Origin: Candidatus Laterigemmans baculatus
GTDB taxonomy: Bacteria; Planctomycetota; Planctomycetia; Pirellulales; Pirellulaceae
Length of the DNA stretch: 64,000 nucleotides
NCBI RefSeq assembly: GCF_010367455.1
Contig: NZ_WRPR01000148.1
Coordinates: 1-64,000 of the forward strand
Direction of reading: 5' to 3'
The notes beneath the pieces were generated by a model that was not told the origin of the DNA, did no database searches, and was given only the letters and a program-made list of their open reading frames with translations. Both the position numbers and the translations under genes were made by a program. How positions within the stretch are numbered: position 1 is the stretch's first letter; every line of letters begins with the position of its first letter. Positions 1-64,000 of this stretch are shown here, one piece after another.

Positions 1-195
1 CCCGCGTTGGGCCGCTGAAGTGGTGATGTACCTCAGCAGGATGCGCCGCTTTTTTCACTCAATCAAGAACACGACTTTCGACAATAGCTCGCGTCGGTCA
101 CCATCGCCCCTCAGGGAAAGTCAAGCAGTAGGATCGTCAGTGCGGCCTGGACGGGCACGACCCGAAAACTGCCGAAATTTGACTGGTCAAGAAAA

Positions 196-738
196 CTACA
201 TGCTTTTACCGCCGCTGAAAATCTGTACTACTTGACTCAGAAGGCCATATAGATGTTCGCCGTCGTTTGGATGCGCGGGTGAACGTCTGAGGAAGTGGAT
301 GCAGTCGGACCGAAACCGAACGTACCCAGCCCCGATCGTCACACTGCAGTATAGCATGATCAGTGCCGGATTTACTCCGGCTTCGAGCAAGCGAGGCGTG
401 TCGAGAAACCGATCACCGGACATCCACGCGAGTGCGAGGTATCCACCATTGGCGACGACGCAGAAGTCAGCAATGAACCAAGCCCATCGCTCGCGAATGA
501 GTGCGGCAAGCGACACCGGGATGAGCACGCCAAGCAGTGGGCCGGCCCAAAGCGTCATGAGCGGGCGTGGATCAGGGGAGTGCAAACTGTACGGCATTCG
601 ACATGGAGCCAGGTCATAGTCCACAAGCGTTGCGCCGCACGCCATGCCGCCAACAATGTGCCCGCCTTCGTGCGTGGTCGTCATTACAATCCACGAGCTG
701 GCTATCAGCAGGATGAAGTTGGCGCTGTGTCGTATCAA
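196..738 (-). CDS. M50-like membrane metalloprotease homologue
   Basis: This 180-aa protein has several hydrophobic segments and an HEGGH motif near residues 23-27, directly after the first membrane helix. That matches the zinc-binding HExxH of site-2-type (M50) proteases, which cut substrates within or next to the membrane. No clear second metal-binding motif (NPDG-like) was seen; the nearest candidate is around SGDRF. Catalysis is therefore unproven, and it could be an inactive homologue. It is transcribed leftward, like the integron cassette genes further right, but no attC site is visible at its end, so it is not assigned to the array. The neighbouring kinase remnant and IS110 element suggest an unstable region. 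Confidence 0.6.
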   Translation of the reverse strand: MIRHSANFILLIASSWIVMTTTHEGGHIVGGMACGATLVDYDLAPCRMPYSLHSPDPRPLMTLWAGPLLGVLIPVSLAALIRERWAWFIADFCVVANGGYLALAWMSGDRFLDTPRLLEAGVNPALIMLYCSVTIGAGYVRFRSDCIHFLRRSPAHPNDGEHLYGLLSQVVQIFSGGKSM

Positions 739-870
739 CCAGCTTGACCAATGAGGGGTCGAGGAACGTCACTCGGCGAACGTCCGTCGTCACCGGGAGC
801 GCGCCGATGGCTTTCCATTTCAAAAAGCCTGATTCGCGATCTCCGGTGCACGACGTTGTTACATCAGTTT

Positions 871-1410
871 CTAATTTATCTGGATAAAAACTGTGTAGTA
901 CGGAATACCGGGACGTTGAAAGCCGCGGGCAGCAGAGAACACCTTGAGGGCGACATGCTTCCCCGACGTGGTATCCGTGGCTGTAAAAATCGACGCCTTC
1001 TCTTCTTCGTCGACACTGACATGACCAGTAATCACGAAGCCTTCAAAATAGAAACCCTTCCATTTGCCGGCAAGAAGCTTGTCCGCCTGCCAGCGGGTAA
1101 CGAGACCATCTGCGACGATTGAGTCCGCTAAATCGGAAGCACGAGAATAGGCTGCCTGGCTTCGCTTACTGCGCCATGCTTCATAGTGCTGGCGCTGAAC
1201 GAGGCCGCTTTTCATCAACAATTCGGTAAAATGGTCGGCTGATTCGACTTTCACCGAAGCACTTGTCGAGTTGATGTAACGGCGGCGATGACGTGGCCGC
1301 CGCAGTGTGGAAAGTATCGAAGTACGCGGCCATCGGCGGCTTATCGTAACCCGCACATCAAATATCTTGGCCAAAGTGGGAGCCCTTGTCCAGCTCGGAA
1401 CGGAGGCCAA
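871..1410 (-). pseudogene. N-terminal fragment of a planctomycete Ser/Thr protein kinase
   Basis: The reading frame contains the planctomycete kinase lead-in (LVTRWQADKLLAGKWKGFY) and then the start of the kinase N-lobe, ending with the lysine-bearing strand (HVALKVF). Shortly after this the frame leaves kinase homology and stops. The glycine-rich loop is poor, and the HRD and DFG catalytic motifs are missing. This is therefore a truncated gene. The first roughly 45 codons look unlike kinase sequence and may not be translated. An IS110 transposase gene begins 300 bp away, so an insertion or rearrangement may have caused the truncation, although no rest of the kinase is visible in the window. 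Confidence 0.65.
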
Positions 1411-1709
1411 AAGAAACAGCGTGCGGCGGAATTTTGCCGCGTTGTGAATATCCTGTTACATACTCCCAAACGCTTGGGAGACAAGGCCTTCGAGCCGGCC
1501 GCTGACGAATTTCGGCGGCTGCCGCGGCGGGGAACATCTCCCGACCGACGACTAACGTGAGACCTTCGCAGCGGCCGGTTCGGCTTTTGACAAAACGAAT
1601 TCTCAGATGACGTACCTGGCAAGGACCATCGATAAGCACTTCGCCGTCAAAAGCCACTCGAAGGCTTTTTCCGTCCTAGATCCACACTATATGCTACGCG
1701 ACACGCACC
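1411..1709. other. Non-coding leader of the IS110 element
   Basis: No convincing gene was seen. The stretch contains a perfect 7-bp hairpin with a 4-base loop at 1463-1480 (arms CTCCCAA and TTGGGAG). In the IS110 family the non-coding end next to the transposase is known to encode a structured bridge RNA, so this segment is a candidate for it. The exact left end of the element could not be placed, because IS110 elements lack terminal inverted repeats. Confidence 0.35.
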
Positions 1710-3047
1710 ATGACGAGAACACCGGAAAAGCAGCGCGCCGAAGAACTCCCGTTGAGCAGCGAGTCTCGCATTTCACCGGCGAATCCGGAAACACGGGAAC
1801 AGTCCTCCCAACCCGTCGTGTCCGTGGGCATCGACTGGACCGATTCCGCCCACGCCTACGCACTTCGAGCACCCGATGGAACGACTCATGCCGGCGAGTT
1901 CAAACAGACTCCCGAGGCCATTGGCACTCTGCTGGAATCGTGGACACGGCTTTATCCTGATGCCCGCATTGAAATCTGCATCGAAACCTCCCGCGGTGCA
2001 CTAATCAACGCGCTGCTCGAGTCCCCGCACGTGACCATCTACCCGGTCAATCCAAATGCGCTGGCCAACTATCGAAAGTCGTTCGCACATGGCGGCGGCA
2101 AAAGCGATCCTGTCGATGCGCAGCTCATCCTCCAGTATCTCGAAAGCTATCCCGAGCGACTGCGACCGCTGCGCCGCGACGAGCCCCAGACCCGTGAACT
2201 AGCGACACTCTGCGAGGATCGACGCCGGCTTGTCGACCAGCGGGTCGCGCTCGCAAATGAGCTAAAAGCCCTGCTAAAAGTGTACTTTCCCGCCATTTTG
2301 CTGCTCGAACCGGCCAGGATCCATGCCGAGTTTATTGTCCGGTTACTGCTCAAGTTCCCGTCGCTCGAGCAGGTCCAGGCGGCCGGGCGCACGAAGCTTC
2401 GAAAATTGCTTTTCGGCATCGGTGCGAAAGCCATAGCCGAGAAGCGACTGGACGTGCTGATGAACGCGACGCCACTGACGAGTGACGCAGTCGCAATTCG
2501 ATCCTGTGCACGTCGCGTCCAAGCCATCTGCGGGCTACTCGACTCCCTGAATCGTTCGATTTCGTCCTACGATTCAGAGATCAAGAAATTGGTAAAGACG
2601 CACGCCGACTATGTGGTCGTCGCTTCCCTTCCCGGGGCCTCCCACAAAACCCAAGGTCGAATCATCGCCGCACTCGGCGACGACCGTTCACGTTATGCCA
2701 ACGCTGCCGCGTTCCAAGCAGCAGCAGGCATCGCACCTCTTACAAGTCAGAGCGGAAAGCAGCGGTACGTATCTAGCCGATGGGCATGCACGAAGTTTAT
2801 CAAGCAGACGTTCCACGAATATGCAGGCCTCTCGATAACCAAGTGCGCATGGGCTAAAGCTTATTACGATCTTCAGCTCAGTAAGGGGAAATCCACTCAT
2901 ATGGCTCGACGGGCACTCGCATACAAGTGGATGCGAGTCACCTATCGTCTCTGGCAAGAGCGAGAAGCCTACGACGATGTCCGTTATGTGGAACGTCTAA
3001 AAGCTACTGGATCGCCAATAGCAGAGCGACTTTCCCCAGCCGCTTAA
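1710..3047 (+). CDS. IS110 family transposase
   Basis: This 445-aa protein matches the IS110/IS1111 transposase plan. An N-terminal DEDD RuvC-like domain starts at about residue 37 (VSVGIDW) and includes the conserved SDPVDAQLIL stretch near residue 135. A C-terminal Tnp_20 domain contains the SLPGASHKTQGRIIAALG and AAAFQAAAGIAP motifs, where the catalytic serine lies. Such enzymes insert elements without terminal inverted repeats, guided by a bridge RNA. The protein is full length and looks intact. A shorter start is possible, because the first roughly 35 residues are not family-like. The gene ends about 115 bp before the last attC site of the integron array; the IS1111 group of this family is known to target attC sites. 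Confidence 0.92.
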   Translation: MTRTPEKQRAEELPLSSESRISPANPETREQSSQPVVSVGIDWTDSAHAYALRAPDGTTHAGEFKQTPEAIGTLLESWTRLYPDARIEICIETSRGALINALLESPHVTIYPVNPNALANYRKSFAHGGGKSDPVDAQLILQYLESYPERLRPLRRDEPQTRELATLCEDRRRLVDQRVALANELKALLKVYFPAILLLEPARIHAEFIVRLLLKFPSLEQVQAAGRTKLRKLLFGIGAKAIAEKRLDVLMNATPLTSDAVAIRSCARRVQAICGLLDSLNRSISSYDSEIKKLVKTHADYVVVASLPGASHKTQGRIIAALGDDRSRYANAAAFQAAAGIAPLTSQSGKQRYVSSRWACTKFIKQTFHEYAGLSITKCAWAKAYYDLQLSKGKSTHMARRALAYKWMRVTYRLWQEREAYDDVRYVERLKATGSPIAERLSPAA

Positions 3048-3163
3048 ACTGACGAGCGATCTACATATCAGACTCCGACAGCCACTCCGAACCGGGTGCA
3101 TGTTGAACCTGCGCGGTGGAAAACATGTTCTTCAGACAAGCAGACTTAGCCGCTGAAAAACAC

Positions 3164-3218
3164 CGCCAACCTATTGACGCGTTGCCTCAGATGTCTCACG
3201 TCAATCGCATCGTTATGC
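3164..3218 (-). repeat. attC site of cassette c11 (last in the array)
   Basis: A short site of 55 bp. R'' GCATAAC (3218-3212) contains the stop codon of the cassette gene, the inner arms ATTGACG and CGTCAAT pair perfectly, and R' is GTTGGCG (3170-3164). R'' is the exact complement of the R' at 3743-3749 that opens this cassette. R' does not match R'', as expected where the array ends. Confidence 0.75.
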
Positions 3219-3725
3219 GTCAGGTCTCGCTGCACGGAGCAATGGACGCACGAATTCGTAGCCCGGGGGTGGCATGACCCATTCGGTACAACGATGGCGG
3301 CGAAAACGGCGCGCCGTCGAGAGAACCAGGCTGACGGCGAGCACGTCTGGGGCGATGGCAATCGGCCACATCATCAGCTTCCAGAACGGTAAGGCGGCTA
3401 AGGTGCCAGCGGCGCAGCCAATGGTGACAGAACAGAGGCCACGCAACGCCGAACGTGAAAGCAAATACGTCTGCCGTGGTACGCGCCAGTGTTTAGCCAT
3501 GTCTCCGGCCTTGAGCGTAGGCAACAGTAAACCGAATGGGAGGCCGACAACCATGTTTGCACCACCGGCGACAAGCAAGAATGCCGGGTCGGCCGCCGCA
3601 AACAGCGCTCCGCCCAAGACCTGAGGATCACTGAACATAAACGATTGCACCGCGCACCAGACCGCCGCGATGACGACGAGCAGTGGATAGACCACCGGCT
3701 CTCTAACGGACGAAACTATCGGCAT
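3213..3725 (-). CDS. Cassette-encoded membrane protein
   Basis: This 170-aa product of cassette c11 has at least four hydrophobic stretches (about residues 10-30, 40-60, 95-115 and 120-135) and a basic C-terminus, so it is probably an inner-membrane protein. The family was not recognised. ATG at 3725 was chosen because it is the first start after the R' box of the preceding attC; in-frame ATGs further upstream lie inside the attC site. The stop codon lies within R'' of its own attC, which is typical of integron cassettes. No clear ribosome-binding site was seen. Expression probably depends on an upstream cassette promoter. Confidence 0.6.
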   Translation of the reverse strand: MPIVSSVREPVVYPLLVVIAAVWCAVQSFMFSDPQVLGGALFAAADPAFLLVAGGANMVVGLPFGLLLPTLKAGDMAKHWRVPRQTYLLSRSALRGLCSVTIGCAAGTLAALPFWKLMMWPIAIAPDVLAVSLVLSTARRFRRHRCTEWVMPPPGYEFVRPLLRAARPDA

Positions 3726-3742
3726 GAAGCGGAGCCTACGTC

Positions 3743-3832
3743 GCATAACGGCGAGGATCACGCGGCGGCGGCCCACGAGATCGAGTCAAGGAAACGCGTC
3801 ACCCGCCGCTCGCGTGAATCCGTTAGTTCAAG
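3743..3832 (-). repeat. attC site of cassette c10
   Basis: A 90-bp site. R'' CTTGAAC (3832-3826) is followed by a long GC-rich inner arm (about CACGCGAGCGGCGG), and the partner arm CCGCCGCCGCGTG lies near 3760-3772. R' is GTTATGC (3749-3743). Confidence 0.85.
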
Positions 3833-4495
3833 TAAGCCGCTGGCGCGGCGGGATGGCTGAGTGGCTCCAGTTTACGCGGTTCTGCGGGGCGGGGCGAGTT
3901 TGGGGGCATGTTTCCTTGTTGATTCTCTCTTTCCCCAACAAGGAACCCCTCTAATGTCCAAGGCTCACTCCCGCTTCTTCACCGGTCGCCGCTATACCCG
4001 CATGGCCGAGGACCTGCATCTGGCCGGCATGAGCGAGCGGACCCACGCCGGCTATCTGCGGGCCGTTCGCCAGCTCGCCGACTACTGCCAGACCGCGCCC
4101 GACAAGATCACCGAAGAGTGTGGCGAGTGTGGCGGCTCGCTGCGGATCGTGGAAGTGACGTACACACCGAGGCTGGTGCTCTCGGAGCGGGCGCTGGCTT
4201 ACTTCGACAGCAGCTGAGATGCAGGATCTTACAATCTGCTCAACCGCCAGATCGAGAACACCGCCGGGAAGGTGCTCACTGGGCGCCCGCGCTGCCACTG
4301 GCAATCCGGCTTCAACTGCGGAATCTTTAAACCACCAGCGGGCCGCAATTACCACTGCAAGGCATTCTCGCCGGCGTTCGCTGCGATCTCAGTCCGCCGC
4401 CAGCGTCCTCTCGCCCCCGAATCGGCCCGCTGGCTCCAGGCCGTACTGAACCAATACCCAAGACGGCGACCGCGGCTCAGCCGGGCCTCTTGAAC
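3750..4495. other. Cassette c10: deleted integrase/transposase element, copy 1
   Basis: The cassette begins with R' GTTCAAG (4495) and ends with R'' CTTGAAC (3826). About 670 bp of its content is nearly identical to cassette c8. The only gene-like sequence runs rightward, against normal cassette direction: a 10-bp inverted repeat (3912-3921 and 3936-3945), a ribosome-binding site inside its right arm, then the ORF at 3954. It appears to be an internally deleted transposable unit that became an integron cassette. Confidence 0.7.
3954..4217 (+). pseudogene. Fused remnant of a tyrosine recombinase and a transposase
   Basis: Residues 1-55 or so resemble the SAM-like core-binding domain of phage-type integrases (RMAEDLHLAGMSERTHAGYL, then VRQLADYC and PDKITEE). 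After EE the frame jumps to a cysteine-containing tail (CGECGGSLRIVEV) that reads like the C-terminus of an IS91-type transposase. No catalytic residues of either enzyme remain. The likely parent is a two-gene element (int plus IS91-like transposase) that lost its middle. AAGGA lies about 10 bp upstream of the ATG, inside the right arm of an inverted repeat that could mask it. The IS91 assignment of the tail is tentative. Confidence 0.6.
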
Positions 4496-4550
4496 AGAGG
4501 CCTTGAGCTTCGGCTCGTACCTCGCGAAGTCAAAGCCTTATTGGTTCTGC
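4489..4550 (-). repeat. attC site of cassette c9
   Basis: A compact 62-bp site. R'' is GCAGAAC (4550-4544). Inner arms AGGCTTTGACTTCG and CGAAGCTCAAGGCCT pair with one bulged base, as in classical 60-bp attC sites. R' is GTTCAAG (4495-4489). It is almost the same as the site at 5848-5909. Confidence 0.85.
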
Positions 4551-4553
4551 CCT

Positions 4554-5075
4554 CTATCCGCAATGCTGAACGGTGGCGACTAGCCGCGACGCGGGCGCCG
4601 CCATCAGCCTCTGAACAAAGGGATCGTCACGGAACTTCGTAATCGCATTGTCGATGCGGCGTGGGTTTTCGATCCACTGGTTGGATGAAACTTCGTCTCC
4701 CGTCGCCTGTCCGTAGACGAGCGTCATGCTCAATTGGACCGCCGAATCGTCGAAGTCAGCGTCCTCGTCCTCGGCGGCCGCAAACACTTGGCGAGTGAAG
4801 TCAATGTACTGTCGCTCGGACTGCTCGAACGCTATGTCGTCAGCGGATGCGTTCCGTAAGTCGGCGGGACCTTCTGCGATCAACGGCGAGATGGCGCCCC
4901 ATTGCAGCAGAAGCATGTCACCATCGGAGTTAAGGGAGGCACGGTCGATTCTGACGTCACGATAACCTTGGATCACACGTTGCAGAACCGCCTCTGCCGT
5001 AACCTCAGGTTCAGCCTGCAGGTCACGTGCTGCGTTGATGAACTGTCGAATTGCGGCTTCTAGGTCAACTGTCAT
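4554..5075 (-). CDS. Cassette c9 hypothetical protein
   Basis: This 173-aa soluble, acidic protein has no recognised family. ATG at 5075 was chosen as the first start after R' (5102-5108); the longer frame to 5135 would begin inside the attC. The stop lies just before R'' of the cassette's own attC. The predicted sequence is mostly helical (an EAAIRQFINAARDLQ segment near the start) and contains an acidic patch (AAEDEDADFDDSAVQL) around residues 95-112. There is no signal peptide or membrane segment. It fills the cassette almost completely, which supports it as the real cassette gene. Its role is unknown. Confidence 0.65.
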   Translation of the reverse strand: MTVDLEAAIRQFINAARDLQAEPEVTAEAVLQRVIQGYRDVRIDRASLNSDGDMLLLQWGAISPLIAEGPADLRNASADDIAFEQSERQYIDFTRQVFAAAEDEDADFDDSAVQLSMTLVYGQATGDEVSSNQWIENPRRIDNAITKFRDDPFVQRLMAAPASRLVATVQHCG

Positions 5076-5101
5076 CGTCGGAGAGCGCGAACCAACTGGG
5101 G

Positions 5102-5191
5102 GCAGAACGGTGGGGATCACGCGGCGGCGGCCCACGATGTGTTGTTGAGAAAGGATGTTGTCCGCCGATCGCGTGAATCCGTTTGTTCAAG
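5102..5191 (-). repeat. attC site of cassette c8
   Basis: A 90-bp site with R'' CTTGAAC (5191-5185), GC-rich inner arms (CACGCGATCGGCGG paired with CCGCCGCCGCGTG) and R' GTTCTGC (5108-5102). Confidence 0.85.
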
Positions 5192-5312
5192 TAAGCCGCT
5201 GGCGCGGCGGGGTGGCTGAGCGGCTTCAGTTTACGCGATTCTGCGGGGCGGGGCGAGTTTGGGGGCACGTTTCCTTGTTGATTCTCTCTTTTCCCAACAA
5301 GGAACCCCTCTA

Positions 5313-5450
5313 ATGTCCAAGGCTCACTCCCGCTTCTTCACCGGTCGCCGCTACACCCGCATGGCCGAGGACCTGCATCTGGCCGGCATGAGCGAGCGGA
5401 CCCACGCCGGCTACCTGCGGGCCGTCCGCCAGTTCGCCGACTACTGCTAG
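5313..5450 (+). pseudogene. Second copy of the recombinase/transposase remnant (cassette c8)
   Basis: This is the copy in cassette c8 (5854-5109) of the ORF at 3954-4217. It has the same inverted repeat around the ribosome-binding site (arms 5271-5280 and 5295-5304) and the same core-binding-domain start. A stop codon (TAG, 5448-5450) replaces the glutamine codon that follows ADYC, so it is cut to 45 codons. The downstream transposase-like tail sequence persists but is no longer fused. Confidence 0.6.
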
Positions 5451-5847
5451 ACCGCGCCCGACAAGATCACCGAAGCGTGTGGCGAGTGTGGCGGCTCGCT
5501 GCGGATCGTGGAAGTGACGTACACACCGAGGCTGGTGCTCTCGGAGCGGGCGCTGGCTTACTTCGACAGCAGCTGAGATGCAGGATCTTACAATCTGCTC
5601 AACCGCCAGATCGAGAACACCGCCGGGAAGGTGCTCACTGGGCGCCCGCGCTGCCACTGGCAATCCGGCTTCAACTGCGGAATCTTTAAACCACCAGCGG
5701 GCCGCAATTACCACTGCAAGGCATTCTCGCCGGCGTTCGCTGCGATCTCAGTTAGCGGCCAGCGTCCTCTCGCCCCCGAATCGGCCCGCTGACTCCAGGC
5801 CGTACTGAACCAATACCCAAGACGGCGACCACGGCTCCGCCGGGCCC

Positions 5848-5909
5848 CTTGAACAGAGGCCTTGAGCTTCGGCTCGTACCTCGCGAAGTCAAAGCCTTAT
5901 TAGCTATGC
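5848..5909 (-). repeat. attC site of cassette c7
   Basis: A 62-bp site nearly identical to 4489-4550. R'' is GCATAGC (5909-5903), the paired arms AGGCTTTGACTTCG and CGAAGCTCAAGGCCT follow, and R' is GTTCAAG (5854-5848). R'' does not complement the R' that opens cassette c7 (GTTCGTC), so this cassette has been altered. Confidence 0.8.
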
Positions 5910-5938
5910 GTAGTTTCAATTGCAGGTAAGCGATAAAT

Positions 5939-6188
5939 TCAGTAGCCGTCGAAATCGCCAAGTTCGTATTGCGTGGGCTTCTCGCCTGACTCGTTTACGA
6001 CCCGCGGATAATCGGTTCCAGCGACAGGAGCCCGCGGATTCTTGCGCGAGCGAAAGATCTTGAATAACCAGCAATCGCCATAATCAAACAAGTAATACAG
6101 GTGGTGCTTCGGGGGCAGCGGAAATAAGTCACGAATTCGGGTGTTAGATATCGACGGGTCGTCGCATTCGTATCTTCTGAATGGCTGC
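5939..6188 (-). pseudogene. Fragment of a plasmid pRiA4b ORF-3-like protein
   Basis: A leftward reading frame without a start codon encodes about 82 residues that include LPPKHHLYYLFDYGDCW, then YPRVVNESGEKPTQY, then a stop. This is the pattern of the pRiA4b ORF-3-like family (YLFDFGDxW and a later PRVV-G-PPQY block). Only part of the domain is present and a stop codon precedes it, so it looks 5'-truncated or frameshifted. Its 5' end overlaps the 83-aa ORF in another frame. It was found by translating the minus strand by eye. Confidence 0.5.
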
Positions 6189-6395
6189 GACGATCATCTG
6201 CACCACAGCTACCAATCGCATCCCCTGTCGTAGATTATCTAAATCGGGTAGCACTCGTCGAGCGTTTATTCGTTCCTGAGTCGGGGTGAAAGTCCGGATG
6301 AACAGCCGCGGGCGTGACGAGAACACCCAAGTGGCTGTGGCGATGCAAGTGAAACCGATCGCGGCAGTCAAGAGAAACGCTTCGGTCTCAGTCAT
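6144..6395 (-). CDS. Small single-pass membrane protein in cassette c7
   Basis: This 83-aa protein has one strong hydrophobic helix at residues 7-26 (AFLLTAAIGFTCIATATWVF) followed by a basic cytoplasmic-type tail. A second, weaker hydrophobic stretch lies near residues 60-70. It starts about 40 bp after the R' box (6438-6432), as a cassette gene should. The family was not recognised. Its end overlaps the pRiA4b ORF-3-like remnant in another frame, so one of the two may be a chance frame. Confidence 0.4.
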   Translation of the reverse strand: MTETEAFLLTAAIGFTCIATATWVFSSRPRLFIRTFTPTQERINARRVLPDLDNLRQGMRLVAVVQMIVAAIQKIRMRRPVDI

Positions 6396-6431
6396 CAGGT
6401 CGGAGCAGCCATGAGCGAGGATCTATGCCTC

Positions 6432-6521
6432 GACGAACGTTTGCGTTAACCCGGCGGCGGCCGAGTGGACAGTATTCAGGAGACGCCCCATCCGCCGCTC
6501 GGGTTCGACGCCTGGTTCGCA
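6432..6521 (-). repeat. attC site of cassette c6
   Basis: A 90-bp site with R'' TGCGAAC (6521-6515), inner arm CGTCGAACCCGAGCGGCGG, partner arm CCGCCGCCGGGTTAACG and R' GTTCGTC (6438-6432). Confidence 0.85.
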
Positions 6522-6910
6522 GAGTCTTTAAGGAGCCGGCAGTTCGATCGGCCGGCGAGCCGGAACCACAAAGTGTAGCAGCGAAGAATGGCCGAGCCAA
6601 TCTTCGAGCGCATCAGTTCTCGCGCGCATCTGGCGTTGAACAATCCGGAGTAGCCTCTCGAACCAAGTTAATCCAACCGCGAATTGGGGCCGGCGGTCAA
6701 TTGCAGAAACCCACGATCACGGGGAGCACAGTCGAATCGCGGGCACCTGTTGCGGGATCGGACTTACGGCTGAACGAGAGTCGTGGACTGAGCGCATCAG
6801 GCCAACGTTGTCACGGAGCGGCTGGCACCAGTAATTCGAGCGCACCATTTGTGTGACGTGAGCGGGAAAGAACGAAATGAGGGGCCGCGAGGGCGGTATG
6901 TGATCGACGC
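6522..6910. other. Cassette c6 body, no clear gene
   Basis: Nothing with a known family or convincing coding pattern was found on either strand. The sequence is a diverged copy of cassette c1 (9087-9472). Reading frames that are open in one copy are broken in the other, which argues against a protein product. It could be a non-coding or decayed cassette. Confidence 0.5.
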
Positions 6911-7000
6911 CGCGAACGTTTGCGTTAACCCGGCGGCGGCCGGGTGGACAGTTGTCAGTAAACGCGTCATCCGCCGCTCGGGTTCGACGCGTTGTTATGG
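6911..7000 (-). repeat. attC site of cassette c5
   Basis: A 90-bp site with R'' CCATAAC (7000-6994), inner arms CGTCGAACCCGAGCGGCGG and CCGCCGCCGGGTTAACGCA, and R' GTTCGCG (6917-6911). Confidence 0.88.
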
Positions 7001-7444
7001 CTCCGTAGCAGTGCCCGGCGAGCCAGGACCGCAGATGTAGCACCGTGGTAATCGAGTGTAACCGATCGACTCGGCGTCAGCATGCCTGAATCAGCCGGTT
7101 CTGTGGCATCAATCGTGAAAGCCGGAACTCACGTATCACTCTTTGGGCCAAGCCCCGCGTACCAGGTTCAGTGATCATCGAACGCCAGACAGTCAACGAC
7201 GGTGTCGCGTGAGCGAAGTGCTTCATAAACGTTGTCGGCCCCACGACTCTCCAATCCGATTGACCTTCACGCGCACCTGCTCCCCGATTGAACCCTCGGA
7301 TAGCGATGACGCCAAATCCTCGAGCACGGAAGTTAGTGGCGCCCCAATCGACAGTCGGAATCTAATGCGGGTGGCGGTTCACTGTGCATAGGGGCTGATT
7401 CGAGCGCACCACGGCAGGCAGAGAACGGATAGCGCCGGTGATTG
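7001..7444. other. Cassette c5 body, near-duplicate of c2
   Basis: This is almost the same sequence as 8553-8996. The best leftward frame is a 49-codon ORF at 7226-7077 that begins MKHFAHATPSL and is conserved in c2. Related, diverged starts occur in c3 and c4. A longer frame runs into it from the right without an ATG. The ORF is weak evidence for a gene; the cassette may be degenerate. Confidence 0.4.
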
Positions 7445-7534
7445 CCATAACGGGTGCGTTAACCCGGCGGCGGCCGAGTGGATAGTCTTCAGGAAACGCG
7501 TCATCCGCCGCTCGGGTTCGACGCGTTGTTATGG
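7445..7534 (-). repeat. attC site of cassette c4
   Basis: A 90-bp site with R'' CCATAAC (7534-7528) and R' GTTATGG (7451-7445), a perfect complement. The same GC-rich inner arms as the neighbouring sites are present. Confidence 0.88.
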
Positions 7535-7924
7535 CTCCGTAGCGGTGCCCAGCAAGCCAGAGCCGCAGCGGTCGCGCCACGGCATCCATTGTAGCCGACC
7601 GGCCCAGCGCGAGCGCGTTTGCATTGGCGATCTGCGAGGCGTCAATTATCAAAGCCGGAACCCGCGTATCTCGCTTCGGAACTGAGCCCCGCGGACCGAG
7701 CCGGAATGTCACCCCGAGAGTCCCCATCAACGACGGTGTCGCATGAGCGAAGAGCATCATAAACGCTTTCGACCCGACGGGTCCCCAATTCGATCGACCC
7801 TCACGCGCACCCGTTGAATCCGTTAGGGGCGACGGAACCGGCGAGGCGCGACACCGTATTCATGAGTGCGGTGGGTGATTCGAGTGCGGTTCAGCAGCCG
7901 GTGAACATGTGGCGTCGGTGATTG
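7535..7924. other. Cassette c4 body, diverged relative of c2 and c5
   Basis: The leftward frame from 7760 begins MMLFAHATPSL, resembling the c2/c5 ORF (MKHFAHATPSL). It then diverges and reads straight through the attC into c5, ending at 7362. Reading through an attC is unusual for a genuine cassette gene, so this is probably a decayed version. Confidence 0.4.
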
Positions 7925-8014
7925 CCATAACGGTGGCGTTAACCCGGCGGCGGCCGAGTAGACAGTTTTCAGGAAACGCCTCATCCGCCGCTCGGGTTCG
8001 ACGCGTTGTTATGG
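7925..8014 (-). repeat. attC site of cassette c3
   Basis: A 90-bp site with R'' CCATAAC (8014-8008) and R' GTTATGG (7931-7925). Inner arms are as in the adjacent sites. Confidence 0.88.
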
Positions 8015-8462
8015 CTCCGTAGCGATGCCCAGCGAGTGAGGACCGCAGAGGTCACGCCACGTTAATCCAGTGTAACCAATCGGCTCGGCGTCAGCATGTC
8101 GAAATCAGCGAGCTCTCCAGCGTCAACTATGGAATTCGGAGTCCACACATCACTCTTCGGGTCAAGCCCTGCGAACCAAGATCAGCGATCACCCAACGCC
8201 ATGCAGTCGACGATGGATCCGTTTGACCGAAGAGCTTCATAAGCGTAGCCGGCCCGACGACACTCCAATGCGGTTGACCTTCACGAGCACCTCTGCTCCC
8301 CGATCGACCCCTCGGATCGCGACGACGTCAAATTCTCGAGCGCCGCGGTTTATGGCATCCCGGAAAGATCAAAGCAAATTGCATCCGGGATGGGTTCCGT
8401 TTTACATAGCGGATGGATTGCGCGCACCTCAGCAGTCAGAGAGTGTGTTGCGTGGGCGATTG
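8015..8462. other. Cassette c3 body, diverged relative of c2 and c5
   Basis: It shares the block around the c2/c5 ORF start. The leftward frame MKLFGQTDPS stops after about 37 codons. A one-to-two-base difference upstream breaks the longer frame seen in c2 and c5. No convincing gene was found. Confidence 0.4.
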
Positions 8463-8552
8463 CCATAACGGTGGCGTTAACCCGGCGGCGGCCGAGTGGA
8501 TAGTCTTCAGTAAGTGCCCCATCCGCCGCTCGGGTTCGACGCGTTGTTATGG
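8463..8552 (-). repeat. attC site of cassette c2
   Basis: A 90-bp site with R'' CCATAAC (8552-8546) and R' GTTATGG (8469-8463), a perfect complement. Inner arms are as in the adjacent sites. Confidence 0.88.
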
Positions 8553-8996
8553 CTCCGCAGCAGTGCCCGGCGAGCCAGGACCGCAGATGTAGCGTCATGG
8601 TAATCGAGTGTAACCGATCGACTCGGCGTCAGCATGCCTGAATCAGCCGGTTCTCTGGCATCAATCGTGAAAGCCGGAACTCACGTATCACTCTTTGGGC
8701 CAAGCCCCGCGTACCAGGTTCAGTGATCATCAAACGCCAGACAGTCAACGACGGTGTCGCGTGAGCGAAGTGCTTCATAAACGTTGTCGACCCCACGACT
8801 CTCCAATGCGATTGACCTTCACGCGCACCTGCTCGCCGATTTAACCCTCGGATCGCGATGACGTCAAATCCTCGAGCGCGGAAGTTAGTGGCGCCCGAAA
8901 CGATAGTCAGAATCTAATGCGGGTGGCGGTTCACTGTGCATAGGGGCTGATTCGAGCGCACCACGGCAGGCAGAGAACGGATAGCGTCGGTGATTG
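8553..8996. other. Cassette c2 body, near-duplicate of c5
   Basis: It is almost the same as 7001-7444, differing at scattered bases. It carries the same 49-codon leftward ORF (8778-8629, MKHFAHATPSL) and a second short leftward ORF just after the attC (MAITDAIRSLP, 28 codons). Neither matches a known family. The copies must come from recent duplication or repeated capture of one cassette. Confidence 0.4.
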
Positions 8997-9086
8997 CCAT
9001 AACGTTTGCGTTAACCCGGCGGCGGCCGAGTGGATGGTTTTCAGGACACGCCCCATCCGCCGCTCGGGTTCGACGCATGGTTCGCG
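8997..9086 (-). repeat. attC site of cassette c1 (first after attI)
   Basis: A 90-bp site with R'' CGCGAAC (9086-9080) and R' GTTATGG (9003-8997). R'' is the exact complement of the GTTCGCG box at 9479-9473, which fixes the cassette start and so the attI junction. Confidence 0.87.
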
Positions 9087-9472
9087 GAGTCCTTGTGGAG
9101 CCGGCAGCTCGATAGGCCGACGAGCCGGAACCGCAAAGCGTAGCAGCGAGCAATGGCCGAGCCAATCTTCGAACGCATCAGTTCTCGCGCGCACCTGGCG
9201 TTGAACAATCCAGAGTAGCCTCGGGAATCGAGCCAATCAAACCACGAATTGGGTACCGGCGGTCAAATTCAGAAAGCCGCGGTTCCGGGAGCACAGTCAA
9301 TCCGCGGGCACCTCTTACGGGATCGAACTTACGACTAAACGAAAGTAGTGAACCGAGCGCATCAAACCGATCGTGTCACCGAGCGGTTGGCATCAACAAT
9401 TCGGGCGCACCATTTATGACGTGAGTGGGAAAGAACCGATCAGACGTCGCGAGGGCGGTATGTGGTCGACGC
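9087..9472. other. Cassette c1 body, no clear gene
   Basis: This is the attI-proximal cassette and a diverged copy of c6. The longest leftward frames (about 50 codons) lack good starts and are not conserved in c6. No protein family was recognised. Confidence 0.45.
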
Positions 9473-9928
9473 CGCGAACTTGTTTCTCACCGGGTGGTGC
9501 GGCGAGATGGGGGTTGGGGTGGGTGTTCTCGCCGGTTCGGCGGGTGGTGTTCCCGCTGGTTGGTGAGAACGGCTTGGCTCGTATTCTCGCCGGTTTCGGC
9601 GCTCGGCGTCAATCAAATGGGCTGGAATTGGTCTCTGCCGGAGTTTCGGCAGATTTTGCTGTACTGGCCTTCAGGTACTGAACATCCGGCACGTTCTTTG
9701 CCCCTCCGGTTGCGAGTGTGCGGACCCCTTAGTCCGGTTGGGCGTGTGGATTGGGGGGAGTGCACATGCGATTCGCAATGGAGAGGGCGCGGGCGGCTTG
9801 CTGGTTCGCGGCCGACGATTGTCAGGAGCTTGCTACGTCAACTGAAGCGTTCTGGGGTGCGCTGGTGTGGGCACGTGTGCCGCCTTCGCACAGAGGATTC
9901 CCCGGACGCTGCAACTCGGGAGATCGTG
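9473..9928. other. attI-like junction and intI leader
   Basis: The first cassette starts at a GTTCGCG box (9479-9473 on the minus strand). The sequence just before it on that strand, GAGAAACAA, resembles the AAAACAAA that precedes the crossover in class 1 attI. The rest of this stretch is open in the intI frame but carries no integrase homology. It probably holds the promoters for intI and for the cassettes; no promoter could be placed with confidence. Confidence 0.55.
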
Positions 9929-11776
9929 ATGGCTGTTCTTGTGCGGTCGGCAAGGTCGGAGCGGGAGCTGAAGTGGGCGCGAATCTGGTTCAGGGATCTG
10001 GCCCGCTTTCATCAGCGAGTTCCGCGGGGCAGTTGGAAGTTTACAGCGGACCATGTGATTGCCTTCCTGCGGTCACACCTGAGGAAGGGGACGCCTGCTT
10101 GGAAGCGGCTAAGGATTGTTCAGGGGCTGATCAGTTATCGCTGGATGGTCCAAGAAGCAGCGGCAGGTGATCTGCTGCCGATACGGGCGAAACTTCGAGA
10201 GATCGCCGCCAAGGAGCAGCTCGCTGGTGCCGGTGTCGACTCGATCGAGGATGTGGTGGGGCGGATTGACCCGCAGGAGCCTGACATCCTTCGCGACTAC
10301 CGGCGGACCTTGCGTCGGCTGGGGAAGAGCCACGAGACCGAGCGGGCTTACGTGCGGAAGCTGAAAGCCTTCATGAGCGCCCTTGGACTGCGGTGTCGCA
10401 ACGATTTTCGCAAAGTCGGCGCGGCCGACGTCGAAGCGCACTTAACTGATCTTGCGGTGGACGGAAACGTTGCGCCGTCGACTCAGAACCAAGCATTCTA
10501 CGCCCTGTTGTTCCTTTTCGAGAACGTTTTGAAGCGGGACATGGGCCGCATTCAGGCGATCCGCGCCTCCAAGGGTAAGCAGATCCCGACGGTCATGAGC
10601 TGCAATGAGGTCGAGCAGGTTTTCGCTCAGTTGAAAGGTGTTCCGCTGGTCATCGCCAAGCTCCTGTACGGCTGTGGGATGCGCATCAGCGAAGCCCTGC
10701 GGCTCAGGATCAAGGATATCGACTTCGATAACCAGTTGATCGAGATCCATCAAGCGAAAGGAGGCAAGAGTCGACTCGTTCCCCTGCCGCTCGAGCTGAT
10801 CGAGCCGCTTCGCCGACTGGCAAAGTCACGGCGGGTGCTGCACGAGCAAGACTTGGCAGATGGCGTCGCTTCAGTTTGGCTCCCGTATTCACTGGCTAAG
10901 AAATATCCGTCGGCCGCTCGCGAGTTCCGCTGGCAGTTCCTGTTTGCCTCCGACCGGCTTTCCAAAGATCCACGCACCCACGCTCTGCACCGCCACCACC
11001 TTCACCGCGACACTTTTCCGAGCCATCTGCGGCGTGCGGTTGAGGCCGCCGGAATCACCAAACACGTTTCCGCCCACACATTCCGCCACTCGTTCGCTAC
11101 CCATTTGCTGCAACAGGGAGCGAACATCCGCACCATTCAGGAGTTGCTCGGGCACAGCGACGTGACGACGACGATGATCTACACGCACGTGGTCTACCGA
11201 GAGGATGTCCGCGTTGTCAGTCCACTCGATCGGCTGGTCTGCAGCCAGCAGCAAAGCGAGTCAGGAAGTGTTGACCAGGTAAAGCCCGAACTGTCGCCGT
11301 GCGTCGTTGAGCTTGATCGGACATGTGTGCCAGATTCGGTCTGTGCCCCTGCTCCGGTCTGCGAGACTGAGCGTGCCATTGAGCCCGAGCTCACCTTTGA
11401 AAGCGAGCCGGTTGGGTCAGAGTGTGATCCCGAGTTTGCTTCTGAGGACGGGACGGTGTGTGAGAACGGGATGGGCTCCGCGAATGCGTTCATCCGCGGC
11501 GGCCAGGAGCCGGCTCGCGGCGATAGGTCGGCAACGAGTTCCGGAAGTAGAGGTTGGTGGACTGGTCTTGCTGGAGCGATGGTGAAGCTGAATTTTGCCC
11601 AGCCCGGCAGTCCGCGAGGTGACTGTGCGGCTGAAACGGATCGCGACCCCAGTCGCTGCGCCATGGCATCTTCGGGTTTGGCAGCAATTCTTAAAGGAAC
11701 GCGTCTGCGGAAAGGGTCCCGCCGGAGCTCTTCGCAGCCGACTCAGCCAACGCCTCTGCTTCGTCGAGCAAGCTGA
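9929..11776 (+). CDS. intI: Integron integrase (IntI-type tyrosine recombinase)
   Basis: IntI recombines attI and attC sites to insert and remove cassettes. From ATG 9929 the protein has 615 residues. The catalytic set is complete: R252 in GCGMRISEALRL, H383 and R386 in HTFRHSFATHLL, H409 in LLGHSDVTTT and Y418 in MIYTHV. Residues of about 315-360 form the extra region found only in IntI proteins (VWLPYSLAKKYPSA, then KDPRTHALHRHHLH). A typical IntI would end near VSPLDRL (about residue 434); here a further 180 low-complexity residues follow. The N-terminus is also about 110 residues longer than in class 1 IntI. The frame stays open upstream to 9425, but that part overlaps attI, so a GGGAG-preceded ATG at 9929 was chosen. 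The cassette array lies directly upstream, divergent from this gene. Confidence 0.93.
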   Translation: MAVLVRSARSERELKWARIWFRDLARFHQRVPRGSWKFTADHVIAFLRSHLRKGTPAWKRLRIVQGLISYRWMVQEAAAGDLLPIRAKLREIAAKEQLAGAGVDSIEDVVGRIDPQEPDILRDYRRTLRRLGKSHETERAYVRKLKAFMSALGLRCRNDFRKVGAADVEAHLTDLAVDGNVAPSTQNQAFYALLFLFENVLKRDMGRIQAIRASKGKQIPTVMSCNEVEQVFAQLKGVPLVIAKLLYGCGMRISEALRLRIKDIDFDNQLIEIHQAKGGKSRLVPLPLELIEPLRRLAKSRRVLHEQDLADGVASVWLPYSLAKKYPSAAREFRWQFLFASDRLSKDPRTHALHRHHLHRDTFPSHLRRAVEAAGITKHVSAHTFRHSFATHLLQQGANIRTIQELLGHSDVTTTMIYTHVVYREDVRVVSPLDRLVCSQQQSESGSVDQVKPELSPCVVELDRTCVPDSVCAPAPVCETERAIEPELTFESEPVGSECDPEFASEDGTVCENGMGSANAFIRGGQEPARGDRSATSSGSRGWWTGLAGAMVKLNFAQPGSPRGDCAAETDRDPSRCAMASSGLAAILKGTRLRKGSRRSSSQPTQPTPLLRRAS

Positions 11777-12406
11777 CGGGGGCAGCTGCTGGGGCATCCG
11801 ATGCCGCATGGTATTCCTCGAATGTTGGCTCGACTTCCCAGGGCCAAGGTCCAAGCCATTGGTGGAAATCGGGTTCTTCAGCCCAGACGTCGAAGTGGCT
11901 CTCACCAAGCCGCTGCGGATCATGGTGATCTAAGAATCCTGCTCCCGCTGCTTGCTGGAACAATTTGGGGTGCTGCTTAAGGAGTCTCCATCGCCGTCGC
12001 CTGTGCGGGCGGACTTGAGCGATCTGGCGGACGAGGGCCGCCAGGGCTGCAACAGCACCGCAAGCCTCTGCTTCAATTTTCTCGGGCCGCCGGAGGTTCT
12101 TGGCCGAGACGTTGGACTGTGCAGCTAGACTTCGTGCTCGTGGGTGACGCTTGCGTCGTCCCCGATCCGGTCACCCCTCAGCGGCGGGGCTATCTGAAGG
12201 GGCAGTATAACGGGAATCGAGAGCCTGTCAGCTCTCCGCACGTTCAGCACGGTGCTTCAAGAAGTGTTGCTGCACTCAGCAGCGGACAGCCTTCCATCAT
12301 CGCGCAGGCGAGCTACACGAGCTACATTCGGAGCGAGTATCTTCAATGAATCGTCCGCTGCACTCTTTCCCTCCCGACCGTCTGCGACCGAGGCCTGCAG
12401 GACCCC
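11777..12406. other. Intergenic stretch with a possible decayed ORF
   Basis: A leftward frame stays open from about 12150 through 11963 to 11691. It encodes a protein-like sequence (for example WPWEVEPTFEEYHAASDAP), overlapping the 3' end of intI. No start codon context or family could be assigned, and the frame lies antisense to the unusual IntI tail. It is probably a remnant, and the true extent of the IntI C-terminus may be affected. Nothing else was recognised. Confidence 0.3.
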
Positions 12407-13857
12407 ATGTCTCTGGACCAGCTCAGACGCACTGTTCAGCACGCTCGTTGCCGAGTCATTGGCTGGCAGGACGCCAGCAATCACGCCCATCGTTCCGTGC
12501 TCGCCTCGCTCATTTGCGAGCTTAAAAGTGAGTCCTCGACGGTTCTCTGTGAACCGAGCCTCGCGCGCAGCACCACCCGCCCGCCAGACATCGTCGTCGT
12601 CTGCCCGAGGGCCGGGATTCATGTGATCGAAGTGAAGGGAGTTGGTCTCGAGCAGATCACGGCCATCGAACCGGGCGGCCAGTTCGCGATTCGTTACGCA
12701 ACCGGGACGCGGCGCAAGAACCCATTCGTCCAGGTTCGCAACGCAATGTTCGACATTCGCGATGCGGCGCAGCGAGCGTACTTTGGCGACCTGGAGATTC
12801 CAATCCGGTACTGGGTCGTCCTCGCCCAGATCACCCGAGTGGCGTGGCAGGATCGGTGGGGTCGCAACGCCGTTCTGCCTCGGGAGCTTCTCTTCCAAGA
12901 AGACGTGGCCAGCTTGGCGGGGCGATTGTCAGAGGCCGGACGCAAGCAACTCCAGGCCTGCGATCTTCAGCAGTGGAACGCCAACGAGCTGCAGGCCGTG
13001 TACAGCGGGTTCGGTGATTCGTCAGTCCTGTTCCCCGCCCCAGAGGATCGCGCCCCAAGGCAAGTGCGAGAGACCACTCTCGGCGAGCTGTTCGATGAAG
13101 CCGCGGAAACATACAAGACGCTTTCGGATGAACAGCAAAAACTGTCCGCTCAAGTTTGGGGACGAGGGCCGAGGATGATTCGCGGGGTGGCGGGAAGCGG
13201 CAAAACGGTTGTCCTGGCCAATAACCTCGCCCGCTGGATCGAACGAGCGCAGAAGGGCTCTCTCTCGCTGTTTGACGAACCAGTTCGCCCACCTCGGATT
13301 CTTGCTGTCTGCTTCAATCGCACGCTCGTCCCATTCCTGCAAAAGAAGATTGGAGTCGCTTAGCGGGTGGAACACGGGAAGAGAACGAGCTCGTGGTGTC
13401 GCGGCTTCGCTGGCTGGTCGAGGACCAGGAAGTTCGTCCCCAGGACATCCTCGTTTTGTCGTACTACCGTGAGCGAGTCCGGGGACTTGCCGAATGGGTG
13501 CGGCGCGCCAGCATCAAGGGCGTGGAGGACATCCACATTGCCTTTGACGATCGGGACACGCATCTGGGGCAGCGCGGCCGGTTGACATTCTCGACTGTCG
13601 CGTCGGCCAAGGGCTACGATGCCTACTGTGTATTGCTCGCGTCTGCCAATCAGTTCCCGACAGACGTCTTGGGGCGAGCTAACTTCTACGTCGGTTGTAC
13701 GCGTGCCATCGAGTATCTGGAAATCACTGGCACTGCACCGCACGGCCTGCTGCACGAGGCACAGAAGGCAAGCCAGTGGCAGGAGCACGGCTCCGACGCA
13801 AACGCCGCAGTGGCGTCACCTGCAGCGAATGCGATCCTCGGGGCTGCCCCAGCATAG
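12407..13857 (+). pseudogene. NERD-domain helicase with internal deletion and frameshift
   Basis: The first part (12407-13363) encodes a NERD nuclease-related domain (RPPDIVVVCPRAGIHVIEVKG, about residues 65-85). It is followed by the start of an SF1 helicase with an intact Walker A (GVAGSGKTVVLANN, about residue 265). It stops after LQKKIGVA. The second part (from about 13393, another frame) resumes with helicase C-terminal motifs (TFSTVASAKGYDAYCV and NFYVGCTRAIEYLEI). The middle of the helicase, including the DEx box and motif III, is missing. This is best explained by a deletion that fused two parts out of frame. An intact relative would be a NERD/UvrD-type helicase of about 650-700 residues. 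Confidence 0.75.
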
Positions 13858-14016
13858 CCTTAGGTACGCCTCGTAGCGGGCAAAGTGTTCGTCTGTGGTT
13901 TCCCTCAGTACTCGCAGCCATCGAGGGTGCTGTGGCGCGCGGTGTACTGATTCGCTGGTATCGCCCGACAATTGCGGCTGGGCACGGCGACTGGCAAATG
14001 ACGCGTCCGCAATCGT

Positions 14017-16078
14017 TCAGAACCGCTCGGGCGACGTCTGGCGGATGCTCTGTAGGGCTTTGGCAGCGGCGTTGCGGAGAGTGACGTAGTCGTCTTCGCG
14101 GAGAGTCTGAAGGCGAGATAGGGCAGGTCGCGCAGCTGCCCCGATCTCTCCAAGAGCCTCGGTGGCAGCCACTCGGACCGCTAGGCGTGGATGACCGAAC
14201 GCCGCGATCAAATGCGGCACAGCCCCCGCGCCCAGCTTCCCGAGGGCGCCGGCGGCGGAGCGGCGAACGCCGTCGCCAAAGTACTCTTCCTCGTCCAGTA
14301 GCAGTTCGATCAGTGCCGGGGTCGCCTCCGCGGCCGCAGGACCAATCGCGCCGAGCGTTTGAGCCGCTTCCGAACGGACGATCCAGCTTTCGTCGCCCAG
14401 GGCTGCGATGAACGCAGAAAGAGCTGGCGAGGCCGCAGGTTCCAGAGTGCCCAAGGCGCGTGCTGCGAACTCTCGCGTTTCCTGATGCGAATCTGTCAGC
14501 GCCGCGATGAGCGTGGGAAGGGAGAGTGCGTTCTCGTGATCGATGCGCCACAGGGCGAGGGCAGCCGCCACTCGGACTGGCCCTTCCTCGTCGTTCAGCA
14601 TTTCCACGAGCGCGTCGGTCGCCTCGGCCAGGACCGGAACGACCGCCTCCTCGCCAAGCTGCCCCAGGGCCCGAGCGGCTTCGACGCGGTTGTTGCGTTC
14701 GGGATCGCTGCGGAACATCTGCACGAGCGCGTCGGCAGCATCCGCAGCATCAGGGCCCATGGCGGCGAGCGTGCGTGCCGCAGCGGCACGGTAGTCGGCA
14801 TCGTCATCGGAAAGTGCCACGACCAGCGGTGCGGTGGCAGCTTCTCGTGGTCCACCGATCTGTCCGAGCGATTCCATGGCCAAACGGCGAATACTCTTCG
14901 CTTCATGCGAGAGTGCGTGGATGAGACCCGGGATAGCAGCAGCCCCGATCGTCTCCAGCGCGCCGGGTATCGACTCGGCGATGCTCTCGCAGCATCTCCA
15001 CCAAAGCTGGTACTGCGCTCTGGGCCGCTGGACCCACTGTGCCAATCACCTTCGCGGCGTGGTGGCGGGCGAAGGCGTCCTCTTCAAGCAGACACTCGAT
15101 GAGCTGCGGAATGAACGGTTCGAGTTCTGCTTCCATCGCAGCAAGCGCGTCGGCGGCGTCGTCCCCGACGCGGCGGTCGGCATCGTCAAGGGCGTCGATC
15201 AAGACTGGGATCGCTGCCTTCGCTTCAGGGCCGCATTCCCCAATTGCATAGGCCGCAGCGAGTCGCACATCGGAGTTGGGTGCCTGCATTGCCTCGATCA
15301 GAGTCGGCACAACTTCCTTGGCCACGGGGCCGACCATACCGAGCCCGTAGAGGGCTTTGCTGCGAAGGGCCGGCGATGCAGTCCATGCGAGCTCGGCGAG
15401 CGGCTCGACGGCCGGCTCACCGTAGCGAGGCAGTACGGTAGCGATGTGGATGCGGAGTCGTTCAGGACGTTGAGCATCCATCAACACTCGAACGAGCGGC
15501 TTGAATGCTGGTTCACCAATCCCGCACAGCGACTCGACAGGAACGCTGAGATCGATGAACCGGTCCGTAACTTCGATCAGATCCTCGATCGCAGGCTGAG
15601 CGGCAGGGCCAAACTCGCCCAGCGAAGCGGCAGCCGCCTCAACGACCGATGGATGCTCGTCGTCAAGCGATTCCACGAGCGCCGCGACTTCTTTCAAGCG
15701 GCCGCTACCGACCTTGCCCAGCGCCCGTGCGGCCGCTTCACGCACTCGATCGTCGCTGTCTTGGAGCAACGCGATCAGTGCAGGAACGGCCTGCCTCGCT
15801 TCGGTGCCTAGCATGCGGAATGCAAAGGCAGCTTTCCGGCGCCGTTCCGGATTCGTGTCCGATCGAGCGACTTCGATCCACTGGCTGACCGGCTTGCCCC
15901 CGAATTGCGGATCGTCTTCCGCTCCCGCACAAGTCGATGCCACCGTCCATGTGAAGCACAGCAAGAAGAGCGGAAAAATGGGATTGCAACCGGGGCGGAT
16001 GGGACGTGTGCACCGAGTTCCATCGCGAGGCAATGCATCGAGACCGCTCGTAGACTTCTTTTCCGTGGGCTCGTTCAT
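14017..16078 (-). pseudogene. Secreted HEAT-repeat protein with one frameshift
   Basis: Two overlapping frames (16078-14903 and 15045-14017) together encode one protein of about 680 residues. It has an N-terminal hydrophobic signal or anchor segment (about residues 33-51) and roughly 15 tandem HEAT/PBS-lyase-type repeats (pattern VRxAAAxALGxIG...AVPALIEAL). The first frame loses the repeat pattern after LVEMLRE and the second takes it up at once (SIAESIPGALETIG), so a single-base shift lies near 14985-14995. HEAT arrays are protein-binding scaffolds and are common in planctomycete envelope proteins. Its start codon overlaps the stop of the DUF1559 gene (ATGA, 16075-16078), so the two are co-transcribed. 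A sequencing error would restore an intact gene. Confidence 0.75.
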
Positions 16079-17172
16079 AGAGCATCAGGGCTGGGAACAA
16101 AGCCAGGATGCGGTACGTTGCTGTCCTTCCCGTGGAGCGTCAGCAATGCTTGATAGGTGCGGTAGTCAATGTCGTCGCTCACAAACCGAACACCCCCGTC
16201 TGCGAAGGATGCATTGACGCCCGATCGATGGGCGGAGGAAGGCCGGGCGTAGAGAGCATTCATTTGGTCGGTTCCGCTGGATGATATTGCTGCGGTCGAT
16301 CTATCGCTGTTGATCAAGACCTGCGGCGGGGGTGGAGCTGAGTACTCTCGGTCGTAGTGGTGCCACACAATCCCGGTGTAGTGCTTGGCGAGGTTCGGCT
16401 CTAAGAATTTGCGTGGATTGAGCATCACCTGTGATGGGGCCAGGTTAGCACGCATCGGCTCAAAGCTAATGCGATGCCATGACTGTGCTTGCAGATTCTC
16501 GGTAAACAAGAGCGTGGTACTTGTGCCATCTCTGAAGTGATCGATCCGAACCGGCGGACCGGTCGAAGTCGCGTCGCCCAACATGCTGGGCCCACCGTAT
16601 TTGTTATTGAAGGCTCCGTTAGCCGTTTTTGACGCTTCGGCGAATGGAAGTGGCGTGGTGCCTGTGACGCCACAGTTGGCGACGTAACTGTTGCGAGCGA
16701 TTCCTTTGGCTTCGCCGACGGATTTTGGGCAGATGAAGGTAGGCAGGTTTGGCAACGCCCGGCGGTTATACGTCCCGTCCACTGTGCTCACGCTGCTCAG
16801 GAGTGGATATTTGTCTTCGGTCCAGTGCTCGTAGGTTGGCTGATGCCCCAAGTACGGCATCAGTGTGACGGCCCAGGTTCCAATCTTTGCATGAGCTTCG
16901 GCCGGATACCCGTCTCCCAGAGGCTCCGACGGATCGGTGCCACCGGGAAAAGTACCAAAATCATGGAGGTAACCCGGCAATTCACCGTTGGCAACCTCGT
17001 ATTGAACGGCTGCCAAAGCGAGGTTCCTTAGATTGTTTGCGCATTCGGTCCGTCGATATTCCGTGTGTGACGATTGCATTGCCGGCATCAGCAGCCCCAT
17101 CAGGACAACGATGATGGCGATCACTACCAGTACTTCAAGCAGCGTGATTCCAGTGCGACGGTGACCGAGCAT
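16075..17172 (-). CDS. DUF1559 prepilin-like secreted protein
   Basis: This 365-aa protein has a type IV prepilin-type start: a short basic leader, then GITLLEVLVVIAIIVVLMGL (residues 8-27) with the cleavage site before ITLLE and the conserved glutamate at position 5. It is followed by the DUF1559 body (CANNLRNLALAAVQYE, then the H-G-VN-FADGGVRF motif near the C-terminus). Dozens of such proteins occur in each planctomycete genome and very few elsewhere, so it is a strong lineage marker. They are thought to be pseudopilin-like cell-surface proteins; the exact role is unknown. It overlaps the HEAT-repeat gene by 4 bp. Confidence 0.92.
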   Translation of the reverse strand: MLGHRRTGITLLEVLVVIAIIVVLMGLLMPAMQSSHTEYRRTECANNLRNLALAAVQYEVANGELPGYLHDFGTFPGGTDPSEPLGDGYPAEAHAKIGTWAVTLMPYLGHQPTYEHWTEDKYPLLSSVSTVDGTYNRRALPNLPTFICPKSVGEAKGIARNSYVANCGVTGTTPLPFAEASKTANGAFNNKYGGPSMLGDATSTGPPVRIDHFRDGTSTTLLFTENLQAQSWHRISFEPMRANLAPSQVMLNPRKFLEPNLAKHYTGIVWHHYDREYSAPPPPQVLINSDRSTAAISSSGTDQMNALYARPSSAHRSGVNASFADGGVRFVSDDIDYRTYQALLTLHGKDSNVPHPGFVPSPDAL

Positions 17173-17576
17173 TGACCCACCTTATCTTGGTTGCTTTTAG
17201 CCGCTGGGTATCGGACGCCTTGAAAGGAAAAGCAGCGCTGCCCCCTTTGCGGCGTGGCGGGCTAGGCGGCCAGCTTCGCGAGTTCCGCATCGAGCATCGG
17301 CTGGAGCATCTGTATCTGCACGTCGAAGATTGGGCGTGGTCTCTGAGAGCGGAAGAATCAGTCTACCACTGGTGCCGGCAGATTGCCGCATTCGAAGAGA
17401 TGGAAGTAGCCTTCCGCGGCTACGATACTGCCGCGGGGTACCGGCTCCGCTGATCCTGCACGCCTCGTCCGCCGCCACCGCTCCAAAGCACCGCCGAGTG
17501 ATCCACCTCGAATTCGCGGCCGAAGAACTGCCGCACGGCCTGCAGTGGCACGGACGGTGGTGAGGCTGCAGCTGGA
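17173..17576. other. Intergenic stretch, no supported gene
   Basis: A rightward frame (17172-17453) includes a protein-like part (EHLYLHVEDWAWSLRAEE), and a leftward frame overlaps it. Neither has a recognised family, and the rightward start falls at the DUF1559 start on the other strand. It may be a small decayed gene. Confidence 0.3.
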
Positions 17577-19598
17577 TCAAAACCGGATCTCGATGCCGGC
17601 GTCGGGATCGCTCTCGGGTTCCGTAACGTAAGCGACGAGCTCCAGAGGCAGGCCGTCCAGGAAGTACGCCTCATCCCCTTTAGAACTGCCAGACGCTGTC
17701 CAGCCACGTTCAGCTCTGGTGATGTGTAGTTCGTCCGCAGCCCTCGTCAGGGCGACGTAGAGCACGCGGCGCTCTTCTTCGGCTTCCTTCTCCGTGAGCC
17801 CAGGCTGCGGAAACGTACCTCTGGCGACGTCGACGACGAAGCATCGCTGCGCCTCAAGACCCTTGGCGGAATGGATGGTGATGATCTTGACTAGATCCGT
17901 TTCCCCCTTCTTCTCCAGTTGCTTCTCGTAGACGGGATTCAGCGAGTACTCGTCCACAAATGCGTGTACCGTCCGGTGTTTCTTCGCCAACTGGCGAATG
18001 TACGTGAAGTCGCGTCTGCGGGCGTCCCAGTGGTCATTCCGATAGATCTTTGCCATCGGCTTTTCCATTGCGTCGAGCACGGCTCCAAGCAGCTCGTCCG
18101 GCTTCGACGACGCCGTGAGACAACGGAGAAGCGGTTCCGTCCAGCCCGCACTATCCGAAGCCTTGGCGTCCCGGACCATGTCGAGCAACGGCGTCTCTGT
18201 GTTCCTCCCGCGTCCGACCGAATCCTCCGCTCCAAGTGCGAGCTGTCGGAAAATGCGTTCCGCAGTGACCTCGCCGATTCCCTTCCAGAGCTGGAGATAT
18301 CGCATCCATGCCAGCTCGTCCCAACGATTGGCGTAAATTCGCAGGAGCGCCATTACGTCTTTGACATGTTTGGCGCCGAACAAGCTCTGGCCACCGATCA
18401 GGACGTGCGGGATCTTCCTCGAGAGGAACTCGGACTCCACGGCCCGCGCACTGTAGCCGCTCCGGACGAGCACCATGTTGTTCGCCCACCGCTGCTCCGT
18501 GCAGAAGGACGTCACGATCGTCTCGGCAACGTAGTCGGCTTGGCTCCACTGATCCTCGAATTCGCGGAGGATCGGCTTCTGCCCAGCCCCTCTGGCCGCA
18601 CGAAGCTCCTTGTCGTATTCGAGTGGCGAGCGCTCCAGCAGCCAATTGCTGACGTCAAGGATCTCTTGCGTCGAGCGAAAGTTCTCTTGCAGCTTCAGGA
18701 CGACCGCGTCGGGATATCGCGAAGTAAATGCGTGAATGCTCTCGAAGTCAGCCCCTCGAAAGCCGTAGATCGACTGGGCGTCATCGCCCACACAGAACAG
18801 GTTTACGTGGGGCGCAAGCGCGTCGACGATCAAATACTGAAGCGGGTTGGTGTCCTGCATCTCGTCGATCATGACGTGCGAGAATCGCTTGCCGATCGCC
18901 TTCGCGATGGCGGGGCGGGCGATCTCTTCGGCCACTCGCTCCAGCACGTCGTCGTAGTCGATGTAGTTCCTGCTTCGTTTGAAGTCGACGTAAAACTTCG
19001 AAGCCTCGGTGTACTGCGAGAGCTTGTCCTCATCGATTCCGGCCAGCTTAGCTGCTTCTTCAGCCGGGAGCCGAGTGTTCACGAGGAGCGAATGGAAGTC
19101 CGCGAGGTCTCTCGCTTTCGGAAGGTTTTGAGACGCGTGGGTTTTACGGTACCGCTGAAGCAAGGTGATGACGTCGTCCCGGTCGATCAGCGAAGGCGAC
19201 TCCAGCTTGAATACATTCGGATTATTGCGAATCAGTCGCATCGCCCAGGAATGGAAAGTAGAGGCGGTAACGAGGCTACGTTTTCCTTCTGGTCCCCGGA
19301 TCCGCGAGCGAATCTCGTGGGCCGCGCGCCGGGTGAACGTGATGAGCAGAATTTCACGCTCTGGGACACCCGAGCGGATCAGGTGATTGCAGCGGCCAAC
19401 GATCGTCGTCGTCTTCCCGGTTCCAGCACCGGCCAGCACGAGAACGTGTTTTGCGGTAGTCTCGATCGCTGCGAGTTGTTCAGCGTTGAATGAAGAGTTC
19501 GAATCCACGGATGCAGCCCGATGTGCGTGCGAGGCGAATCGGCATAGGAGGCCGAATCTATCGTAATTGGAGCGATGTCGAACCGCTGCAGTCGGCAC
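17577..19598 (-). CDS. UvrD/Rep-family superfamily 1 DNA helicase
   Basis: This ATP-driven helicase of the UvrD/PcrA/Rep group has up to 673 residues. Visible motifs are Q/I (FNAEQLAAI and GAGTGKT at 57-63), Ia (LLITFTRRAAHEI), II (DEMQDTNPLQY), III (GDDAQSIYGFRGAD), IV (LQENFRSTQEIL), V (ITIHSAKGLEAQRCFV) and VI (EEERRVLYVALTRAADEL). No nuclease domain is visible. A GTG at 19508, just before FNAEQ, is a more natural start than the ATG at 19598. It is shorter than housekeeping UvrD (about 720) and lies at the 3' end of the leftward motor-helicase gene set, 150 bp after the small zinc-ribbon gene. Membership of that operon is therefore possible but not certain. Confidence 0.9.
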   Translation of the reverse strand: MPTAAVRHRSNYDRFGLLCRFASHAHRAASVDSNSSFNAEQLAAIETTAKHVLVLAGAGTGKTTTIVGRCNHLIRSGVPEREILLITFTRRAAHEIRSRIRGPEGKRSLVTASTFHSWAMRLIRNNPNVFKLESPSLIDRDDVITLLQRYRKTHASQNLPKARDLADFHSLLVNTRLPAEEAAKLAGIDEDKLSQYTEASKFYVDFKRSRNYIDYDDVLERVAEEIARPAIAKAIGKRFSHVMIDEMQDTNPLQYLIVDALAPHVNLFCVGDDAQSIYGFRGADFESIHAFTSRYPDAVVLKLQENFRSTQEILDVSNWLLERSPLEYDKELRAARGAGQKPILREFEDQWSQADYVAETIVTSFCTEQRWANNMVLVRSGYSARAVESEFLSRKIPHVLIGGQSLFGAKHVKDVMALLRIYANRWDELAWMRYLQLWKGIGEVTAERIFRQLALGAEDSVGRGRNTETPLLDMVRDAKASDSAGWTEPLLRCLTASSKPDELLGAVLDAMEKPMAKIYRNDHWDARRRDFTYIRQLAKKHRTVHAFVDEYSLNPVYEKQLEKKGETDLVKIITIHSAKGLEAQRCFVVDVARGTFPQPGLTEKEAEEERRVLYVALTRAADELHITRAERGWTASGSSKGDEAYFLDGLPLELVAYVTEPESDPDAGIEIRF

Positions 19599-19748
19599 TG
19601 CAAGGCCAACAAGCAGAACTCACGCCGCATCGGCGCCGGCATTTCAAGATTGCTCCCACCGAGCCTGCGCGTGCCGTTGAGCGGAGGTGCCGGCTACCGT
19701 AGTGATTTTTTAGCTATCAGAGAGGCACCGGCGGGCATGCGGATTCGG

Positions 19749-19973
19749 TCACTCCTGCTTTAGGTAGATGTTCTGGTCAAATTGGGTGCACTGCCATTCT
19801 GGATCGTCTCCGGAAATACAGCACCCTCCCAATACGGTTTTGCCTGACTGAATTTCCTGTTCCAGTTCATCGGAAAAATGAGGCAATCCATACACGATCC
19901 TGGCGACTGGTTGGCCGCCACATTTCGGGCACTTGACGGGCTTTTGAGAAGCTTCAATTCGGGCTTCCGCCAT
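19749..19973 (-). CDS. Small zinc-ribbon protein
   Basis: This 74-aa protein has CPKCGG (residues 15-20), then a VYGLP segment, then the GGCC-SGDDPEWQC block. This is the layout of a widespread small bacterial protein family in which two cysteine pairs probably bind zinc. The last pair is less regular than usual (a single final Cys), so the ribbon may be imperfect. The function of the family is not known. The gene follows the MotB-like gene by 99 bp on the same strand. Confidence 0.6.
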   Translation of the reverse strand: MAEARIEASQKPVKCPKCGGQPVARIVYGLPHFSDELEQEIQSGKTVLGGCCISGDDPEWQCTQFDQNIYLKQE

Positions 19974-20072
19974 TTATCTAGTCCCTTTCCACTTGCGATG
20001 GATGCGATGTGTCCGCCTCCGTGCCGGACCGCGAGCGAATGGCCCCGAATGCCTTCACGCACTGTGGACCGA

Positions 20073-21095
20073 TCATTCGGGAAGTTTCGGAGTTTTGCCG
20101 ATGTAGCCGGTGGGCGTCAGGACGTTTTCGACGAGCCAGTCGGGGGCGGCGCCTGTGTAGCCCTCAAAATCCAGCATCGCTCCTCGGCCTCCGATCGCGA
20201 GCAGCAAATCTCGGAAATCGGTTGCGGAGAGCGTGACCCCGTTGATGGTGGCCGTTCGAGCGTCGCCATCGATGCGAACGGTGACGGCCGGATACATCGA
20301 TTCGGTCACCGGACCCGCCTCATTGAGGTTGTTGTTGACTGCCCGCTCAATCTCCGCTTCTGCGTACTTCGGCACATCGACATCTCCTGCTATGAAGCCG
20401 GAAAGAGTCACTGAATAGGTGACCCCGATCCTCTCGTCGGTTACCGTGTAACTCCCGGTGGTTGGATTGATTTGCTTGTATCGAGAGAATGCTTCGTACA
20501 GCCGGTTGATCTCGCTCGCGGTGTAGAATCGCTGCTGCCGACAATGCATCGCCAGGTCCGCCAGTTCACTTTTCAGACGCACAAGGTAGGCCAGGTCACT
20601 CTCGCCAGATTGACGCGTCGTTGCGTGCCGGAATTCCTTCTGACGGACGAACACGAAGCGATCTCTGTCGTAATCGAACGCGACTTGAAGCCCCGCTGGC
20701 TCCGTGGCTCCAGTGAATCGCTGTTCGCCCTGCAGCGCCGCCAGTTTGCTCGACACCGCCGACTCTTGCTCAGCGAGTCGCGACCGCATCTGCTGAATTT
20801 GCTGGTTCTGCGATTCCAGTCGCTGGCGATACGCGGCCATTTCCGCTTGCTGCTTCTGCAACTGCTCCGCGAGCTTCTGCACTTCCTCCGGACTCAGGGT
20901 GTCGACCGTTTCCGGTACCGTCACCCCGGGGACTTCGGCGATCGTCACCGTGCTCGCTCGAACCCTCTGGGAGACTTCGACGGCCAGAGTCACGACGAAC
21001 AGCACGAGAACGACTAGCGCACAGAACACCAGGTCCGCGAAAGTTTCGTGAGCGCTGGAATGGGTCGATGAGTAATGGTCGCTGAGCGATTTCAT
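20073..21095 (-). CDS. MotB/ZorB-position membrane protein with coiled coil
   Basis: This 340-aa protein has one N-terminal transmembrane helix at about residues 19-43 (FADLVFCALVVLVLFVV). It carries an aspartate (D21) at the place where MotB/ExbD/ZorB stator proteins carry the proton-binding Asp. A coiled coil follows (residues 68-120, rich in Q/E/L/R). The globular C-terminal half (about 150-340) was not recognised. The peptidoglycan-binding OmpA-like motif usual in ZorB and MotB is not evident. Its ATG overlaps the stop of the MotA/ExbB-type gene (ATGA, 21092-21095), so the two are translationally coupled, as stator pairs are. It probably forms an ion-driven membrane complex with that protein. 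Confidence 0.7.
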   Translation of the reverse strand: MKSLSDHYSSTHSSAHETFADLVFCALVVLVLFVVTLAVEVSQRVRASTVTIAEVPGVTVPETVDTLSPEEVQKLAEQLQKQQAEMAAYRQRLESQNQQIQQMRSRLAEQESAVSSKLAALQGEQRFTGATEPAGLQVAFDYDRDRFVFVRQKEFRHATTRQSGESDLAYLVRLKSELADLAMHCRQQRFYTASEINRLYEAFSRYKQINPTTGSYTVTDERIGVTYSVTLSGFIAGDVDVPKYAEAEIERAVNNNLNEAGPVTESMYPAVTVRIDGDARTATINGVTLSATDFRDLLLAIGGRGAMLDFEGYTGAAPDWLVENVLTPTGYIGKTPKLPE

Positions 21096-22144
21096 GCGGT
21101 CACCTCAACCGGTTTGCCGGCACGCGAGTTTTTCCGAAGCCGGGGCGTGATCTGAACTTCCGTCAGCGATGCGATGTAGGAGACAAAGTGATCCACATTG
21201 GAGGTATAGACGTTGTTCAGCACCCGCAGTACGACGCTGCCGAGAATCGCTCCCACGAGCGTCGTGTAGAACGCTGTTCCAAGACCAGCCATCGTCGACC
21301 TCAGCCCGGTCATGAGGTCCCCAGGGTCGCTTGTCTCCCCCAGGCTTTCCAATGTCACGCCGAGGCCGCTGGTCATCGTGATCAACCCGACGACGGTTCC
21401 GATCAGACCCAGCGAGACCAGCACACCCGACAGCACCTCGACAATCTTGGCCCGAGCCATCATGCGACTGTAGAGCAGCGTGACGAGGCTGTCCTGGGAA
21501 ACGTTCGGGTCATGCTTAGCGATCTTCACGAGATCCTGAATATGCCGGTGAAACACTCCCGAGGGAGAGACGGCCACAATTTCATTTAAGCCCCCAGCCG
21601 TTTTCAGCTTCTTCAGTAGGAACGCGGCACAGACAAACTCGTTGCGCAGGCCTTTGACTGCCCGAAAATTCAGAACGACCCCCAGCCCAAACAGCCCCAT
21701 GATCAGCAGCACCAGCCCGCTACCGTCAGTGACGACCGCCCGCACCATGTGGATCCCTGCCGCTGCAACAATGAGGATCCCAATGACCGCCGCGTAAATG
21801 ATCCACTCGCGAAGCGGATCACGGTCGAGCGCTAGGTTTCGATCTCGCTGCGCCTCGGCCGCCAGTCGCTGTGTGAGAACCTGGCTGGCCGCTTCTTTCT
21901 TCATTGCGCCCCGCTGCTCTCGGCGCTGCTGTTCCCCGAGCTGGCGCCCCACCTCGTCCATTTTCTCCTTCTCGCCCGGCACCTGCAGAAGCCCATGGCA
22001 CTCGGGGCACGGAGCTTCATCACCGGCTTCCATGATGCTCGAGGTGAGTCGGGTCCGGCAGTGTGGGCAGTCGTACTTCACGGCCAGGCCTGCCATTCCC
22101 GGCTTGACTTCGTATTTCTCGATCCGTCGGTATGCTGTGCTCAT
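21092..22144 (-). CDS. MotA/TolQ/ExbB-family proton channel with N-terminal zinc ribbon
   Basis: This 350-aa protein begins with a zinc ribbon (CPHC at 26-29, CPEC at 46-49). A charged helical linker and two transmembrane helices (about 115-160) follow. Next comes the MotA/ExbB core with a long cytoplasmic loop and two more helices. The signature GLIGTVVGLITM and the later STMAGLGTAFYTTLVGAILG are clear. Such proteins form the five-subunit channel of proton-driven motors. ZorA of Zorya defence is of this type but carries a long cytoplasmic coiled-coil tail, which is absent here. The zinc ribbon is an unusual addition. It sits between the 215-aa gene (102-bp gap) and the coupled MotB-like gene. 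Confidence 0.85.
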   Translation of the reverse strand: MSTAYRRIEKYEVKPGMAGLAVKYDCPHCRTRLTSSIMEAGDEAPCPECHGLLQVPGEKEKMDEVGRQLGEQQRREQRGAMKKEAASQVLTQRLAAEAQRDRNLALDRDPLREWIIYAAVIGILIVAAAGIHMVRAVVTDGSGLVLLIMGLFGLGVVLNFRAVKGLRNEFVCAAFLLKKLKTAGGLNEIVAVSPSGVFHRHIQDLVKIAKHDPNVSQDSLVTLLYSRMMARAKIVEVLSGVLVSLGLIGTVVGLITMTSGLGVTLESLGETSDPGDLMTGLRSTMAGLGTAFYTTLVGAILGSVVLRVLNNVYTSNVDHFVSYIASLTEVQITPRLRKNSRAGKPVEVTA

Positions 22145-22246
22145 TCGATGTTTTGGCCGGGGAAAGTGAGTGGGCGGTGGTTGGTGTAGGCCGTTGGAGA
22201 GAGCGAGTTGTCGATGAAACGGTTGCGACCGGGAGGCCTGCGGAGA

Positions 22247-22894
22247 TTATTTGTCTTCCCAGAACCGGATGCTGTTCGGGTCGACGAACCACCAAGCAGC
22301 ACGCGCATAAATCTCGGCCATGCGAGCGGTAGGCAGCGACTTGGGAGCGGCAAGCGTCCACACAAAGAGGCCGGCGGGTGCTCCGGCCGCCGTAGTCTGA
22401 GCCAGGTAGTCTACGAGGATCTGCGGGCGGTCGTGTAACCGACCGCTGAACGTGCGGAAATCTCTGGCCTTGTGAACGTGGCAGCGAGGGTCGAGCAGAA
22501 TCACCCCGCTTGTGTCTTCGGCAGAAAGCCGACCCAGTCCCTCGACTGTCGTGACAGTCAGTCCACCTGCCCGCCAGCGTTCTCGTCGACCATCACGCTT
22601 CACGGATACGCCATGGGCCTCGAACATTCCTCTCGCGGTTTCGGTGAAAGGTTTCGACGAGCACACCACAATCCACCGCTGTGCATCGTTAAGCTGTGAC
22701 AACGCAGCGAGCTTTCGAATCATCGGTTCACAGGACGTGAAGCCGCCGGAGAACATGCCCAGGTGGGAGCTCGCCAGATCGTTCAGCTGCCCCGTGTCCA
22801 AATCGGACTGCTGTATCACCCGTTGCCCATCACGAGTGACGCGTCGCAAATGCATCCTTAAATCAGTCGTGGCCATGGCGTCGGTAATACTCAT
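22247..22894 (-). CDS. Unrecognised protein of the motor-helicase operon
   Basis: This 215-aa protein has no recognised family. It is predicted soluble, with alternating hydrophobic strands and helices that suggest an alpha/beta fold (RWIVVCSSKPF, then GVILLDPR, then GLFVWTLAAP). The ATG lies 4 bp after the stop of the helicase gene, so it is almost certainly co-translated with it and may be its partner. A phospholipase-D-type HKD motif was considered for CHVHKARDF, but the spacing does not fit. It is the most likely place for a new domain in this system. Confidence 0.6.
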   Translation of the reverse strand: MSITDAMATTDLRMHLRRVTRDGQRVIQQSDLDTGQLNDLASSHLGMFSGGFTSCEPMIRKLAALSQLNDAQRWIVVCSSKPFTETARGMFEAHGVSVKRDGRRERWRAGGLTVTTVEGLGRLSAEDTSGVILLDPRCHVHKARDFRTFSGRLHDRPQILVDYLAQTTAAGAPAGLFVWTLAAPKSLPTARMAEIYARAAWWFVDPNSIRFWEDK

Positions 22895-22898
22895 TTTC

Positions 22899-25316
22899 TT
22901 ACTCCACGGGGGTGCCGCAGTTCATGCAGAAACGAGACGCTGAAGGGATGTTCGCTTGGCACTCAGAGCAGGCGGCGTGGGCCGTGCCGCTCAGCAATTC
23001 GAGCCCGGGCTCGCCGAACTTCTGGATCTGCGGCGATGCTTCGGTGAGTGCTGACCGCAACTCTTTGAGCACCGCGACAGCCGCGGACTTGCTGGCTGTG
23101 GTGGCCTGATGGGGATGGGCGACGCAACGGAAGCACCCTTCGTCCCCCTCACAGTCGCAAGAGGAAATACGGTCCAGCGACTTCTCGATGAGCGCGGGCA
23201 TGTGATCGTAAGCCTCGCGCACCAGCCCGACGCCGTCGTAGGCCATGTCATAAAGTACGATCGCCGGCTCGCCACCTCCAAGCTTGGTACATCCGGACGA
23301 ATAGTCCTGAGGGTCGCAGGGGCCCGTCACTGTCGGGAACAGCCCGCACATCAGTCGCTCAACCGATTCGAGGGCGGTGCGGAACCGCTCTCCGAGCTTG
23401 TTGCGAAGCACCTCGGCCAGTGGCCCTTTCAAGACGAGCAATGTCGCTTCGGTCGGTAAACGATGTGCTGGCATTCCCGCCGGGTTCGGCCAACTGCGAA
23501 CGACGTTGCCGCCAGGGTCTTTTTCCGTCAGGCAGCTGAGAAACTCGGTGACGTCAACGCGTCCCGTCGCCAACTTGACGCGGGGGTAGTCACTCGATTC
23601 GCTGAACCGTTTCAGGCGGATATCTTTGCGGATATACGCGATCGTTTCATTGCGAGTCATCTCCCGGGCAAGTCTCACGATCCGCTTGCCCCGGATGATG
23701 TCCTTCACTCGGTAAGTCCGCCCGCCATGGCGGTAGATCGCGTTCCTCGGAGCCTCGCGGAGCAGGTGGAAAGCACCGATCTGGCCAATGGCATCGCCGC
23801 CGTCGCACAGCTCATAGTTGGAGTCCCCGCTGGTGCGGAGATTGAGTTCGCCGTGAGGATCGTTCCGGTAGAACTCTTCCGGGTCGAGCTTTCCTTCATC
23901 TCGGAGTTGGCGGATCTGGACGGCCGTGGGGCCCAGTAGCTCCGCCTCGACTAGCTTCTCGTCGCCGCCCAATTCCTGAATCGCACAAGCGTAGTGGTGC
24001 CGCACGAGTCGCTCGTTTTCCACGTTAATGGCGATCGGCTCGTTGTCTCGAGCGAAGAGCTCGTCCGGATGCCGCGCATAGTAGGTGTCGATTGGCGAAT
24101 CACCGGGGATCAGGACGATGGCTCCCTCGCGTCCAGCCCGAGCAACTCGCCCGGCTCGCTGCCAGAGGCTCATCATCGATCCCGGCAGCCCGATGCAGAT
24201 CACGACGTCGAGTTGGCCGATGTCGATTCCCAACTCCAAGGCGCTGGTGGAGAAGACCAGCCGCTTGCTCTTCTCCCGGAGTCCTCGCTCAATCTCTTCC
24301 CGCTCAGCGGACGAGAGCCCAGAGCGGTAGACGGCCACGTGTTCATCAAAGGACCCGTCGCTGCGCCGCATGCGCGAGAGCATGCGTTCGGCGGCGACGC
24401 GGCTGGGACAGAACGCCAGCACGCTGAGCCCCTGGTCGGCTAGCGACATTGCCAGCTTCCGGCCGATGTCATAGTGGTGGTCCGCTCCACCGACCATCCA
24501 AAACTTGCGGCGTCCCTGACGGCTGCGGTCCTCTTCGGGGCCGACCAGAGCGAAAACATGGCCGGTGAGCAGCTTCATGTGCTTCTGCGGATCGGCGATC
24601 GTCGCGGAGGAAGCGATGAAAGTCGGATCCGATCCGTGCAGCCTGCAGATTTGGCGAAGGCGTCGCAGCAGCAGCGACACTCCGCTTCCGAAAACGCCGC
24701 GGTATTCGTGGCACTCGTCGATTGCCACATACTTGAGATTGGCGAAGAAACGTCCCCAGTGCGTGCCATGGTGCTGCAGGATGCCGAGGTGCAGCATGTC
24801 GGGGTTGCTCAGCAGGAACTGGACCTGTTCGCGGATCGGCTTTCGGTCATCCTTCTCCACATCGCCGTCGTAGCGGCTGATCAAGTACGGGTGCTGCTCC
24901 AACCGCGAGGCGACCGATGGAGTGCCAGCGGCCAGCCTCCGCAAGTTCAGCAGCTGGTCGTTTGCCAGCGCCTTTTGCGGGTACAGGAACAGGCTGGTCG
25001 CTTCGGGATCGCGACAAAGAGTGTCGATTGCGGGAAGCGAGAATGTCAGCGATTTGCCGCTGCTCGTGCGCGTCGCCGTAACCGTGTGCGCCCCCCGCAA
25101 GGCACTTTCGATCGCTCGGAACTGGTGGGCGAAGAGACCATCGGGGAAGGCAGGCCCCAGAGCCGCGACAACGTCCGGATGCAGGGACGAGTCGGCGAGC
25201 GGAACGAACTCGCCCTCGGTAGGTCCCGCGGCGGGCGGATCGTACAAGACGTTCCAGTCGGGGTTCGCGGCGATGGTCTGTTCGGCGAGTTCAATCGGCG
25301 ACGTGGGGGCGAGCAT
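22899..25316 (-). CDS. MrfA/YprA-like DEAD/DEAH helicase with DUF1998 domain
   Basis: This 805-aa superfamily 2 helicase has Walker A TRTSSGKS (82-89), DECH box (200-203), SAT motif III (237-239) and motif VI QRAGRVARAGR (386-396). A C-terminal DUF1998 region follows, with a cysteine cluster (CDCEGDEGCFRC, about 725-740) and a final zinc ribbon (CSEC and CMNC, 783-800). The order matches MrfA of Bacillus, which acts in mitomycin-damage repair. Related DUF1998 helicases serve the DISARM and Druantia defence systems but are larger. The extra C-terminal ribbon is not usual in MrfA. It is the first gene of the leftward operon, 53 bp downstream of a sigma54-type promoter element. Confidence 0.9.
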   Translation of the reverse strand: MLAPTSPIELAEQTIAANPDWNVLYDPPAAGPTEGEFVPLADSSLHPDVVAALGPAFPDGLFAHQFRAIESALRGAHTVTATRTSSGKSLTFSLPAIDTLCRDPEATSLFLYPQKALANDQLLNLRRLAAGTPSVASRLEQHPYLISRYDGDVEKDDRKPIREQVQFLLSNPDMLHLGILQHHGTHWGRFFANLKYVAIDECHEYRGVFGSGVSLLLRRLRQICRLHGSDPTFIASSATIADPQKHMKLLTGHVFALVGPEEDRSRQGRRKFWMVGGADHHYDIGRKLAMSLADQGLSVLAFCPSRVAAERMLSRMRRSDGSFDEHVAVYRSGLSSAEREEIERGLREKSKRLVFSTSALELGIDIGQLDVVICIGLPGSMMSLWQRAGRVARAGREGAIVLIPGDSPIDTYYARHPDELFARDNEPIAINVENERLVRHHYACAIQELGGDEKLVEAELLGPTAVQIRQLRDEGKLDPEEFYRNDPHGELNLRTSGDSNYELCDGGDAIGQIGAFHLLREAPRNAIYRHGGRTYRVKDIIRGKRIVRLAREMTRNETIAYIRKDIRLKRFSESSDYPRVKLATGRVDVTEFLSCLTEKDPGGNVVRSWPNPAGMPAHRLPTEATLLVLKGPLAEVLRNKLGERFRTALESVERLMCGLFPTVTGPCDPQDYSSGCTKLGGGEPAIVLYDMAYDGVGLVREAYDHMPALIEKSLDRISSCDCEGDEGCFRCVAHPHQATTASKSAAVAVLKELRSALTEASPQIQKFGEPGLELLSGTAHAACSECQANIPSASRFCMNCGTPVE

Positions 25317-25368
25317 TGGCGAAGCATCCCGTGGGCAAGTGGAGTGACTGCTGACGGGACTTCCCTAA

Positions 25369-25384
25369 AGCAACGAAGTGACCA
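25369..25384 (-). promoter_or_regulatory. Sigma54-type -24/-12 promoter for the helicase operon
   Basis: On the minus strand the sequence reads TGGTCACTTCGTTGCT. This gives GG and GC dinucleotides exactly 10 bases apart and a TTGCT -12 box, against the sigma54 consensus TGGCACG-N4-TTGCW. Transcription would start near 25358, about 40 bases before the helicase ATG. The divergent gene encodes a sigma54 activator, which makes the match far more meaningful than sequence alone. Confidence 0.65.
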
Positions 25385-25472
25385 CTTAAGTTTCCTGGTG
25401 CGTCAGATTTCACCTAACTCGCTGCCGCTGAACCGTTTGCGTTCTTCCGGAATTTTTTCACTCCCACGTGAC

Positions 25473-25501
25473 CCACAAATAAGCCTGTATTCACCACAAA
25501 T
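25473..25501. repeat. Direct repeat, candidate activator-binding site
   Basis: CCACAAAT occurs at 25473-25480 and 25494-25501, 21 bp apart, which is two helical turns. It lies about 115-145 bp upstream of the predicted sigma54 start site, the usual place for an enhancer-binding protein, and directly before the regulator's own promoter. Confidence 0.45.
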
Positions 25502-25505
25502 GCCT

Positions 25506-25534
25506 TTGTTCCTGGCCCCGCCGCTGATTAATCT
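25506..25534 (+). promoter_or_regulatory. Sigma70-type promoter for the regulator gene
   Basis: TTGTTC and TAATCT with a 17-bp spacer lie about 75 bp before the regulator ATG. The adjacent CCACAAAT repeat would allow self-regulation by the activator. Confidence 0.45.
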
Positions 25535-25608
25535 TTGCGGCACGGTGGCCGTCCCGCGGAAAGACCGCCAGCCGACAAAGCCGGTACCCTTGAACTTGGT
25601 GTCCTCCC

Positions 25609-27198
25609 ATGACTCGGCGACGTGTTCTGATTCAGTGGATCGGCCATAGCGACCTCAAAGCACTTGCTGCCACGCTGCCGGCGGACCGACGCCGCAAGGT
25701 GCTCGAATGCACCGGCGGTGACGCTGGCACTCAAACGGATCAGGGACCGACAAAGTGCCTGCTGTCAGAGGTCTCGTTCGATCGGGTGTTGCTGCTGAGC
25801 AATTACCCGCCTGCCATCAACCGTTGGTTTGCGGAGTGGGTCGGGACGCCCGTCACTTTCGTCCCTGTCGAGCTGCAGCGCCCGACCGATTACGGCCGCA
25901 TCTTCGAGATCTGCGAGCAGCAGTTGCGGGAGTTGAAAAGCGATCGCAGGTGGAGTGATGCAGAGATCTGCCTGCACCTCAGCCCGGGAACGCCTGCGAT
26001 GACGGCGGTGTGGCTGCTGCTGGGCAAGACGCGCTATCCGGCGACGTTCTACGAGACTTCCCGCGCCGGCAAAGTTTGGATCACGGACGTCCCGTTTGAG
26101 CTGCTCGACGTCATCCCCGACGTGCTGCAGAAGCCGGACTCCTACCTCCAGCATCTGGCGTCGGAGGCGCCGGCGGAAATCGATGGCTTCGAGGACATCG
26201 TTGGCAACAGCCAGCCGATCCGCGACGCCGTGGGGCGAGCCAAACGTGCGGCCATGCGGAGCGTCTCGGTGCTGCTGCTCGGTGAGAGCGGGACCGGCAA
26301 GGAGATGTTCGCCCAGGCGATGCACCGAGCTAGCCCTCGCAACGGCGCCCCGTTCAAGGCGATCAATTGCGCGGCGATTTCCAAGACGCTGCTTGAGTCG
26401 GAGCTGTTCGGCCACGCCAAGGGAGCGTTTACAGGAGCCGAGCAGCACCGCAAAGGGGCGTTCGAGGCGGCTGACGGCGGCACGATCTTTCTCGATGAAG
26501 TCGGAGAGTGCGACCTCGACACGCAGGCCAAGCTGCTGCGGGTGCTCCAGCCGATCACCGGCGAGGGCGTTGCCGTCCGCAAGGTATGTCGGCTCGGCGA
26601 AGAGAAGGACCGCAAGGTCGATGTGCGGATCATCGCGGCCACCAACCGCGACCTGCACGCAGCAATCTCACGCGGCGAGTTTCGCGAGGACCTGTACTAC
26701 CGGCTGGCGGCCGTCACGATCACACTGCCTCCGCTGAGGAACCGCCGCACCGACATCGCTGCGATCGCTGAGCGGTTGCTCGAGCAAATCAACCGCCAGT
26801 TCGCCGCGGAGGAGCCTGGCTACCGGCACAAAACGCTTTCTGCTTCCGCAACCGCGTTTGTGAAGGGGCACTCCTGGCCGGGGAACGTCAGGCAGTTGTA
26901 CAACGCTCTGGTTCAGACGGCCGTGCTCACCGACGGAGAAAAGATCGGTCGCCGCGAACTGGCCGCAGCCGCCGGGGAAACGCTGGCCGCGGGGGCCGGG
27001 GACGCCGCTGTAGCCGACCGCCCGCTGGGGAACGGGTTTAACCTGGACGAGCACCTGAATTCCATCCATAAACGTTACCTGGAGCGAGCGATGAGCGAAG
27101 CGAACGGCGTCAAGGCGGAAGCCGCCCGCCTGCTCGGCATGAAGAACTACCAGACCCTCGATGCGCAGCTGAAACGGCTGGGGGTGCGGGAGAATTAA
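25609..27198 (+). CDS. RtcR-like CARF/sigma54 AAA+/Fis transcriptional activator
   Basis: This 529-aa bacterial enhancer-binding protein has a Rossmann-like CARF-type sensor at residues 1-175 (VLLLSNYPP at 60-68 and the GT-type ligand loop LHLSPGTPAMTA at 122-133). The sigma54 AAA+ domain follows, with Walker A GESGTGKE (225-232), the sigma54-contacting loop GAFTGA (272-277) and Walker B GGTIFLDEVGE (290-300). A Fis-type helix-turn-helix lies near 495-525 (KAEAARLLGMKNYQTLDAQL). RtcR has the same order and senses RNA-end-derived ligands to switch on rtcBA. No rtcBA is present here; the divergent helicase-motor operon with a sigma54 promoter is the evident target. CARF domains generally bind nucleotides, so the ligand may be a cyclic oligonucleotide or RNA fragment. 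Confidence 0.88.
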   Translation: MTRRRVLIQWIGHSDLKALAATLPADRRRKVLECTGGDAGTQTDQGPTKCLLSEVSFDRVLLLSNYPPAINRWFAEWVGTPVTFVPVELQRPTDYGRIFEICEQQLRELKSDRRWSDAEICLHLSPGTPAMTAVWLLLGKTRYPATFYETSRAGKVWITDVPFELLDVIPDVLQKPDSYLQHLASEAPAEIDGFEDIVGNSQPIRDAVGRAKRAAMRSVSVLLLGESGTGKEMFAQAMHRASPRNGAPFKAINCAAISKTLLESELFGHAKGAFTGAEQHRKGAFEAADGGTIFLDEVGECDLDTQAKLLRVLQPITGEGVAVRKVCRLGEEKDRKVDVRIIAATNRDLHAAISRGEFREDLYYRLAAVTITLPPLRNRRTDIAAIAERLLEQINRQFAAEEPGYRHKTLSASATAFVKGHSWPGNVRQLYNALVQTAVLTDGEKIGRRELAAAAGETLAAGAGDAAVADRPLGNGFNLDEHLNSIHKRYLERAMSEANGVKAEAARLLGMKNYQTLDAQLKRLGVREN

Positions 27199-27322
27199 GG
27201 ACTGCGAGAGCCGTCCCAAGAGTTAAACGGCAGCCGTTGGCACACACGTTGCCAAAAGGGGCTCGTCGAGTCCGAACGGGCCAAAGACAGGCAGCAGCGC
27301 AAGAGCCGCAGGGAGAGCAAAA

Positions 27323-28789
27323 GTGATCACCGCGATCGAAATCGAAAACTTCAAGTGCTTCGGCCAGCGGCAGCGCATCACGGTGGCTCCGATCACACTA
27401 CTTTTCGGAGCGAATAGCGCAGGCAAATCGTCATTCTTCCAGTCACTGTTTTATCTGCAGCAGATCTTCGAGACGTACTCGGCAAATCCATTCGCTCTTT
27501 CGAGTTTTACGGACGGTTTTGACCTCGGCGGATATTCTCAAGTCGTTTTCGGGCACGAGATTGACAGGGAGATGACATTCCGTATCGAGTGTTGGGTTGA
27601 GGAGGAAGAAGTTCACATTCCTTTGCTTTTGCGGGGACAAGAGGAAGACGCCGGTATTTATTCCTTCGGTGCTTCCGAGATCGCAATCGAGTTAACCGTC
27701 TCAATAGCGGAAGACGGGTATGGGGGCATCGTGCGATGCTTCAAACTGTTTGCAGATGACAAACAGCTAGTCCAGTTCGAAGCTGGTGGGCTGGATGAGC
27801 TTGGCAAATTTCGCGATTTCACCGCGACATTCTTCTATGAAAACCTTGAGCAAAAGGTAGACGTCCCCGATCAGCGCGAGAACCCCTGGAAAACGTTCTA
27901 TGGCTACGGAGCCCTTCCCAGTCGTTATGATCCGCCGCTGTCGGCAGGAGTTCGCCTCGATGACAGGACACTTTCGGAAGAGGAGTTTCAGTTTGGCCGG
28001 GAAGTCGATCAGTTCTGTAGCGCTGCAGTAGAATGCGTTCGAAATCACCTAAACAATCTGCTTTACATCGGCCCGGTGAGGCAGGTGCCGCCTCCAAACT
28101 ATTCGCCAGTGCCACTACCGAGGTTGCAGCGATGGGCATCGGGACTAGCCGCTTGGGATATGCTGCACTATGGGGGTGGTGACCGCATCGCTCAGGTCAA
28201 TTTCTGGCTCGGTCCTGACCGACTCGACACCCGGATAAATATCGAATATCAACGACTGTTTGCACGCCCTGATATGCCGCGGCTTCCCGTTCAAAGTGAC
28301 CAGTCGCCGCGAATTCGTCTCAGGCCGCTGGTGACTGGTTCGGCAACGCCTGGTCCCGCTGTGCTCCGTGTGCAGGACGTAGGCTTCGGCATTTCACAGA
28401 TTCTTCCTGTCGTCGTGGCATTGCTTGTAGCCAAGGAAGACTACGTGCTCGTCGAGCAGCCTGAACTGCATTTGCATCCGCGTTTGCAAACGGAACTTGG
28501 TGATCTTCTGATTGAAGCCTGTGTCGGCGATGAGAAGACCAAGCGGGCCATCATGGAGACACACAGCGAGCATTTGATTCTGCGGGTCCTGCGTCGCATT
28601 CGTGAAACCACCGACGGAGAACTGCCGGACGGATTCCAGGAAGTCGGTCCGGGCGATGTCTCAGTAAATTATCTTGAGCCTGCTGAAGAGGGAACGAAGA
28701 TAATGCGCCTCCGCATCGATGACGACGGAGAGTTCGTCGACCGATGGCCGCATGGATTTTTTGATGAGCGAGCGGAGGAGCTGTTCTGA
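27323..28789 (+). CDS. AAA15/DUF3696 ATPase of defence module A
   Basis: This 488-aa SMC/OLD-like ABC-type ATPase has Walker A GANSAGKS (29-36), signature-like region VLRVQDVGFGISQILPVV, Walker B VLVEQPELHLHPRLQ and the H-loop METHSEHLILR. It ends with the DUF3696 tail (PHGFFDERAEELF). Between the halves is a long variable insert (about 60-330). It lacks a TOPRIM domain, unlike GajA or OLD nucleases, so it needs a partner for any nuclease action. It starts with GTG after AGGGAG. Its stop overlaps the next start (28787-28789), which couples it to the 308-aa gene. A second ATPase of the same kind is at 38914-40800. Confidence 0.85.
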   Translation: MITAIEIENFKCFGQRQRITVAPITLLFGANSAGKSSFFQSLFYLQQIFETYSANPFALSSFTDGFDLGGYSQVVFGHEIDREMTFRIECWVEEEEVHIPLLLRGQEEDAGIYSFGASEIAIELTVSIAEDGYGGIVRCFKLFADDKQLVQFEAGGLDELGKFRDFTATFFYENLEQKVDVPDQRENPWKTFYGYGALPSRYDPPLSAGVRLDDRTLSEEEFQFGREVDQFCSAAVECVRNHLNNLLYIGPVRQVPPPNYSPVPLPRLQRWASGLAAWDMLHYGGGDRIAQVNFWLGPDRLDTRINIEYQRLFARPDMPRLPVQSDQSPRIRLRPLVTGSATPGPAVLRVQDVGFGISQILPVVVALLVAKEDYVLVEQPELHLHPRLQTELGDLLIEACVGDEKTKRAIMETHSEHLILRVLRRIRETTDGELPDGFQEVGPGDVSVNYLEPAEEGTKIMRLRIDDDGEFVDRWPHGFFDERAEELF

Positions 28790-29715
28790 TGATCCATACG
28801 TTCGCCATCGAACCTAGCGTTCTCTCGGATCCTCTGAACCGTCGATACTTCCTAGAGCAGTTCGGTGTGTCTAAGGGGAGGGTTATAGCCGGACTCCCTC
28901 GCGAATGGCATCGGAAGGTGTATCGACTTCTCGCGGGTGAGATGAAGGATCGGGAGCGGCGTCTATATGAAGAGCAATTGCTGCATCTCCGCAAAGCAGT
29001 GCGGCCGCTCGACCCGCCGATCGAGACGGTGCCGAATATGGCCGAGTGGTTGCAGTACGCAGAGGACTACCAAATTTCCCATGAGAAGCCGTTCCGTGCA
29101 ATTGTCGCAGTAGAGAACCCTCGTGAACGAGAGTGGGTTATCAAAGCAGCCGAGGTAAACGAAGGATCGCCAAACTGGCACGTGAGACGGCAGGATAAAG
29201 TCCCTCGCACCCCCGAAAGCCTTGTTGAAGTGTCGCTCCCTTTGCTTGAGATCTCACGAGAGGTTCTGCTCGTCGACCCGTACTTCGATCCCAGTGCAAG
29301 TCGGTACGTAAAGTCGCTCAGAGCATTGATGACCGCCCTGGCTCCTAGAGCGAGAAAACTTGCAAGAGTCGAGCTGCATTGTTTTCGGCATCTCAACGCA
29401 GACGAGCAGTTCTGGAAACGTTGTGAGACGGTGTTGCCAGCGCTGATTCCCGAGGCGATGAGTCTATCTGTTCATCGCTGGAGTGCCGCAGTATCCGGAG
29501 AGCGGTTTCATCGCCGGTATGTGCTTACTGAGCAAGGCGGGATCGCTTTCGAAGGTGGGCTTGACTGCGGACGTGAAGGGGAGTCGACCGACGTGTTTCT
29601 GTTGGAAGACGAACTGCGACTCGTACGATGGGCTGAGTACCAGGCAGATTCGGACGTGTTTCAGCCCGATCCTGAAGGGCCGCGAGAGATCAGCGGCGAG
29701 GCATGGGTGACCTAG
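28789..29715 (+). CDS. Partner of the DUF3696 ATPase, possible PLD-fold protein
   Basis: In this 308-aa protein residues 150-290 read like a phospholipase-D-fold module: VLLVDPYFDPSASRYV, then RFHRRYVLTEQGGIAFEGGLD (about residues 242-262). The last segment stands where active PLD enzymes have HxK(x)4D, but here the lysine is replaced (HRR). It may therefore be a degenerate or differently acting nuclease. The N-terminal 100 residues are charged and helical and were not recognised. It is translationally coupled to the ATPase gene, which points to a two-component toxin/sensor or nuclease complex. The assignment rests on motif reading only. Confidence 0.55.
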   Translation: MIHTFAIEPSVLSDPLNRRYFLEQFGVSKGRVIAGLPREWHRKVYRLLAGEMKDRERRLYEEQLLHLRKAVRPLDPPIETVPNMAEWLQYAEDYQISHEKPFRAIVAVENPREREWVIKAAEVNEGSPNWHVRRQDKVPRTPESLVEVSLPLLEISREVLLVDPYFDPSASRYVKSLRALMTALAPRARKLARVELHCFRHLNADEQFWKRCETVLPALIPEAMSLSVHRWSAAVSGERFHRRYVLTEQGGIAFEGGLDCGREGESTDVFLLEDELRLVRWAEYQADSDVFQPDPEGPREISGEAWVT

Positions 29716-29855
29716 CCTCCCAGGCGACCGCCCTTTGAGACGACACTGAATTAGTTCCTCTCAGGCTTTCTGTGCGGTGATGGTTTGGAACGAATGAGTG
29801 CGGCTGCAAACCGCCTGCTGTTGAATGATTCGGATTCGACTCGGAAAAACACTGA

Positions 29856-31394
29856 ATGATCACTGGTGAAGTTAAGTCGCAGGTTGATGCGATTTGGAAT
29901 GCGTTTTGGACGGGTGGGATATCGAATCCGCTGGAGGTCATTGAGCAGATCACCTATCTGCTGTTCCTCAAACGGCTTGATGATCTGCATACGCTCGAGG
30001 AGAACAAGTCGACACGGCTCAAGAAGCCAATGGAGCGGCGGGTGTTTCCTGAGGGAAAGGATCCGAAGGGGCGTTCCTACGAGGATTTCCGCTGGTCCAA
30101 ATTCAAGCACTTCGCCCCCGCCGAGATGTTCGAGGTCGTCTCGCAGCACGTCTTCCCGTTCCTGCAAAAGCTCGGGGGCGACGGGTCGACCTACGCCCAC
30201 CACATGAAGGACGCCCGGTTCACGATTCCCACCGCAGCGCTGCTGGCCAAGGTGGTCGACATGATCGACCGGGTCCCGATGGAGGATCGGGACACCAAGG
30301 GCGATCTGTACGAGTATATGCTGGGCAAAATCGCCGCCGCGGGGCAGAACGGCCAGTTCCGCACTCCACGTCACATCATCCAGTTGATGGTCGAGATGAC
30401 CGAACCGGACGCGAAAGACGTGATCTGCGACCCGGCCTGCGGGACGGCCGGTTTCTTGGTCGCGGCCGGCGAATATCTACGCGACCATCGGCCGGAAGTG
30501 CTCCGCGACTCACGGCTGAAAAAGCACTTTCACGAGTCGATGTTTCACGGCTTCGATTTCGACAGCACGATGCTGCGGATCGGCAGCATGAACATGTTGC
30601 TGCACGGCGTCGAAAATCCCGCCATCCGCTACCGGGACTCGCTGGCTGAGGAGCACGGTGGGGAGGAGGAGCGGTACACGCTGGTGCTGGCCAACCCGCC
30701 CTTTGCCGGCTCGCTCGACTACGAGAGCTGCGCCAAGGATCTGCTGCAGATCGTCAAAACCAAGAAGACCGAACTGCTGTTCCTGGCCTTGTTCCTGCGG
30801 CTGCTCAAGCCGGGCGGCCGGGCGGCGATCATCGTTCCCGATGGGGTGCTGTTCGGGTCCTCGAAAGCCCACAAGACGCTACGGAAGATCTTGGTCGAGG
30901 ACCAGAAGCTCGACGGAATCGTTTCGCTTCCGGGCGGGGTCTTTAAGCCGTACGCGGGGGTTTCGACGGCGATCCTGCTGTTCACGAAGACGAATTCGGG
31001 CGGCACCGACCAGGTGTGGTTCTACGACATGGCGGCCGACGGAAAGTCGCTTGACGACAAGCGGACCGAATTACTCCCGCCGGAGAAGCAGGGTCCGGTG
31101 CCGAGCGTGCGGCTGGCGAAGGACGAGCACGCCAAGAACAACTTGCCCGACGTGCTGAAGCGGTGGGGTAAGCGGGACAAGGGGGAACGCAAGAACCCGC
31201 GGACGGCGCAGAGTTTTTGCGTGCCGAAAAGCGAGATCGCCGAGCAAGGTTATGACCTATCGATCAACCGCTACAAAGAAGTGGTGCACGAGGAGGTGGT
31301 GCACCGCCCGCCGCAAGAGATCCTGGCGGGGCTGGAGGAACTGGAAAATGAGATTCAGCGAGGCATGAAGGAACTGCGGGGGATGCTGAAGTGA
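29856..31394 (+). CDS. hsdM: Type I restriction-modification DNA methyltransferase subunit
   Basis: HsdM transfers a methyl group from S-adenosylmethionine to adenine in the sequence chosen by HsdS. The 512-aa protein has the N-terminal HsdM helical domain (VIEQITYLLFLKRLDDL), the GQFRTPRHI entry, SAM-binding motif I DPACGTAGF (192-200) and catalytic motif IV NPPF (280-283). Length and order are normal. The stop overlaps the start of hsdS by 4 bp. It is the first gene of a five-gene rightward operon that also holds an AbiE-type toxin-antitoxin pair. No promoter could be placed firmly in the 140 bp before it. Confidence 0.95.
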   Translation: MITGEVKSQVDAIWNAFWTGGISNPLEVIEQITYLLFLKRLDDLHTLEENKSTRLKKPMERRVFPEGKDPKGRSYEDFRWSKFKHFAPAEMFEVVSQHVFPFLQKLGGDGSTYAHHMKDARFTIPTAALLAKVVDMIDRVPMEDRDTKGDLYEYMLGKIAAAGQNGQFRTPRHIIQLMVEMTEPDAKDVICDPACGTAGFLVAAGEYLRDHRPEVLRDSRLKKHFHESMFHGFDFDSTMLRIGSMNMLLHGVENPAIRYRDSLAEEHGGEEERYTLVLANPPFAGSLDYESCAKDLLQIVKTKKTELLFLALFLRLLKPGGRAAIIVPDGVLFGSSKAHKTLRKILVEDQKLDGIVSLPGGVFKPYAGVSTAILLFTKTNSGGTDQVWFYDMAADGKSLDDKRTELLPPEKQGPVPSVRLAKDEHAKNNLPDVLKRWGKRDKGERKNPRTAQSFCVPKSEIAEQGYDLSINRYKEVVHEEVVHRPPQEILAGLEELENEIQRGMKELRGMLK

Positions 31395-32596
31395 CGGAAT
31401 GGCAGGCTCATCGCATGTCGGAATTAGTCGAGGAAGCTAAGCCTGGATTTGCATGCGGAAAGAACCCTGAGAGCGGCGTCTTCCAACTTAGGATGAATAA
31501 TGTAACGAAAGAGGGGCAGCTAGATCTTTCAAAGCAGCGCCGTGTTCCGAAAGAAACCAAGCGGCTCGCCTCATATTTGTTGGAGCCAGGGGATGTTTTG
31601 TTCAATGCTACGAATAGCCCCGACCTCGTTGGGAAGTCAGCATATTTCGATGGCCACCTTGAGCCGGTCGTATTCAGCAATCATTTTGTTCGGATACGTC
31701 CACGCAGGGATGTACTGGATGGACGCTATCTCGCCCGCTGGCTAACGTTTCAATATCAGCGGCGAATTTTTCAGTCAATGTGCCGGCAGTGGGTAAATCA
31801 GGCTACTGTTGGACGCGACTCGCTGCTCTCGCTCATGATTCCCCTTCCCCCCCTTCCCGAGCAGCGGCGGATTGCGGAGGTGCTGGATCGAGCGGAGGCG
31901 TTGCGGGCCAAGCGTCGCGCCGCCCTCGCCCAACTCGACGAGCTCACCCAGTCGATCTTTCATGAAATGATTGGGAGACGTGCGAATCCAATTGAGACGA
32001 TTGGCGACCTTCTGGAGCGAGGGGCGCTTTTGCTTCACAAAGATGGAAACCATGGGAGTCTTTATCCCAGGTCCGAAGACTTCGGGGAGGACGGTGTACC
32101 GTTTCTCTCCGCAAAATCGATTTCCGACGATGGCGAGTTGATAAGCGATCTCGTTGAAAGGCTGAAGCCGGAGAAAGCGAGCAGGTTAAGGCTCGGTTGG
32201 CTTCAGCCGGACGATGTTTTGCTTGCGCACAACGCGTCTGTTGGAAAGGTCGCGACTTACGATGGCCGGTTCAATAAAGCGATAATCGGCACATCTTTAA
32301 CGGCATTCCGTTCAAATCGCAGCGATCTTGATCCGGCATATTTGGCTGCAGCTTTGCGCTCTGTGGCATTTCAGCGCCAGCTTGAACAAAACATGGGGCA
32401 GACGACGCGGAATCAGGTTCCGATCACAGCACAACGTCGACTGGTCTTGCCTGTTCCCTCTATGGATACACAGCTAGCGTTCGCACGCCGCGCATCGGAA
32501 GTTGAACGTCTTAAAGCGTCCCATCGCCGATCGCTCGCCGAACTCGACGCGCTGTTTGCATCGCTGCAGGATCGGGCGTTTAGGGGGGAGCTTTGA
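31391..32596 (+). CDS. hsdS: Type I restriction-modification specificity subunit
   Basis: HsdS sets the DNA target of the complex. The 401-aa protein has two target-recognition domains, each ended by a conserved helical spacer: PLPPLPEQRRIAEVLDRAEAL with RRAALAQLDELTQSIF (about 155-190), then VPSMDTQLAFARRASEVERL with RRSLAELDALFASLQDRAF at the C-terminus. The two halves differ, so the recognition sequence should be bipartite and asymmetric. The gene is intact and coupled to hsdM. Confidence 0.93.
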   Translation: MTEWQAHRMSELVEEAKPGFACGKNPESGVFQLRMNNVTKEGQLDLSKQRRVPKETKRLASYLLEPGDVLFNATNSPDLVGKSAYFDGHLEPVVFSNHFVRIRPRRDVLDGRYLARWLTFQYQRRIFQSMCRQWVNQATVGRDSLLSLMIPLPPLPEQRRIAEVLDRAEALRAKRRAALAQLDELTQSIFHEMIGRRANPIETIGDLLERGALLLHKDGNHGSLYPRSEDFGEDGVPFLSAKSISDDGELISDLVERLKPEKASRLRLGWLQPDDVLLAHNASVGKVATYDGRFNKAIIGTSLTAFRSNRSDLDPAYLAAALRSVAFQRQLEQNMGQTTRNQVPITAQRRLVLPVPSMDTQLAFARRASEVERLKASHRRSLAELDALFASLQDRAFRGEL

Positions 32597-32679
32597 GAGA
32601 GAGTGACTGCGGCCCCGGTGGAAGGGGCGGCCGCAGCCGCCCGGGCCGGGGTGGCGGACGGGTTTGATCGCGTTTGCTT

Positions 32680-32711
32680 CTGTCAGAAAAAGAGGGTGTT
32701 TTTTCTGACAG
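32680..32711. promoter_or_regulatory. 12-bp perfect inverted repeat, candidate AbiEi operator
   Basis: CTGTCAGAAAAA (32680-32691) and its exact reverse complement (32700-32711) are separated by 8 bp. The repeat ends 14 bp before the chosen start of the antitoxin gene, next to its AAAGGA ribosome-binding site. AbiEi antitoxins of studied systems bind inverted repeats upstream of their own gene to repress it. A terminator role is less likely because the hairpin precedes a coupled gene. Confidence 0.55.
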
Positions 32712-32725
32712 CAAAGGACTCGTTC

Positions 32726-33334
32726 ATGGCGGAAACTATCGAAAATCGCCTTCTCAAACGCATCCGTGGCGCTGGTCGCGGTTCGGTGTTCATTCCGAGC
32801 CAGTTTACCGACCTGGGCGGGAGGGCGGCAATTGACCAGGCCCTCTCGCGCCTCGCGGCTAGCGGGACCATCCGCCGCTTGGCACGGGGCGTTTACGACT
32901 ACCCCAAAACTCACCCCGTGATGGGCGAGCTCGCGCCAACGGCGGAGGCGGTTGCCAAAGCCATCGCAGGCCGGGACCAGACCCGTCTGCAGCCGGCCGG
33001 TGCGCATGCCGCAAACTTGTTGGGATTGTCGGAGCAGGTGCCGGCCAAGGTTGTCTATCTGACCGACGGAGCGACCCGCACCGTTCAGGTTGGCGGCCAA
33101 ACGATTCAGCTCCGTCAAACGACGCCACGAAACATGGCGGCTGCGGGACGCTTGAGCGGTTTGGTAATCCAGGCGCTGCGGCATCTGGGTAAAGAGCAGG
33201 TAACGGAACAACATATCGCTCAGCTCAAGCGAAATCTGCCGCTCAGCCAACGTCGAACCTTGCTGAAGGATCTGAAGCTCGCGCCCGTTTGGATGCACCC
33301 GCTGTTTCGCCAATTAGCGGAGGACGAGGAATGA
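32726..33334 (+). CDS. AbiEi-type antitoxin (DUF6088 family)
   Basis: This 202-aa protein has an N-terminal winged helix (VFIPSQFTDLGGRAAIDQAL, then RRLARGVYDYPKTHP) typical of the AbiEi/DUF6088 antitoxins, which repress their own operon and neutralise an AbiEii nucleotidyltransferase toxin. ATG 32726 was chosen because it has a clear AAAGGA site and follows the inverted repeat; the frame is open back to 32603, but that part would cover the repeat. The stop overlaps the toxin start (ATGA, 33331-33334). Its position between hsdS and hsdR suggests it guards the restriction operon or was inserted into it. Confidence 0.85.
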   Translation: MAETIENRLLKRIRGAGRGSVFIPSQFTDLGGRAAIDQALSRLAASGTIRRLARGVYDYPKTHPVMGELAPTAEAVAKAIAGRDQTRLQPAGAHAANLLGLSEQVPAKVVYLTDGATRTVQVGGQTIQLRQTTPRNMAAAGRLSGLVIQALRHLGKEQVTEQHIAQLKRNLPLSQRRTLLKDLKLAPVWMHPLFRQLAEDEE

Positions 33335-34347
33335 AGCTGGAGTTTCTTCGACTCCCGGCGGCCGAACGGGGTGCTTACTTCAGCGAGGCGGCAGCTCGGC
33401 GAGGTGTGTCGCCGATCATCCTGGAAAAGGACTTCTGGGTCTGCTGGATGCTCGGCATCTTATTCGAGTCTCCGTTCGCCAGCGACATCGTCTTCAAAGG
33501 GGGCACCTCGCTCTCGAAGGTCTTCGGCGTGATCGATCGTTTCTCCGAGGATATCGATCTCTCACTCTCGCCGGAGTTTTTGGAGTTGCCGGAGATTGGC
33601 ACGCCTCCGAGTCGAAACAAGGCGAACGAGTGGATGGAGAAAGCGGAGGCCGCTTGCGCGGCTGCAGTTCGCGACCGGTTGCAGCCGACACTCGAGGAGT
33701 CTGTAACCGAGGTGCTGGGTGAATCGACGTCGGCTTGGCTGGAGTTCCAAATCGACTCGATTTCGAATTCACCGGTTCTCTTGTTTCACTACCCAACGAC
33801 GCAGCCAGCGGGCTTCGCTTATCTCCGACGTTCCGTGAAGCTGGAGTTTGGCTCCCTGACCGATCAGCGCCCGACCGGACGGCACTCGGTGAAGCCGTGG
33901 CTGGCGGAAATCTTTCCAGTCGCCTTTCCGGATTGGGAATGCGAGGTTGTCGCCCTGGAGATTGAACGCACCTTCTGGGAGAAAGCGACTATTCTGCATG
34001 CGGAGCATTTTCGCCCGGCTGAGAAGTCGACGTCCGAACGCTTTTCCCGCCACTACGCCGACACCGCCGCCCTGGCTAGCCATGCCAGTGGTCTCTCCGC
34101 AATTGAACAAGCGGAAGCACGGGAGCGGGTCGTCCGCTGGAAGTCACAGTTTTTCGGGAGCGCTTGGGCTCGTTACGATCTTGCGGTTCCAGGTTCGTTT
34201 CAGTTGCTGCCGTCCCAAGACCGCATTCGCGAACTGGAGCGGGACTACGAAGCAATGAAAGACATGTATCTTACCGAGCCGTCGTCGTTCACAGACGTGT
34301 CGGCAACTCTGCAACACCTAGCCGATCGCATCAATGGGAAAACATGA
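33331..34347 (+). CDS. AbiEii-type nucleotidyltransferase toxin
   Basis: This 338-aa protein has the minimal nucleotidyltransferase signature of AbiEii toxins: VFKGGTSLSKVFG (54-66) followed by DRFSEDIDLSL (69-79), giving the GS/T and DxD catalytic elements. The upstream LEKDFWVCWML segment is also conserved in the family. AbiEii toxins act by adding nucleotides to cellular RNA, such as tRNA ends, in related systems. ATG 33331 was chosen because it overlaps the antitoxin stop; the frame opens upstream at 33289 inside the antitoxin gene. The 3' end overlaps hsdR by 14 bp. Confidence 0.88.
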   Translation: MKLEFLRLPAAERGAYFSEAAARRGVSPIILEKDFWVCWMLGILFESPFASDIVFKGGTSLSKVFGVIDRFSEDIDLSLSPEFLELPEIGTPPSRNKANEWMEKAEAACAAAVRDRLQPTLEESVTEVLGESTSAWLEFQIDSISNSPVLLFHYPTTQPAGFAYLRRSVKLEFGSLTDQRPTGRHSVKPWLAEIFPVAFPDWECEVVALEIERTFWEKATILHAEHFRPAEKSTSERFSRHYADTAALASHASGLSAIEQAEARERVVRWKSQFFGSAWARYDLAVPGSFQLLPSQDRIRELERDYEAMKDMYLTEPSSFTDVSATLQHLADRINGKT

Positions 34348-37300
34348 GCTGATGTCCCAGTTCGAATTTCTGCTGGCGGAGTTTCCCACCGTTCATGAAT
34401 CGGCCACGCGCGCGGAGTCGCTGGCGATCGCCGATCCCCGGACCGCCTGCTTCTACGCGCGGCGAGCACTGGAGTTGGCGGTCAACTGGGCGTTCAAGTA
34501 CGACCGTAGCTTGGAAAAGCCCTACCAGGACAACATCTCGGCCCTGGTCCACGAGCCGACGTTCAAAAAGACTGCCGGCGAAAAGGTCTTCAGCAAAGCA
34601 CATTTGCTGATCAAGCTCGGCAACCTCGCCGTTCACAGCCACCGCGCAATCCCCATTTCCGATTCCACGGTGGCGGTGAAAGAGCTGTTCCACGTTTGCT
34701 ACTGGTTCGCTCGTCTGTACGGCCGCCGGCACCGTCCCGATCCGGCGCTCGAGTTCCACGAGGAGCGGCTTCCAAAAACCGCTCCGATCCCCCGCCAGAC
34801 GCTCGAGCAATTAAAGCGTCTGGAGAGCGAGTTGCGGGAGAAGGATGAGAAACTCTCCAAAATCCTGGCCGACAAAGACCATCTCGACGAGGAGCTGAAG
34901 CGGCTGCGGAAAGAGGTTGCCGAAGCCAAGAAGGCCGCGGCGGCGATTCCCGATACGCACGACTACTCCGAAGCCGAGACCCGCGATTACTTCATCGATC
35001 TGCTGCTGAAAGAGGCAGGTTGGCCCCTCGATCAGCGTCGCGATCGGGAGTTCGAGGTCGCGGGGATGCCCAAAAAGCTGGGTAACGGCGACGGCAAAGG
35101 CTTCGTCGACTACGTGCTGTGGGGCGACGATGGGCGACCGCTTGGATTGGTTGAAGCCAAACGGACGGGCCGCGATCCGCGAGTTGGCGAGCAGCAAGCA
35201 AAGCTGTACGCCGATTGCCTGGAGAAGGCATACGGCCAGCGGCCGGTAATCTTCTTCTCCAATGGGGCGGAGCACTGGATCTGGGACGATGCTGCTTACC
35301 CGCCGCGTCGCGTTCAAGGATTCTACACGAAGTCTGAGCTCGAGCTGCTGATCCAGCGCCGCCAGACACGGCGACCGTTGGCCGACACGCCCATCGATGA
35401 GACGATCGTGGAGCGTTATTACCAGACGCGGGCGATCCGGCGGATCGGCGAGTCGTTCGAGAACGACCAGGAGCGGAAGGCTCTTCTGGTCATGGCTACC
35501 GGGTCGGGCAAAACCCGCACGGCGATCGCACTGTGCGATTTGCTGATCCGCTGCAACTGGGCCAAGCACATCCTTTTCTTGGCCGACCGCGTTGCGCTGG
35601 TGAATCAGGCAACCAACGCGTTCAAGAAGTTCCTGCCCGATTCGTCGCCGGTCAACCTGGTTACCGAGCGGAAGGGCGAAGGGCGTGTCTTCGTCTCGAC
35701 CTACCCGACGATGATGGGGATGATCAACGAGATGGTCGGCGCCCGCCGGCGGTTCGGCGTTGGCCATTTCGATCTGGTGATCATCGACGAGGCCCATCGT
35801 TCAGTGTTCCAGAAGTACCGGGCCATCTTTGAGTATTTCGATTCGCTGCTGGTCGGGCTAACCGCAACACCCAAGGCGGAGGTGGACCGGAACACCTACG
35901 GGCTGTTCGATCTCGAAAGCGGCGTCCCCACCGACGCCTACGAATTGGACGACGCGGTCGGCGATGGCTTTCTCGTTCCTCCAAAAGCCGTTTCCGTGCC
36001 GCTTAAGTTTCAGCGTGAGGGGATCAAGTACGAGGATCTGTCGGAAGAAGACAAGGACCGCTGGGATTCGCTCGAGTGGGACGAAGAGGAGGGAGCACCG
36101 GACCAAGTCGACCCGGCGGCGGTGAACAAGTGGCTGTTCAACAAAGACACCGTCGACAAGGTTCTCAAGCACTTGATGACGCGGGGCCTGAAAGTGGCTG
36201 GCGGCGACCGCTTGGGCAAGACGATCATTTTTGCCAAGAACCAGGCTCACGCCGACTTCATCAAAGAGCGGTTCGACGCGAACTACCCGCACTACCAGGG
36301 CCACTTCGCCCGGGTGATCACCTTCAAGGTGGACCGCCCCCAGTCACTGATCGACAGCTTCTCCAACCAGGAGAAAGAGCCGCACATCGCGATTTCCGTC
36401 GACATGCTCGATACGGGCATCGACGTTCCGGAGGTCGTCAACTTAGTCTTCTTCAAGCTCGTCCGCTCGAAGACCAAGTTCTGGCAGATGATCGGGCGTG
36501 GGACGCGGCTCTCTCCCGATCTGTTTGGGCCAGGAGACGACAAGAAGTTCTTCTACGTCTTCGACTATTGCCAGAACCTCGAATACTTCAGCGAAAACCC
36601 CGCCGCGACCGAAGGAGCAGTGGGTGAATCGCTGCAGACCCGCCTATTTAAGTCGCGTCTGGAGCTGTTCCGTGAGCTCGACGGGCGGCACGAAGCGAGT
36701 GGAGCGGTCGCCGCTGGCGTGGCGCACGAAGCGTCCCCCGCTTACACGGGGCTAATGACCGAAATCCAGATCCGCGACAGCACGAGACGAACGCTGCAGC
36801 AGCAAGTTGCGTCGATGAACCTGGACAACTTTGTGGTTCGGCCCCACCGGAGGCTGGTGGAGCGATTCGCGAAGCTGGAGGCATGGACGTCGCTCAGCGA
36901 CCAGGACGCTCGCGAGTTGGGGGCTGATCTGGCGGGACTGCCGACCCAGATGGCAGCGGAGACCGAAGAGGCGAAGCGTTTCGACTTGCTGCTGTTGAAA
37001 TTGCAGCTAGCTCACCTGAAGGCCGAGCCCTCCTATGCGCGGCTGCGGCAGCAAGTCATGGAAATCGCCGCTGCGTTGGAAGAGCTATCGTCGATCCCCG
37101 CGGTTCGTGCCCAGATGCCGCTGATCCTGGACGTCCAGACGGAAGTGTGGTGGGAGGGCGTCACCACTCCGATGTTGGAATCGGTGCGGCGGCGACTGCG
37201 AGACCTGGTGCAGTTAATCGAAAAGAAGGCGAAGAAGCCGCTCTACACGGATTTCGAAGACAAGATGGGTGAGGAGACGGAGGTTCCTCTCTCAGGCTTC

Positions 37301-37786
37301 GGGCAAGCCGCCACGCTGGAGAAGTTCCGCGAGAAGGCGAGGGCCTTTCTTCGGGAGCACCAGTCGCATCCGGCGATCGCCAAACTGCGTACAAACCAGC
37401 CGATGACGGCGAGCGATTTGGAAGGGCTCGAGCAGATGCTGACCGAGCACGGGCTCGGGCAGTCGGAGTTTTTTGAGCAGGCGAAGGCCGAGGCGCAGGG
37501 GCTGGGGCTTTTTGTCCGGTCCTTGGTCGGAATGGACCGAGAGGCGGCCAAAGAGGCCTTGGGGGCTTTTTTGACCGGCAAAACCTTTTCGGCCAACCAG
37601 ATCGAGTTCGTCAACATGATCATCAACCAGTTGGCCGAACACGGAGTCGTCGACGAATCGCTGCTCTACGAATCCCCGTTCACCGACATCTCCCCCCACG
37701 GTCCCGACCAGCTCTTCACCTCGGACCAAGTCGACGAACTGATCACCATCCTGCAGCGCGTCCGCGCCCTGGCGCTCGCTGCCTAA
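34334..37786 (+). CDS. hsdR: Type I restriction endonuclease subunit
   Basis: HsdR translocates and cuts unmodified DNA. The 1150-aa protein begins with a DUF4145-like helical domain (FYARRALELAVNWAFKYD, about 34-51) and a coiled coil (about 155-205). It continues with the HsdR nuclease region (DYVLWGDDGRPLGLVEAKRTG, with the ExK pair near 275), the SF2 helicase core (GSGKT 390-394, DEAH 485-488, TATP, and QMIGRGTRLSPDL motif VI) and an EcoEI-type C-terminal domain. The N-terminal domain is typical of HsdR proteins in the EcoEI-like group. The gene is intact and closes the operon. Confidence 0.95.
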   Translation: MGKHELMSQFEFLLAEFPTVHESATRAESLAIADPRTACFYARRALELAVNWAFKYDRSLEKPYQDNISALVHEPTFKKTAGEKVFSKAHLLIKLGNLAVHSHRAIPISDSTVAVKELFHVCYWFARLYGRRHRPDPALEFHEERLPKTAPIPRQTLEQLKRLESELREKDEKLSKILADKDHLDEELKRLRKEVAEAKKAAAAIPDTHDYSEAETRDYFIDLLLKEAGWPLDQRRDREFEVAGMPKKLGNGDGKGFVDYVLWGDDGRPLGLVEAKRTGRDPRVGEQQAKLYADCLEKAYGQRPVIFFSNGAEHWIWDDAAYPPRRVQGFYTKSELELLIQRRQTRRPLADTPIDETIVERYYQTRAIRRIGESFENDQERKALLVMATGSGKTRTAIALCDLLIRCNWAKHILFLADRVALVNQATNAFKKFLPDSSPVNLVTERKGEGRVFVSTYPTMMGMINEMVGARRRFGVGHFDLVIIDEAHRSVFQKYRAIFEYFDSLLVGLTATPKAEVDRNTYGLFDLESGVPTDAYELDDAVGDGFLVPPKAVSVPLKFQREGIKYEDLSEEDKDRWDSLEWDEEEGAPDQVDPAAVNKWLFNKDTVDKVLKHLMTRGLKVAGGDRLGKTIIFAKNQAHADFIKERFDANYPHYQGHFARVITFKVDRPQSLIDSFSNQEKEPHIAISVDMLDTGIDVPEVVNLVFFKLVRSKTKFWQMIGRGTRLSPDLFGPGDDKKFFYVFDYCQNLEYFSENPAATEGAVGESLQTRLFKSRLELFRELDGRHEASGAVAAGVAHEASPAYTGLMTEIQIRDSTRRTLQQQVASMNLDNFVVRPHRRLVERFAKLEAWTSLSDQDARELGADLAGLPTQMAAETEEAKRFDLLLLKLQLAHLKAEPSYARLRQQVMEIAAALEELSSIPAVRAQMPLILDVQTEVWWEGVTTPMLESVRRRLRDLVQLIEKKAKKPLYTDFEDKMGEETEVPLSGFGQAATLEKFREKARAFLREHQSHPAIAKLRTNQPMTASDLEGLEQMLTEHGLGQSEFFEQAKAEAQGLGLFVRSLVGMDREAAKEALGAFLTGKTFSANQIEFVNMIINQLAEHGVVDESLLYESPFTDISPHGPDQLFTSDQVDELITILQRVRALALAA

Positions 37787-37894
37787 TCACGCGGGGCGAA
37801 CGCGATGACGTCGCCCGACGACCAGGACCACCCCGTACATGCTGTTGTGAAAAGGGAGCAGGGCTGAGATAGATAGGCGTTTCTTGGTCCGTAG

Positions 37895-38917
37895 TCACGG
37901 CCGTGCGACATTCGGCGGAACACTCGCGGCTGCATCGCCGCTTCGTGGAATGACCTCATGCACTGCCGGTTTCCCAATGGTTCTGATCAACGACTCGAGT
38001 CTGTGGTGCTCCGCCTCAACGTCTGTGCGATCTCGGAGCGTCCACGTGCTTTTCTGCCCGTCACCATTCTTCCCGACAGCAACATGCTGAGCTGCAACCA
38101 ACCATCGCGGGCGTCGTCGCAGTGTTCCATCGCTCATTTCTTGGAAAGTTCCCGCTAGAAAATTGCGGTCGAGTGCTTCTTCGTCCCAATACACACGGAC
38201 ATCAACGAGCCGCTCGGACGACAGTGACATCGACCTCAAAACGTCACGGATTCCGATCGCTTTTCTTTCGTCTCCCGGTTTGCACAAAAGATCCAAGGCA
38301 AACGGTCGAGTCGATCGATCGCTTCCGCAAGCGATACGGATCAGTTGCTTCACGGTCACGATTTCGTCCCCTGAATCGCCGCCCTTTATGTAGGGCAACT
38401 GAGCAACGCACCAGTCCGAGTGGTCGCAGAGCTTCTGCAGCAGCCTCTTCTGGCCGTCGACACTCCGACTTACCGACATCTGAAAAGGCAAAGATCGGCG
38501 AATCCACTCAAGATCCCGAACTTTGTCAGTTCCAACGACGGAAGCGTCTCCCCCGGGGTCCGCCCTTGACGCGAAGATCCAGTCGATGTGACCATTTTCT
38601 CGTCGTCTTGAAAAGCGAATCCACTGATCTTCGGATTTGGGAACCTTCAAACTGCTTGTGCGGTGAGAAAGCACGACGTCGTTGATTCGCGCAAGCAGTG
38701 AAAGGGCGCGATCGCGAGCCTGCGGAGGGAGCCGATAGACTCGGCTTTCCACATCTTTCCACCAGTGCTCCGCATGCGGATCTGATACGAGAACATTGAG
38801 GTAGTCGATTCGAGGTGGGAAGAGCAGCTGCTCCAATGCCTCCAATCCATCCACGGGACCGACCTGTTTGGCAATTTCTTCAAATGCTTCCGGCGTGATT
38901 ACGACGTCGTAGATCAT
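37895..38917 (-). CDS. Partner of the second DUF3696 ATPase
   Basis: This 340-aa protein was not recognised. The sequence is soluble, with mixed alpha/beta content and several Trp/Arg-rich stretches. There is no HKD, PD-(D/E)xK or TOPRIM motif that can be asserted. Its ATG overlaps the stop of the ATPase gene upstream (ATGA, 38914-38917), which mirrors the coupling of module A. It is therefore probably the effector or the effector's binding subunit. The short N-terminal block (MIYDVVITPEAFEEI) resembles in style, not clearly in sequence, the start of the module A partner (MIHTFAIEPSVL). Confidence 0.6.
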   Translation of the reverse strand: MIYDVVITPEAFEEIAKQVGPVDGLEALEQLLFPPRIDYLNVLVSDPHAEHWWKDVESRVYRLPPQARDRALSLLARINDVVLSHRTSSLKVPKSEDQWIRFSRRRENGHIDWIFASRADPGGDASVVGTDKVRDLEWIRRSLPFQMSVSRSVDGQKRLLQKLCDHSDWCVAQLPYIKGGDSGDEIVTVKQLIRIACGSDRSTRPFALDLLCKPGDERKAIGIRDVLRSMSLSSERLVDVRVYWDEEALDRNFLAGTFQEMSDGTLRRRPRWLVAAQHVAVGKNGDGQKSTWTLRDRTDVEAEHHRLESLIRTIGKPAVHEVIPRSGDAAASVPPNVARP

Positions 38918-40800
38918 TTGCCAAACCGCTCCTTGTAGCTCATCTCAAACAAGTCGTCCGGCCAGTAGTCGGTGAGACATCCAAAGCGATCCAATTCCAT
39001 CTTCTTCACCGCCGTCTGCCCATCTTGATTTCTCACGTGATACACCGAGACATCAGCTGACTGAAGATGCGGTCCGTCACTCGGCAGTTCTTTTGCCGTT
39101 TCGCGAATCCTGCGCATGAGGCGTAGCAAAAGCACTTCGCTGTGCGTCTCCGCTACAAATTGGCGGTCAGGCAGAATGCCGGGTTCGCTTGCGATGCCGG
39201 ATGCAAGCAGATCGCCTAGGACCGCCTGTAATTTTGCATGGATGTGCAACTCTGGTTGCTCCAGAAGAAAGCAACCCTCCGTTTCGCCCTGTGCTGCGAC
39301 AATGATTGGCAGAACTTGCGAAAATCCAACTCCCAGGTCAGTGCTGTTGAGGCAGAGGTTTTCTGGGCTATAGATCAGAACACGACGCGAGGCTTTAAGA
39401 TGAGCCAGCAGTGAATTCGTCTCCTCTGCCACCTTCGAGCGACGCGACGCAAGTTCAGTGCTGATCCGATGAACGAGCTCCCGGGCTGGCTCAAGCCTTG
39501 CCCGGAATCCGAACAGCTCTTTCGATGAAATCCACTTGTTCACTGATTCACATGCGTGGCTAGTGGAGTTGGACAGTTCGTCCCACGCTCCGAGGCCGTC
39601 TGCCCAGCTTCGGGCATCACCGGCCGTACGACTCTCCGTTGGTGGCGAATAATGACTGCGCAGCGGACCGACATACCTGAGTCGATCCAGCTCAGAGCGC
39701 ACGGCATGCACCGCTTGAAGCATCAATGCGCCGGCATACACCGTCGGCACCGACGCGTCCCGCAACTCCGCTTCTGTTAGCACACGTCCGAATATGTCGG
39801 TACTTATCTGTGGGTAGTTTGGCTGCTTGAAATGGACTTTTTTCCAGAACCACCCCTCGAAGATGGAATAGGGCAAATAGCGGCTTTCACCAAACAGATT
39901 ATCGAGATCATTGCTTCCCTCCCCAACTGTCCAGTCGAGGGGCCTCTCGCCAATGATCTGTTTCAATCGATCCTTCCATCCAAAGCTGCCTCCTGAATCG
40001 CGTTCCTCTTTGAGCAATTCGTTCCACAGATGATTCTCTTTTGATTCCCAGTCATCGGGGCTCATCGGCGAATCAGAAAAGGATGATCGGAGTCCTAGGT
40101 TTTCGTAAGTTATCTCTAGGGATTCCCTGTCCCATCTTGCTAGGTCCGGAACATAGTCTGGAAGTACGGGATGGTCGCAGTCGATTTCTATTTTGTGATT
40201 CACGCTCCAGTTTCCAGGCTCTTCAGCCTTTTCGGACTCGATCCTCTTAATCCTGACAAGGCGACGCTGGTCATAATAAACTTCCATCTGCTTGAGCACT
40301 AACTGGCGGCCTGGCGGATCGAATCCGATGTCTACTGACACTCCGACAGTATAAGGGGCGACGCCGAAGTTCAGTGGCCAGGCCGGCGTCGGAGTTCGTT
40401 CGGAGAATAAGTAATATCCATCGTCTGCAAGAAGTTTCAGCGTGTTCTCCATCCCTGGATGCAGAATCGAATGTCCAGCAAGATCGAAGTACTCATCCAA
40501 TTTCGGATGATAGAGCTCCCGATCAATGACGCAGTGGATTCCGAGCGTGACGTCACGCTCGGGACGCCGTCCATGGACGAACGTACGAAATCCGCCGAGC
40601 TCGGTGAAACGCCCGCCCGTTTCGGTTCGAAGCGGATCGTAGTTCCGATGGACAAACACCTCCCGAGCATATTGCAATCCCTGGAGGATGCTGCTCTTCC
40701 CCGAGCTGTTTTCCCCGTAGAGCAAAGTTATTTCACCGAGGTCAATCTCGACCGGATGTCCGATGGACTTGAAGTTCGCAAGTTGAAGATGGGTAAGCAT
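38914..40800 (-). CDS. AAA15/DUF3696 ATPase of defence module B
   Basis: This 628-aa ATPase is of the same class as the one at 27323-28789: Walker A GENSSGKS (29-36), DLGVGFSQVLPIIVAAQ signature region, Walker B FLLEQPELHIHAKLQ, H-loop AETHSEVLLLR and a DUF3696 tail (TDYWPDDLFEMS). The central insert is about 140 residues longer than in module A. The two ATPases are clearly related but not recent duplicates. It is coupled to the 340-aa gene downstream and points toward the restriction operon, so the modules bracket hsd/abiE. Confidence 0.85.
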   Translation of the reverse strand: MLTHLQLANFKSIGHPVEIDLGEITLLYGENSSGKSSILQGLQYAREVFVHRNYDPLRTETGGRFTELGGFRTFVHGRRPERDVTLGIHCVIDRELYHPKLDEYFDLAGHSILHPGMENTLKLLADDGYYLFSERTPTPAWPLNFGVAPYTVGVSVDIGFDPPGRQLVLKQMEVYYDQRRLVRIKRIESEKAEEPGNWSVNHKIEIDCDHPVLPDYVPDLARWDRESLEITYENLGLRSSFSDSPMSPDDWESKENHLWNELLKEERDSGGSFGWKDRLKQIIGERPLDWTVGEGSNDLDNLFGESRYLPYSIFEGWFWKKVHFKQPNYPQISTDIFGRVLTEAELRDASVPTVYAGALMLQAVHAVRSELDRLRYVGPLRSHYSPPTESRTAGDARSWADGLGAWDELSNSTSHACESVNKWISSKELFGFRARLEPARELVHRISTELASRRSKVAEETNSLLAHLKASRRVLIYSPENLCLNSTDLGVGFSQVLPIIVAAQGETEGCFLLEQPELHIHAKLQAVLGDLLASGIASEPGILPDRQFVAETHSEVLLLRLMRRIRETAKELPSDGPHLQSADVSVYHVRNQDGQTAVKKMELDRFGCLTDYWPDDLFEMSYKERFGK

Positions 40801-41346
40801 TGATTCAGCGACCGAAAGAGTCGCGGGAGGGGGATTGCGTGAATCTGCTGCGGGATGTTCAGCCTACAGTGGTCATGTGGCAGCCTCCCGCGGGCTCATT
40901 AATGACCTCCGGAGGATCCTGTCCTCATCAAGTTCGACAATTCTACTGCATGACGGCAGCTGCGAGAGCACGGAGAATGTGCACGACGCCGTGTGATCTT
41001 GGAGTGCCCCACACGAGATGAAGCCCCCGGGCTGCCCAGGATTTCGGTGCTGGTCGCCGTCGAGGTCGGAAAGTCTAGCCTCGGCACGCTCTGAGGGGAG
41101 CTTGCGTTCCTCATCCCTGCGGTCGGGCTAGCGCTGCGTGGCTGGTTTCCGGATCCGCAATCGCGCTGCTCTGTGGAGATTGTGCCCCCTTTCAAGAGTG
41201 ACCCACGGTTGTCACTGGAACTCGGCATGCTGCTCGTTTACTTTCAGCTGCGGCCGTTTGACCGGCTCGATTCTTAAGATCGATTACGATGCCACCTGCC
41301 GGTCGTCGCCGTCTAGGGTGATTTTCTTGCTTGATTCTGGATACCC
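40801..41346. other. Intergenic stretch, no supported gene
   Basis: Between the leftward ATPase gene and the rightward 243-aa gene only short frames without family matches are present. Promoters for the two divergent units must lie here, but no clear match was found. Confidence 0.4.
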
Positions 41347-42078
41347 ATGATTCGTGAAATTGCTGCTCAACCCGCTCCACAGTGGCTGGCTTCGGTGGGG
41401 GAACCACTTCCGGAGTTGCCGGTCCGGGATGTCTTGGCTGGCTCGGTCTACTACCCCGCCAGCGGATTCGACGGCGATCCGGTCAAATTCCTCGGTGGGA
41501 ACTTCCACAGCTTCGTTTACGTGGACTACGGCATCGGTCGCGAGCAATTGCTCGAGAATCTCGAGGCGTTCCGTGGCTATCGGGTCGCTTCGTACCGGGA
41601 GGTTACGGAGCGAGAGCTTACGCCGAACGGCTGGAACCCCATTCCGCCGCAGGCAGGCGAAGGAAGCAGCCGGATGCCGGACGGGCGAATCAAGCCGCCC
41701 TTCGGTGTTTGGTCGATCCACAAGCGGACTGAAGAGTACGGGCCGGAGCATGGTCCCGAACGCTTCAGCTTGATCTACATCGGGGGTGACGGGGTCGCGA
41801 CCTTCCAGGCTCTGTACCACGGTAACCGCGTCGCTCCAGCCGTGCTCGCGATCATCCAGCCCGGCACCGGCTTTGGCGGGAACTGGACGGACTTTGAAGA
41901 TCCCGATGCGGTGCTCGCGCGCTCGGTGCTTGGAAACGAGAGTGGCGTACCTGAGTATCTGCTGTACGGCGGAGGGGGAGACGGCGCGTTCTACCGCAAG
42001 CCTTGCTGGCCGAGCTACAGCGAACTGGTCGGCGTCATCCATGGACGGCTGCGACTGTGGAAGCGAAGCGGCGATTGA
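41347..42078 (+). CDS. Hypothetical protein, 243 aa
   Basis: The family was not recognised. The sequence is soluble and rich in Gly, Pro and aromatic residues, with blocks such as FLGGNFHSFVYVDYGIG (about 49-65), RFSLIYIGGDGVATFQALY (about 139-157) and YLLYGGGGDGAFYRKP. The pattern looks like a compact enzyme fold, but no catalytic set can be named. It starts the rightward cluster that continues with the phosphoesterase, the metallo-beta-lactamase protein and the PD-(D/E)xK-like protein. The next gene starts 251 bp further on, so a shared transcript is uncertain. Confidence 0.65.
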   Translation: MIREIAAQPAPQWLASVGEPLPELPVRDVLAGSVYYPASGFDGDPVKFLGGNFHSFVYVDYGIGREQLLENLEAFRGYRVASYREVTERELTPNGWNPIPPQAGEGSSRMPDGRIKPPFGVWSIHKRTEEYGPEHGPERFSLIYIGGDGVATFQALYHGNRVAPAVLAIIQPGTGFGGNWTDFEDPDAVLARSVLGNESGVPEYLLYGGGGDGAFYRKPCWPSYSELVGVIHGRLRLWKRSGD

Positions 42079-42329
42079 TCGCCAGCGTCACGGCCCACTG
42101 CAGTCTCGAGCGGTCGCCAGGGCGGCGGTCGCCAGGGCGGCGGTCGGGGGTTCCATAGCGGACGGAGCCGCACAGCGAACAGAATTCTTCCGATTTCCCG
42201 CCGCCGCTGACCCACTGTTGTCATCGGGGCCGGATATTTTCTAGCTAACCGACTTCTCTAGCCGGGGAACGACGTGCCTCAGGGCGAGGCCGGCAGTAGA
42301 ACTTTGAACGCACAGCGGAGTCGAACGAC

Positions 42330-43007
42330 TTGAGCAACGCCAGACCCTCCCGCCCAGGGCGCTTGATCGCGATTGGGGATGTCCACGGCCATGCGGTGGC
42401 GCTGCGAAGCCTGCTGGAGTGGGTGGAGCTGGAGGTGGGCGACCAACTGGTGATGCTCGGAGACTACGTCAATCGGGGCCCAGATAGTTGCGGCGTTATT
42501 GAGTGCCTGCTCGGGCTGCGCGGGGCTTGTGAACTGGTGAGCCTTCGGGGGAACCACGAAGAGATGATGCTCGACGCCCGCAGCGACCGGGCGGCCATGG
42601 ATCGATGGCGAGACATGGGAGGCTGGGAGACGTTGTATTCCTACGGTAGCGAAGGGACGCTCCGCGACGTTCCGGAGAGCCATTGGCGGTTCCTCGAAGG
42701 CTGCGTCAATTCCCACGAGACGAACAAGTTCCTGTTCTTCCACGCAAACTACGACTCCACGCTTGCTGCGGACGCCCAGCCCGCTTCGCTGCTTCGCTGG
42801 ACGTCGATCGGGGAGTGTCCGCCACAGGCCCACCAGTCCGGCAAGGTCGCAATTCTGGGGCATGAACCGGGTGAGGTGCGGGACTTTGGCTACTGCCGCT
42901 GCATCGACACCGGGTGTGGCTTCGGCGGAATGTTGACCGCAATGGACGTTCGCTCCGGCCACTGCTGGCAAGTGAGCGAATCGGGAGAGCGAGTGGTGAG
43001 CAGCTGA
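42330..43007 (+). CDS. Calcineurin-like metallophosphoesterase (PP2A-type)
   Basis: This 225-aa protein has the metal-binding motifs of bacterial PP2A/ApaH-like phosphatases: IGDVHGH (15-21), LGDYVNRGPDS (about 47-57), LRGNHEEMM (about 72-80) and a final GHEPG. It should hydrolyse phosphomonoesters on proteins or nucleotides using two metal ions. Whether it is a protein phosphatase or a dinucleotide hydrolase cannot be told from sequence. It lies in the same rightward cluster as the RNase J-like protein, 84 bp upstream of it. The stretch before it has a short tandem repeat of GGCGGTCGCCAG units near 42112. Confidence 0.88.
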   Translation: MSNARPSRPGRLIAIGDVHGHAVALRSLLEWVELEVGDQLVMLGDYVNRGPDSCGVIECLLGLRGACELVSLRGNHEEMMLDARSDRAAMDRWRDMGGWETLYSYGSEGTLRDVPESHWRFLEGCVNSHETNKFLFFHANYDSTLAADAQPASLLRWTSIGECPPQAHQSGKVAILGHEPGEVRDFGYCRCIDTGCGFGGMLTAMDVRSGHCWQVSESGERVVSS

Positions 43008-43090
43008 TCTCGCCGCTACTTACCCTGCCAACCGCCCGTCGTTCGGCGACGCCCCGTCTGGCGAGCGACGCCCTGACCTAACCTCCTCCA

Positions 43091-44443
43091 GTGAAGCGAG
43101 ACATTCTGATTCAGCCTCATTCCCCAGACGCGACGATGCGGTGCCGAATCCATCGGGGCTGCCATGAAATTGGTGGGAACTGTGTAGAGATCGAGTTCCA
43201 GGGGCAGCGGATCGTGCTCGATGTTGGCTTGCCGCTCAGCGACAGCGAACCGAAGACGGTCCCGGAAATCAGTGGCTTCAGTTCCGCGGACGAAACATTG
43301 CTGGGAGTCTTTATCTCCCACTCGCATCCGGACCATTACGGGTTCCTCGAGCAGATCAAGGAGCCAGTGCCGATCTACATGGGGGCGGCAGCCCGGCGAA
43401 TCATCGAAGTCAGCTCGTTCTTTACGCCGCTACCGGGCTTGGGGCATTTTCAGCCGAAGACGCTCGCGGACCGGCGGCCAATTCAGCTCGGCCCCTTCAC
43501 GGTCACTCCGTTCCGCATCGATCACTCAGCTTTCGATAGCTACTGCTTGCTCATCGAGGCTGGCGGAAAGCGATTGCTCTACACGGGGGACCTTCGTGGC
43601 CACGGCCGCAACGCCGCTCATTTCGAGGAGCTGGTTTCAAGCCCGCCTCCGGACATCGACCTCCTGATCTGCGAGGGCACGCAGGTGGGGAGGACGCCGG
43701 ACTATGCGTATCCGAACGAGGAGTCTGTCGCGGCGCGGATGGCAGAGATCTTCCAGCAGACGGAAGGGATGGGGCTGGTCTGGTGCTCGAGCCAAAACAT
43801 CGATCGGCTGGTCTCGGTTTGGGAGGCAGCCGAGCGCTCCGGCCGTAAGCTGATCCTGGACATGTACACGGCGGAGATTGTGCGAGCAGCGGATCACGAT
43901 GACCTGCCAAGCGTGGCGAAAGAGGATGTCAAGGTATTCCTTCCACGGAGTCAGAAGCGGCAAATCATGGCTCGCAAAGCGTTCGATATCCCGGCTCCTT
44001 ACTATCCGCACCGCATCTACCCGGAGAGCCTTGCAGAAGCTGCTCACGAATCGGTGATGGTCTGCCGACCGAGCATGCTCCGAGAGTTGAGGCGGGCCAA
44101 CTGCCTCGAGGGATCGTCGTTCATCAGTTCCCTCTGGTCGGGCTACCTCAACCGCAGCCAGAAACACCTCAGCGTCCTGTCGGAACCGTCGCCTTTGTCA
44201 TCGCCAGCGGCCGATCACGCTCCGAATGGCGAGATGACTGGCGGGCAGACGTCAAGCCAGCAAGCCGTCCCCCACTTTCACGTCCACACATCTGGCCATG
44301 CGACAGTGGAGCAGCTAGAACGTCTCCTGTCCGCCTTCCCCCGCTCGCGAGTGGTTCCGATCCACCTCGATGACGCTGAGCGGTTCGCAGAGCTGGCGGC
44401 GAATGTGGAACTGAAGAATGATCTTGAATGGTTTAGAGTATAA
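43091..44443 (+). CDS. Metallo-beta-lactamase fold hydrolase, RNase J-like
   Basis: This 450-aa protein has the zinc-binding motif SHSHPDH (76-82) and further MBL features (RIDHSAFDSY, LLYTGDLRGHG). The C-terminal HVHTSGHATVEQL followed by VPIHLDD is typical of beta-CASP/RNase J-type RNA or DNA processing enzymes. A low-complexity linker precedes that block (about 375-400). It probably cleaves or trims nucleic acid. ATG 43136 is an alternative start. The gene ends exactly where the next gene begins, so the two are co-expressed; the next protein has a nuclease-like motif as well. Confidence 0.85.
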   Translation: MKRDILIQPHSPDATMRCRIHRGCHEIGGNCVEIEFQGQRIVLDVGLPLSDSEPKTVPEISGFSSADETLLGVFISHSHPDHYGFLEQIKEPVPIYMGAAARRIIEVSSFFTPLPGLGHFQPKTLADRRPIQLGPFTVTPFRIDHSAFDSYCLLIEAGGKRLLYTGDLRGHGRNAAHFEELVSSPPPDIDLLICEGTQVGRTPDYAYPNEESVAARMAEIFQQTEGMGLVWCSSQNIDRLVSVWEAAERSGRKLILDMYTAEIVRAADHDDLPSVAKEDVKVFLPRSQKRQIMARKAFDIPAPYYPHRIYPESLAEAAHESVMVCRPSMLRELRRANCLEGSSFISSLWSGYLNRSQKHLSVLSEPSPLSSPAADHAPNGEMTGGQTSSQQAVPHFHVHTSGHATVEQLERLLSAFPRSRVVPIHLDDAERFAELAANVELKNDLEWFRV

Positions 44444-45580
44444 GTGATGCTGGCATCTAAAGCGTTGGTTTACATTCCAGACCTAAATAAACACACATGG
44501 CTTCTCATGACGAGGCGGAAGGATTCGGTATGCCTGCGTGACTATTTTCCGGCTGATGGCTCCGCGCCCAAGGAAGACAGAACCAGAAACCGCAGTGACA
44601 TAGAGCGCTTACTGAAGAATGGCGACTCGCATTACGAGTCTCTGTCCACTTTTACGGAAGTGGGATATCAGGATATAGATTTCTGGAGGGATCAGATCGA
44701 GCTCAGGAATGCGGAGCTGCATCCAGAAGAGGAAGCACCAACTCGCTTATCCCAAAGATTTGCAACAGAGTTCAAAAAAGCCTCCAGTCAGGCGAGCTGC
44801 AACGAAGCGATCCGCACCATGTTCGAAAGGTGGTCTGGTCGTTTCGAGAGAACTATCGTGAGCAAGCAAGATTTCAACCACTGGGATCGAGATTCTCCTA
44901 CGGAATACTTTTCGAATGGGCGGGGAGGCCGCACGTACGAAGATTTGTTGCGAGTGACAGGAATCGGTTGGACATCGCAACTCCTGGAGTATTCGAGGGG
45001 CAATAGTGTCTGCACCTACGTTCGCACAGGTATTGAGGAAGCAGATTTTTCTCTTCTAGCGATGGAGCTGTCGCTTGGCATTTCTTCAAGAAACAACTTG
45101 TTCAGGGAGGGGCAGCGCGACTTTATAAAGCCCGATGGTCTCGCTGTTAGAGCCGATGGGAGCATGACCGTTCTAGAGGTAAAAGGTCCTCAGGATGACC
45201 CCAGCTTGACGAACCCAGTTGTGCAGGCCACATGCGCGGCGCTTGCGGTGGTCGCGAAGAGGCACATGATCACGAGAATTGCGACGGCAGCCGACGGTGA
45301 CAGCCTGAAGCCGAGAAGGCGTCCAGTCATCGCTAATGCTCGCATCCCGTTGAGACGGCGGTCGCTGGGGATCCATGTTCTGAGTCATGCTGAAAAAGCT
45401 GGGCAGCCGCGACAACGTTGGAGCGATCAGGTGGAGGGAACATGTCGCTCCATCCTCGCCAACTTTGCGCAGCTCAAGTACATCGCATTCTCGTTTGTAT
45501 CAGCCGCTCAGGCAGAGAGTTTAGGAAACAAACTTAGGACCGACATACTTGTCACCCCAGATAGTATCTGGCAGCGATAG
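44444..45580 (+). CDS. Putative PD-(D/E)xK nuclease-like protein
   Basis: This 378-aa protein shows a restriction-nuclease-type pattern near the C-terminal third: KPDGLAVR (D231), then SMTVLEVKGPQDD with E245 and K247 (a D...ExK arrangement). The N-terminal 200 residues are unrecognised. The start is GTG 44444 or ATG 44447, immediately after the stop of the RNase J-like gene, so the pair is coupled. The next gene is a WYL regulator, a family that often controls defence operons. Nuclease activity is inferred from the motif only. Confidence 0.6.
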   Translation: MMLASKALVYIPDLNKHTWLLMTRRKDSVCLRDYFPADGSAPKEDRTRNRSDIERLLKNGDSHYESLSTFTEVGYQDIDFWRDQIELRNAELHPEEEAPTRLSQRFATEFKKASSQASCNEAIRTMFERWSGRFERTIVSKQDFNHWDRDSPTEYFSNGRGGRTYEDLLRVTGIGWTSQLLEYSRGNSVCTYVRTGIEEADFSLLAMELSLGISSRNNLFREGQRDFIKPDGLAVRADGSMTVLEVKGPQDDPSLTNPVVQATCAALAVVAKRHMITRIATAADGDSLKPRRRPVIANARIPLRRRSLGIHVLSHAEKAGQPRQRWSDQVEGTCRSILANFAQLKYIAFSFVSAAQAESLGNKLRTDILVTPDSIWQR

Positions 45581-45589
45581 GCAGAGAAG

Positions 45590-46600
45590 GTGAGCATCGT
45601 CGGAAACACCGATCGTGACCGCCGTATCCGCCAGGCGGACCGGATGGCTCGCGTCTTGAAGGTGCTGCGATTGATTTGCAGTCGTGGATGCTGGGACGCC
45701 GAGGCGATCGCTGACGAGGTCGAGGCGTCAACGCGGACGGTGATGCGCGACCTCAAGGCCCTCGAGTTCGCTGGAGTGCCGGTCTACTTTGACCGCCGCT
45801 CCGGCAGCTATCGCGTCCGCGATGGGTTCCGATTCCCAGTTCCAAACCTCACCGAGGACGAGATCATCGGCCAAGCGGTAGCGTCGTCGATTACCGAGGC
45901 AGCCGGGCTGGACGCCGCTGGAGGTGCGGCTCCGACGACTCAGAAGATTGGCGCCTCGACCTCGGAGGAGAACCGCCAACTGCTGGCGGACGCTCAGTCG
46001 ACCGTCGCAGTGCTGGGGCTGCAGTTGGCGGATCACTCAGCCCACCAGGACGTCATTCGGACCTGCCAGCGGGCGCTGCTGAAGAAAGTACAGGTAGCTG
46101 GCGGCTACCGCAGTCCTTACCAGTCAGCGACAGCACAGCTTCGGCTGAACCCGGTGAGGCTCTGTCTGGTCAAGAACGCTTGGTACCTGATCGCGGTTCC
46201 GCTGGATTGCGATGAGCCTCGGACATACCGAGTGGCGCGTTTTGAGAATCTCGCGCCGCTTGACGCACCGGCCGTGACTCCCCCCAACTTCGACCTGCAG
46301 CAGTACCTTGGGAACGCGTGGGCGGTCTATCGCGGAAGCGAATCGCACGACGTGAAGGTTCGCTTTCTGCCGGAGGCGGCCAAACTCGTGACCGAGACGC
46401 ACTGGCACCACACCCAGACGGTCGAGTGGCAACCTGATGGTAGCGTCCTCTTGGGCTTCTGCGTTGATGGCCTGGAAGAGAGCCGGAATTGGCTGATGAC
46501 CTGGGCGGGATACGTCGAAGTGATCGAACCAGAGGCACTGCGGGAAATGGTTGTCGAGCAACTACGCCGAGGCATTGAACTGAACCGCAGTAGGTGCTGA
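45590..46600 (+). CDS. WYL-domain transcriptional regulator
   Basis: This 336-aa protein has an N-terminal winged helix (WDAEAIADEVEASTRTVMRD, about 28-48, then FAGVPVYFDRRSGSYRV). A WYL domain follows (LVKNAWYLIAVP, about 190-201, then RVARFENL) and a C-terminal WCX extension (ESRNWLMTWAGYVEVIEP). WYL proteins sense ligands, often nucleic-acid-derived, and regulate DNA-damage or defence genes. It starts with GTG after AGAAGG, 9 bp downstream of the nuclease-like gene, so it probably regulates this operon. Confidence 0.9.
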   Translation: MSIVGNTDRDRRIRQADRMARVLKVLRLICSRGCWDAEAIADEVEASTRTVMRDLKALEFAGVPVYFDRRSGSYRVRDGFRFPVPNLTEDEIIGQAVASSITEAAGLDAAGGAAPTTQKIGASTSEENRQLLADAQSTVAVLGLQLADHSAHQDVIRTCQRALLKKVQVAGGYRSPYQSATAQLRLNPVRLCLVKNAWYLIAVPLDCDEPRTYRVARFENLAPLDAPAVTPPNFDLQQYLGNAWAVYRGSESHDVKVRFLPEAAKLVTETHWHHTQTVEWQPDGSVLLGFCVDGLEESRNWLMTWAGYVEVIEPEALREMVVEQLRRGIELNRSRC

Positions 46601-46630
46601 ACTCCGGACACTTCAAGAGAGACTTCAGGA

Positions 46631-46996
46631 TTGGGCAAGATCGGAATTTGGTGGGATGACGGGCAGCGATTGGTTGCCCTGACGCACCCGGCGAGTGAGA
46701 ACGCGACGCGGATTTCCGGACGCATCGACAGCAATCTGGCGCATGTCGATGAATGGCCGAGCGTGGCCAATCGCCTTGGTCGGTCCGCTCGCGAAGAGTA
46801 CTTCGTGGTGCCGCGAGGCCGTGTCGTGCTGGATGCCCGGACCGGAAGGGGCATTGTCTTCCATGGGAACGGGACGAGCCGCGACCGGCTTGCCCTGATC
46901 GCAGAACGCTTTGACTTGGCCGAGTGGCAGGCAGAGCTCGATGCTCATTATTCGGTGGGTGCCGAGATTGATCGTCTCTTCGACGAAGACGACTGA
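46631..46996 (+). CDS. Hypothetical protein, 121 aa
   Basis: A small protein starting at TTG 46631, 30 bp after the WYL gene. It has a strand-rich N-terminal half (IGIWWDDGQRLVAL, EEYFVVPRGRVVLDA, GIVFHGNGTSRDRL) and an acidic C-terminus. The family was not recognised. Its close spacing to the WYL regulator suggests it belongs to the same operon. Confidence 0.6.
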   Translation: MGKIGIWWDDGQRLVALTHPASENATRISGRIDSNLAHVDEWPSVANRLGRSAREEYFVVPRGRVVLDARTGRGIVFHGNGTSRDRLALIAERFDLAEWQAELDAHYSVGAEIDRLFDEDD

Positions 46997-47062
46997 GGAC
47001 CCCTTTCTGCCGGCTTCAGCGGAGCTTTCTCGGCAGAAATCCAGAAATTGCGGATTGAATGC

Positions 47063-48118
47063 ATGAGCTCAGAGAACCTTCCGCGGCGGCTGCTCACCAT
47101 GCGTGCCTTCAATCGGATCAACCGGGAGCTTGGTACGGCAGGCGTGACGTGTGCCCGCTGCGCGGTTGCGGTCGCAGCGGCTGTCCATCCGGATGCAATT
47201 GTGCAGCATGAGGAGTGGGATCAGCTGAATCAAAATCTCCCGAAGCCGGCACTCACGCCCGCGGATGCAGGGAAGGTCGTGGAGGAGTGGCTCGAGCACG
47301 GTCATCTCGATTGGTCGGCGTGCCTGGCCCGGCTCTACGCGTGCGATCCAGCCCAGCTGATTCGGACGCTCATCCGTGGTGCGGCGACACACGTCGACTC
47401 CGCCAAGGCTGGTAGCCAGTTGGTGGTACAGCCATGCCTGGCCGGCCGAGTGCCGGAAGCGGGCGATGCGCCCGCAGACTCTGGGCGAGCTTCGCGAGAG
47501 AAGCTGGACCGCCTTGTGGAGGTGATGACGGCAATCTGTGGTGTGCCGATCCGATGTCCCCGTGAAGCTCAAATCGATCTCACCGAGGCGGCCATCGGCT
47601 GGGCCTTGGCCACGCTCGCACTTCACAAGGACCGGGGCCGGTGCGAGGAGCATCTTTATGCCCTTGCCGATGCGGTTCACCTCGCCGAGCCGGACCAGGT
47701 AGAGGACCTTTCGAATGGTGCATGCGACCCAAGTGCACGTATCCACCACAGCTTCGCAGACGAACTGAACGACATAACCCGCGCCTCAGCCGAGATCGTC
47801 CGCCGCTACGAGCAATTCTTCCACCCACCCACTGCGGCCACAACGCTCCAGCATGTCCGCCGCAGCCAACTGGAACACATTGCCCCGTTCAGGCTGGCCC
47901 GGCTGATAGCAGGATGCGTAAAGCTCAGCCAGGCGATCGGTGATATCGGAGTACGCCCCGAAGCACTGACAAGCGTTTCTGAAAATACGAGCTTCGTCAT
48001 CAGCACCGCTGTGGAAATCCCTCTGTCCATTCTCTCTGCCATCGAGACGGAGAAGCTGACGGTAGAGCGCGGCGTACTGGTCAACCCAGCTCGTGGGACA
48101 CATCCGTGGGTGTGGTGA
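47063..48118 (+). CDS. Hypothetical protein, about 351 aa
   Basis: This soluble, mostly helical protein was not recognised. ATG 47063 was chosen over TTG 47048. Conserved-looking blocks are LTEAAIGWALATLALHKDRG (about 174-193) and YEQFFHPPTAATTLQHVRRS. A cysteine pair occurs near the N-terminus (CARC). No enzyme motif was seen. It overlaps the start of a small coiled-coil ORF by 7 bp and lies 66 bp after the 121-aa gene, in the same direction. Confidence 0.6.
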   Translation: MSSENLPRRLLTMRAFNRINRELGTAGVTCARCAVAVAAAVHPDAIVQHEEWDQLNQNLPKPALTPADAGKVVEEWLEHGHLDWSACLARLYACDPAQLIRTLIRGAATHVDSAKAGSQLVVQPCLAGRVPEAGDAPADSGRASREKLDRLVEVMTAICGVPIRCPREAQIDLTEAAIGWALATLALHKDRGRCEEHLYALADAVHLAEPDQVEDLSNGACDPSARIHHSFADELNDITRASAEIVRRYEQFFHPPTAATTLQHVRRSQLEHIAPFRLARLIAGCVKLSQAIGDIGVRPEALTSVSENTSFVISTAVEIPLSILSAIETEKLTVERGVLVNPARGTHPWVW

Positions 48119-48270
48119 CAGTACTCGCGAATCGGCTGAATACGCGACGAGCCATTCGTGAGCTAGTGCTGCCCGAACTCGCTGCAATTCAGGCGACTCT
48201 TGCGGATATTCAAGCACGGCTAGACCGGCTCGAACGGTCACTCCCGGAAGAAGGGTCAACGAGTAATTAG
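48112..48270 (+). CDS. Small coiled-coil protein, 52 aa
   Basis: GTG 48112 opens a frame overlapping the end of the 351-aa gene. Residues 20-45 form a clear heptad pattern (LPELAAIQATLADIQARLDRL), typical of a short coiled coil. There is no known family. The overlap and the regular helix favour a real gene, but its size keeps the call tentative. Confidence 0.4.
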   Translation: MVTVLANRLNTRRAIRELVLPELAAIQATLADIQARLDRLERSLPEEGSTSN

Positions 48271-48416
48271 CTCATTCCTTCCCCCAGATGGTGTCGTCTA
48301 TGCGAGTGTCCCGTGCTGAAGAGGAAGCGACTGGTCATGATGCCAAACGGCCAGCGGGATCGATCCCGCTGGCTTCAACTAGCTGTCATGATCGCTTTCG
48401 TCGGCGAACGGGTGGG

Positions 48417-49079
48417 TTAACTCAGCACCTGCAGGACAAAATCCCTGGATTTCCAGTCTGCTTGTTGTGCCTGTTTAATGTGTCTTTCGAGCACCGCGAA
48501 TATTTGCTGCTTGGCACAGAACTGCCGGAAGATCCGTTCGATGAGCGGGCGGCGGAGGGCGAGCAGTTCAGCGACGGCATTCGACGGCTCTGCACGTCCA
48601 GGAAGGGGGGCTGGGATAGGGGGCTCCATAGCCGCCGAGAAGATTGACAGCCGGGGGACGACGATCCGAGGATTGTCAAAGGGCGCGATGGCGATTAGCT
48701 CCCTCTGTTCCAAAACGCGAAGGTGCTTATTCACCATGTCCCGCGACGTCTGCAGTACGGATTCCAGGAGAGCTGTGTCACCGGCACCGGCTTCGACCAC
48801 CGCCAGTAACGTCTCGAGCTGACCATCGGTCAAACCCAGCAACGCCGAGATGAGGCCGAGTTGCGTAGCTCGTGCCAGCAATTCAGCACGGTCTTTGCGA
48901 GGCTTCCACTCGCGGGACATCCCGCATAGCGACACCCGTGTCTTCACGGCTGAATCACTGCGCTCCAGAGTCTCGGCAATTTCTTTGATGCTGTCTCCCC
49001 GCTCATACATCGCTCGCAAGGTCCCGATTTCTGATTCTGTCCATTGGGAAGGACGTGTCCTGAGCATTTGATGCCTCAA
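48417..49079 (-). CDS. Helix-turn-helix DNA-binding protein
   Basis: This 220-aa protein has an N-terminal Myb/SANT-like segment (WTESEIGTLRAMYERGDSIKEIA, then LERSDSAVKTRVSLCG, about 13-53) of the kind that reads DNA in recombinases and regulators. A second winged-helix-like region follows (LLESVLQTSRDMVNKHLRVL, then ELIAIAP, about 104-135). The C-terminal part is helical. It is probably a transcription regulator with two DNA-reading modules; its targets are unknown. It is oriented against the neighbouring unknown genes. Confidence 0.6.
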   Translation of the reverse strand: MRHQMLRTRPSQWTESEIGTLRAMYERGDSIKEIAETLERSDSAVKTRVSLCGMSREWKPRKDRAELLARATQLGLISALLGLTDGQLETLLAVVEAGAGDTALLESVLQTSRDMVNKHLRVLEQRELIAIAPFDNPRIVVPRLSIFSAAMEPPIPAPLPGRAEPSNAVAELLALRRPLIERIFRQFCAKQQIFAVLERHIKQAQQADWKSRDFVLQVLS

Positions 49080-49535
49080 TTAAAGAAGTTGATATCTCTA
49101 GAGGTGGTGGCTTCACCGCCTCCTCTTCCAGTTCTTCAACCTACGCGGCCGCCTCCGTTTCCCCAAAAATCGTCACTCGCACCTGGTCGTTTCGGCTCCG
49201 TTGTCGCTGGATCGACGGGCGGCTGGGCTAGAGCAACGGGCCTGCCCGCCGATTGCCTGCGGCCACTGGCCAAGAGTCTGGCGGTCTCGAGAAATTCATT
49301 CGGCGGCGGCTTCGGCGAATCGGCTGCAGCCCATTGTTGAAGTGGGGTGGGAGCCGAGCCGAGAACGTCACTCGCCTCGCGAATGCGGCTGGGCGCCCTA
49401 TGGGGTGGCTGCGTGCCAGAAGCTGGCAAGGCGTGGCCGGACTCCGGCTGCCTTGCTCCCAGCACGGTGGTACGCTCTAGCCGAAGTCGCGAGGGGCGTG
49501 GCTCGCGGCACGTACTACGAAGATGAGGAGGCCCG
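49080..49535. other. Intergenic stretch, no supported gene
   Basis: Only short overlapping frames on both strands were seen, with low-complexity Pro/Arg-rich translations. A site for expression of the 168-aa gene probably lies near its end. Confidence 0.4.
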
Positions 49536-50042
49536 ATGGATAGGCTGCAGCGACGAGCACTTCTTGTTCTTCAGATGGTTCACGAACTGCACAAGCAGGG
49601 CTACCAGCTACTTCGCATCGCACCCGGGATGTCGGCGTCGGGTTGCCACTGGCGGTGCGCGGTGACGCAGCGGGCGAACATCCGGCGAGACAATGGCGCG
49701 ATGCTGGCCGACTACGGTGCCCCAGCGGCCGTCCACTACACGACTGGCCAAGAGGACGCATACTTCGGCTGGACCGATGCGCAGGAGGACGACGCTCCGG
49801 AGCTGGCGAGAAAGTTTACGGAGCGGCTACCCGAGGTCGTCGATGGGGCGTTTGGCGATGACTGGGCGTACGCGGGCTGGTACGCACGGATGCTGGGCTA
49901 CGCCGAGCGGGGCATGTTCCCGGTCGCCTATGCTGACTGGTGGGAACCGCCGAACCCGCGCTTTCTGCCGCTATGGGGCCACGAGAGCGACCTGCCGATG
50001 CCACCTCCGGGCGACGCTGAGCCCGAGGAAGAGGCTCTCTAG
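49536..50042 (+). CDS. Hypothetical protein, 168 aa
   Basis: This soluble protein is rich in Trp and Tyr, with blocks MVHELHKQGYQLLRIAPGMS (14-33), DDWAYAGWYARMLGYAERG (about 107-125) and PVAYADWWEPP. It is preceded by GAGGAGG, a good ribosome-binding site. The family was not recognised. The shape recalls small proteins that accompany accessory or defence operons, but this is not evidence of function. Confidence 0.6.
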   Translation: MDRLQRRALLVLQMVHELHKQGYQLLRIAPGMSASGCHWRCAVTQRANIRRDNGAMLADYGAPAAVHYTTGQEDAYFGWTDAQEDDAPELARKFTERLPEVVDGAFGDDWAYAGWYARMLGYAERGMFPVAYADWWEPPNPRFLPLWGHESDLPMPPPGDAEPEEEAL

Positions 50043-50172
50043 AAAAATCGGTTCGACGTGTGGTTCCTCGTGGTCGCTTCCTCAGCAGGCTGGAGATTTC
50101 CCTGGCGTCCATCGTGGGGAGTGCGAATAACGCTTGCTCTGGCGGTGGGAGATTACTCCAGGACGCCCGGGC

Positions 50173-50748
50173 CTAGCTCGACGGCGTCTCTCGCGAGGAC
50201 TCGGCTGGAAAGGTCAGGTACTCGGCTGGCACGGCTTCGGTGAGCCAGACTCCGTTTGCCGACAGGTAGAACTGGTGGCCGGCCTGGTGCATTCGGGCGG
50301 CGGCCACGGTCAGGACGATTGGCTTGCCGCGACGCGAGCCGACCTTGGTGGCCGTAAGCTCGTCGGCAGAAAGGTGGACGTGGTTGCGAGACCGCTTGAG
50401 CAGGCCGTGCTTGCGGATTCCACCGAGGAAGGCTTCGACGGTCCCGTGGTAAAGAGCACCGGGCGGAGTCGCCGGTTCCAGCTTCAGGTCGACCGCCGTG
50501 ATTGAGTGCCCTTGGTTGGCTCGAATGCGAAGGCCGTCGTCGCTGAGCGAGAACCGCTTCTTGTCGTTGGTCGCGACCACCTCATGCAGGAGCTCCAGTG
50601 TGAGCGAGTGCCCGTGCTGGTTGGCCTTGTCGAGCAGCGCAGCGATCTCGAGCCAGCCCTCCGGATCGAGCTGCATCCCGATCACCTCCGGCTTGTGCCG
50701 CAGAACAAGGCTGAGGAACTTGCTGGTGGAGACGAGTGACTCGTTCAT
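50173..50748 (-). CDS. kptA: RNA 2'-phosphotransferase
   Basis: The KptA/Tpt1 family moves the internal 2'-phosphate from a ligated RNA splice junction to NAD, forming ADP-ribose cyclic phosphate. The 191-aa protein shows the family hallmarks: KFLSLVLRHKPE (10-21, catalytic R17-H18), RIRANQGHS (74-82), LYHGT (99-103) and NHVHLS (122-127). Length is normal. In bacteria such phosphates are not produced by ordinary tRNA splicing, and the enzyme is thought to serve RNA repair or NAD-dependent side reactions. No ligase gene is adjacent. Confidence 0.93.
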   Translation of the reverse strand: MNESLVSTSKFLSLVLRHKPEVIGMQLDPEGWLEIAALLDKANQHGHSLTLELLHEVVATNDKKRFSLSDDGLRIRANQGHSITAVDLKLEPATPPGALYHGTVEAFLGGIRKHGLLKRSRNHVHLSADELTATKVGSRRGKPIVLTVAAARMHQAGHQFYLSANGVWLTEAVPAEYLTFPAESSRETPSS

Positions 50749-51234
50749 AAGGTCCTGCCCGCTTCATGGGGGCTCGCGTGGTGCACTGCGCGACCTTGGG
50801 CCACTTCGTTGACGCGGTCAAGTGCTGCTTCCCCAAGCGGGGCAAAGGGTCTACAGCGACCGAACCGCCGCCTGACCGATAGCCGGCGACGCTGGTAAGC
50901 TGGTGCCGCTCCCTGCAGTTTTGTAATGCACCGTTTTCCGTCGATCCCCCGGCTCATCGCAGGCCTTCATCTATGGCATCGCTGACTGGTAAGTACTTCT
51001 CACTGGCCGACGAACCGACTACCGAGGACCGAGGACCTGGTGCCTCTCGGAGTACCGGACAAGACGGGCGTGCGAGCAGTGGCCACAGGGGATTCGAGGA
51101 AACCGCGAAAGGGCGAATGATACCTGTCGGGATCAATCGTCGAAGCGTATCGCGCCCCAAGTGACCTCTCCAGTGAGTTTCACATTGCGAGACTGGTCGT
51201 AATGTGAGAATGCCGCCCGACAGCCCCGTAACCG
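50749..51234. other. Intergenic stretch, no supported gene
   Basis: Lies between the kptA start and the end of the M28 peptidase gene. Rightward and leftward frames here have low-complexity translations and no recognised family. Confidence 0.4.
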
Positions 51235-52122
51235 CTACTTGAGCAGTCGCCGCATCGCGCCGGCTACACCCAGGGTGACCTCCGTCATGCGGGCATAGTC
51301 GAGCGTGTCGGGGGTGTCGCTTTCGAGGTGGTAATTGGGATTCCGTAGAAAGCTGGTGTCGGTCAGCATCAGGGCGGGGTAGCCCTGGTCCCAGAATGAG
51401 CTGTTGTCGCTCAGCCGGATCTCGTGGACCGTTTCCGGGAGGCAGATTGAGAACAGGGGCAGCCGGGTGCTTCGCTTGAAGCCGCGGCGGAATGCCCAGG
51501 CCAGCTTCCACGACGGCGGGTTGCCGACGGCGGCCAAGAAGTTGCCGCGGCGGGGGAAGAAGCGGTGCAAACGGCTGGGGATGGTCGCGGGGACTTGCTG
51601 GGAGCCGGGCTCGTCGCTGAAGTACCCGACCATCTCCAAGCAGAGCATGCCGGCGATCCGCTCGCCTCGCTGCCGGCATTGGCTGGCGTGATGCTGGCTC
51701 CCCATTTCCCCAAAGTTGAAGAAGGGCGGCTCCTCGCAAGCGAACGCGACGTAGCGTGCGGTCCGACGGCCATCGTGACCGCGGAGCAAACGGCTGACCT
51801 CCAGCAGGACTGCGACGGCCGATGCGTTGTCGTCGGCTCCGGGCGTCGTGCTGACCGTGTCGTAGTGGGCGCCGAGCAGGACGATTTCATCGGAGCGGCT
51901 CGTGCCCCTCTTCTCCACGATCAGGTTCGTGGCCTGCTGGCCGAGGGCGACGTAGGACTCCCGTTCGACCTCGAAGCCGATCCCTCGCCACTGATTCTCG
52001 AGGTACCCGACAGTGGCTGCGATCGTCTTGGGACGCTCGAGCGTGCGGGGACCGATCAGTCCAGCGAGGGTCTCGACGTGCTGGCGGAGATTCGCTTCGA
52101 TCGTCTCGCGGTCGACGGTCAT
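51235..52122 (-). CDS. M28-family zinc aminopeptidase
   Basis: This 295-aa protein has M28 metal-binding segments LLGAHYDTVSTTPGADDNASA (His and bridging Asp), FACEEPPFF (catalytic Glu followed by metal Glu) and later residues up to LESDTPDTLDY near the C-terminus. It removes N-terminal residues from peptides. ATG 52122 was chosen because it overlaps the stop of the ADP-ribosylglycohydrolase gene (ATGA); the frame opens further upstream inside that gene. No signal peptide is visible from this start, so it is probably cytoplasmic. Confidence 0.85.
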   Translation of the reverse strand: MTVDRETIEANLRQHVETLAGLIGPRTLERPKTIAATVGYLENQWRGIGFEVERESYVALGQQATNLIVEKRGTSRSDEIVLLGAHYDTVSTTPGADDNASAVAVLLEVSRLLRGHDGRRTARYVAFACEEPPFFNFGEMGSQHHASQCRQRGERIAGMLCLEMVGYFSDEPGSQQVPATIPSRLHRFFPRRGNFLAAVGNPPSWKLAWAFRRGFKRSTRLPLFSICLPETVHEIRLSDNSSFWDQGYPALMLTDTSFLRNPNYHLESDTPDTLDYARMTEVTLGVAGAMRRLLK

Positions 52123-53171
52123 CAGTACGGTGGAGCCAAACGTCGGAAGCCGTGAAACAAGACGACCGCGAGAAACAGCAGATTGCGGGGCAGCACCGCC
52201 AAAGGATTGATGCTGATGGCTTTCGTGGGAGCTGAGGCGCTGTGGGCTTTGGCTAACTGCTGTGCCAGGCGATTCATCCAGCGGACGCTTCGCGGCCACT
52301 CGCAGAGGCCGTCGATCCACTCCCACGGAATTCCCTGGCGACCGACTCCTGCTCCGACGATTCCACCCACAATCGCCGCGGTGGTATCCGCGTCGCCGCC
52401 GCACTCGATTACCGCGGTGACTGCGGCAGCGTAGTCGGTCGGGTGGGACAGCCAAGCGTGGATTGCGACCGGCACCGTGTGGTACGTGTACCCGGTGACT
52501 CCCTTTTCCAGGCCGAGTGACGCAGCAAAGGATCGTGTGGACTCGCCGGCGGACACGCTCTCGCTCGCCCGGCGGACCAGAGTGACCAATTCGCTAGCTT
52601 CCTCGCCGACGCATTCGGCGAGCGACTGCAGGAAGCGGTTCGGGGCTTGCATGCCCGCTCGCGAGGCCTGAGTCGCGAGCGCTACCGCGATCGCACCCGC
52701 CTCGGCCTTGGGGTCGGTGTGCGTGAGTCGCGACGAGGCCTTTACGAAGCGGAGCAGTCTATCCCTCTCATCAATCACCGCTCCGAGGATTGCGGCTCGC
52801 ATCGCTGGTCCGTTGCCGGCTGAGAAGACGCCCGCGGTTGTGGGCGAGGCGCCGAGCCAGAGTTTGATTCCGCTGCGAGCGGTCGCTTTCCCGACACCAG
52901 CCGGCAGGGCCAGGATCCACCAGCGGAGTCGCCACGCGAGCCGACGTGCGAAATCGTCCACGTCGTCGCCCGCCTCGATCAGCGACTGGGCGACCATCAG
53001 CGTGTGCTCGGTGTCGTCGGAGATCATCCCGCGGCCGAACAGGAAGCGATGCCGCGTCGGCGGCCCCAGCAAGCGTGGAGCCCGATCGCGCGCGACGCCT
53101 TCATACGGCAGCCCCAGCGCGTCACCGACCGCGGTGCCCAGGATACAGCCGGCGATTGGCTCGGTGCTCAT
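52122..53171 (-). CDS. ADP-ribosylglycohydrolase family protein
   Basis: This 349-aa protein of the ARH/DraG family removes ADP-ribose from proteins or related molecules with two magnesium ions. Motifs are GCILGTAVGDALGLPYEG (8-25), ISDDTEHTLM (about 50-59) and the late CGGDADTTAAIVGGIVGA, which supply the metal-binding Asp and Thr residues. A C-terminal hydrophobic segment (VLPRNLLFLAVVLFHG) may anchor it in the membrane. It is translationally coupled to the M28 gene. The window also encodes KptA, another enzyme of ADP-ribose chemistry, but no operon joins them. Confidence 0.9.
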   Translation of the reverse strand: MSTEPIAGCILGTAVGDALGLPYEGVARDRAPRLLGPPTRHRFLFGRGMISDDTEHTLMVAQSLIEAGDDVDDFARRLAWRLRWWILALPAGVGKATARSGIKLWLGASPTTAGVFSAGNGPAMRAAILGAVIDERDRLLRFVKASSRLTHTDPKAEAGAIAVALATQASRAGMQAPNRFLQSLAECVGEEASELVTLVRRASESVSAGESTRSFAASLGLEKGVTGYTYHTVPVAIHAWLSHPTDYAAAVTAVIECGGDADTTAAIVGGIVGAGVGRQGIPWEWIDGLCEWPRSVRWMNRLAQQLAKAHSASAPTKAISINPLAVLPRNLLFLAVVLFHGFRRLAPPY

Positions 53172-53231
53172 CTCGCCTCCGTCGTCTCATCGATTGAAGC
53201 TGCAGTGCGATCTATTTCACCGGCTCCGGGC

Positions 53232-54182
53232 CTATTTTATCGGCTTGGCATACAGGTCGCGCAGCGCAGGCTCCAATGCCGGGTAATGAAATTCGAACTT
53301 CGCGTCCGCCAGTCGTTCCGACACCACGTACCGGCCGTAGAGGGCTAGTTCAGGATCGGTCCGCAAGAACCACGGAGCGCCAATCCGCACCATCCACTCG
53401 AACGCTGGCAAGCCGATGGGCATGCCGAGGACTCGGCGAAGCGTGCGCATGAACTCGATCTGCGAAACAGGGTTGGGTGACGATGCGATATAAGGGCCCG
53501 ACATCGCTTCATCGGCGATCGCCTGAGCGAACAGACGATTCAGGTCGGTCTCATGAATCCAGCTCATCCCCTGTGTTCCGCTGCCGACGCGCCCGCCCAA
53601 TCCCAGCCTCGCCAGCAGTCCGAGCGTCGAAAGGGCACCGCCGCCTGCACCCCGGTCACGTCCTACGACGAAACTGGTTCGCAAAATGACGCCGCGCTGC
53701 TCCGGCAGTTTGCTGTTGGCGAATTCTTGTTCCCACGCGCGAGCGATCTCGGGTGCGAACCCAAAACCTTCGGCAGAGCTTTCCGTGCAAACGAGGCTCG
53801 GCGGATCGCCATAGATATGAGCCGTGCTCATTTGCACCCAGACGGGCGGCGGCGATGCCACCGAACGCATCGCCGCACCGAGGACCCGCGTCGCTTCGAT
53901 CCGAGATCTCAGGATCTCATCCTGGTGATCCGGTGTCTTGATGCAGTTGACGGTCCGCCCGACCAGATTGATCACAGCATCGGCACCGTCGATCGCTTCC
54001 ACCCAAGAGCCGACCGAGCGAGCGTCCCAGGGCTGATGCTCACAAAGCCCGGATGCCGGGGGCTTGGAGCGGGAGAGAATCACAACCGATGCACCGCAAG
54101 TGGTCAGGTGATTGGTCAAGGATGTCCCAATAAAGCCGCTCCCGCCAGCAACGACGACCTTCATCCCGTCCAGTTTTATCAC
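53232..54182 (-). CDS. TIGR01777-family epimerase (SDR fold)
   Basis: This 316-aa NAD(P)-dependent Rossmann protein has the nucleotide-binding loop [14 protein letters not shown] (9-22), VINLVGRTV (about 70-78), MSTAHIYGD in place of the usual active-site region and the family C-terminal block ending in LRDLYAKP. This epimerase-like family is common in bacteria; its substrate is unknown. ATG 54164 (MKVVVAGG) is an equally likely start. A 60-bp gap separates it from the ADP-ribosylglycohydrolase gene in the same direction. Confidence 0.88.
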
Positions 54183-54198
54183 CGGTTCTCCTTGTGGG

Positions 54199-54450
54199 TC
54201 ATTGAGGCGTGCAGCTCTTCCAAATCTCCTGGATCAGGTCTTGGTGGGCTATGCCCTCGTACTCAAGCGGATCGCCGTAGCGGTCGCAGTAGTCCCTGAG
54301 GACCGTCTCGAGGAGTTCCATCTGCATCACAACGGCTGCAGCGTGGCCGAGTAAATCCTGAGCGTAGTTCCAGAAGGCGGCCCAGACTTCGCGACGATGG
54401 TGATCGCCTGTTCGCTCGGTTCCGGAGCCCTCTCGGCTTTGGGAGCAGTC
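54199..54450 (-). pseudogene. C-terminal fragment of an unrecognised protein
   Basis: A leftward frame with no start codon at its beginning encodes about 80 residues of protein-like sequence, including REVWAAFWNYAQDLLGHAAA and LETVLRDYCDRYGDPLEY. A stop codon lies just upstream, so it is cut at the 5' end or starts internally (ATG at VVMQMELL). It was found by hand translation. Confidence 0.35.
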
Positions 54451-54602
54451 TCACCGGCTAGGAGAAGGTCGTACTGGCGCCTCGAATCTTCGGTGCCGTA
54501 CATTGCCGATGGAGATGTCGCGGCCGTCGATCGTGACGGCGGCGGGAGCGGTGGGTTTATGCAGTCGACCTTGAGTCACGATTCGACTGGGTTTTGTCTC
54601 AG

Positions 54603-54644
54603 TACGCCCGACAGGATTCGAACCTGTAACCTTCGGCTTCGGAG
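54603..54644 (-). other. 3' part of a tRNA-Arg(CCG) gene, likely attachment site
   Basis: On the minus strand the sequence gives an anticodon loop CTCCGAA, the 3' anticodon-stem strand GCCGA, a 5-base variable loop, a perfect T-arm (ACAGG/CCTGT around TTCGAAT) and the acceptor 3' strand CGGGCGT plus A. The matching 5' half (acceptor ACGCCCG, D-arm) is absent: upstream sequence departs from tRNA right at the anticodon loop. Such 3' fragments are left where integrases insert islands into tRNA genes. An intact copy is expected outside this window. Confidence 0.75.
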
Positions 54645-54907
54645 ACAATTCCGGGGCCGCTCGAAAACCTCACGTTTTCCCAGGAAAAACCACCATATCG
54701 AGCTTTTTTGCCGCTCACAAGCTGTCACACAGCGAAACGCAGAAACACCGCAAATAACGGTGCGCAGCCTCCCCTGCTCCGAGTTAATCCGGTCAAACTG
54801 CCAGGCGGCTACGATCCACTCGAAGCCGTAGACTTCGGATCGCGAATCTGCGTCGCCCGACCGATTCACCGGAAGCGACCACGGTTCATTCAACGAAAGG
54901 AAACGAC

Positions 54908-55645
54908 GTGCGTATTCCAGTAATCCGAGGCGTGATTGATCGTCGCATCCTGGTAAATTATCGGGTCGATCCGAATGCTCTCCAGAAGGTGCTGCCGGAG
55001 CCGTTTCGTCCGCAGCTGGTGAAGGGCGTCGGAATCGGCGGGATCTGCCTGATCCGCCTGAAGCACGTCCGCCCACGGTACCTGCCTGGGGTCATGGGGA
55101 CCTCGTCAGAAAACGCTGCTCATCGAATCGCCGTTGAATGGGAACAGGATGGGGAGCTGCGGTCGGGGGTCTACGTTCCACGCCGAGACACCTCCTCTCG
55201 GCTGAATACGCTACTCGGAGGCCGGGTATTCCCCGGCGTGCATCACCATGCGACGTTCGAATCCCGAGAGCGGGATGGGCAATACAGCGTTCGAATGACT
55301 AGCGACGACGGGAATGCTCAGGTCAGGGTAGACGGGCATTGTTGCGACGCTATCCCGTCAAACTCGATCTTAAGCTCCTTGAATGAAGCGTCGAGCTTCT
55401 TCGAGTGCGGCTCGCTGGGATACTCTGCGACATCGTGCAGCGGCGAGTACGACGGGCTTGAGCTTCGGACTTTTGATTGGACTGTCGAGCCGTTGGCAGT
55501 GAATCGGGTCGAATCCAGCTTTTTCGGCAACGCCGACGTTTTTCCTTCCGGATCTGCCGAGTTTGACTGTGCCCTGCTGATGCGGGACATAGAACATGAG
55601 TGGCATGGGAGAGAGTCACTGAAGGCAGCCAGAGGGGCTGATTAG
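54908..55645 (+). CDS. DUF2071 family protein
   Basis: This 245-aa protein starts with GTG after AAGGAAA. It has the layout of the DUF2071/acetoacetate-decarboxylase-like family: VIDRRILVNYRVDPNALQKVLPEPFRP (about 9-35), then RHVRPRYLPG-like and GVYVPRRDTSSRLNTLLGGRVFPG (about 86-109). The fold is known from decarboxylase-like proteins, but the activity of this branch is not known. It is the first intact gene to the right of the tRNA fragment. Confidence 0.85.
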   Translation: MRIPVIRGVIDRRILVNYRVDPNALQKVLPEPFRPQLVKGVGIGGICLIRLKHVRPRYLPGVMGTSSENAAHRIAVEWEQDGELRSGVYVPRRDTSSRLNTLLGGRVFPGVHHHATFESRERDGQYSVRMTSDDGNAQVRVDGHCCDAIPSNSILSSLNEASSFFECGSLGYSATSCSGEYDGLELRTFDWTVEPLAVNRVESSFFGNADVFPSGSAEFDCALLMRDIEHEWHGRESLKAARGAD

Positions 55646-55767
55646 TCCGCCCAGTTGCGATGGGCAAATTCGATGAAGAGGGCCAGCCCGCTACACATGG
55701 TGCGGTCGGCACTCAAGTCGGATCTCTGATGGGGCATCCTCGTCACAGGCCGAACGGCCAATTCTGT

Positions 55768-56316
55768 TCACCTCCGCAGCGAGGCAAGCCACTGCGTCAA
55801 CTCCTTCACGTCGGCGGCATCCATCCAAGCGACTAGCTCCTGCCGGTGGATGTCGTGGACCGCAAGAACGTGATCCTCGTGAAATACGATCTCGTCGCCC
55901 TGATGCAGTTCGTGCAGGCGAGCCTCCACCAGCGGGCTATCCACGACGCCGACAAAGAATTTCTCCCACCGTTCTGTAGCTCGCACCCAGAAATCCTCGC
56001 CCCAGCCTCGGGAGGGGACAATCTGCTCGGGTAGCGGGACCAGTGAGGCAGGATGCGGATGCCGCAGAATCGGCTTCGTCATCTCACCGTTGCACGAGGG
56101 ACAGGAGCATTTCTCGAGAGCATCTTCATGGACCGAGAACCTCGGCGAGTCGACCCTGAGTTCCACGAACTGGCCCAACTTGATGTGCCGCTTGATGACA
56201 TCAGGTGGAATTTGGAAGCGATCGCCGTTCTCAGCGTGGAGGGCTACACCGTTCGCCAAAACGTAGTCGTTGGCGAACTGCTGACGCTCGAATCGCTGCT
56301 CCAAGTCCGTTGCCAT
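55768..56316 (-). CDS. Hypothetical protein, 182 aa
   Basis: This soluble protein has a single CxxC pair (CSCPSCNGEM, about 78-87) and a C-terminal domain rich in acidic and aromatic residues (GWGEDFWVRATERWEKFFVGVVDSPL). ATG 56316 was chosen because the upstream extension is Arg/Pro-rich and not protein-like. The family was not recognised. Confidence 0.6.
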   Translation of the reverse strand: MATDLEQRFERQQFANDYVLANGVALHAENGDRFQIPPDVIKRHIKLGQFVELRVDSPRFSVHEDALEKCSCPSCNGEMTKPILRHPHPASLVPLPEQIVPSRGWGEDFWVRATERWEKFFVGVVDSPLVEARLHELHQGDEIVFHEDHVLAVHDIHRQELVAWMDAADVKELTQWLASLRR

Positions 56317-56526
56317 TCTACCGCTCGGCTCATGCAGTTCTTTTGCAGGCTGTATTCTTGCCGGACCCGGAGTAGCTGGTCGCCTCCCGCCCACGATGCA
56401 TTCCGAGTCTGGCCTGCCGCCTCGATTCCTCAACGCGTCCAGGATAGATAGCCCCATCGCGTTCGCGTAGAAGCTGCGGTGTCCGGCAGCGCACCAGCGA
56501 TATTAAAAACAACTGGCGGGTGATCC

Positions 56527-56829
56527 TCAGTCGTCCTTGCCGACTTTGCCGCCGTAAAGTGAAAACACCGTTTTTACGTGACGCACGAGAGACTCTGTTA
56601 GCGCTGGATCGTCTGCCGTTAGTTCTGTAGTCGGATCAAGCTCACCCGCGCGAGCCGCCAGCACGACAGCCGCCAAGACGTGCTCAACGTCGACAGGAAG
56701 CCGTGTCGGCTCTTCGAGATTGAGCGCCAAGTCGAGCAGGACGCTCACCAGTGGCGGATCGACCGTTGCTTGTCCCGATGGTGTGAGAAAGATACCGGGA
56801 ATGATTTGTTGGTCGAGGTCGCTGGCCAT
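56527..56829 (-). CDS. Hypothetical protein, 100 aa
   Basis: A small acidic protein with mainly helical content (PLVSVLLDLALNLEEPTRLPVDVEHVL). ATG 56829 (MASDLDQQ) is preferred to 56835. The family was not recognised. Codon use and composition look protein-like. Confidence 0.5.
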   Translation of the reverse strand: MASDLDQQIIPGIFLTPSGQATVDPPLVSVLLDLALNLEEPTRLPVDVEHVLAAVVLAARAGELDPTTELTADDPALTESLVRHVKTVFSLYGGKVGKDD

Positions 56830-56887
56830 GAACAAGCTCGCGGAGTCGGGGGAAGGTCAGCCGTTGCGGCAAATGAGTGGCTAGGCA

Positions 56888-56985
56888 TCAGTCGCCCCAT
56901 GCCCCGAGGCATCGTCGAAGCAACACCAGTTGTCCAAGATGGTAGGCGTTGTGGTCAGCAACGAGCATCCAGGAGATTCTGGAGG
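56888..56985 (-). pseudogene. C-terminal remnant of a DinB-family protein
   Basis: The last 30 codons of a leftward frame read [19 protein letters not shown], which is the conserved C-terminal metal-binding helix (DHNAYHxGQ) of DinB-like proteins. Everything upstream is replaced by sequence of the catalase-like gene on the other strand, so the gene has been cut at about 56985. Confidence 0.6.
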
Positions 56986-56987
56986 TA

Positions 56988-57938
56988 ATGCGAGATCTCT
57001 TTCGCCAGGACAAAGAAGCAAGTGGAGAGAAACGCCGCGACGTGCACGTCAAGTCGCACGGCTGCCCGGCGGGACGCTTGGAAGTTCGTCCTGGCCTGCC
57101 GGCTGAGCTGCGCCAGGGGCTTTTTGAACAGGAACGCACCTACCCCGTGCTGGTTCGCTTTTCGAATTCCAGTCCGCAGCCAATGCCGGATGCGATTCCG
57201 GACGGCCGCGGCATCGCCGTCAAGGTGCAAGAGGTTACAGGTTCCTTCCTGCCTGAGGGGACCACCGACCCGGGTGTCCAGGACTTCGTGATGGTGAACA
57301 GCCCCACCTTCATTTCCCGCGATGTCAAGGATTACCTTCGCATCGAACGGACGCGGCTGGAGGGGCTCCACCGGCCGCAACTTCCCGTCAAAGCTTTCAC
57401 CGGAGGAAGCTGGGATCCCCGTCGTTGGCAATGGAAGGGGGCGATTGCGGCCGCCAGAGTATTAACTCGGTTCCCCACGCACCCGGCCCGTCTCACCTAT
57501 TACAGCATGGTTCCGATCCGATTTGGGGGCTACGTTGCCAAGTACCGCTTGAAGCCGGCTGCACCCGTCCCGGCGACCCCGCGAGTGAAATCGCCCCTTC
57601 GTCACCGCCACGCCTTTCGTCTGGCCCTGCAGGAGATGCTTCGCACCTCGAGCCTGTCTTTTGATTTTGAGGTTCAACTCCGTACGAACGGCTCGAGTAT
57701 GCCGGTCGAAGATGCGACCGTGCTGTGGCCTGAAAGGGAGTCGCCCTATCGTCCGGTCGCTCGGCTGGTCATCCCGCGACAGGAACTCGACGCGGCATCA
57801 TTCCAGCGGGGAGAGGAGTTGGCGTTTAGCGTTTGGAACGCCTTGGTAGCGCACCGTCCTTTGGGAGGCATCAATCGGTCGCGGCTTGCCGCCTATCAAC
57901 TCTCTACCGCCTGGCGGTCCAATCCGGCTCGGAAATGA
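56988..57938 (+). CDS. Catalase-like heme protein, probably 5'-truncated
   Basis: Residues from [11 protein letters not shown] (about 20-30) match the small catalase-related family: HGC with the distal-type His, then [41 protein letters not shown], and a C-terminal proximal region. Most of the domain is present, but the usual 20-40 residues before RDVH are missing or replaced. The break coincides with the DinB remnant on the other strand. It may be a fusion product or an inactive gene. The family is thought to handle peroxide or fatty hydroperoxides. Confidence 0.7.
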
Positions 57939-58109
57939 CCGAGCCGGATGAGTGCCATCCCAAATCAGCGCGATCAGGGACCACGCGGCCTCAGGCGGCG
58001 CGCCGGTAGGAGCGGAGCGTCCCGCCGAGACGCTCAGTGATCTCGATCGGTGCGTCGGTGTCCGGCGGTCGCTCGAGCGGAAAGATCAGCTGCTCACGCC
58101 GCTCGCCGG

Positions 58110-58805
58110 CACTGGGACGGGACACTCCGCGGCTACGCCAATGTGATGCGGGATCAGACCGAGCAAAAAGCGACGCAGGACGCGCTGCAGCAGTCAGAGA
58201 AATCCCACCGAGAGCTTTGCCGGAAACTGGCCGCAGCGGGAGCGATCGCTCGCCATGCTCAGCCACGAGCTTCGCAATCCGCTCGCTCCTCTTCTTACAG
58301 CCCTGGGCGTCCTGCAAGTAGCTCCGGAGCGTGATCCAATCCAACGGGAGGCTCTGGGATTGATGGAGCGCCAGGTACGGCAACTCGTGCGGCTGATTGA
58401 CGATCTCCTCGACACTTCCCGGCTGACTGCAGGCAAACTTCAGGTCCGCAAGGAGCCCGTGGAGTTGAACGAGATCGTCGAACGCGCGGCGCAAACGGCA
58501 CGTCCTGTCCTCGAGGAGCGCCAGCATGCCTTCTCGCTCAGCCTGGCGATGCCTTCTCGCTCAGCCTGGCGGATCAGCCACTCTGCCTGCATGCCGATCC
58601 CGCACGGCTCGAGCAGGTTTTCCTAAACCTGCTGAACAACGCCGCCAAATACACCCCCGATGGCGGACGCATTCATGTCGGTGTCGAGCACCGAGAAAAC
58701 TCGGCCGTCGTGACTGTGGCGGATAACGGGATAGGGATTCCGGCAGACATGCTCGAAAAGGTGTTTGAACTCTTCACGCAAGTGAGTCCAAATCAAGAGC
58801 AAGCA
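58110..58805 (+). pseudogene. Sensor histidine kinase remnant with frameshifts
   Basis: Three frames carry consecutive parts of one protein. The end of a PAS/linker region (RGYANVMRDQTEQKATQDAL) comes first, then the H-box LSHELRNPLAPLL with the dimerisation helices, then the N-box region LNLLNNAAKYTPDGG and VADNGIGIPADMLEKVFELF. A 23-bp tandem duplication at 58526-58571 causes one frameshift. The ATP-binding G2 box and the rest of the protein are missing because the sequence switches to another gene at about 58805. Confidence 0.8.
58526..58571 (+). repeat. 23-bp tandem duplication inside the kinase remnant
   Basis: Two identical 23-bp units (58526-58548 and 58549-58571) lie within the sequence coding for HAFSLSLA. 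Removing one unit restores the expected frame into DQPLCLHADPARLEQVFLN. Confidence 0.85.
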
Positions 58806-59293
58806 AACGCGATCCTCAGCCAGCACCCGTTGCGGGTTAACCGTGCCGGTTCGCTGCCCGAGCGGACCCCACGCTCGGCCGAACCTCGCGACGCCCTGTG
58901 GGTGGAAATCGCTGACGCCGGTCGAGCGTTGCAGGTCGTGACAACTCATCTGGGCTTGGCCGCCGGAGAACGGCAGCGGCAAATCGAGGCGTTGCTCGGT
59001 CCCGGGTGGGCCGGCGGAGCAATCGACCGTGGCCCGGTCGTCCTCTGCGGCGATCTGAACTCGGTGCCTTGGTCGCGACCTTACCGTCAGCTCGGCCGAT
59101 CCTTCCGTGACGCCGTGCGGGGATGCAATGAACAGCCGAAGCCGACCTTCCACAGCCGATTCCCAATGATCCGTATCGACCACGTGTTTACCACGGGCGC
59201 TGTTCAAACCTTGCACGCATCAGTTCCGAGGACGGTCGACACCGCACATCCAGCAGAATGGCCCCGCGAGCTGTCAGCTGTTTTCGAGCCGAT
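58806..59293 (+). pseudogene. Fragment of an endonuclease/exonuclease/phosphatase-family protein
   Basis: In frame with the kinase remnant, the sequence changes to an EEP-fold C-terminal half: NAILSQHPLRV, then ALWVEIADAGRALQVVTTHLG, GPVVLCGDLNSVPWSRPYRQL (catalytic GDLN) and MIRIDHVFTTG. The N-terminal half with the catalytic Glu is absent. The join at about 58805 looks like a deletion between two genes. Confidence 0.75.
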
Positions 59294-59322
59294 CGAGCAG
59301 TCGGGGAGACCCGCTATGGCTG

Positions 59323-59814
59323 ATGTACCTGCTCTGCTTCACGGCCGCACGTGATCAGATTCTGCTGGCCAACTCCTACTTTGCTCCGAACGATCGGGCC
59401 ATATCAGCACTGGTGGCGGCTCGAGAGTGCGGCGTTCGTGTCGAAATCATGATCCCCGGCCGCCATTTGGATGTGAAGGCGACACGGCGTGCGTCCCGAT
59501 CCCAGTGGGGGAAGTTGCTGGAGCACGGAGTCGAGATGTATCTGTACCAGCCCACCATGTTCCACGCGAAGTATCTCGTCATTGATGATCGCTTTCTGTC
59601 ACTCGGATCGGCCAATTTCGACGAGCGATCGTTTCCTTTGAACGACGAAGCCAATCTCAACGTCTACGACCCTGGTGTCGTCCAGCAGCAAATCGCCGTT
59701 TTCCGCTCCGACAGACGGGAGTCGCGGAGGTATACCCTAGAGGAGTGGCAGAATCGCTCGTGGAAGCAACGCACCGTGGAGCGGATTTACGGGGTGCTGC
59801 GATCCCAAGTCTAG
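59323..59814 (+). pseudogene. C-terminal half of a cardiolipin synthase/PLD-family protein
   Basis: The 163-aa frame carries one PLD HKD motif (FHAKYLVIDDRFLSLGSANFD, about residues 80-100), the preceding GVRVEIMIPGRHLD and the ANSYFAPN strand. Cardiolipin synthases need two HKD motifs and N-terminal membrane helices; here the first motif and the membrane part are gone. In some planctomycetes EEP and PLD domains occur next to each other, so this and the preceding fragment may derive from one locus. Confidence 0.75.
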
Positions 59815-60049
59815 GGCGCGCCGACTCCGCGGATCTTCGCCACCTCGTTCCGCGGCAGCCACCGGCTGATCTCGCTTCCGCAGCGTGACATCCACGATCA
59901 ACGGCAGGTGAACGTGCCCATGAAACTGCCGCCATAGTCGGACCGAATGGCGGGGGCCGCTCCGCTGAATCGACAGTGACTCTCACAACGCTGCCGGCCG
60001 GCCTCTGCACCACGCTCGATGGTTGGAATCCCGAAACAGCGTCTGACCC

Positions 60050-60388
60050 CTACTGAACTTCAGCCCTCGCTTGTACCGGGCTGAGCTGCACCTCTCGGGT
60101 CTGCATCTCACCATCACGAAATTCGCGGACGACGCGGAGCCGGATCCCGCTGCGTCGCCCACAGTCTCGGACCGCATAGATGACCGGCAATGTGGCCTCC
60201 GCATCGAGCAGACTCAATTGCCCCTGCTCGTCGACCAGGCCGTAGCCGCTCTCCAAGCAGTGGCCCATCAGCATGCACTTTTGTGAGTGCTCTCGTGCCC
60301 GCTGAACCAACTCGCCACGCGGATATTTGCGGAGGCAGGCCAGATCGACGACATAACCTTCGAGCACTTCCTGGTCAGCAGCCATCAT
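60050..60388 (-). CDS. Hypothetical protein next to metal efflux pump
   Basis: This 112-aa protein has the blocks VVDLACLRKYPRGELVQRAREHSQKC and GHCLESGYGLVDEQGQL. The cysteine and histidine spacing suggests metal binding. It looks like a small conserved protein of unknown role that I associate with heavy-metal resistance loci, but I cannot name the family. It is 117 bp downstream of the CusA-type pump gene and in the same direction. Confidence 0.6.
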   Translation of the reverse strand: MMAADQEVLEGYVVDLACLRKYPRGELVQRAREHSQKCMLMGHCLESGYGLVDEQGQLSLLDAEATLPVIYAVRDCGRRSGIRLRVVREFRDGEMQTREVQLSPVQARAEVQ

Positions 60389-60505
60389 TCTCTCCGTCGC
60401 GTTTGGAGTGAACCGAAACGGTTCGGGCGCTCTGGGAATCTTGCGCTTCGAGTCAACGGCCAGGGCAATTCCTGCGCCGCCTTCGAGCGCTTGCCGGGGC
60501 CATTT

Positions 60506-63500
60506 TCATGACGACAGCGGGAGCCGATTACTCGCGTCGCTGCCATTCGTCTCTGCGGCGGCGAACAGTCGGTCTCGGATGCCGAACTTGATCTTCATTT
60601 CTTTGACCAGACAGTAGAGGACGGGGACGACCAGCATCGTCATCACTTCGATCAGCATGCCTCCGACGCTGGGGATCGCCATCGGCACCATGATGTCGGA
60701 ACCTCGCCCAGTGGACGTGAGCACGGGGATCAAAGCCAGAATGGTGGTGGCCGTCGTCATCAAGCAAGGTCTGACGCGGCGGAGTCCTCCTTCAAGCGTC
60801 GCCGCGCGGGCATCCTCGACGGTCGTGATTTCGCGCTCCCGGAATTTCTGATCCAGGTAGGTCGTAATCACCACGCCATCATCGGTCGCAATCCCAAAGA
60901 GCGCCAGGAAGCCAACCCAGATCGCGATACTGAGATTGATCGGGTGCACCTGGAACAGCTGCTGCATGTTGACTCCGAATACCTCGAAGTCCAGGAACCA
61001 GGGCTGGCCGTAGAGCCAGATCAAAAGAAAACCACCAGCCCAGGCGACAGCAATACCGCTGAAGACGAGTGAGCTGGTAATTGCGTCCTTGAACTGGAAG
61101 TAGAGGATCATGAAGATCAAAAACAGCGCCACCGGCAGCACAATCATCAGCGTCTTTTGCGAACGCACCTGATTTTCATAGTTGCCCGCAAAGGTGTAGC
61201 TCACCCCGGGCGGCAATATAAACTCTCCGCTCTCGAGCTTTCCTCGCAGAAACGCTTGCGTCTCCTCGACCACATCGACTTCGGCCTCTCCCGGCCGCAT
61301 GTCAAACAGCACGTAGCCGATCAAGAACGTGTCTTCGCTCTTGATCGCCTGCGGACCGCGGACAAAACGTATATCGGCCAATTGCCCCAGTGGGATTTGC
61401 GCACCGTCGGGGGCTGCGACCAAAATTCGCTGCAGCTGCTCGGGCGAATCGCGAAGCTCTCGCATATACCGCACCCGAACCGGATACCGCTCGCGACCTT
61501 CGACGGTGGTGGTCAGCCTGCGGCCACCGATGGCGACTTCGATCACATCCTGGACTTGCTCGATCTGCAGTCCATAGCGGGCGATTGCGTCGCGATCGAT
61601 CTCGATCTCGATGTACGGCTTTCCCACAATGCGATCCGCGATCACTGCCGAAGGTTCCACGCTCGGCACCTGTTTGAGCAGTCCTTCGAGCTGTAACGCC
61701 ACGTCCTCAATCGTGGCCAGATCTGGGCCTTTGACCTTAATCCCCATTGGCGCTCGCATGCCGCTCTGCAACATCACGATGCGGGCGGCGATCGGCTGCA
61801 GACGGGGCGCCGAGGTTGTCCCCGGAATCTCCGCGGCGGCCACGATCTCTTTCCAAATGTCTTCCGGCGTGCGGATGTGCTCGCGCCACTGGCGAAAAGG
61901 GCGACCGTCGGGATCGGGAATCAACTCTCCAGCAGAGTCGCGGACGAAAGCCGCTTGCTCTTCGTCGTAGCGAAACCGGAGCTGGTGGCCCGCCTGATCG
62001 GTCACGTATTCCGACTTGTAATTGATGATCGTCTCGATCATGGAAATGGGTGCGGGGTCGAGCGAAGTCTCGGCCCGCCCCAGCTTGCCCACCGCCGTTT
62101 CCACCTCAGGGATCGACGCGATCCGCTGATCCTGCAGTTGCAACACCTCCAGGGCTGCCCCAATCGAAGCGTGTGGCATGGTGGTGGGCATGTACAGGAA
62201 GGAGCCCTCGTCCAGCGGCGGCATGAATTCTTTCCCCAGGCCCGGGAACTGCTCGGCACCCCACTTCCACGCCGTCGATTCGCGCACTTGAGACTGCGAA
62301 ATCCCAGCCCGCTCGACTGTCGCCGGAACGACGGCGAACACAGATTCGAACCCGAGCCACGCTGCCAGGCCCGCAAGGATCGTGCACGTCGGAACGGTGA
62401 GAAACAAGAGCTTGTGATTCAGGCTCCACCGTAGCAGGGGGGCGTACAAAAATGTCTGGAAGACGTAGAAGGCGCCGAGCACGCTGCCAATGATGACGGT
62501 GACGAAGACAAGATTCCGCACCAGCCCCAATTCGGGCCCGAGGGGCAGCCATTCGGTCGTCAACAGGACCCCGACAAGGAGCAAGGCCGCGGCGTTCGCA
62601 ATCCAAGGCGCGGCCTGCCGCGCTCGCGAGGGCAGTTTCGGTTCGGCGAGTTTCCAGAGCCCGATGGCAATCAGGACTGCACCCACCCACCATGCCAGCC
62701 AAATGGCCGCAGCAATCCCCGCTAGGATCAGTGCCCCGAGGGAGATCTGCCGGAACCGGCCGCGGGATGGGCGGCGTGCCAGCAGCATGTGGGCGACCGG
62801 CGGAATGATCGTCAGTGCGACGATGACCGACGCCAGCAGCGCAAAAGTCTTGGTAAACGCGAGGGGGCGAAACAGCTTGCCCTCGGCTCCGATCATCGTG
62901 AATACGGGCAAAAAGCTAACGACCGTCGTCGAGACCGCAGTCACCACCGCACTGGCTACTTCGGTCGATCCCCGGTAGATCACCTCCAGGCGACTTTCGC
63001 TCGCATCGGCCTCATCCAAGTGCTTGAGAATGTTCTCGTTGAGAACGATTCCCATGTCGACCATGGTGCCAATTGCGATCGCGATCCCTGATAACGCCAC
63101 CACGTTGGCGTCAACGCCAAACACTCGCATCGCGATGAAGCACATCAACACCGCCAGCGGCAACAGCAGACTGATCAAGAGCGAGCTGCGGAGATTCAGC
63201 AACAGCACGATCACGACGATGATCGTGACCAGGATCTCCTCGACTAGCGCCGTATTGAGCGTGCCGAGTGTCTCGTAGATTAAACCAGTGCGGTCATAGA
63301 ACGGAACGACTGTGACTTGGCTGGTATTGATCCAACGGGGCCACTCGTCTCGCTCTCGGCTGCGTAGCCAGCGTAGCCACTCGTCGTGCCGCAGTTCCTC
63401 TCCCTCGTAGGCTTCGAAGCCTTGTCTCTCGGCAAACGCCACCACCTGCGAGCGGGAAACGTCGCCGTAGTCGACAATAACCTTGGTGGGAAGGCCCGGC

Positions 63501-64000
63501 GCGATCTCTTCGATCTTGTCCTTAATGTTACTGATCGCTTCGAGCGGATTGAATCCATACCGGACCACCGCGACGCCACCGACTGCTTCGGCGCCTGCTT
63601 TGTCGAGCGCTCCGCGGCGGAGCGCGGGCCCCATTGAGACTCGTCCCACATCTTTGATCGTTATCGGTACATTGTCGTTGACCCGGACGACGACCTTCGC
63701 CAAATCCTCCGGCTCTTGGACAAAGCCCAGTCCGCGAATCACGTATTCGGCGTTATTGACCTCAATCGTCCGGGCGCCGACGTCCAGATTCGATTTGCGG
63801 ACCGCGTTATAGATCTCGTGGAGATTGACCCCCGCGGCTCGCATCGCATCGGGATCGACATCGATCTGGTATTCCTGAACAAAGCCACCCACACTGGCGA
63901 CCTCGGAAATTCCTTCCGCAGCTAAGAGGCCATAGCGGACGTACCAGTCCTGGATGCTGCGGAGTTCATGGAGATCCCAGCCCGCCGATGGCTGGCCATC
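60506..64000 (-). CDS. CusA/CzcA-family heavy-metal RND efflux pump (partial)
   Basis: This inner-membrane RND transporter exports metal cations using the proton gradient; it works with periplasmic adaptor and outer-membrane proteins. Over 1160 residues are present and the 5' end continues beyond the right edge (the frame is open up to 64000). Features are porter-domain sequence, the transmembrane block GIAIAIGTMVDMGIVLNEN, GLGKEFMPPLDEGSFLYMPT and the last helices with DDGVVITTYLDQKFRERE and MTTATTILALIPVLTSTGRG. A hydrophobic insert of about 100 residues after HMLLARRPSRG is larger than in E. coli CusA. The metal (Cu/Ag or Zn/Co/Cd) cannot be told. Confidence 0.93.
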   Translation of the reverse strand, partial: DGQPSAGWDLHELRSIQDWYVRYGLLAAEGISEVASVGGFVQEYQIDVDPDAMRAAGVNLHEIYNAVRKSNLDVGARTIEVNNAEYVIRGLGFVQEPEDLAKVVVRVNDNVPITIKDVGRVSMGPALRRGALDKAGAEAVGGVAVVRYGFNPLEAISNIKDKIEEIAPGLPTKVIVDYGDVSRSQVVAFAERQGFEAYEGEELRHDEWLRWLRSRERDEWPRWINTSQVTVVPFYDRTGLIYETLGTLNTALVEEILVTIIVVIVLLLNLRSSLLISLLLPLAVLMCFIAMRVFGVDANVVALSGIAIAIGTMVDMGIVLNENILKHLDEADASESRLEVIYRGSTEVASAVVTAVSTTVVSFLPVFTMIGAEGKLFRPLAFTKTFALLASVIVALTIIPPVAHMLLARRPSRGRFRQISLGALILAGIAAAIWLAWWVGAVLIAIGLWKLAEPKLPSRARQAAPWIANAAALLLVGVLLTTEWLPLGPELGLVRNLVFVTVIIGSVLGAFYVFQTFLYAPLLRWSLNHKLLFLTVPTCTILAGLAAWLGFESVFAVVPATVERAGISQSQVRESTAWKWGAEQFPGLGKEFMPPLDEGSFLYMPTTMPHASIGAALEVLQLQDQRIASIPEVETAVGKLGRAETSLDPAPISMIETIINYKSEYVTDQAGHQLRFRYDEEQAAFVRDSAGELIPDPDGRPFRQWREHIRTPEDIWKEIVAAAEIPGTTSAPRLQPIAARIVMLQSGMRAPMGIKVKGPDLATIEDVALQLEGLLKQVPSVEPSAVIADRIVGKPYIEIEIDRDAIARYGLQIEQVQDVIEVAIGGRRLTTTVEGRERYPVRVRYMRELRDSPEQLQRILVAAPDGAQIPLGQLADIRFVRGPQAIKSEDTFLIGYVLFDMRPGEAEVDVVEETQAFLRGKLESGEFILPPGVSYTFAGNYENQVRSQKTLMIVLPVALFLIFMILYFQFKDAITSSLVFSGIAVAWAGGFLLIWLYGQPWFLDFEVFGVNMQQLFQVHPINLSIAIWVGFLALFGIATDDGVVITTYLDQKFREREITTVEDARAATLEGGLRRVRPCLMTTATTILALIPVLTSTGRGSDIMVPMAIPSVGGMLIEVMTMLVVPVLYCLVKEMKIKFGIRDRLFAAAETNGSDASNRLPLSS

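Follow-up and report, generated by a model that had tools for sequence, protein, structure and literature searches.

RtcR, which regulates the rtcBA RNA-repair genes in E. coli and Salmonella, is a sigma54 activator that combines CARF, AAA+, and HTH domains. In the classic arrangement, RtcR controls an operon divergent from its own gene, and Ro60-type genes are RtcR targets. PspF, another sigma54 activator, is autoregulated through binding sites that overlap its own promoter and that also act as an enhancer for a sigma54 operon. RtcR-like CARF activators have been linked to restriction-modification (R-M) systems, with action on downstream genes predicted (PMC4012209), and they head CoCoNuT/type I R-M superoperons, for which downstream activation was likewise predicted (PMC11090510). 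In E. coli, sigma54 promoter sites have been located inside coding sequence (PMC4591121). As far as we have found, the route by which the CARF-sigma54 activators known beside restriction systems reach their targets is unmapped.

Here, we describe such a locus from Candidatus Laterigemmans baculatus (GCF_010367455.1), contained in the 64,000-nt stretch of DNA that we analyzed (contig NZ_WRPR01000148.1, positions 1-64,000) and hereafter call the window. Its activator has the same CARF-AAA+-HTH architecture as RtcR. Unlike in the RtcR system, the main target appears to be codirectional and to lie downstream of the activator gene, with a putative enhancer inside that gene. The upstream binding site looks similar to the PspF operators; the PspF system differs in that the pspA promoter is divergent and an intragenic enhancer is absent. 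Protein family and gene neighborhood are as in PMC4012209 and PMC11090510, whose available text is without promoter or enhancer mapping, whereas both elements are placed here from sequence. The sites described in the available text of PMC4591121 are also sigma54-system DNA within open reading frames; those are promoters, while the site proposed here would be an activator's enhancer in its own gene. A search of the literature outside subscription papers returned no report of a promoter position, of binding dyads, or of an enhancer within the activator gene. As far as we have found, then, the predicted post-stop promoter, the tandem dyad and its copy within the gene, the constraint on synonymous codons, and the fixed spacing are new.

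For comparison, we gathered loci of related activators, about 54 from Planctomycetota and 23 from Pseudomonadota, 4 of the latter on named plasmids. The whole activator as a query returned mostly unrelated sigma54 activators via the AAA+ domain, and CARF-only queries were used instead. Promoters were scored with a generic sigma54 matrix, approximated from the published consensus, and with a family matrix built from 41 promoters of the activator family, taken from past the activator stop; the two matrices agree.

The activator gene and its putative upstream binding site

Two features define the regulatory side of the locus:
25609-27198 (+), sigma54 activator of the CARF-AAA+-HTH, RtcR_PspF2 type, with a GAFTGA motif (PADLOC, Pfam)
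25475-25509 (+), predicted activator-binding site upstream of the activator gene, with tandem dyads ACAA-N6-CTGT (25475-25488) and ACAA-N6-TTGT (25496-25509), 21 bp apart

An initial annotation, made from the sequence alone, took this gene for a GAFTGA-bearing sigma54 activator, and the motif, Pfam, and PADLOC matches bear this out. The RtcR_PspF2 profile matches over its full length, CARF domain included (PADLOC PDLC01995, E 4.8e-160, residues 5-526), and the Pfam matches are Sigma54_activat (E 7.5e-66) and HTH_8, a Fis-type HTH. The same annotation had pointed to a CCACAAAT repeat, spaced by two helical turns, as a possible enhancer. The repeat is real and appears to be a tandem site matching a dyad conserved in the activator family: ACAA-N6-TTGT is held by 15 of 20 homologous upstream regions and occurs about 0 times in shuffles. 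Within the 64 kb, ACAA-N6-YTGT is found only at the two dyads listed above, and the site has a leave-one-out score of 12.5 (shuffle P = 0.002). A rigid 36-bp matrix of the intragenic site described below, tried on this region, gave P = 0.07 because the upstream dyads are 21 bp apart and not 20; the dyad-level search was clear.

In relatives, the upstream dyad usually lies about 38 bp before the activator ATG, and the copy in the window is further upstream. The TACAA(T/A) of the upstream site is preceded at 16-18 bp by a -35-like hexamer (mean of 3.3 of 6 matches, versus 2.4 in controls), and so the site probably doubles as the -10 element of the activator's own promoter. This overlap with a probable sigma70 promoter in relatives suggests autoregulation.

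One subgroup (L250-L258, L120-L124, L180, and L228) carries another half-site, ACAA/GCAA-N6-TTCT, upstream and in the gene alike, a pattern hinting that the two sites evolve together with the HTH domain. Four loci (L178, L179, L181 in G395, and L225 in G694) hold truncated or broken activator copies, suggesting decay.

The helicase side and candidate divergent promoters

Upstream of the activator, on the opposite strand, are the following:
22899-25316 (-), divergent DEAD helicase with an MrfA Zn-binding (DUF1998-type) domain, without a conserved link to the activator
25369-25384 (-), weak -24/-12-like element TGGTCACTTCGTTGCT, with correct GG-N10-GC spacing and low matrix scores

A sigma54 promoter precisely placed in front of the helicase operon had been proposed at 25369-25384, and its geometry holds in part. 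On the minus strand, GG and GC are indeed 10 bp apart, and a predicted start near 25358 would give the helicase transcript 42 nt of leader ahead of the ATG at 25316, close to the 40 bases given; the gap from TGG to TTGCT is N8, not N9 as described. The window holds 7 copies of TGG-N8-TTGCW, mildly more than the 3.55 expected, and the chance expectation for this pattern in the 292-bp intergenic gap is about 0.01-0.02, making a chance occurrence there unlikely. With the generic matrix, the element scores 7.5 bits, ranking 66th among 141 window sites of at least 6 bits, with P = 0.13 as the best minus-strand site of its 200-bp stretch. With the family matrix, it scores -3.3 bits, and 633 window sites are equal or better, because TGGTCACT is without the C and A after TGG. 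Its -24 element reads TGGTCA and is not of the TGGCAC type; among the family sites, C comes next in 40 of 41 and then A in 40 of 41.

Conservation was followed by scanning homologous loci. Divergent minus-strand elements of at least 10 bits, 30-230 bp from the upstream site, occur in 12 of 35 loci against 0.8 expected, with 0 on the other strand; in related loci, such sites stand 40-173 bp from the upstream binding site. Their presence in about one-third of related loci makes the idea of a divergent promoter sensible in kind. The genes that they precede include those for Ro60/TROVE, the Cap15 CBASS protein, an SNF2-HEPN helicase, and a DUF2130 protein. The upstream site alone was rejected as proof of a divergent promoter, since many loci carry the site without one. 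The activator's nearest relative (73% identity) has no divergent site, and one is absent from the near relatives L199 and L200. This helicase was found divergent from the activator, among the collected loci, only in the window. Helicase orthologues sought within the order yielded only relatives of about 34% identity, and so its promoter is not directly comparable. By consensus, no sigma70 promoter was found in the window's divergent gap.

It is possible, if doubtful, that the element at 25369-25384 functions as a weak divergent sigma54 promoter and brings the helicase operon under the same activator, with 25475-25509 as enhancer, such that the activator drives both flanks. The correct spacing would fit this, as would the distance of 90 bp to the edge of the tandem enhancer, next to 100 (L206), 112 (L198), 120 (L222), and 123 bp (L217) for strong divergent sites elsewhere. 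Such sites recur well above expectation, and the genes behind them include defense or RNA-repair functions (Ro60, Cap15, and the SNF2-HEPN helicase). Moreover, DUF1998-bearing YprA-like helicases occur in RtcR-headed defense superoperons, according to the available text of PMC11090510. However, the family-matrix score, the local P value, the lack of a divergent site in both near relatives, and the absence of this helicase from that place in all other collected loci weigh against it. Far below the family standard, the element is a poor candidate for a sigma54 promoter, and the promoter as first proposed is not upheld; the likeliest reading of 25369-25384 is a marginal or coincidental match next to the upstream binding site, rather than the main promoter.

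Some further features of these divergent regions deserve description. In L210-L216 and L219, an activator relative is transcribed divergently from Ro60/TROVE (Pfam-confirmed in L210, with similar open reading frames in the rest), and a TGGCAC/T...TGC element recurs in most of these loci, some 163-173 bp away from the binding site. In the window, the minus-strand run at 17577-25316 encodes the MrfA/DUF1998 helicase, a 215-aa open reading frame, a MotA/ExbB-like protein, a 340-aa coiled-coil protein, and a UvrD helicase. With weak ZorA matches, it resembles a Zorya-like membrane-motor defense set. The pair of MotA-like and coiled-coil genes is present without the helicase in 4 other genomes (L132-L135).

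A predicted codirectional promoter and a site inside the activator gene

Within and downstream of the activator gene, two elements and a codirectional operon come into view:
26827-26862 (+), putative intragenic enhancer with tandem dyads, codons HKTLSASATAFV (matrix scan, synonymous constraint)
27238-27253 (+), conserved sigma54 -24/-12 element TGGCACACACGTTGCC, 39 bp past the activator stop, with a predicted start near 27264
27323-28789 (+), AAA_15/AAA_21 ATPase, presumptive first gene of the target operon, best PADLOC match NsnB
28789-29715 (+), 308-aa partner open reading frame, with a homologue in L218
29856-31394 (+), HsdM, type I R-M methylase subunit, 45-48% identical to HsdM encoded codirectionally in many related loci
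31391-32596 (+), HsdS, type I R-M specificity subunit
32603-33334 (+), AbiEi-like antitoxin (DUF6088)
33289-34347 (+), AbiEii-like nucleotidyltransferase toxin
34334-37786 (+), HsdR, type I R-M restriction subunit

Most loci have a near-consensus TGGCAC/T...TTGC element 0-100 bp past the activator stop, on the activator's strand. At a threshold of at least 13 bits, it is found in 22 of 43 loci in the sense orientation and in 0 of 43 in antisense, with about 0.07 (0.065) expected from shuffles. The element at 27238-27253 is the best family-matrix site in the 64 kb (19.5 bits; 18.9 bits leave-one-out). It reads TGGCAC-N5-TTGC at the correct spacing, is conserved in place, adjoins the GAFTGA activator, and belongs to a genome in which rpoN is present. 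In most loci that have this downstream promoter, the activator is followed on its own strand by HsdR, HsdM, and HsdS, and type I R-M genes also come after it on named plasmids from Azotobacter and Pseudomonas luteola. The predicted conserved target is the codirectional ATPase/type I R-M operon, on the opposite side from the helicase.

Scanning with a matrix built from the upstream sites detected a second site within the activator gene, composed of ACAA-N6-TTCT (26828-26841) and GCAA-N6-TTGT (26848-26861), 20 bp apart. As is typical of the enhancers of bacterial enhancer-binding proteins (bEBPs), the dyads are spaced by about two helical turns (20 bp in the gene, 21 bp upstream), and the dyad is common to both sites. 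Across loci, the intragenic site lies about 350-380 bp before the stop and is seen only where the downstream promoter is present. There, the codons are held as CAC AAA nnn CTT TCT nnn nCC GCA Ann nnn TTT GTG (protein HKxLSxSAxxFV); in loci without the promoter, the synonymous choices vary freely.

This constraint was quantified with 3000 synonymous recodings per locus, drawn from the gene's own codon usage. The site in the window stands at z = 4.2 above its recodings, and 17 of 18 promoter-bearing loci lie 2.6-4.2 standard deviations above the recoding mean. Among the 14 loci without the promoter, only L207 stands that far above its recodings, and its downstream site, at 10.6 bits, falls narrowly short of the cutoff. 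A matrix from a Planctomycetota subgroup, tested on Pseudomonadota, gave a mean z of 2.5 with the promoter (14 loci) and 0.2 without it (7 loci). With a 10-bit cutoff and the two phyla combined, the fixed synonymous codons are seen in 30 of 33 promoter loci versus 0 of 20 others (Fisher P = 9e-12, a value to be read in light of the kinship among loci, which leaves cross-locus tests not fully independent). Tree-independent pairs stand at about 4.9 to 0 in agreement (sign-test median P = 0.06), and the promoter label switches at least 8-10 times on the tree. Three loci count against the model: L221 has the downstream promoter without the intragenic site, and L260 and L267 fall below z = 2.

The distance between the two elements is also held. 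From the center of the intragenic site to the TGG, 11 of 18 loci have 393-395 bp (393 bp in the window), while the components of this distance vary, with 345-384 bp from site to stop and 2-60 bp from stop to TGG (permutation P < 5e-5). Among the remaining 7 loci, distances of 403, 402, 363, and 353 bp differ by close to a whole number of helical turns; the fit is poorer for 368, 370, and 423 bp. In the Pseudomonadota set and its planctomycete cousins, the spacing clusters at 342-351 bp. Such held spacing is what DNA looping from an enhancer to sigma54-polymerase would require.

It is improbable that the intragenic stretch is instead kept for mRNA structure, for codon-choice control of the folding of the AAA+ lid, or as a roadblock or repressor site. 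The stretch is directly followed by the WPGNVR motif conserved in sigma54 activators, and so the protein is conserved there too. Yet, promoterless loci encode similar amino acids without fixed codons, the stretch shares its ACAA-N6-TTGT/TTCT dyads with the upstream site, and its distance to the promoter is held despite indels. Very improbable is the notion that the operon is driven solely by readthrough from the activator's sigma70 promoter, with the -24/-12 elements as relics: the next gene is a short distance away in many loci and a probable -35/-10 precedes the activator in relatives, but a strong element kept in half of these diverged loci, together with the conserved enhancer spacing, indicates selection.

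We consider it likely that a CARF-sensing sigma54 activator has as its main target the codirectional defense operon, via 27238-27253 and the intragenic enhancer at 26827-26862. The elements, their conservation, their co-occurrence, and their spacing were read from the DNA, and we infer the binding, looping, sigma54 dependence, and signal of the scheme that follows. A ligand arising from infection or RNA damage would bind the CARF domain, and the ligand-bound activator would occupy the intragenic enhancer. About 393 bp of DNA would then loop between enhancer and promoter, allowing the activator to open sigma54-RNA polymerase at 27238-27253 for transcription of the genes for the ATPase, the 308-aa open reading frame, HsdM, HsdS, AbiEi/AbiEii, and HsdR. 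The other copy of this binding site, in front of the activator gene, would provide autoregulation and in some loci may also serve a divergent sigma54 promoter.

With slightly less confidence, we also regard it as likely that the activator gene carries its own enhancer through the choice of synonymous codons in the AAA+ lid region, with the looping distance to a promoter right after its stop preserved. The gene would then be a portable, single-gene control unit for restriction systems that move horizontally, shared by at least two phyla. If true, an enhancer written into its activator's synonymous codons, and kept at its spacing despite indels, would mean that a single gene suffices to move the control circuit. 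With the promoter, the enhancer, and the distance between them precisely placed, it also becomes possible to test directly whether a signal of infection or RNA damage induces type I restriction.

Two minor observations concern the wider window. The AbiEi/AbiEii-like toxin-antitoxin genes (32603-34347, +) sit between HsdS and HsdR, within the type I R-M operon. Finally, in the first 9 kb, identical 16-mers at 4003/5362 and 7104/8656 (+), with spacings of 1359 and 1552 bp, hint at duplicated genes.
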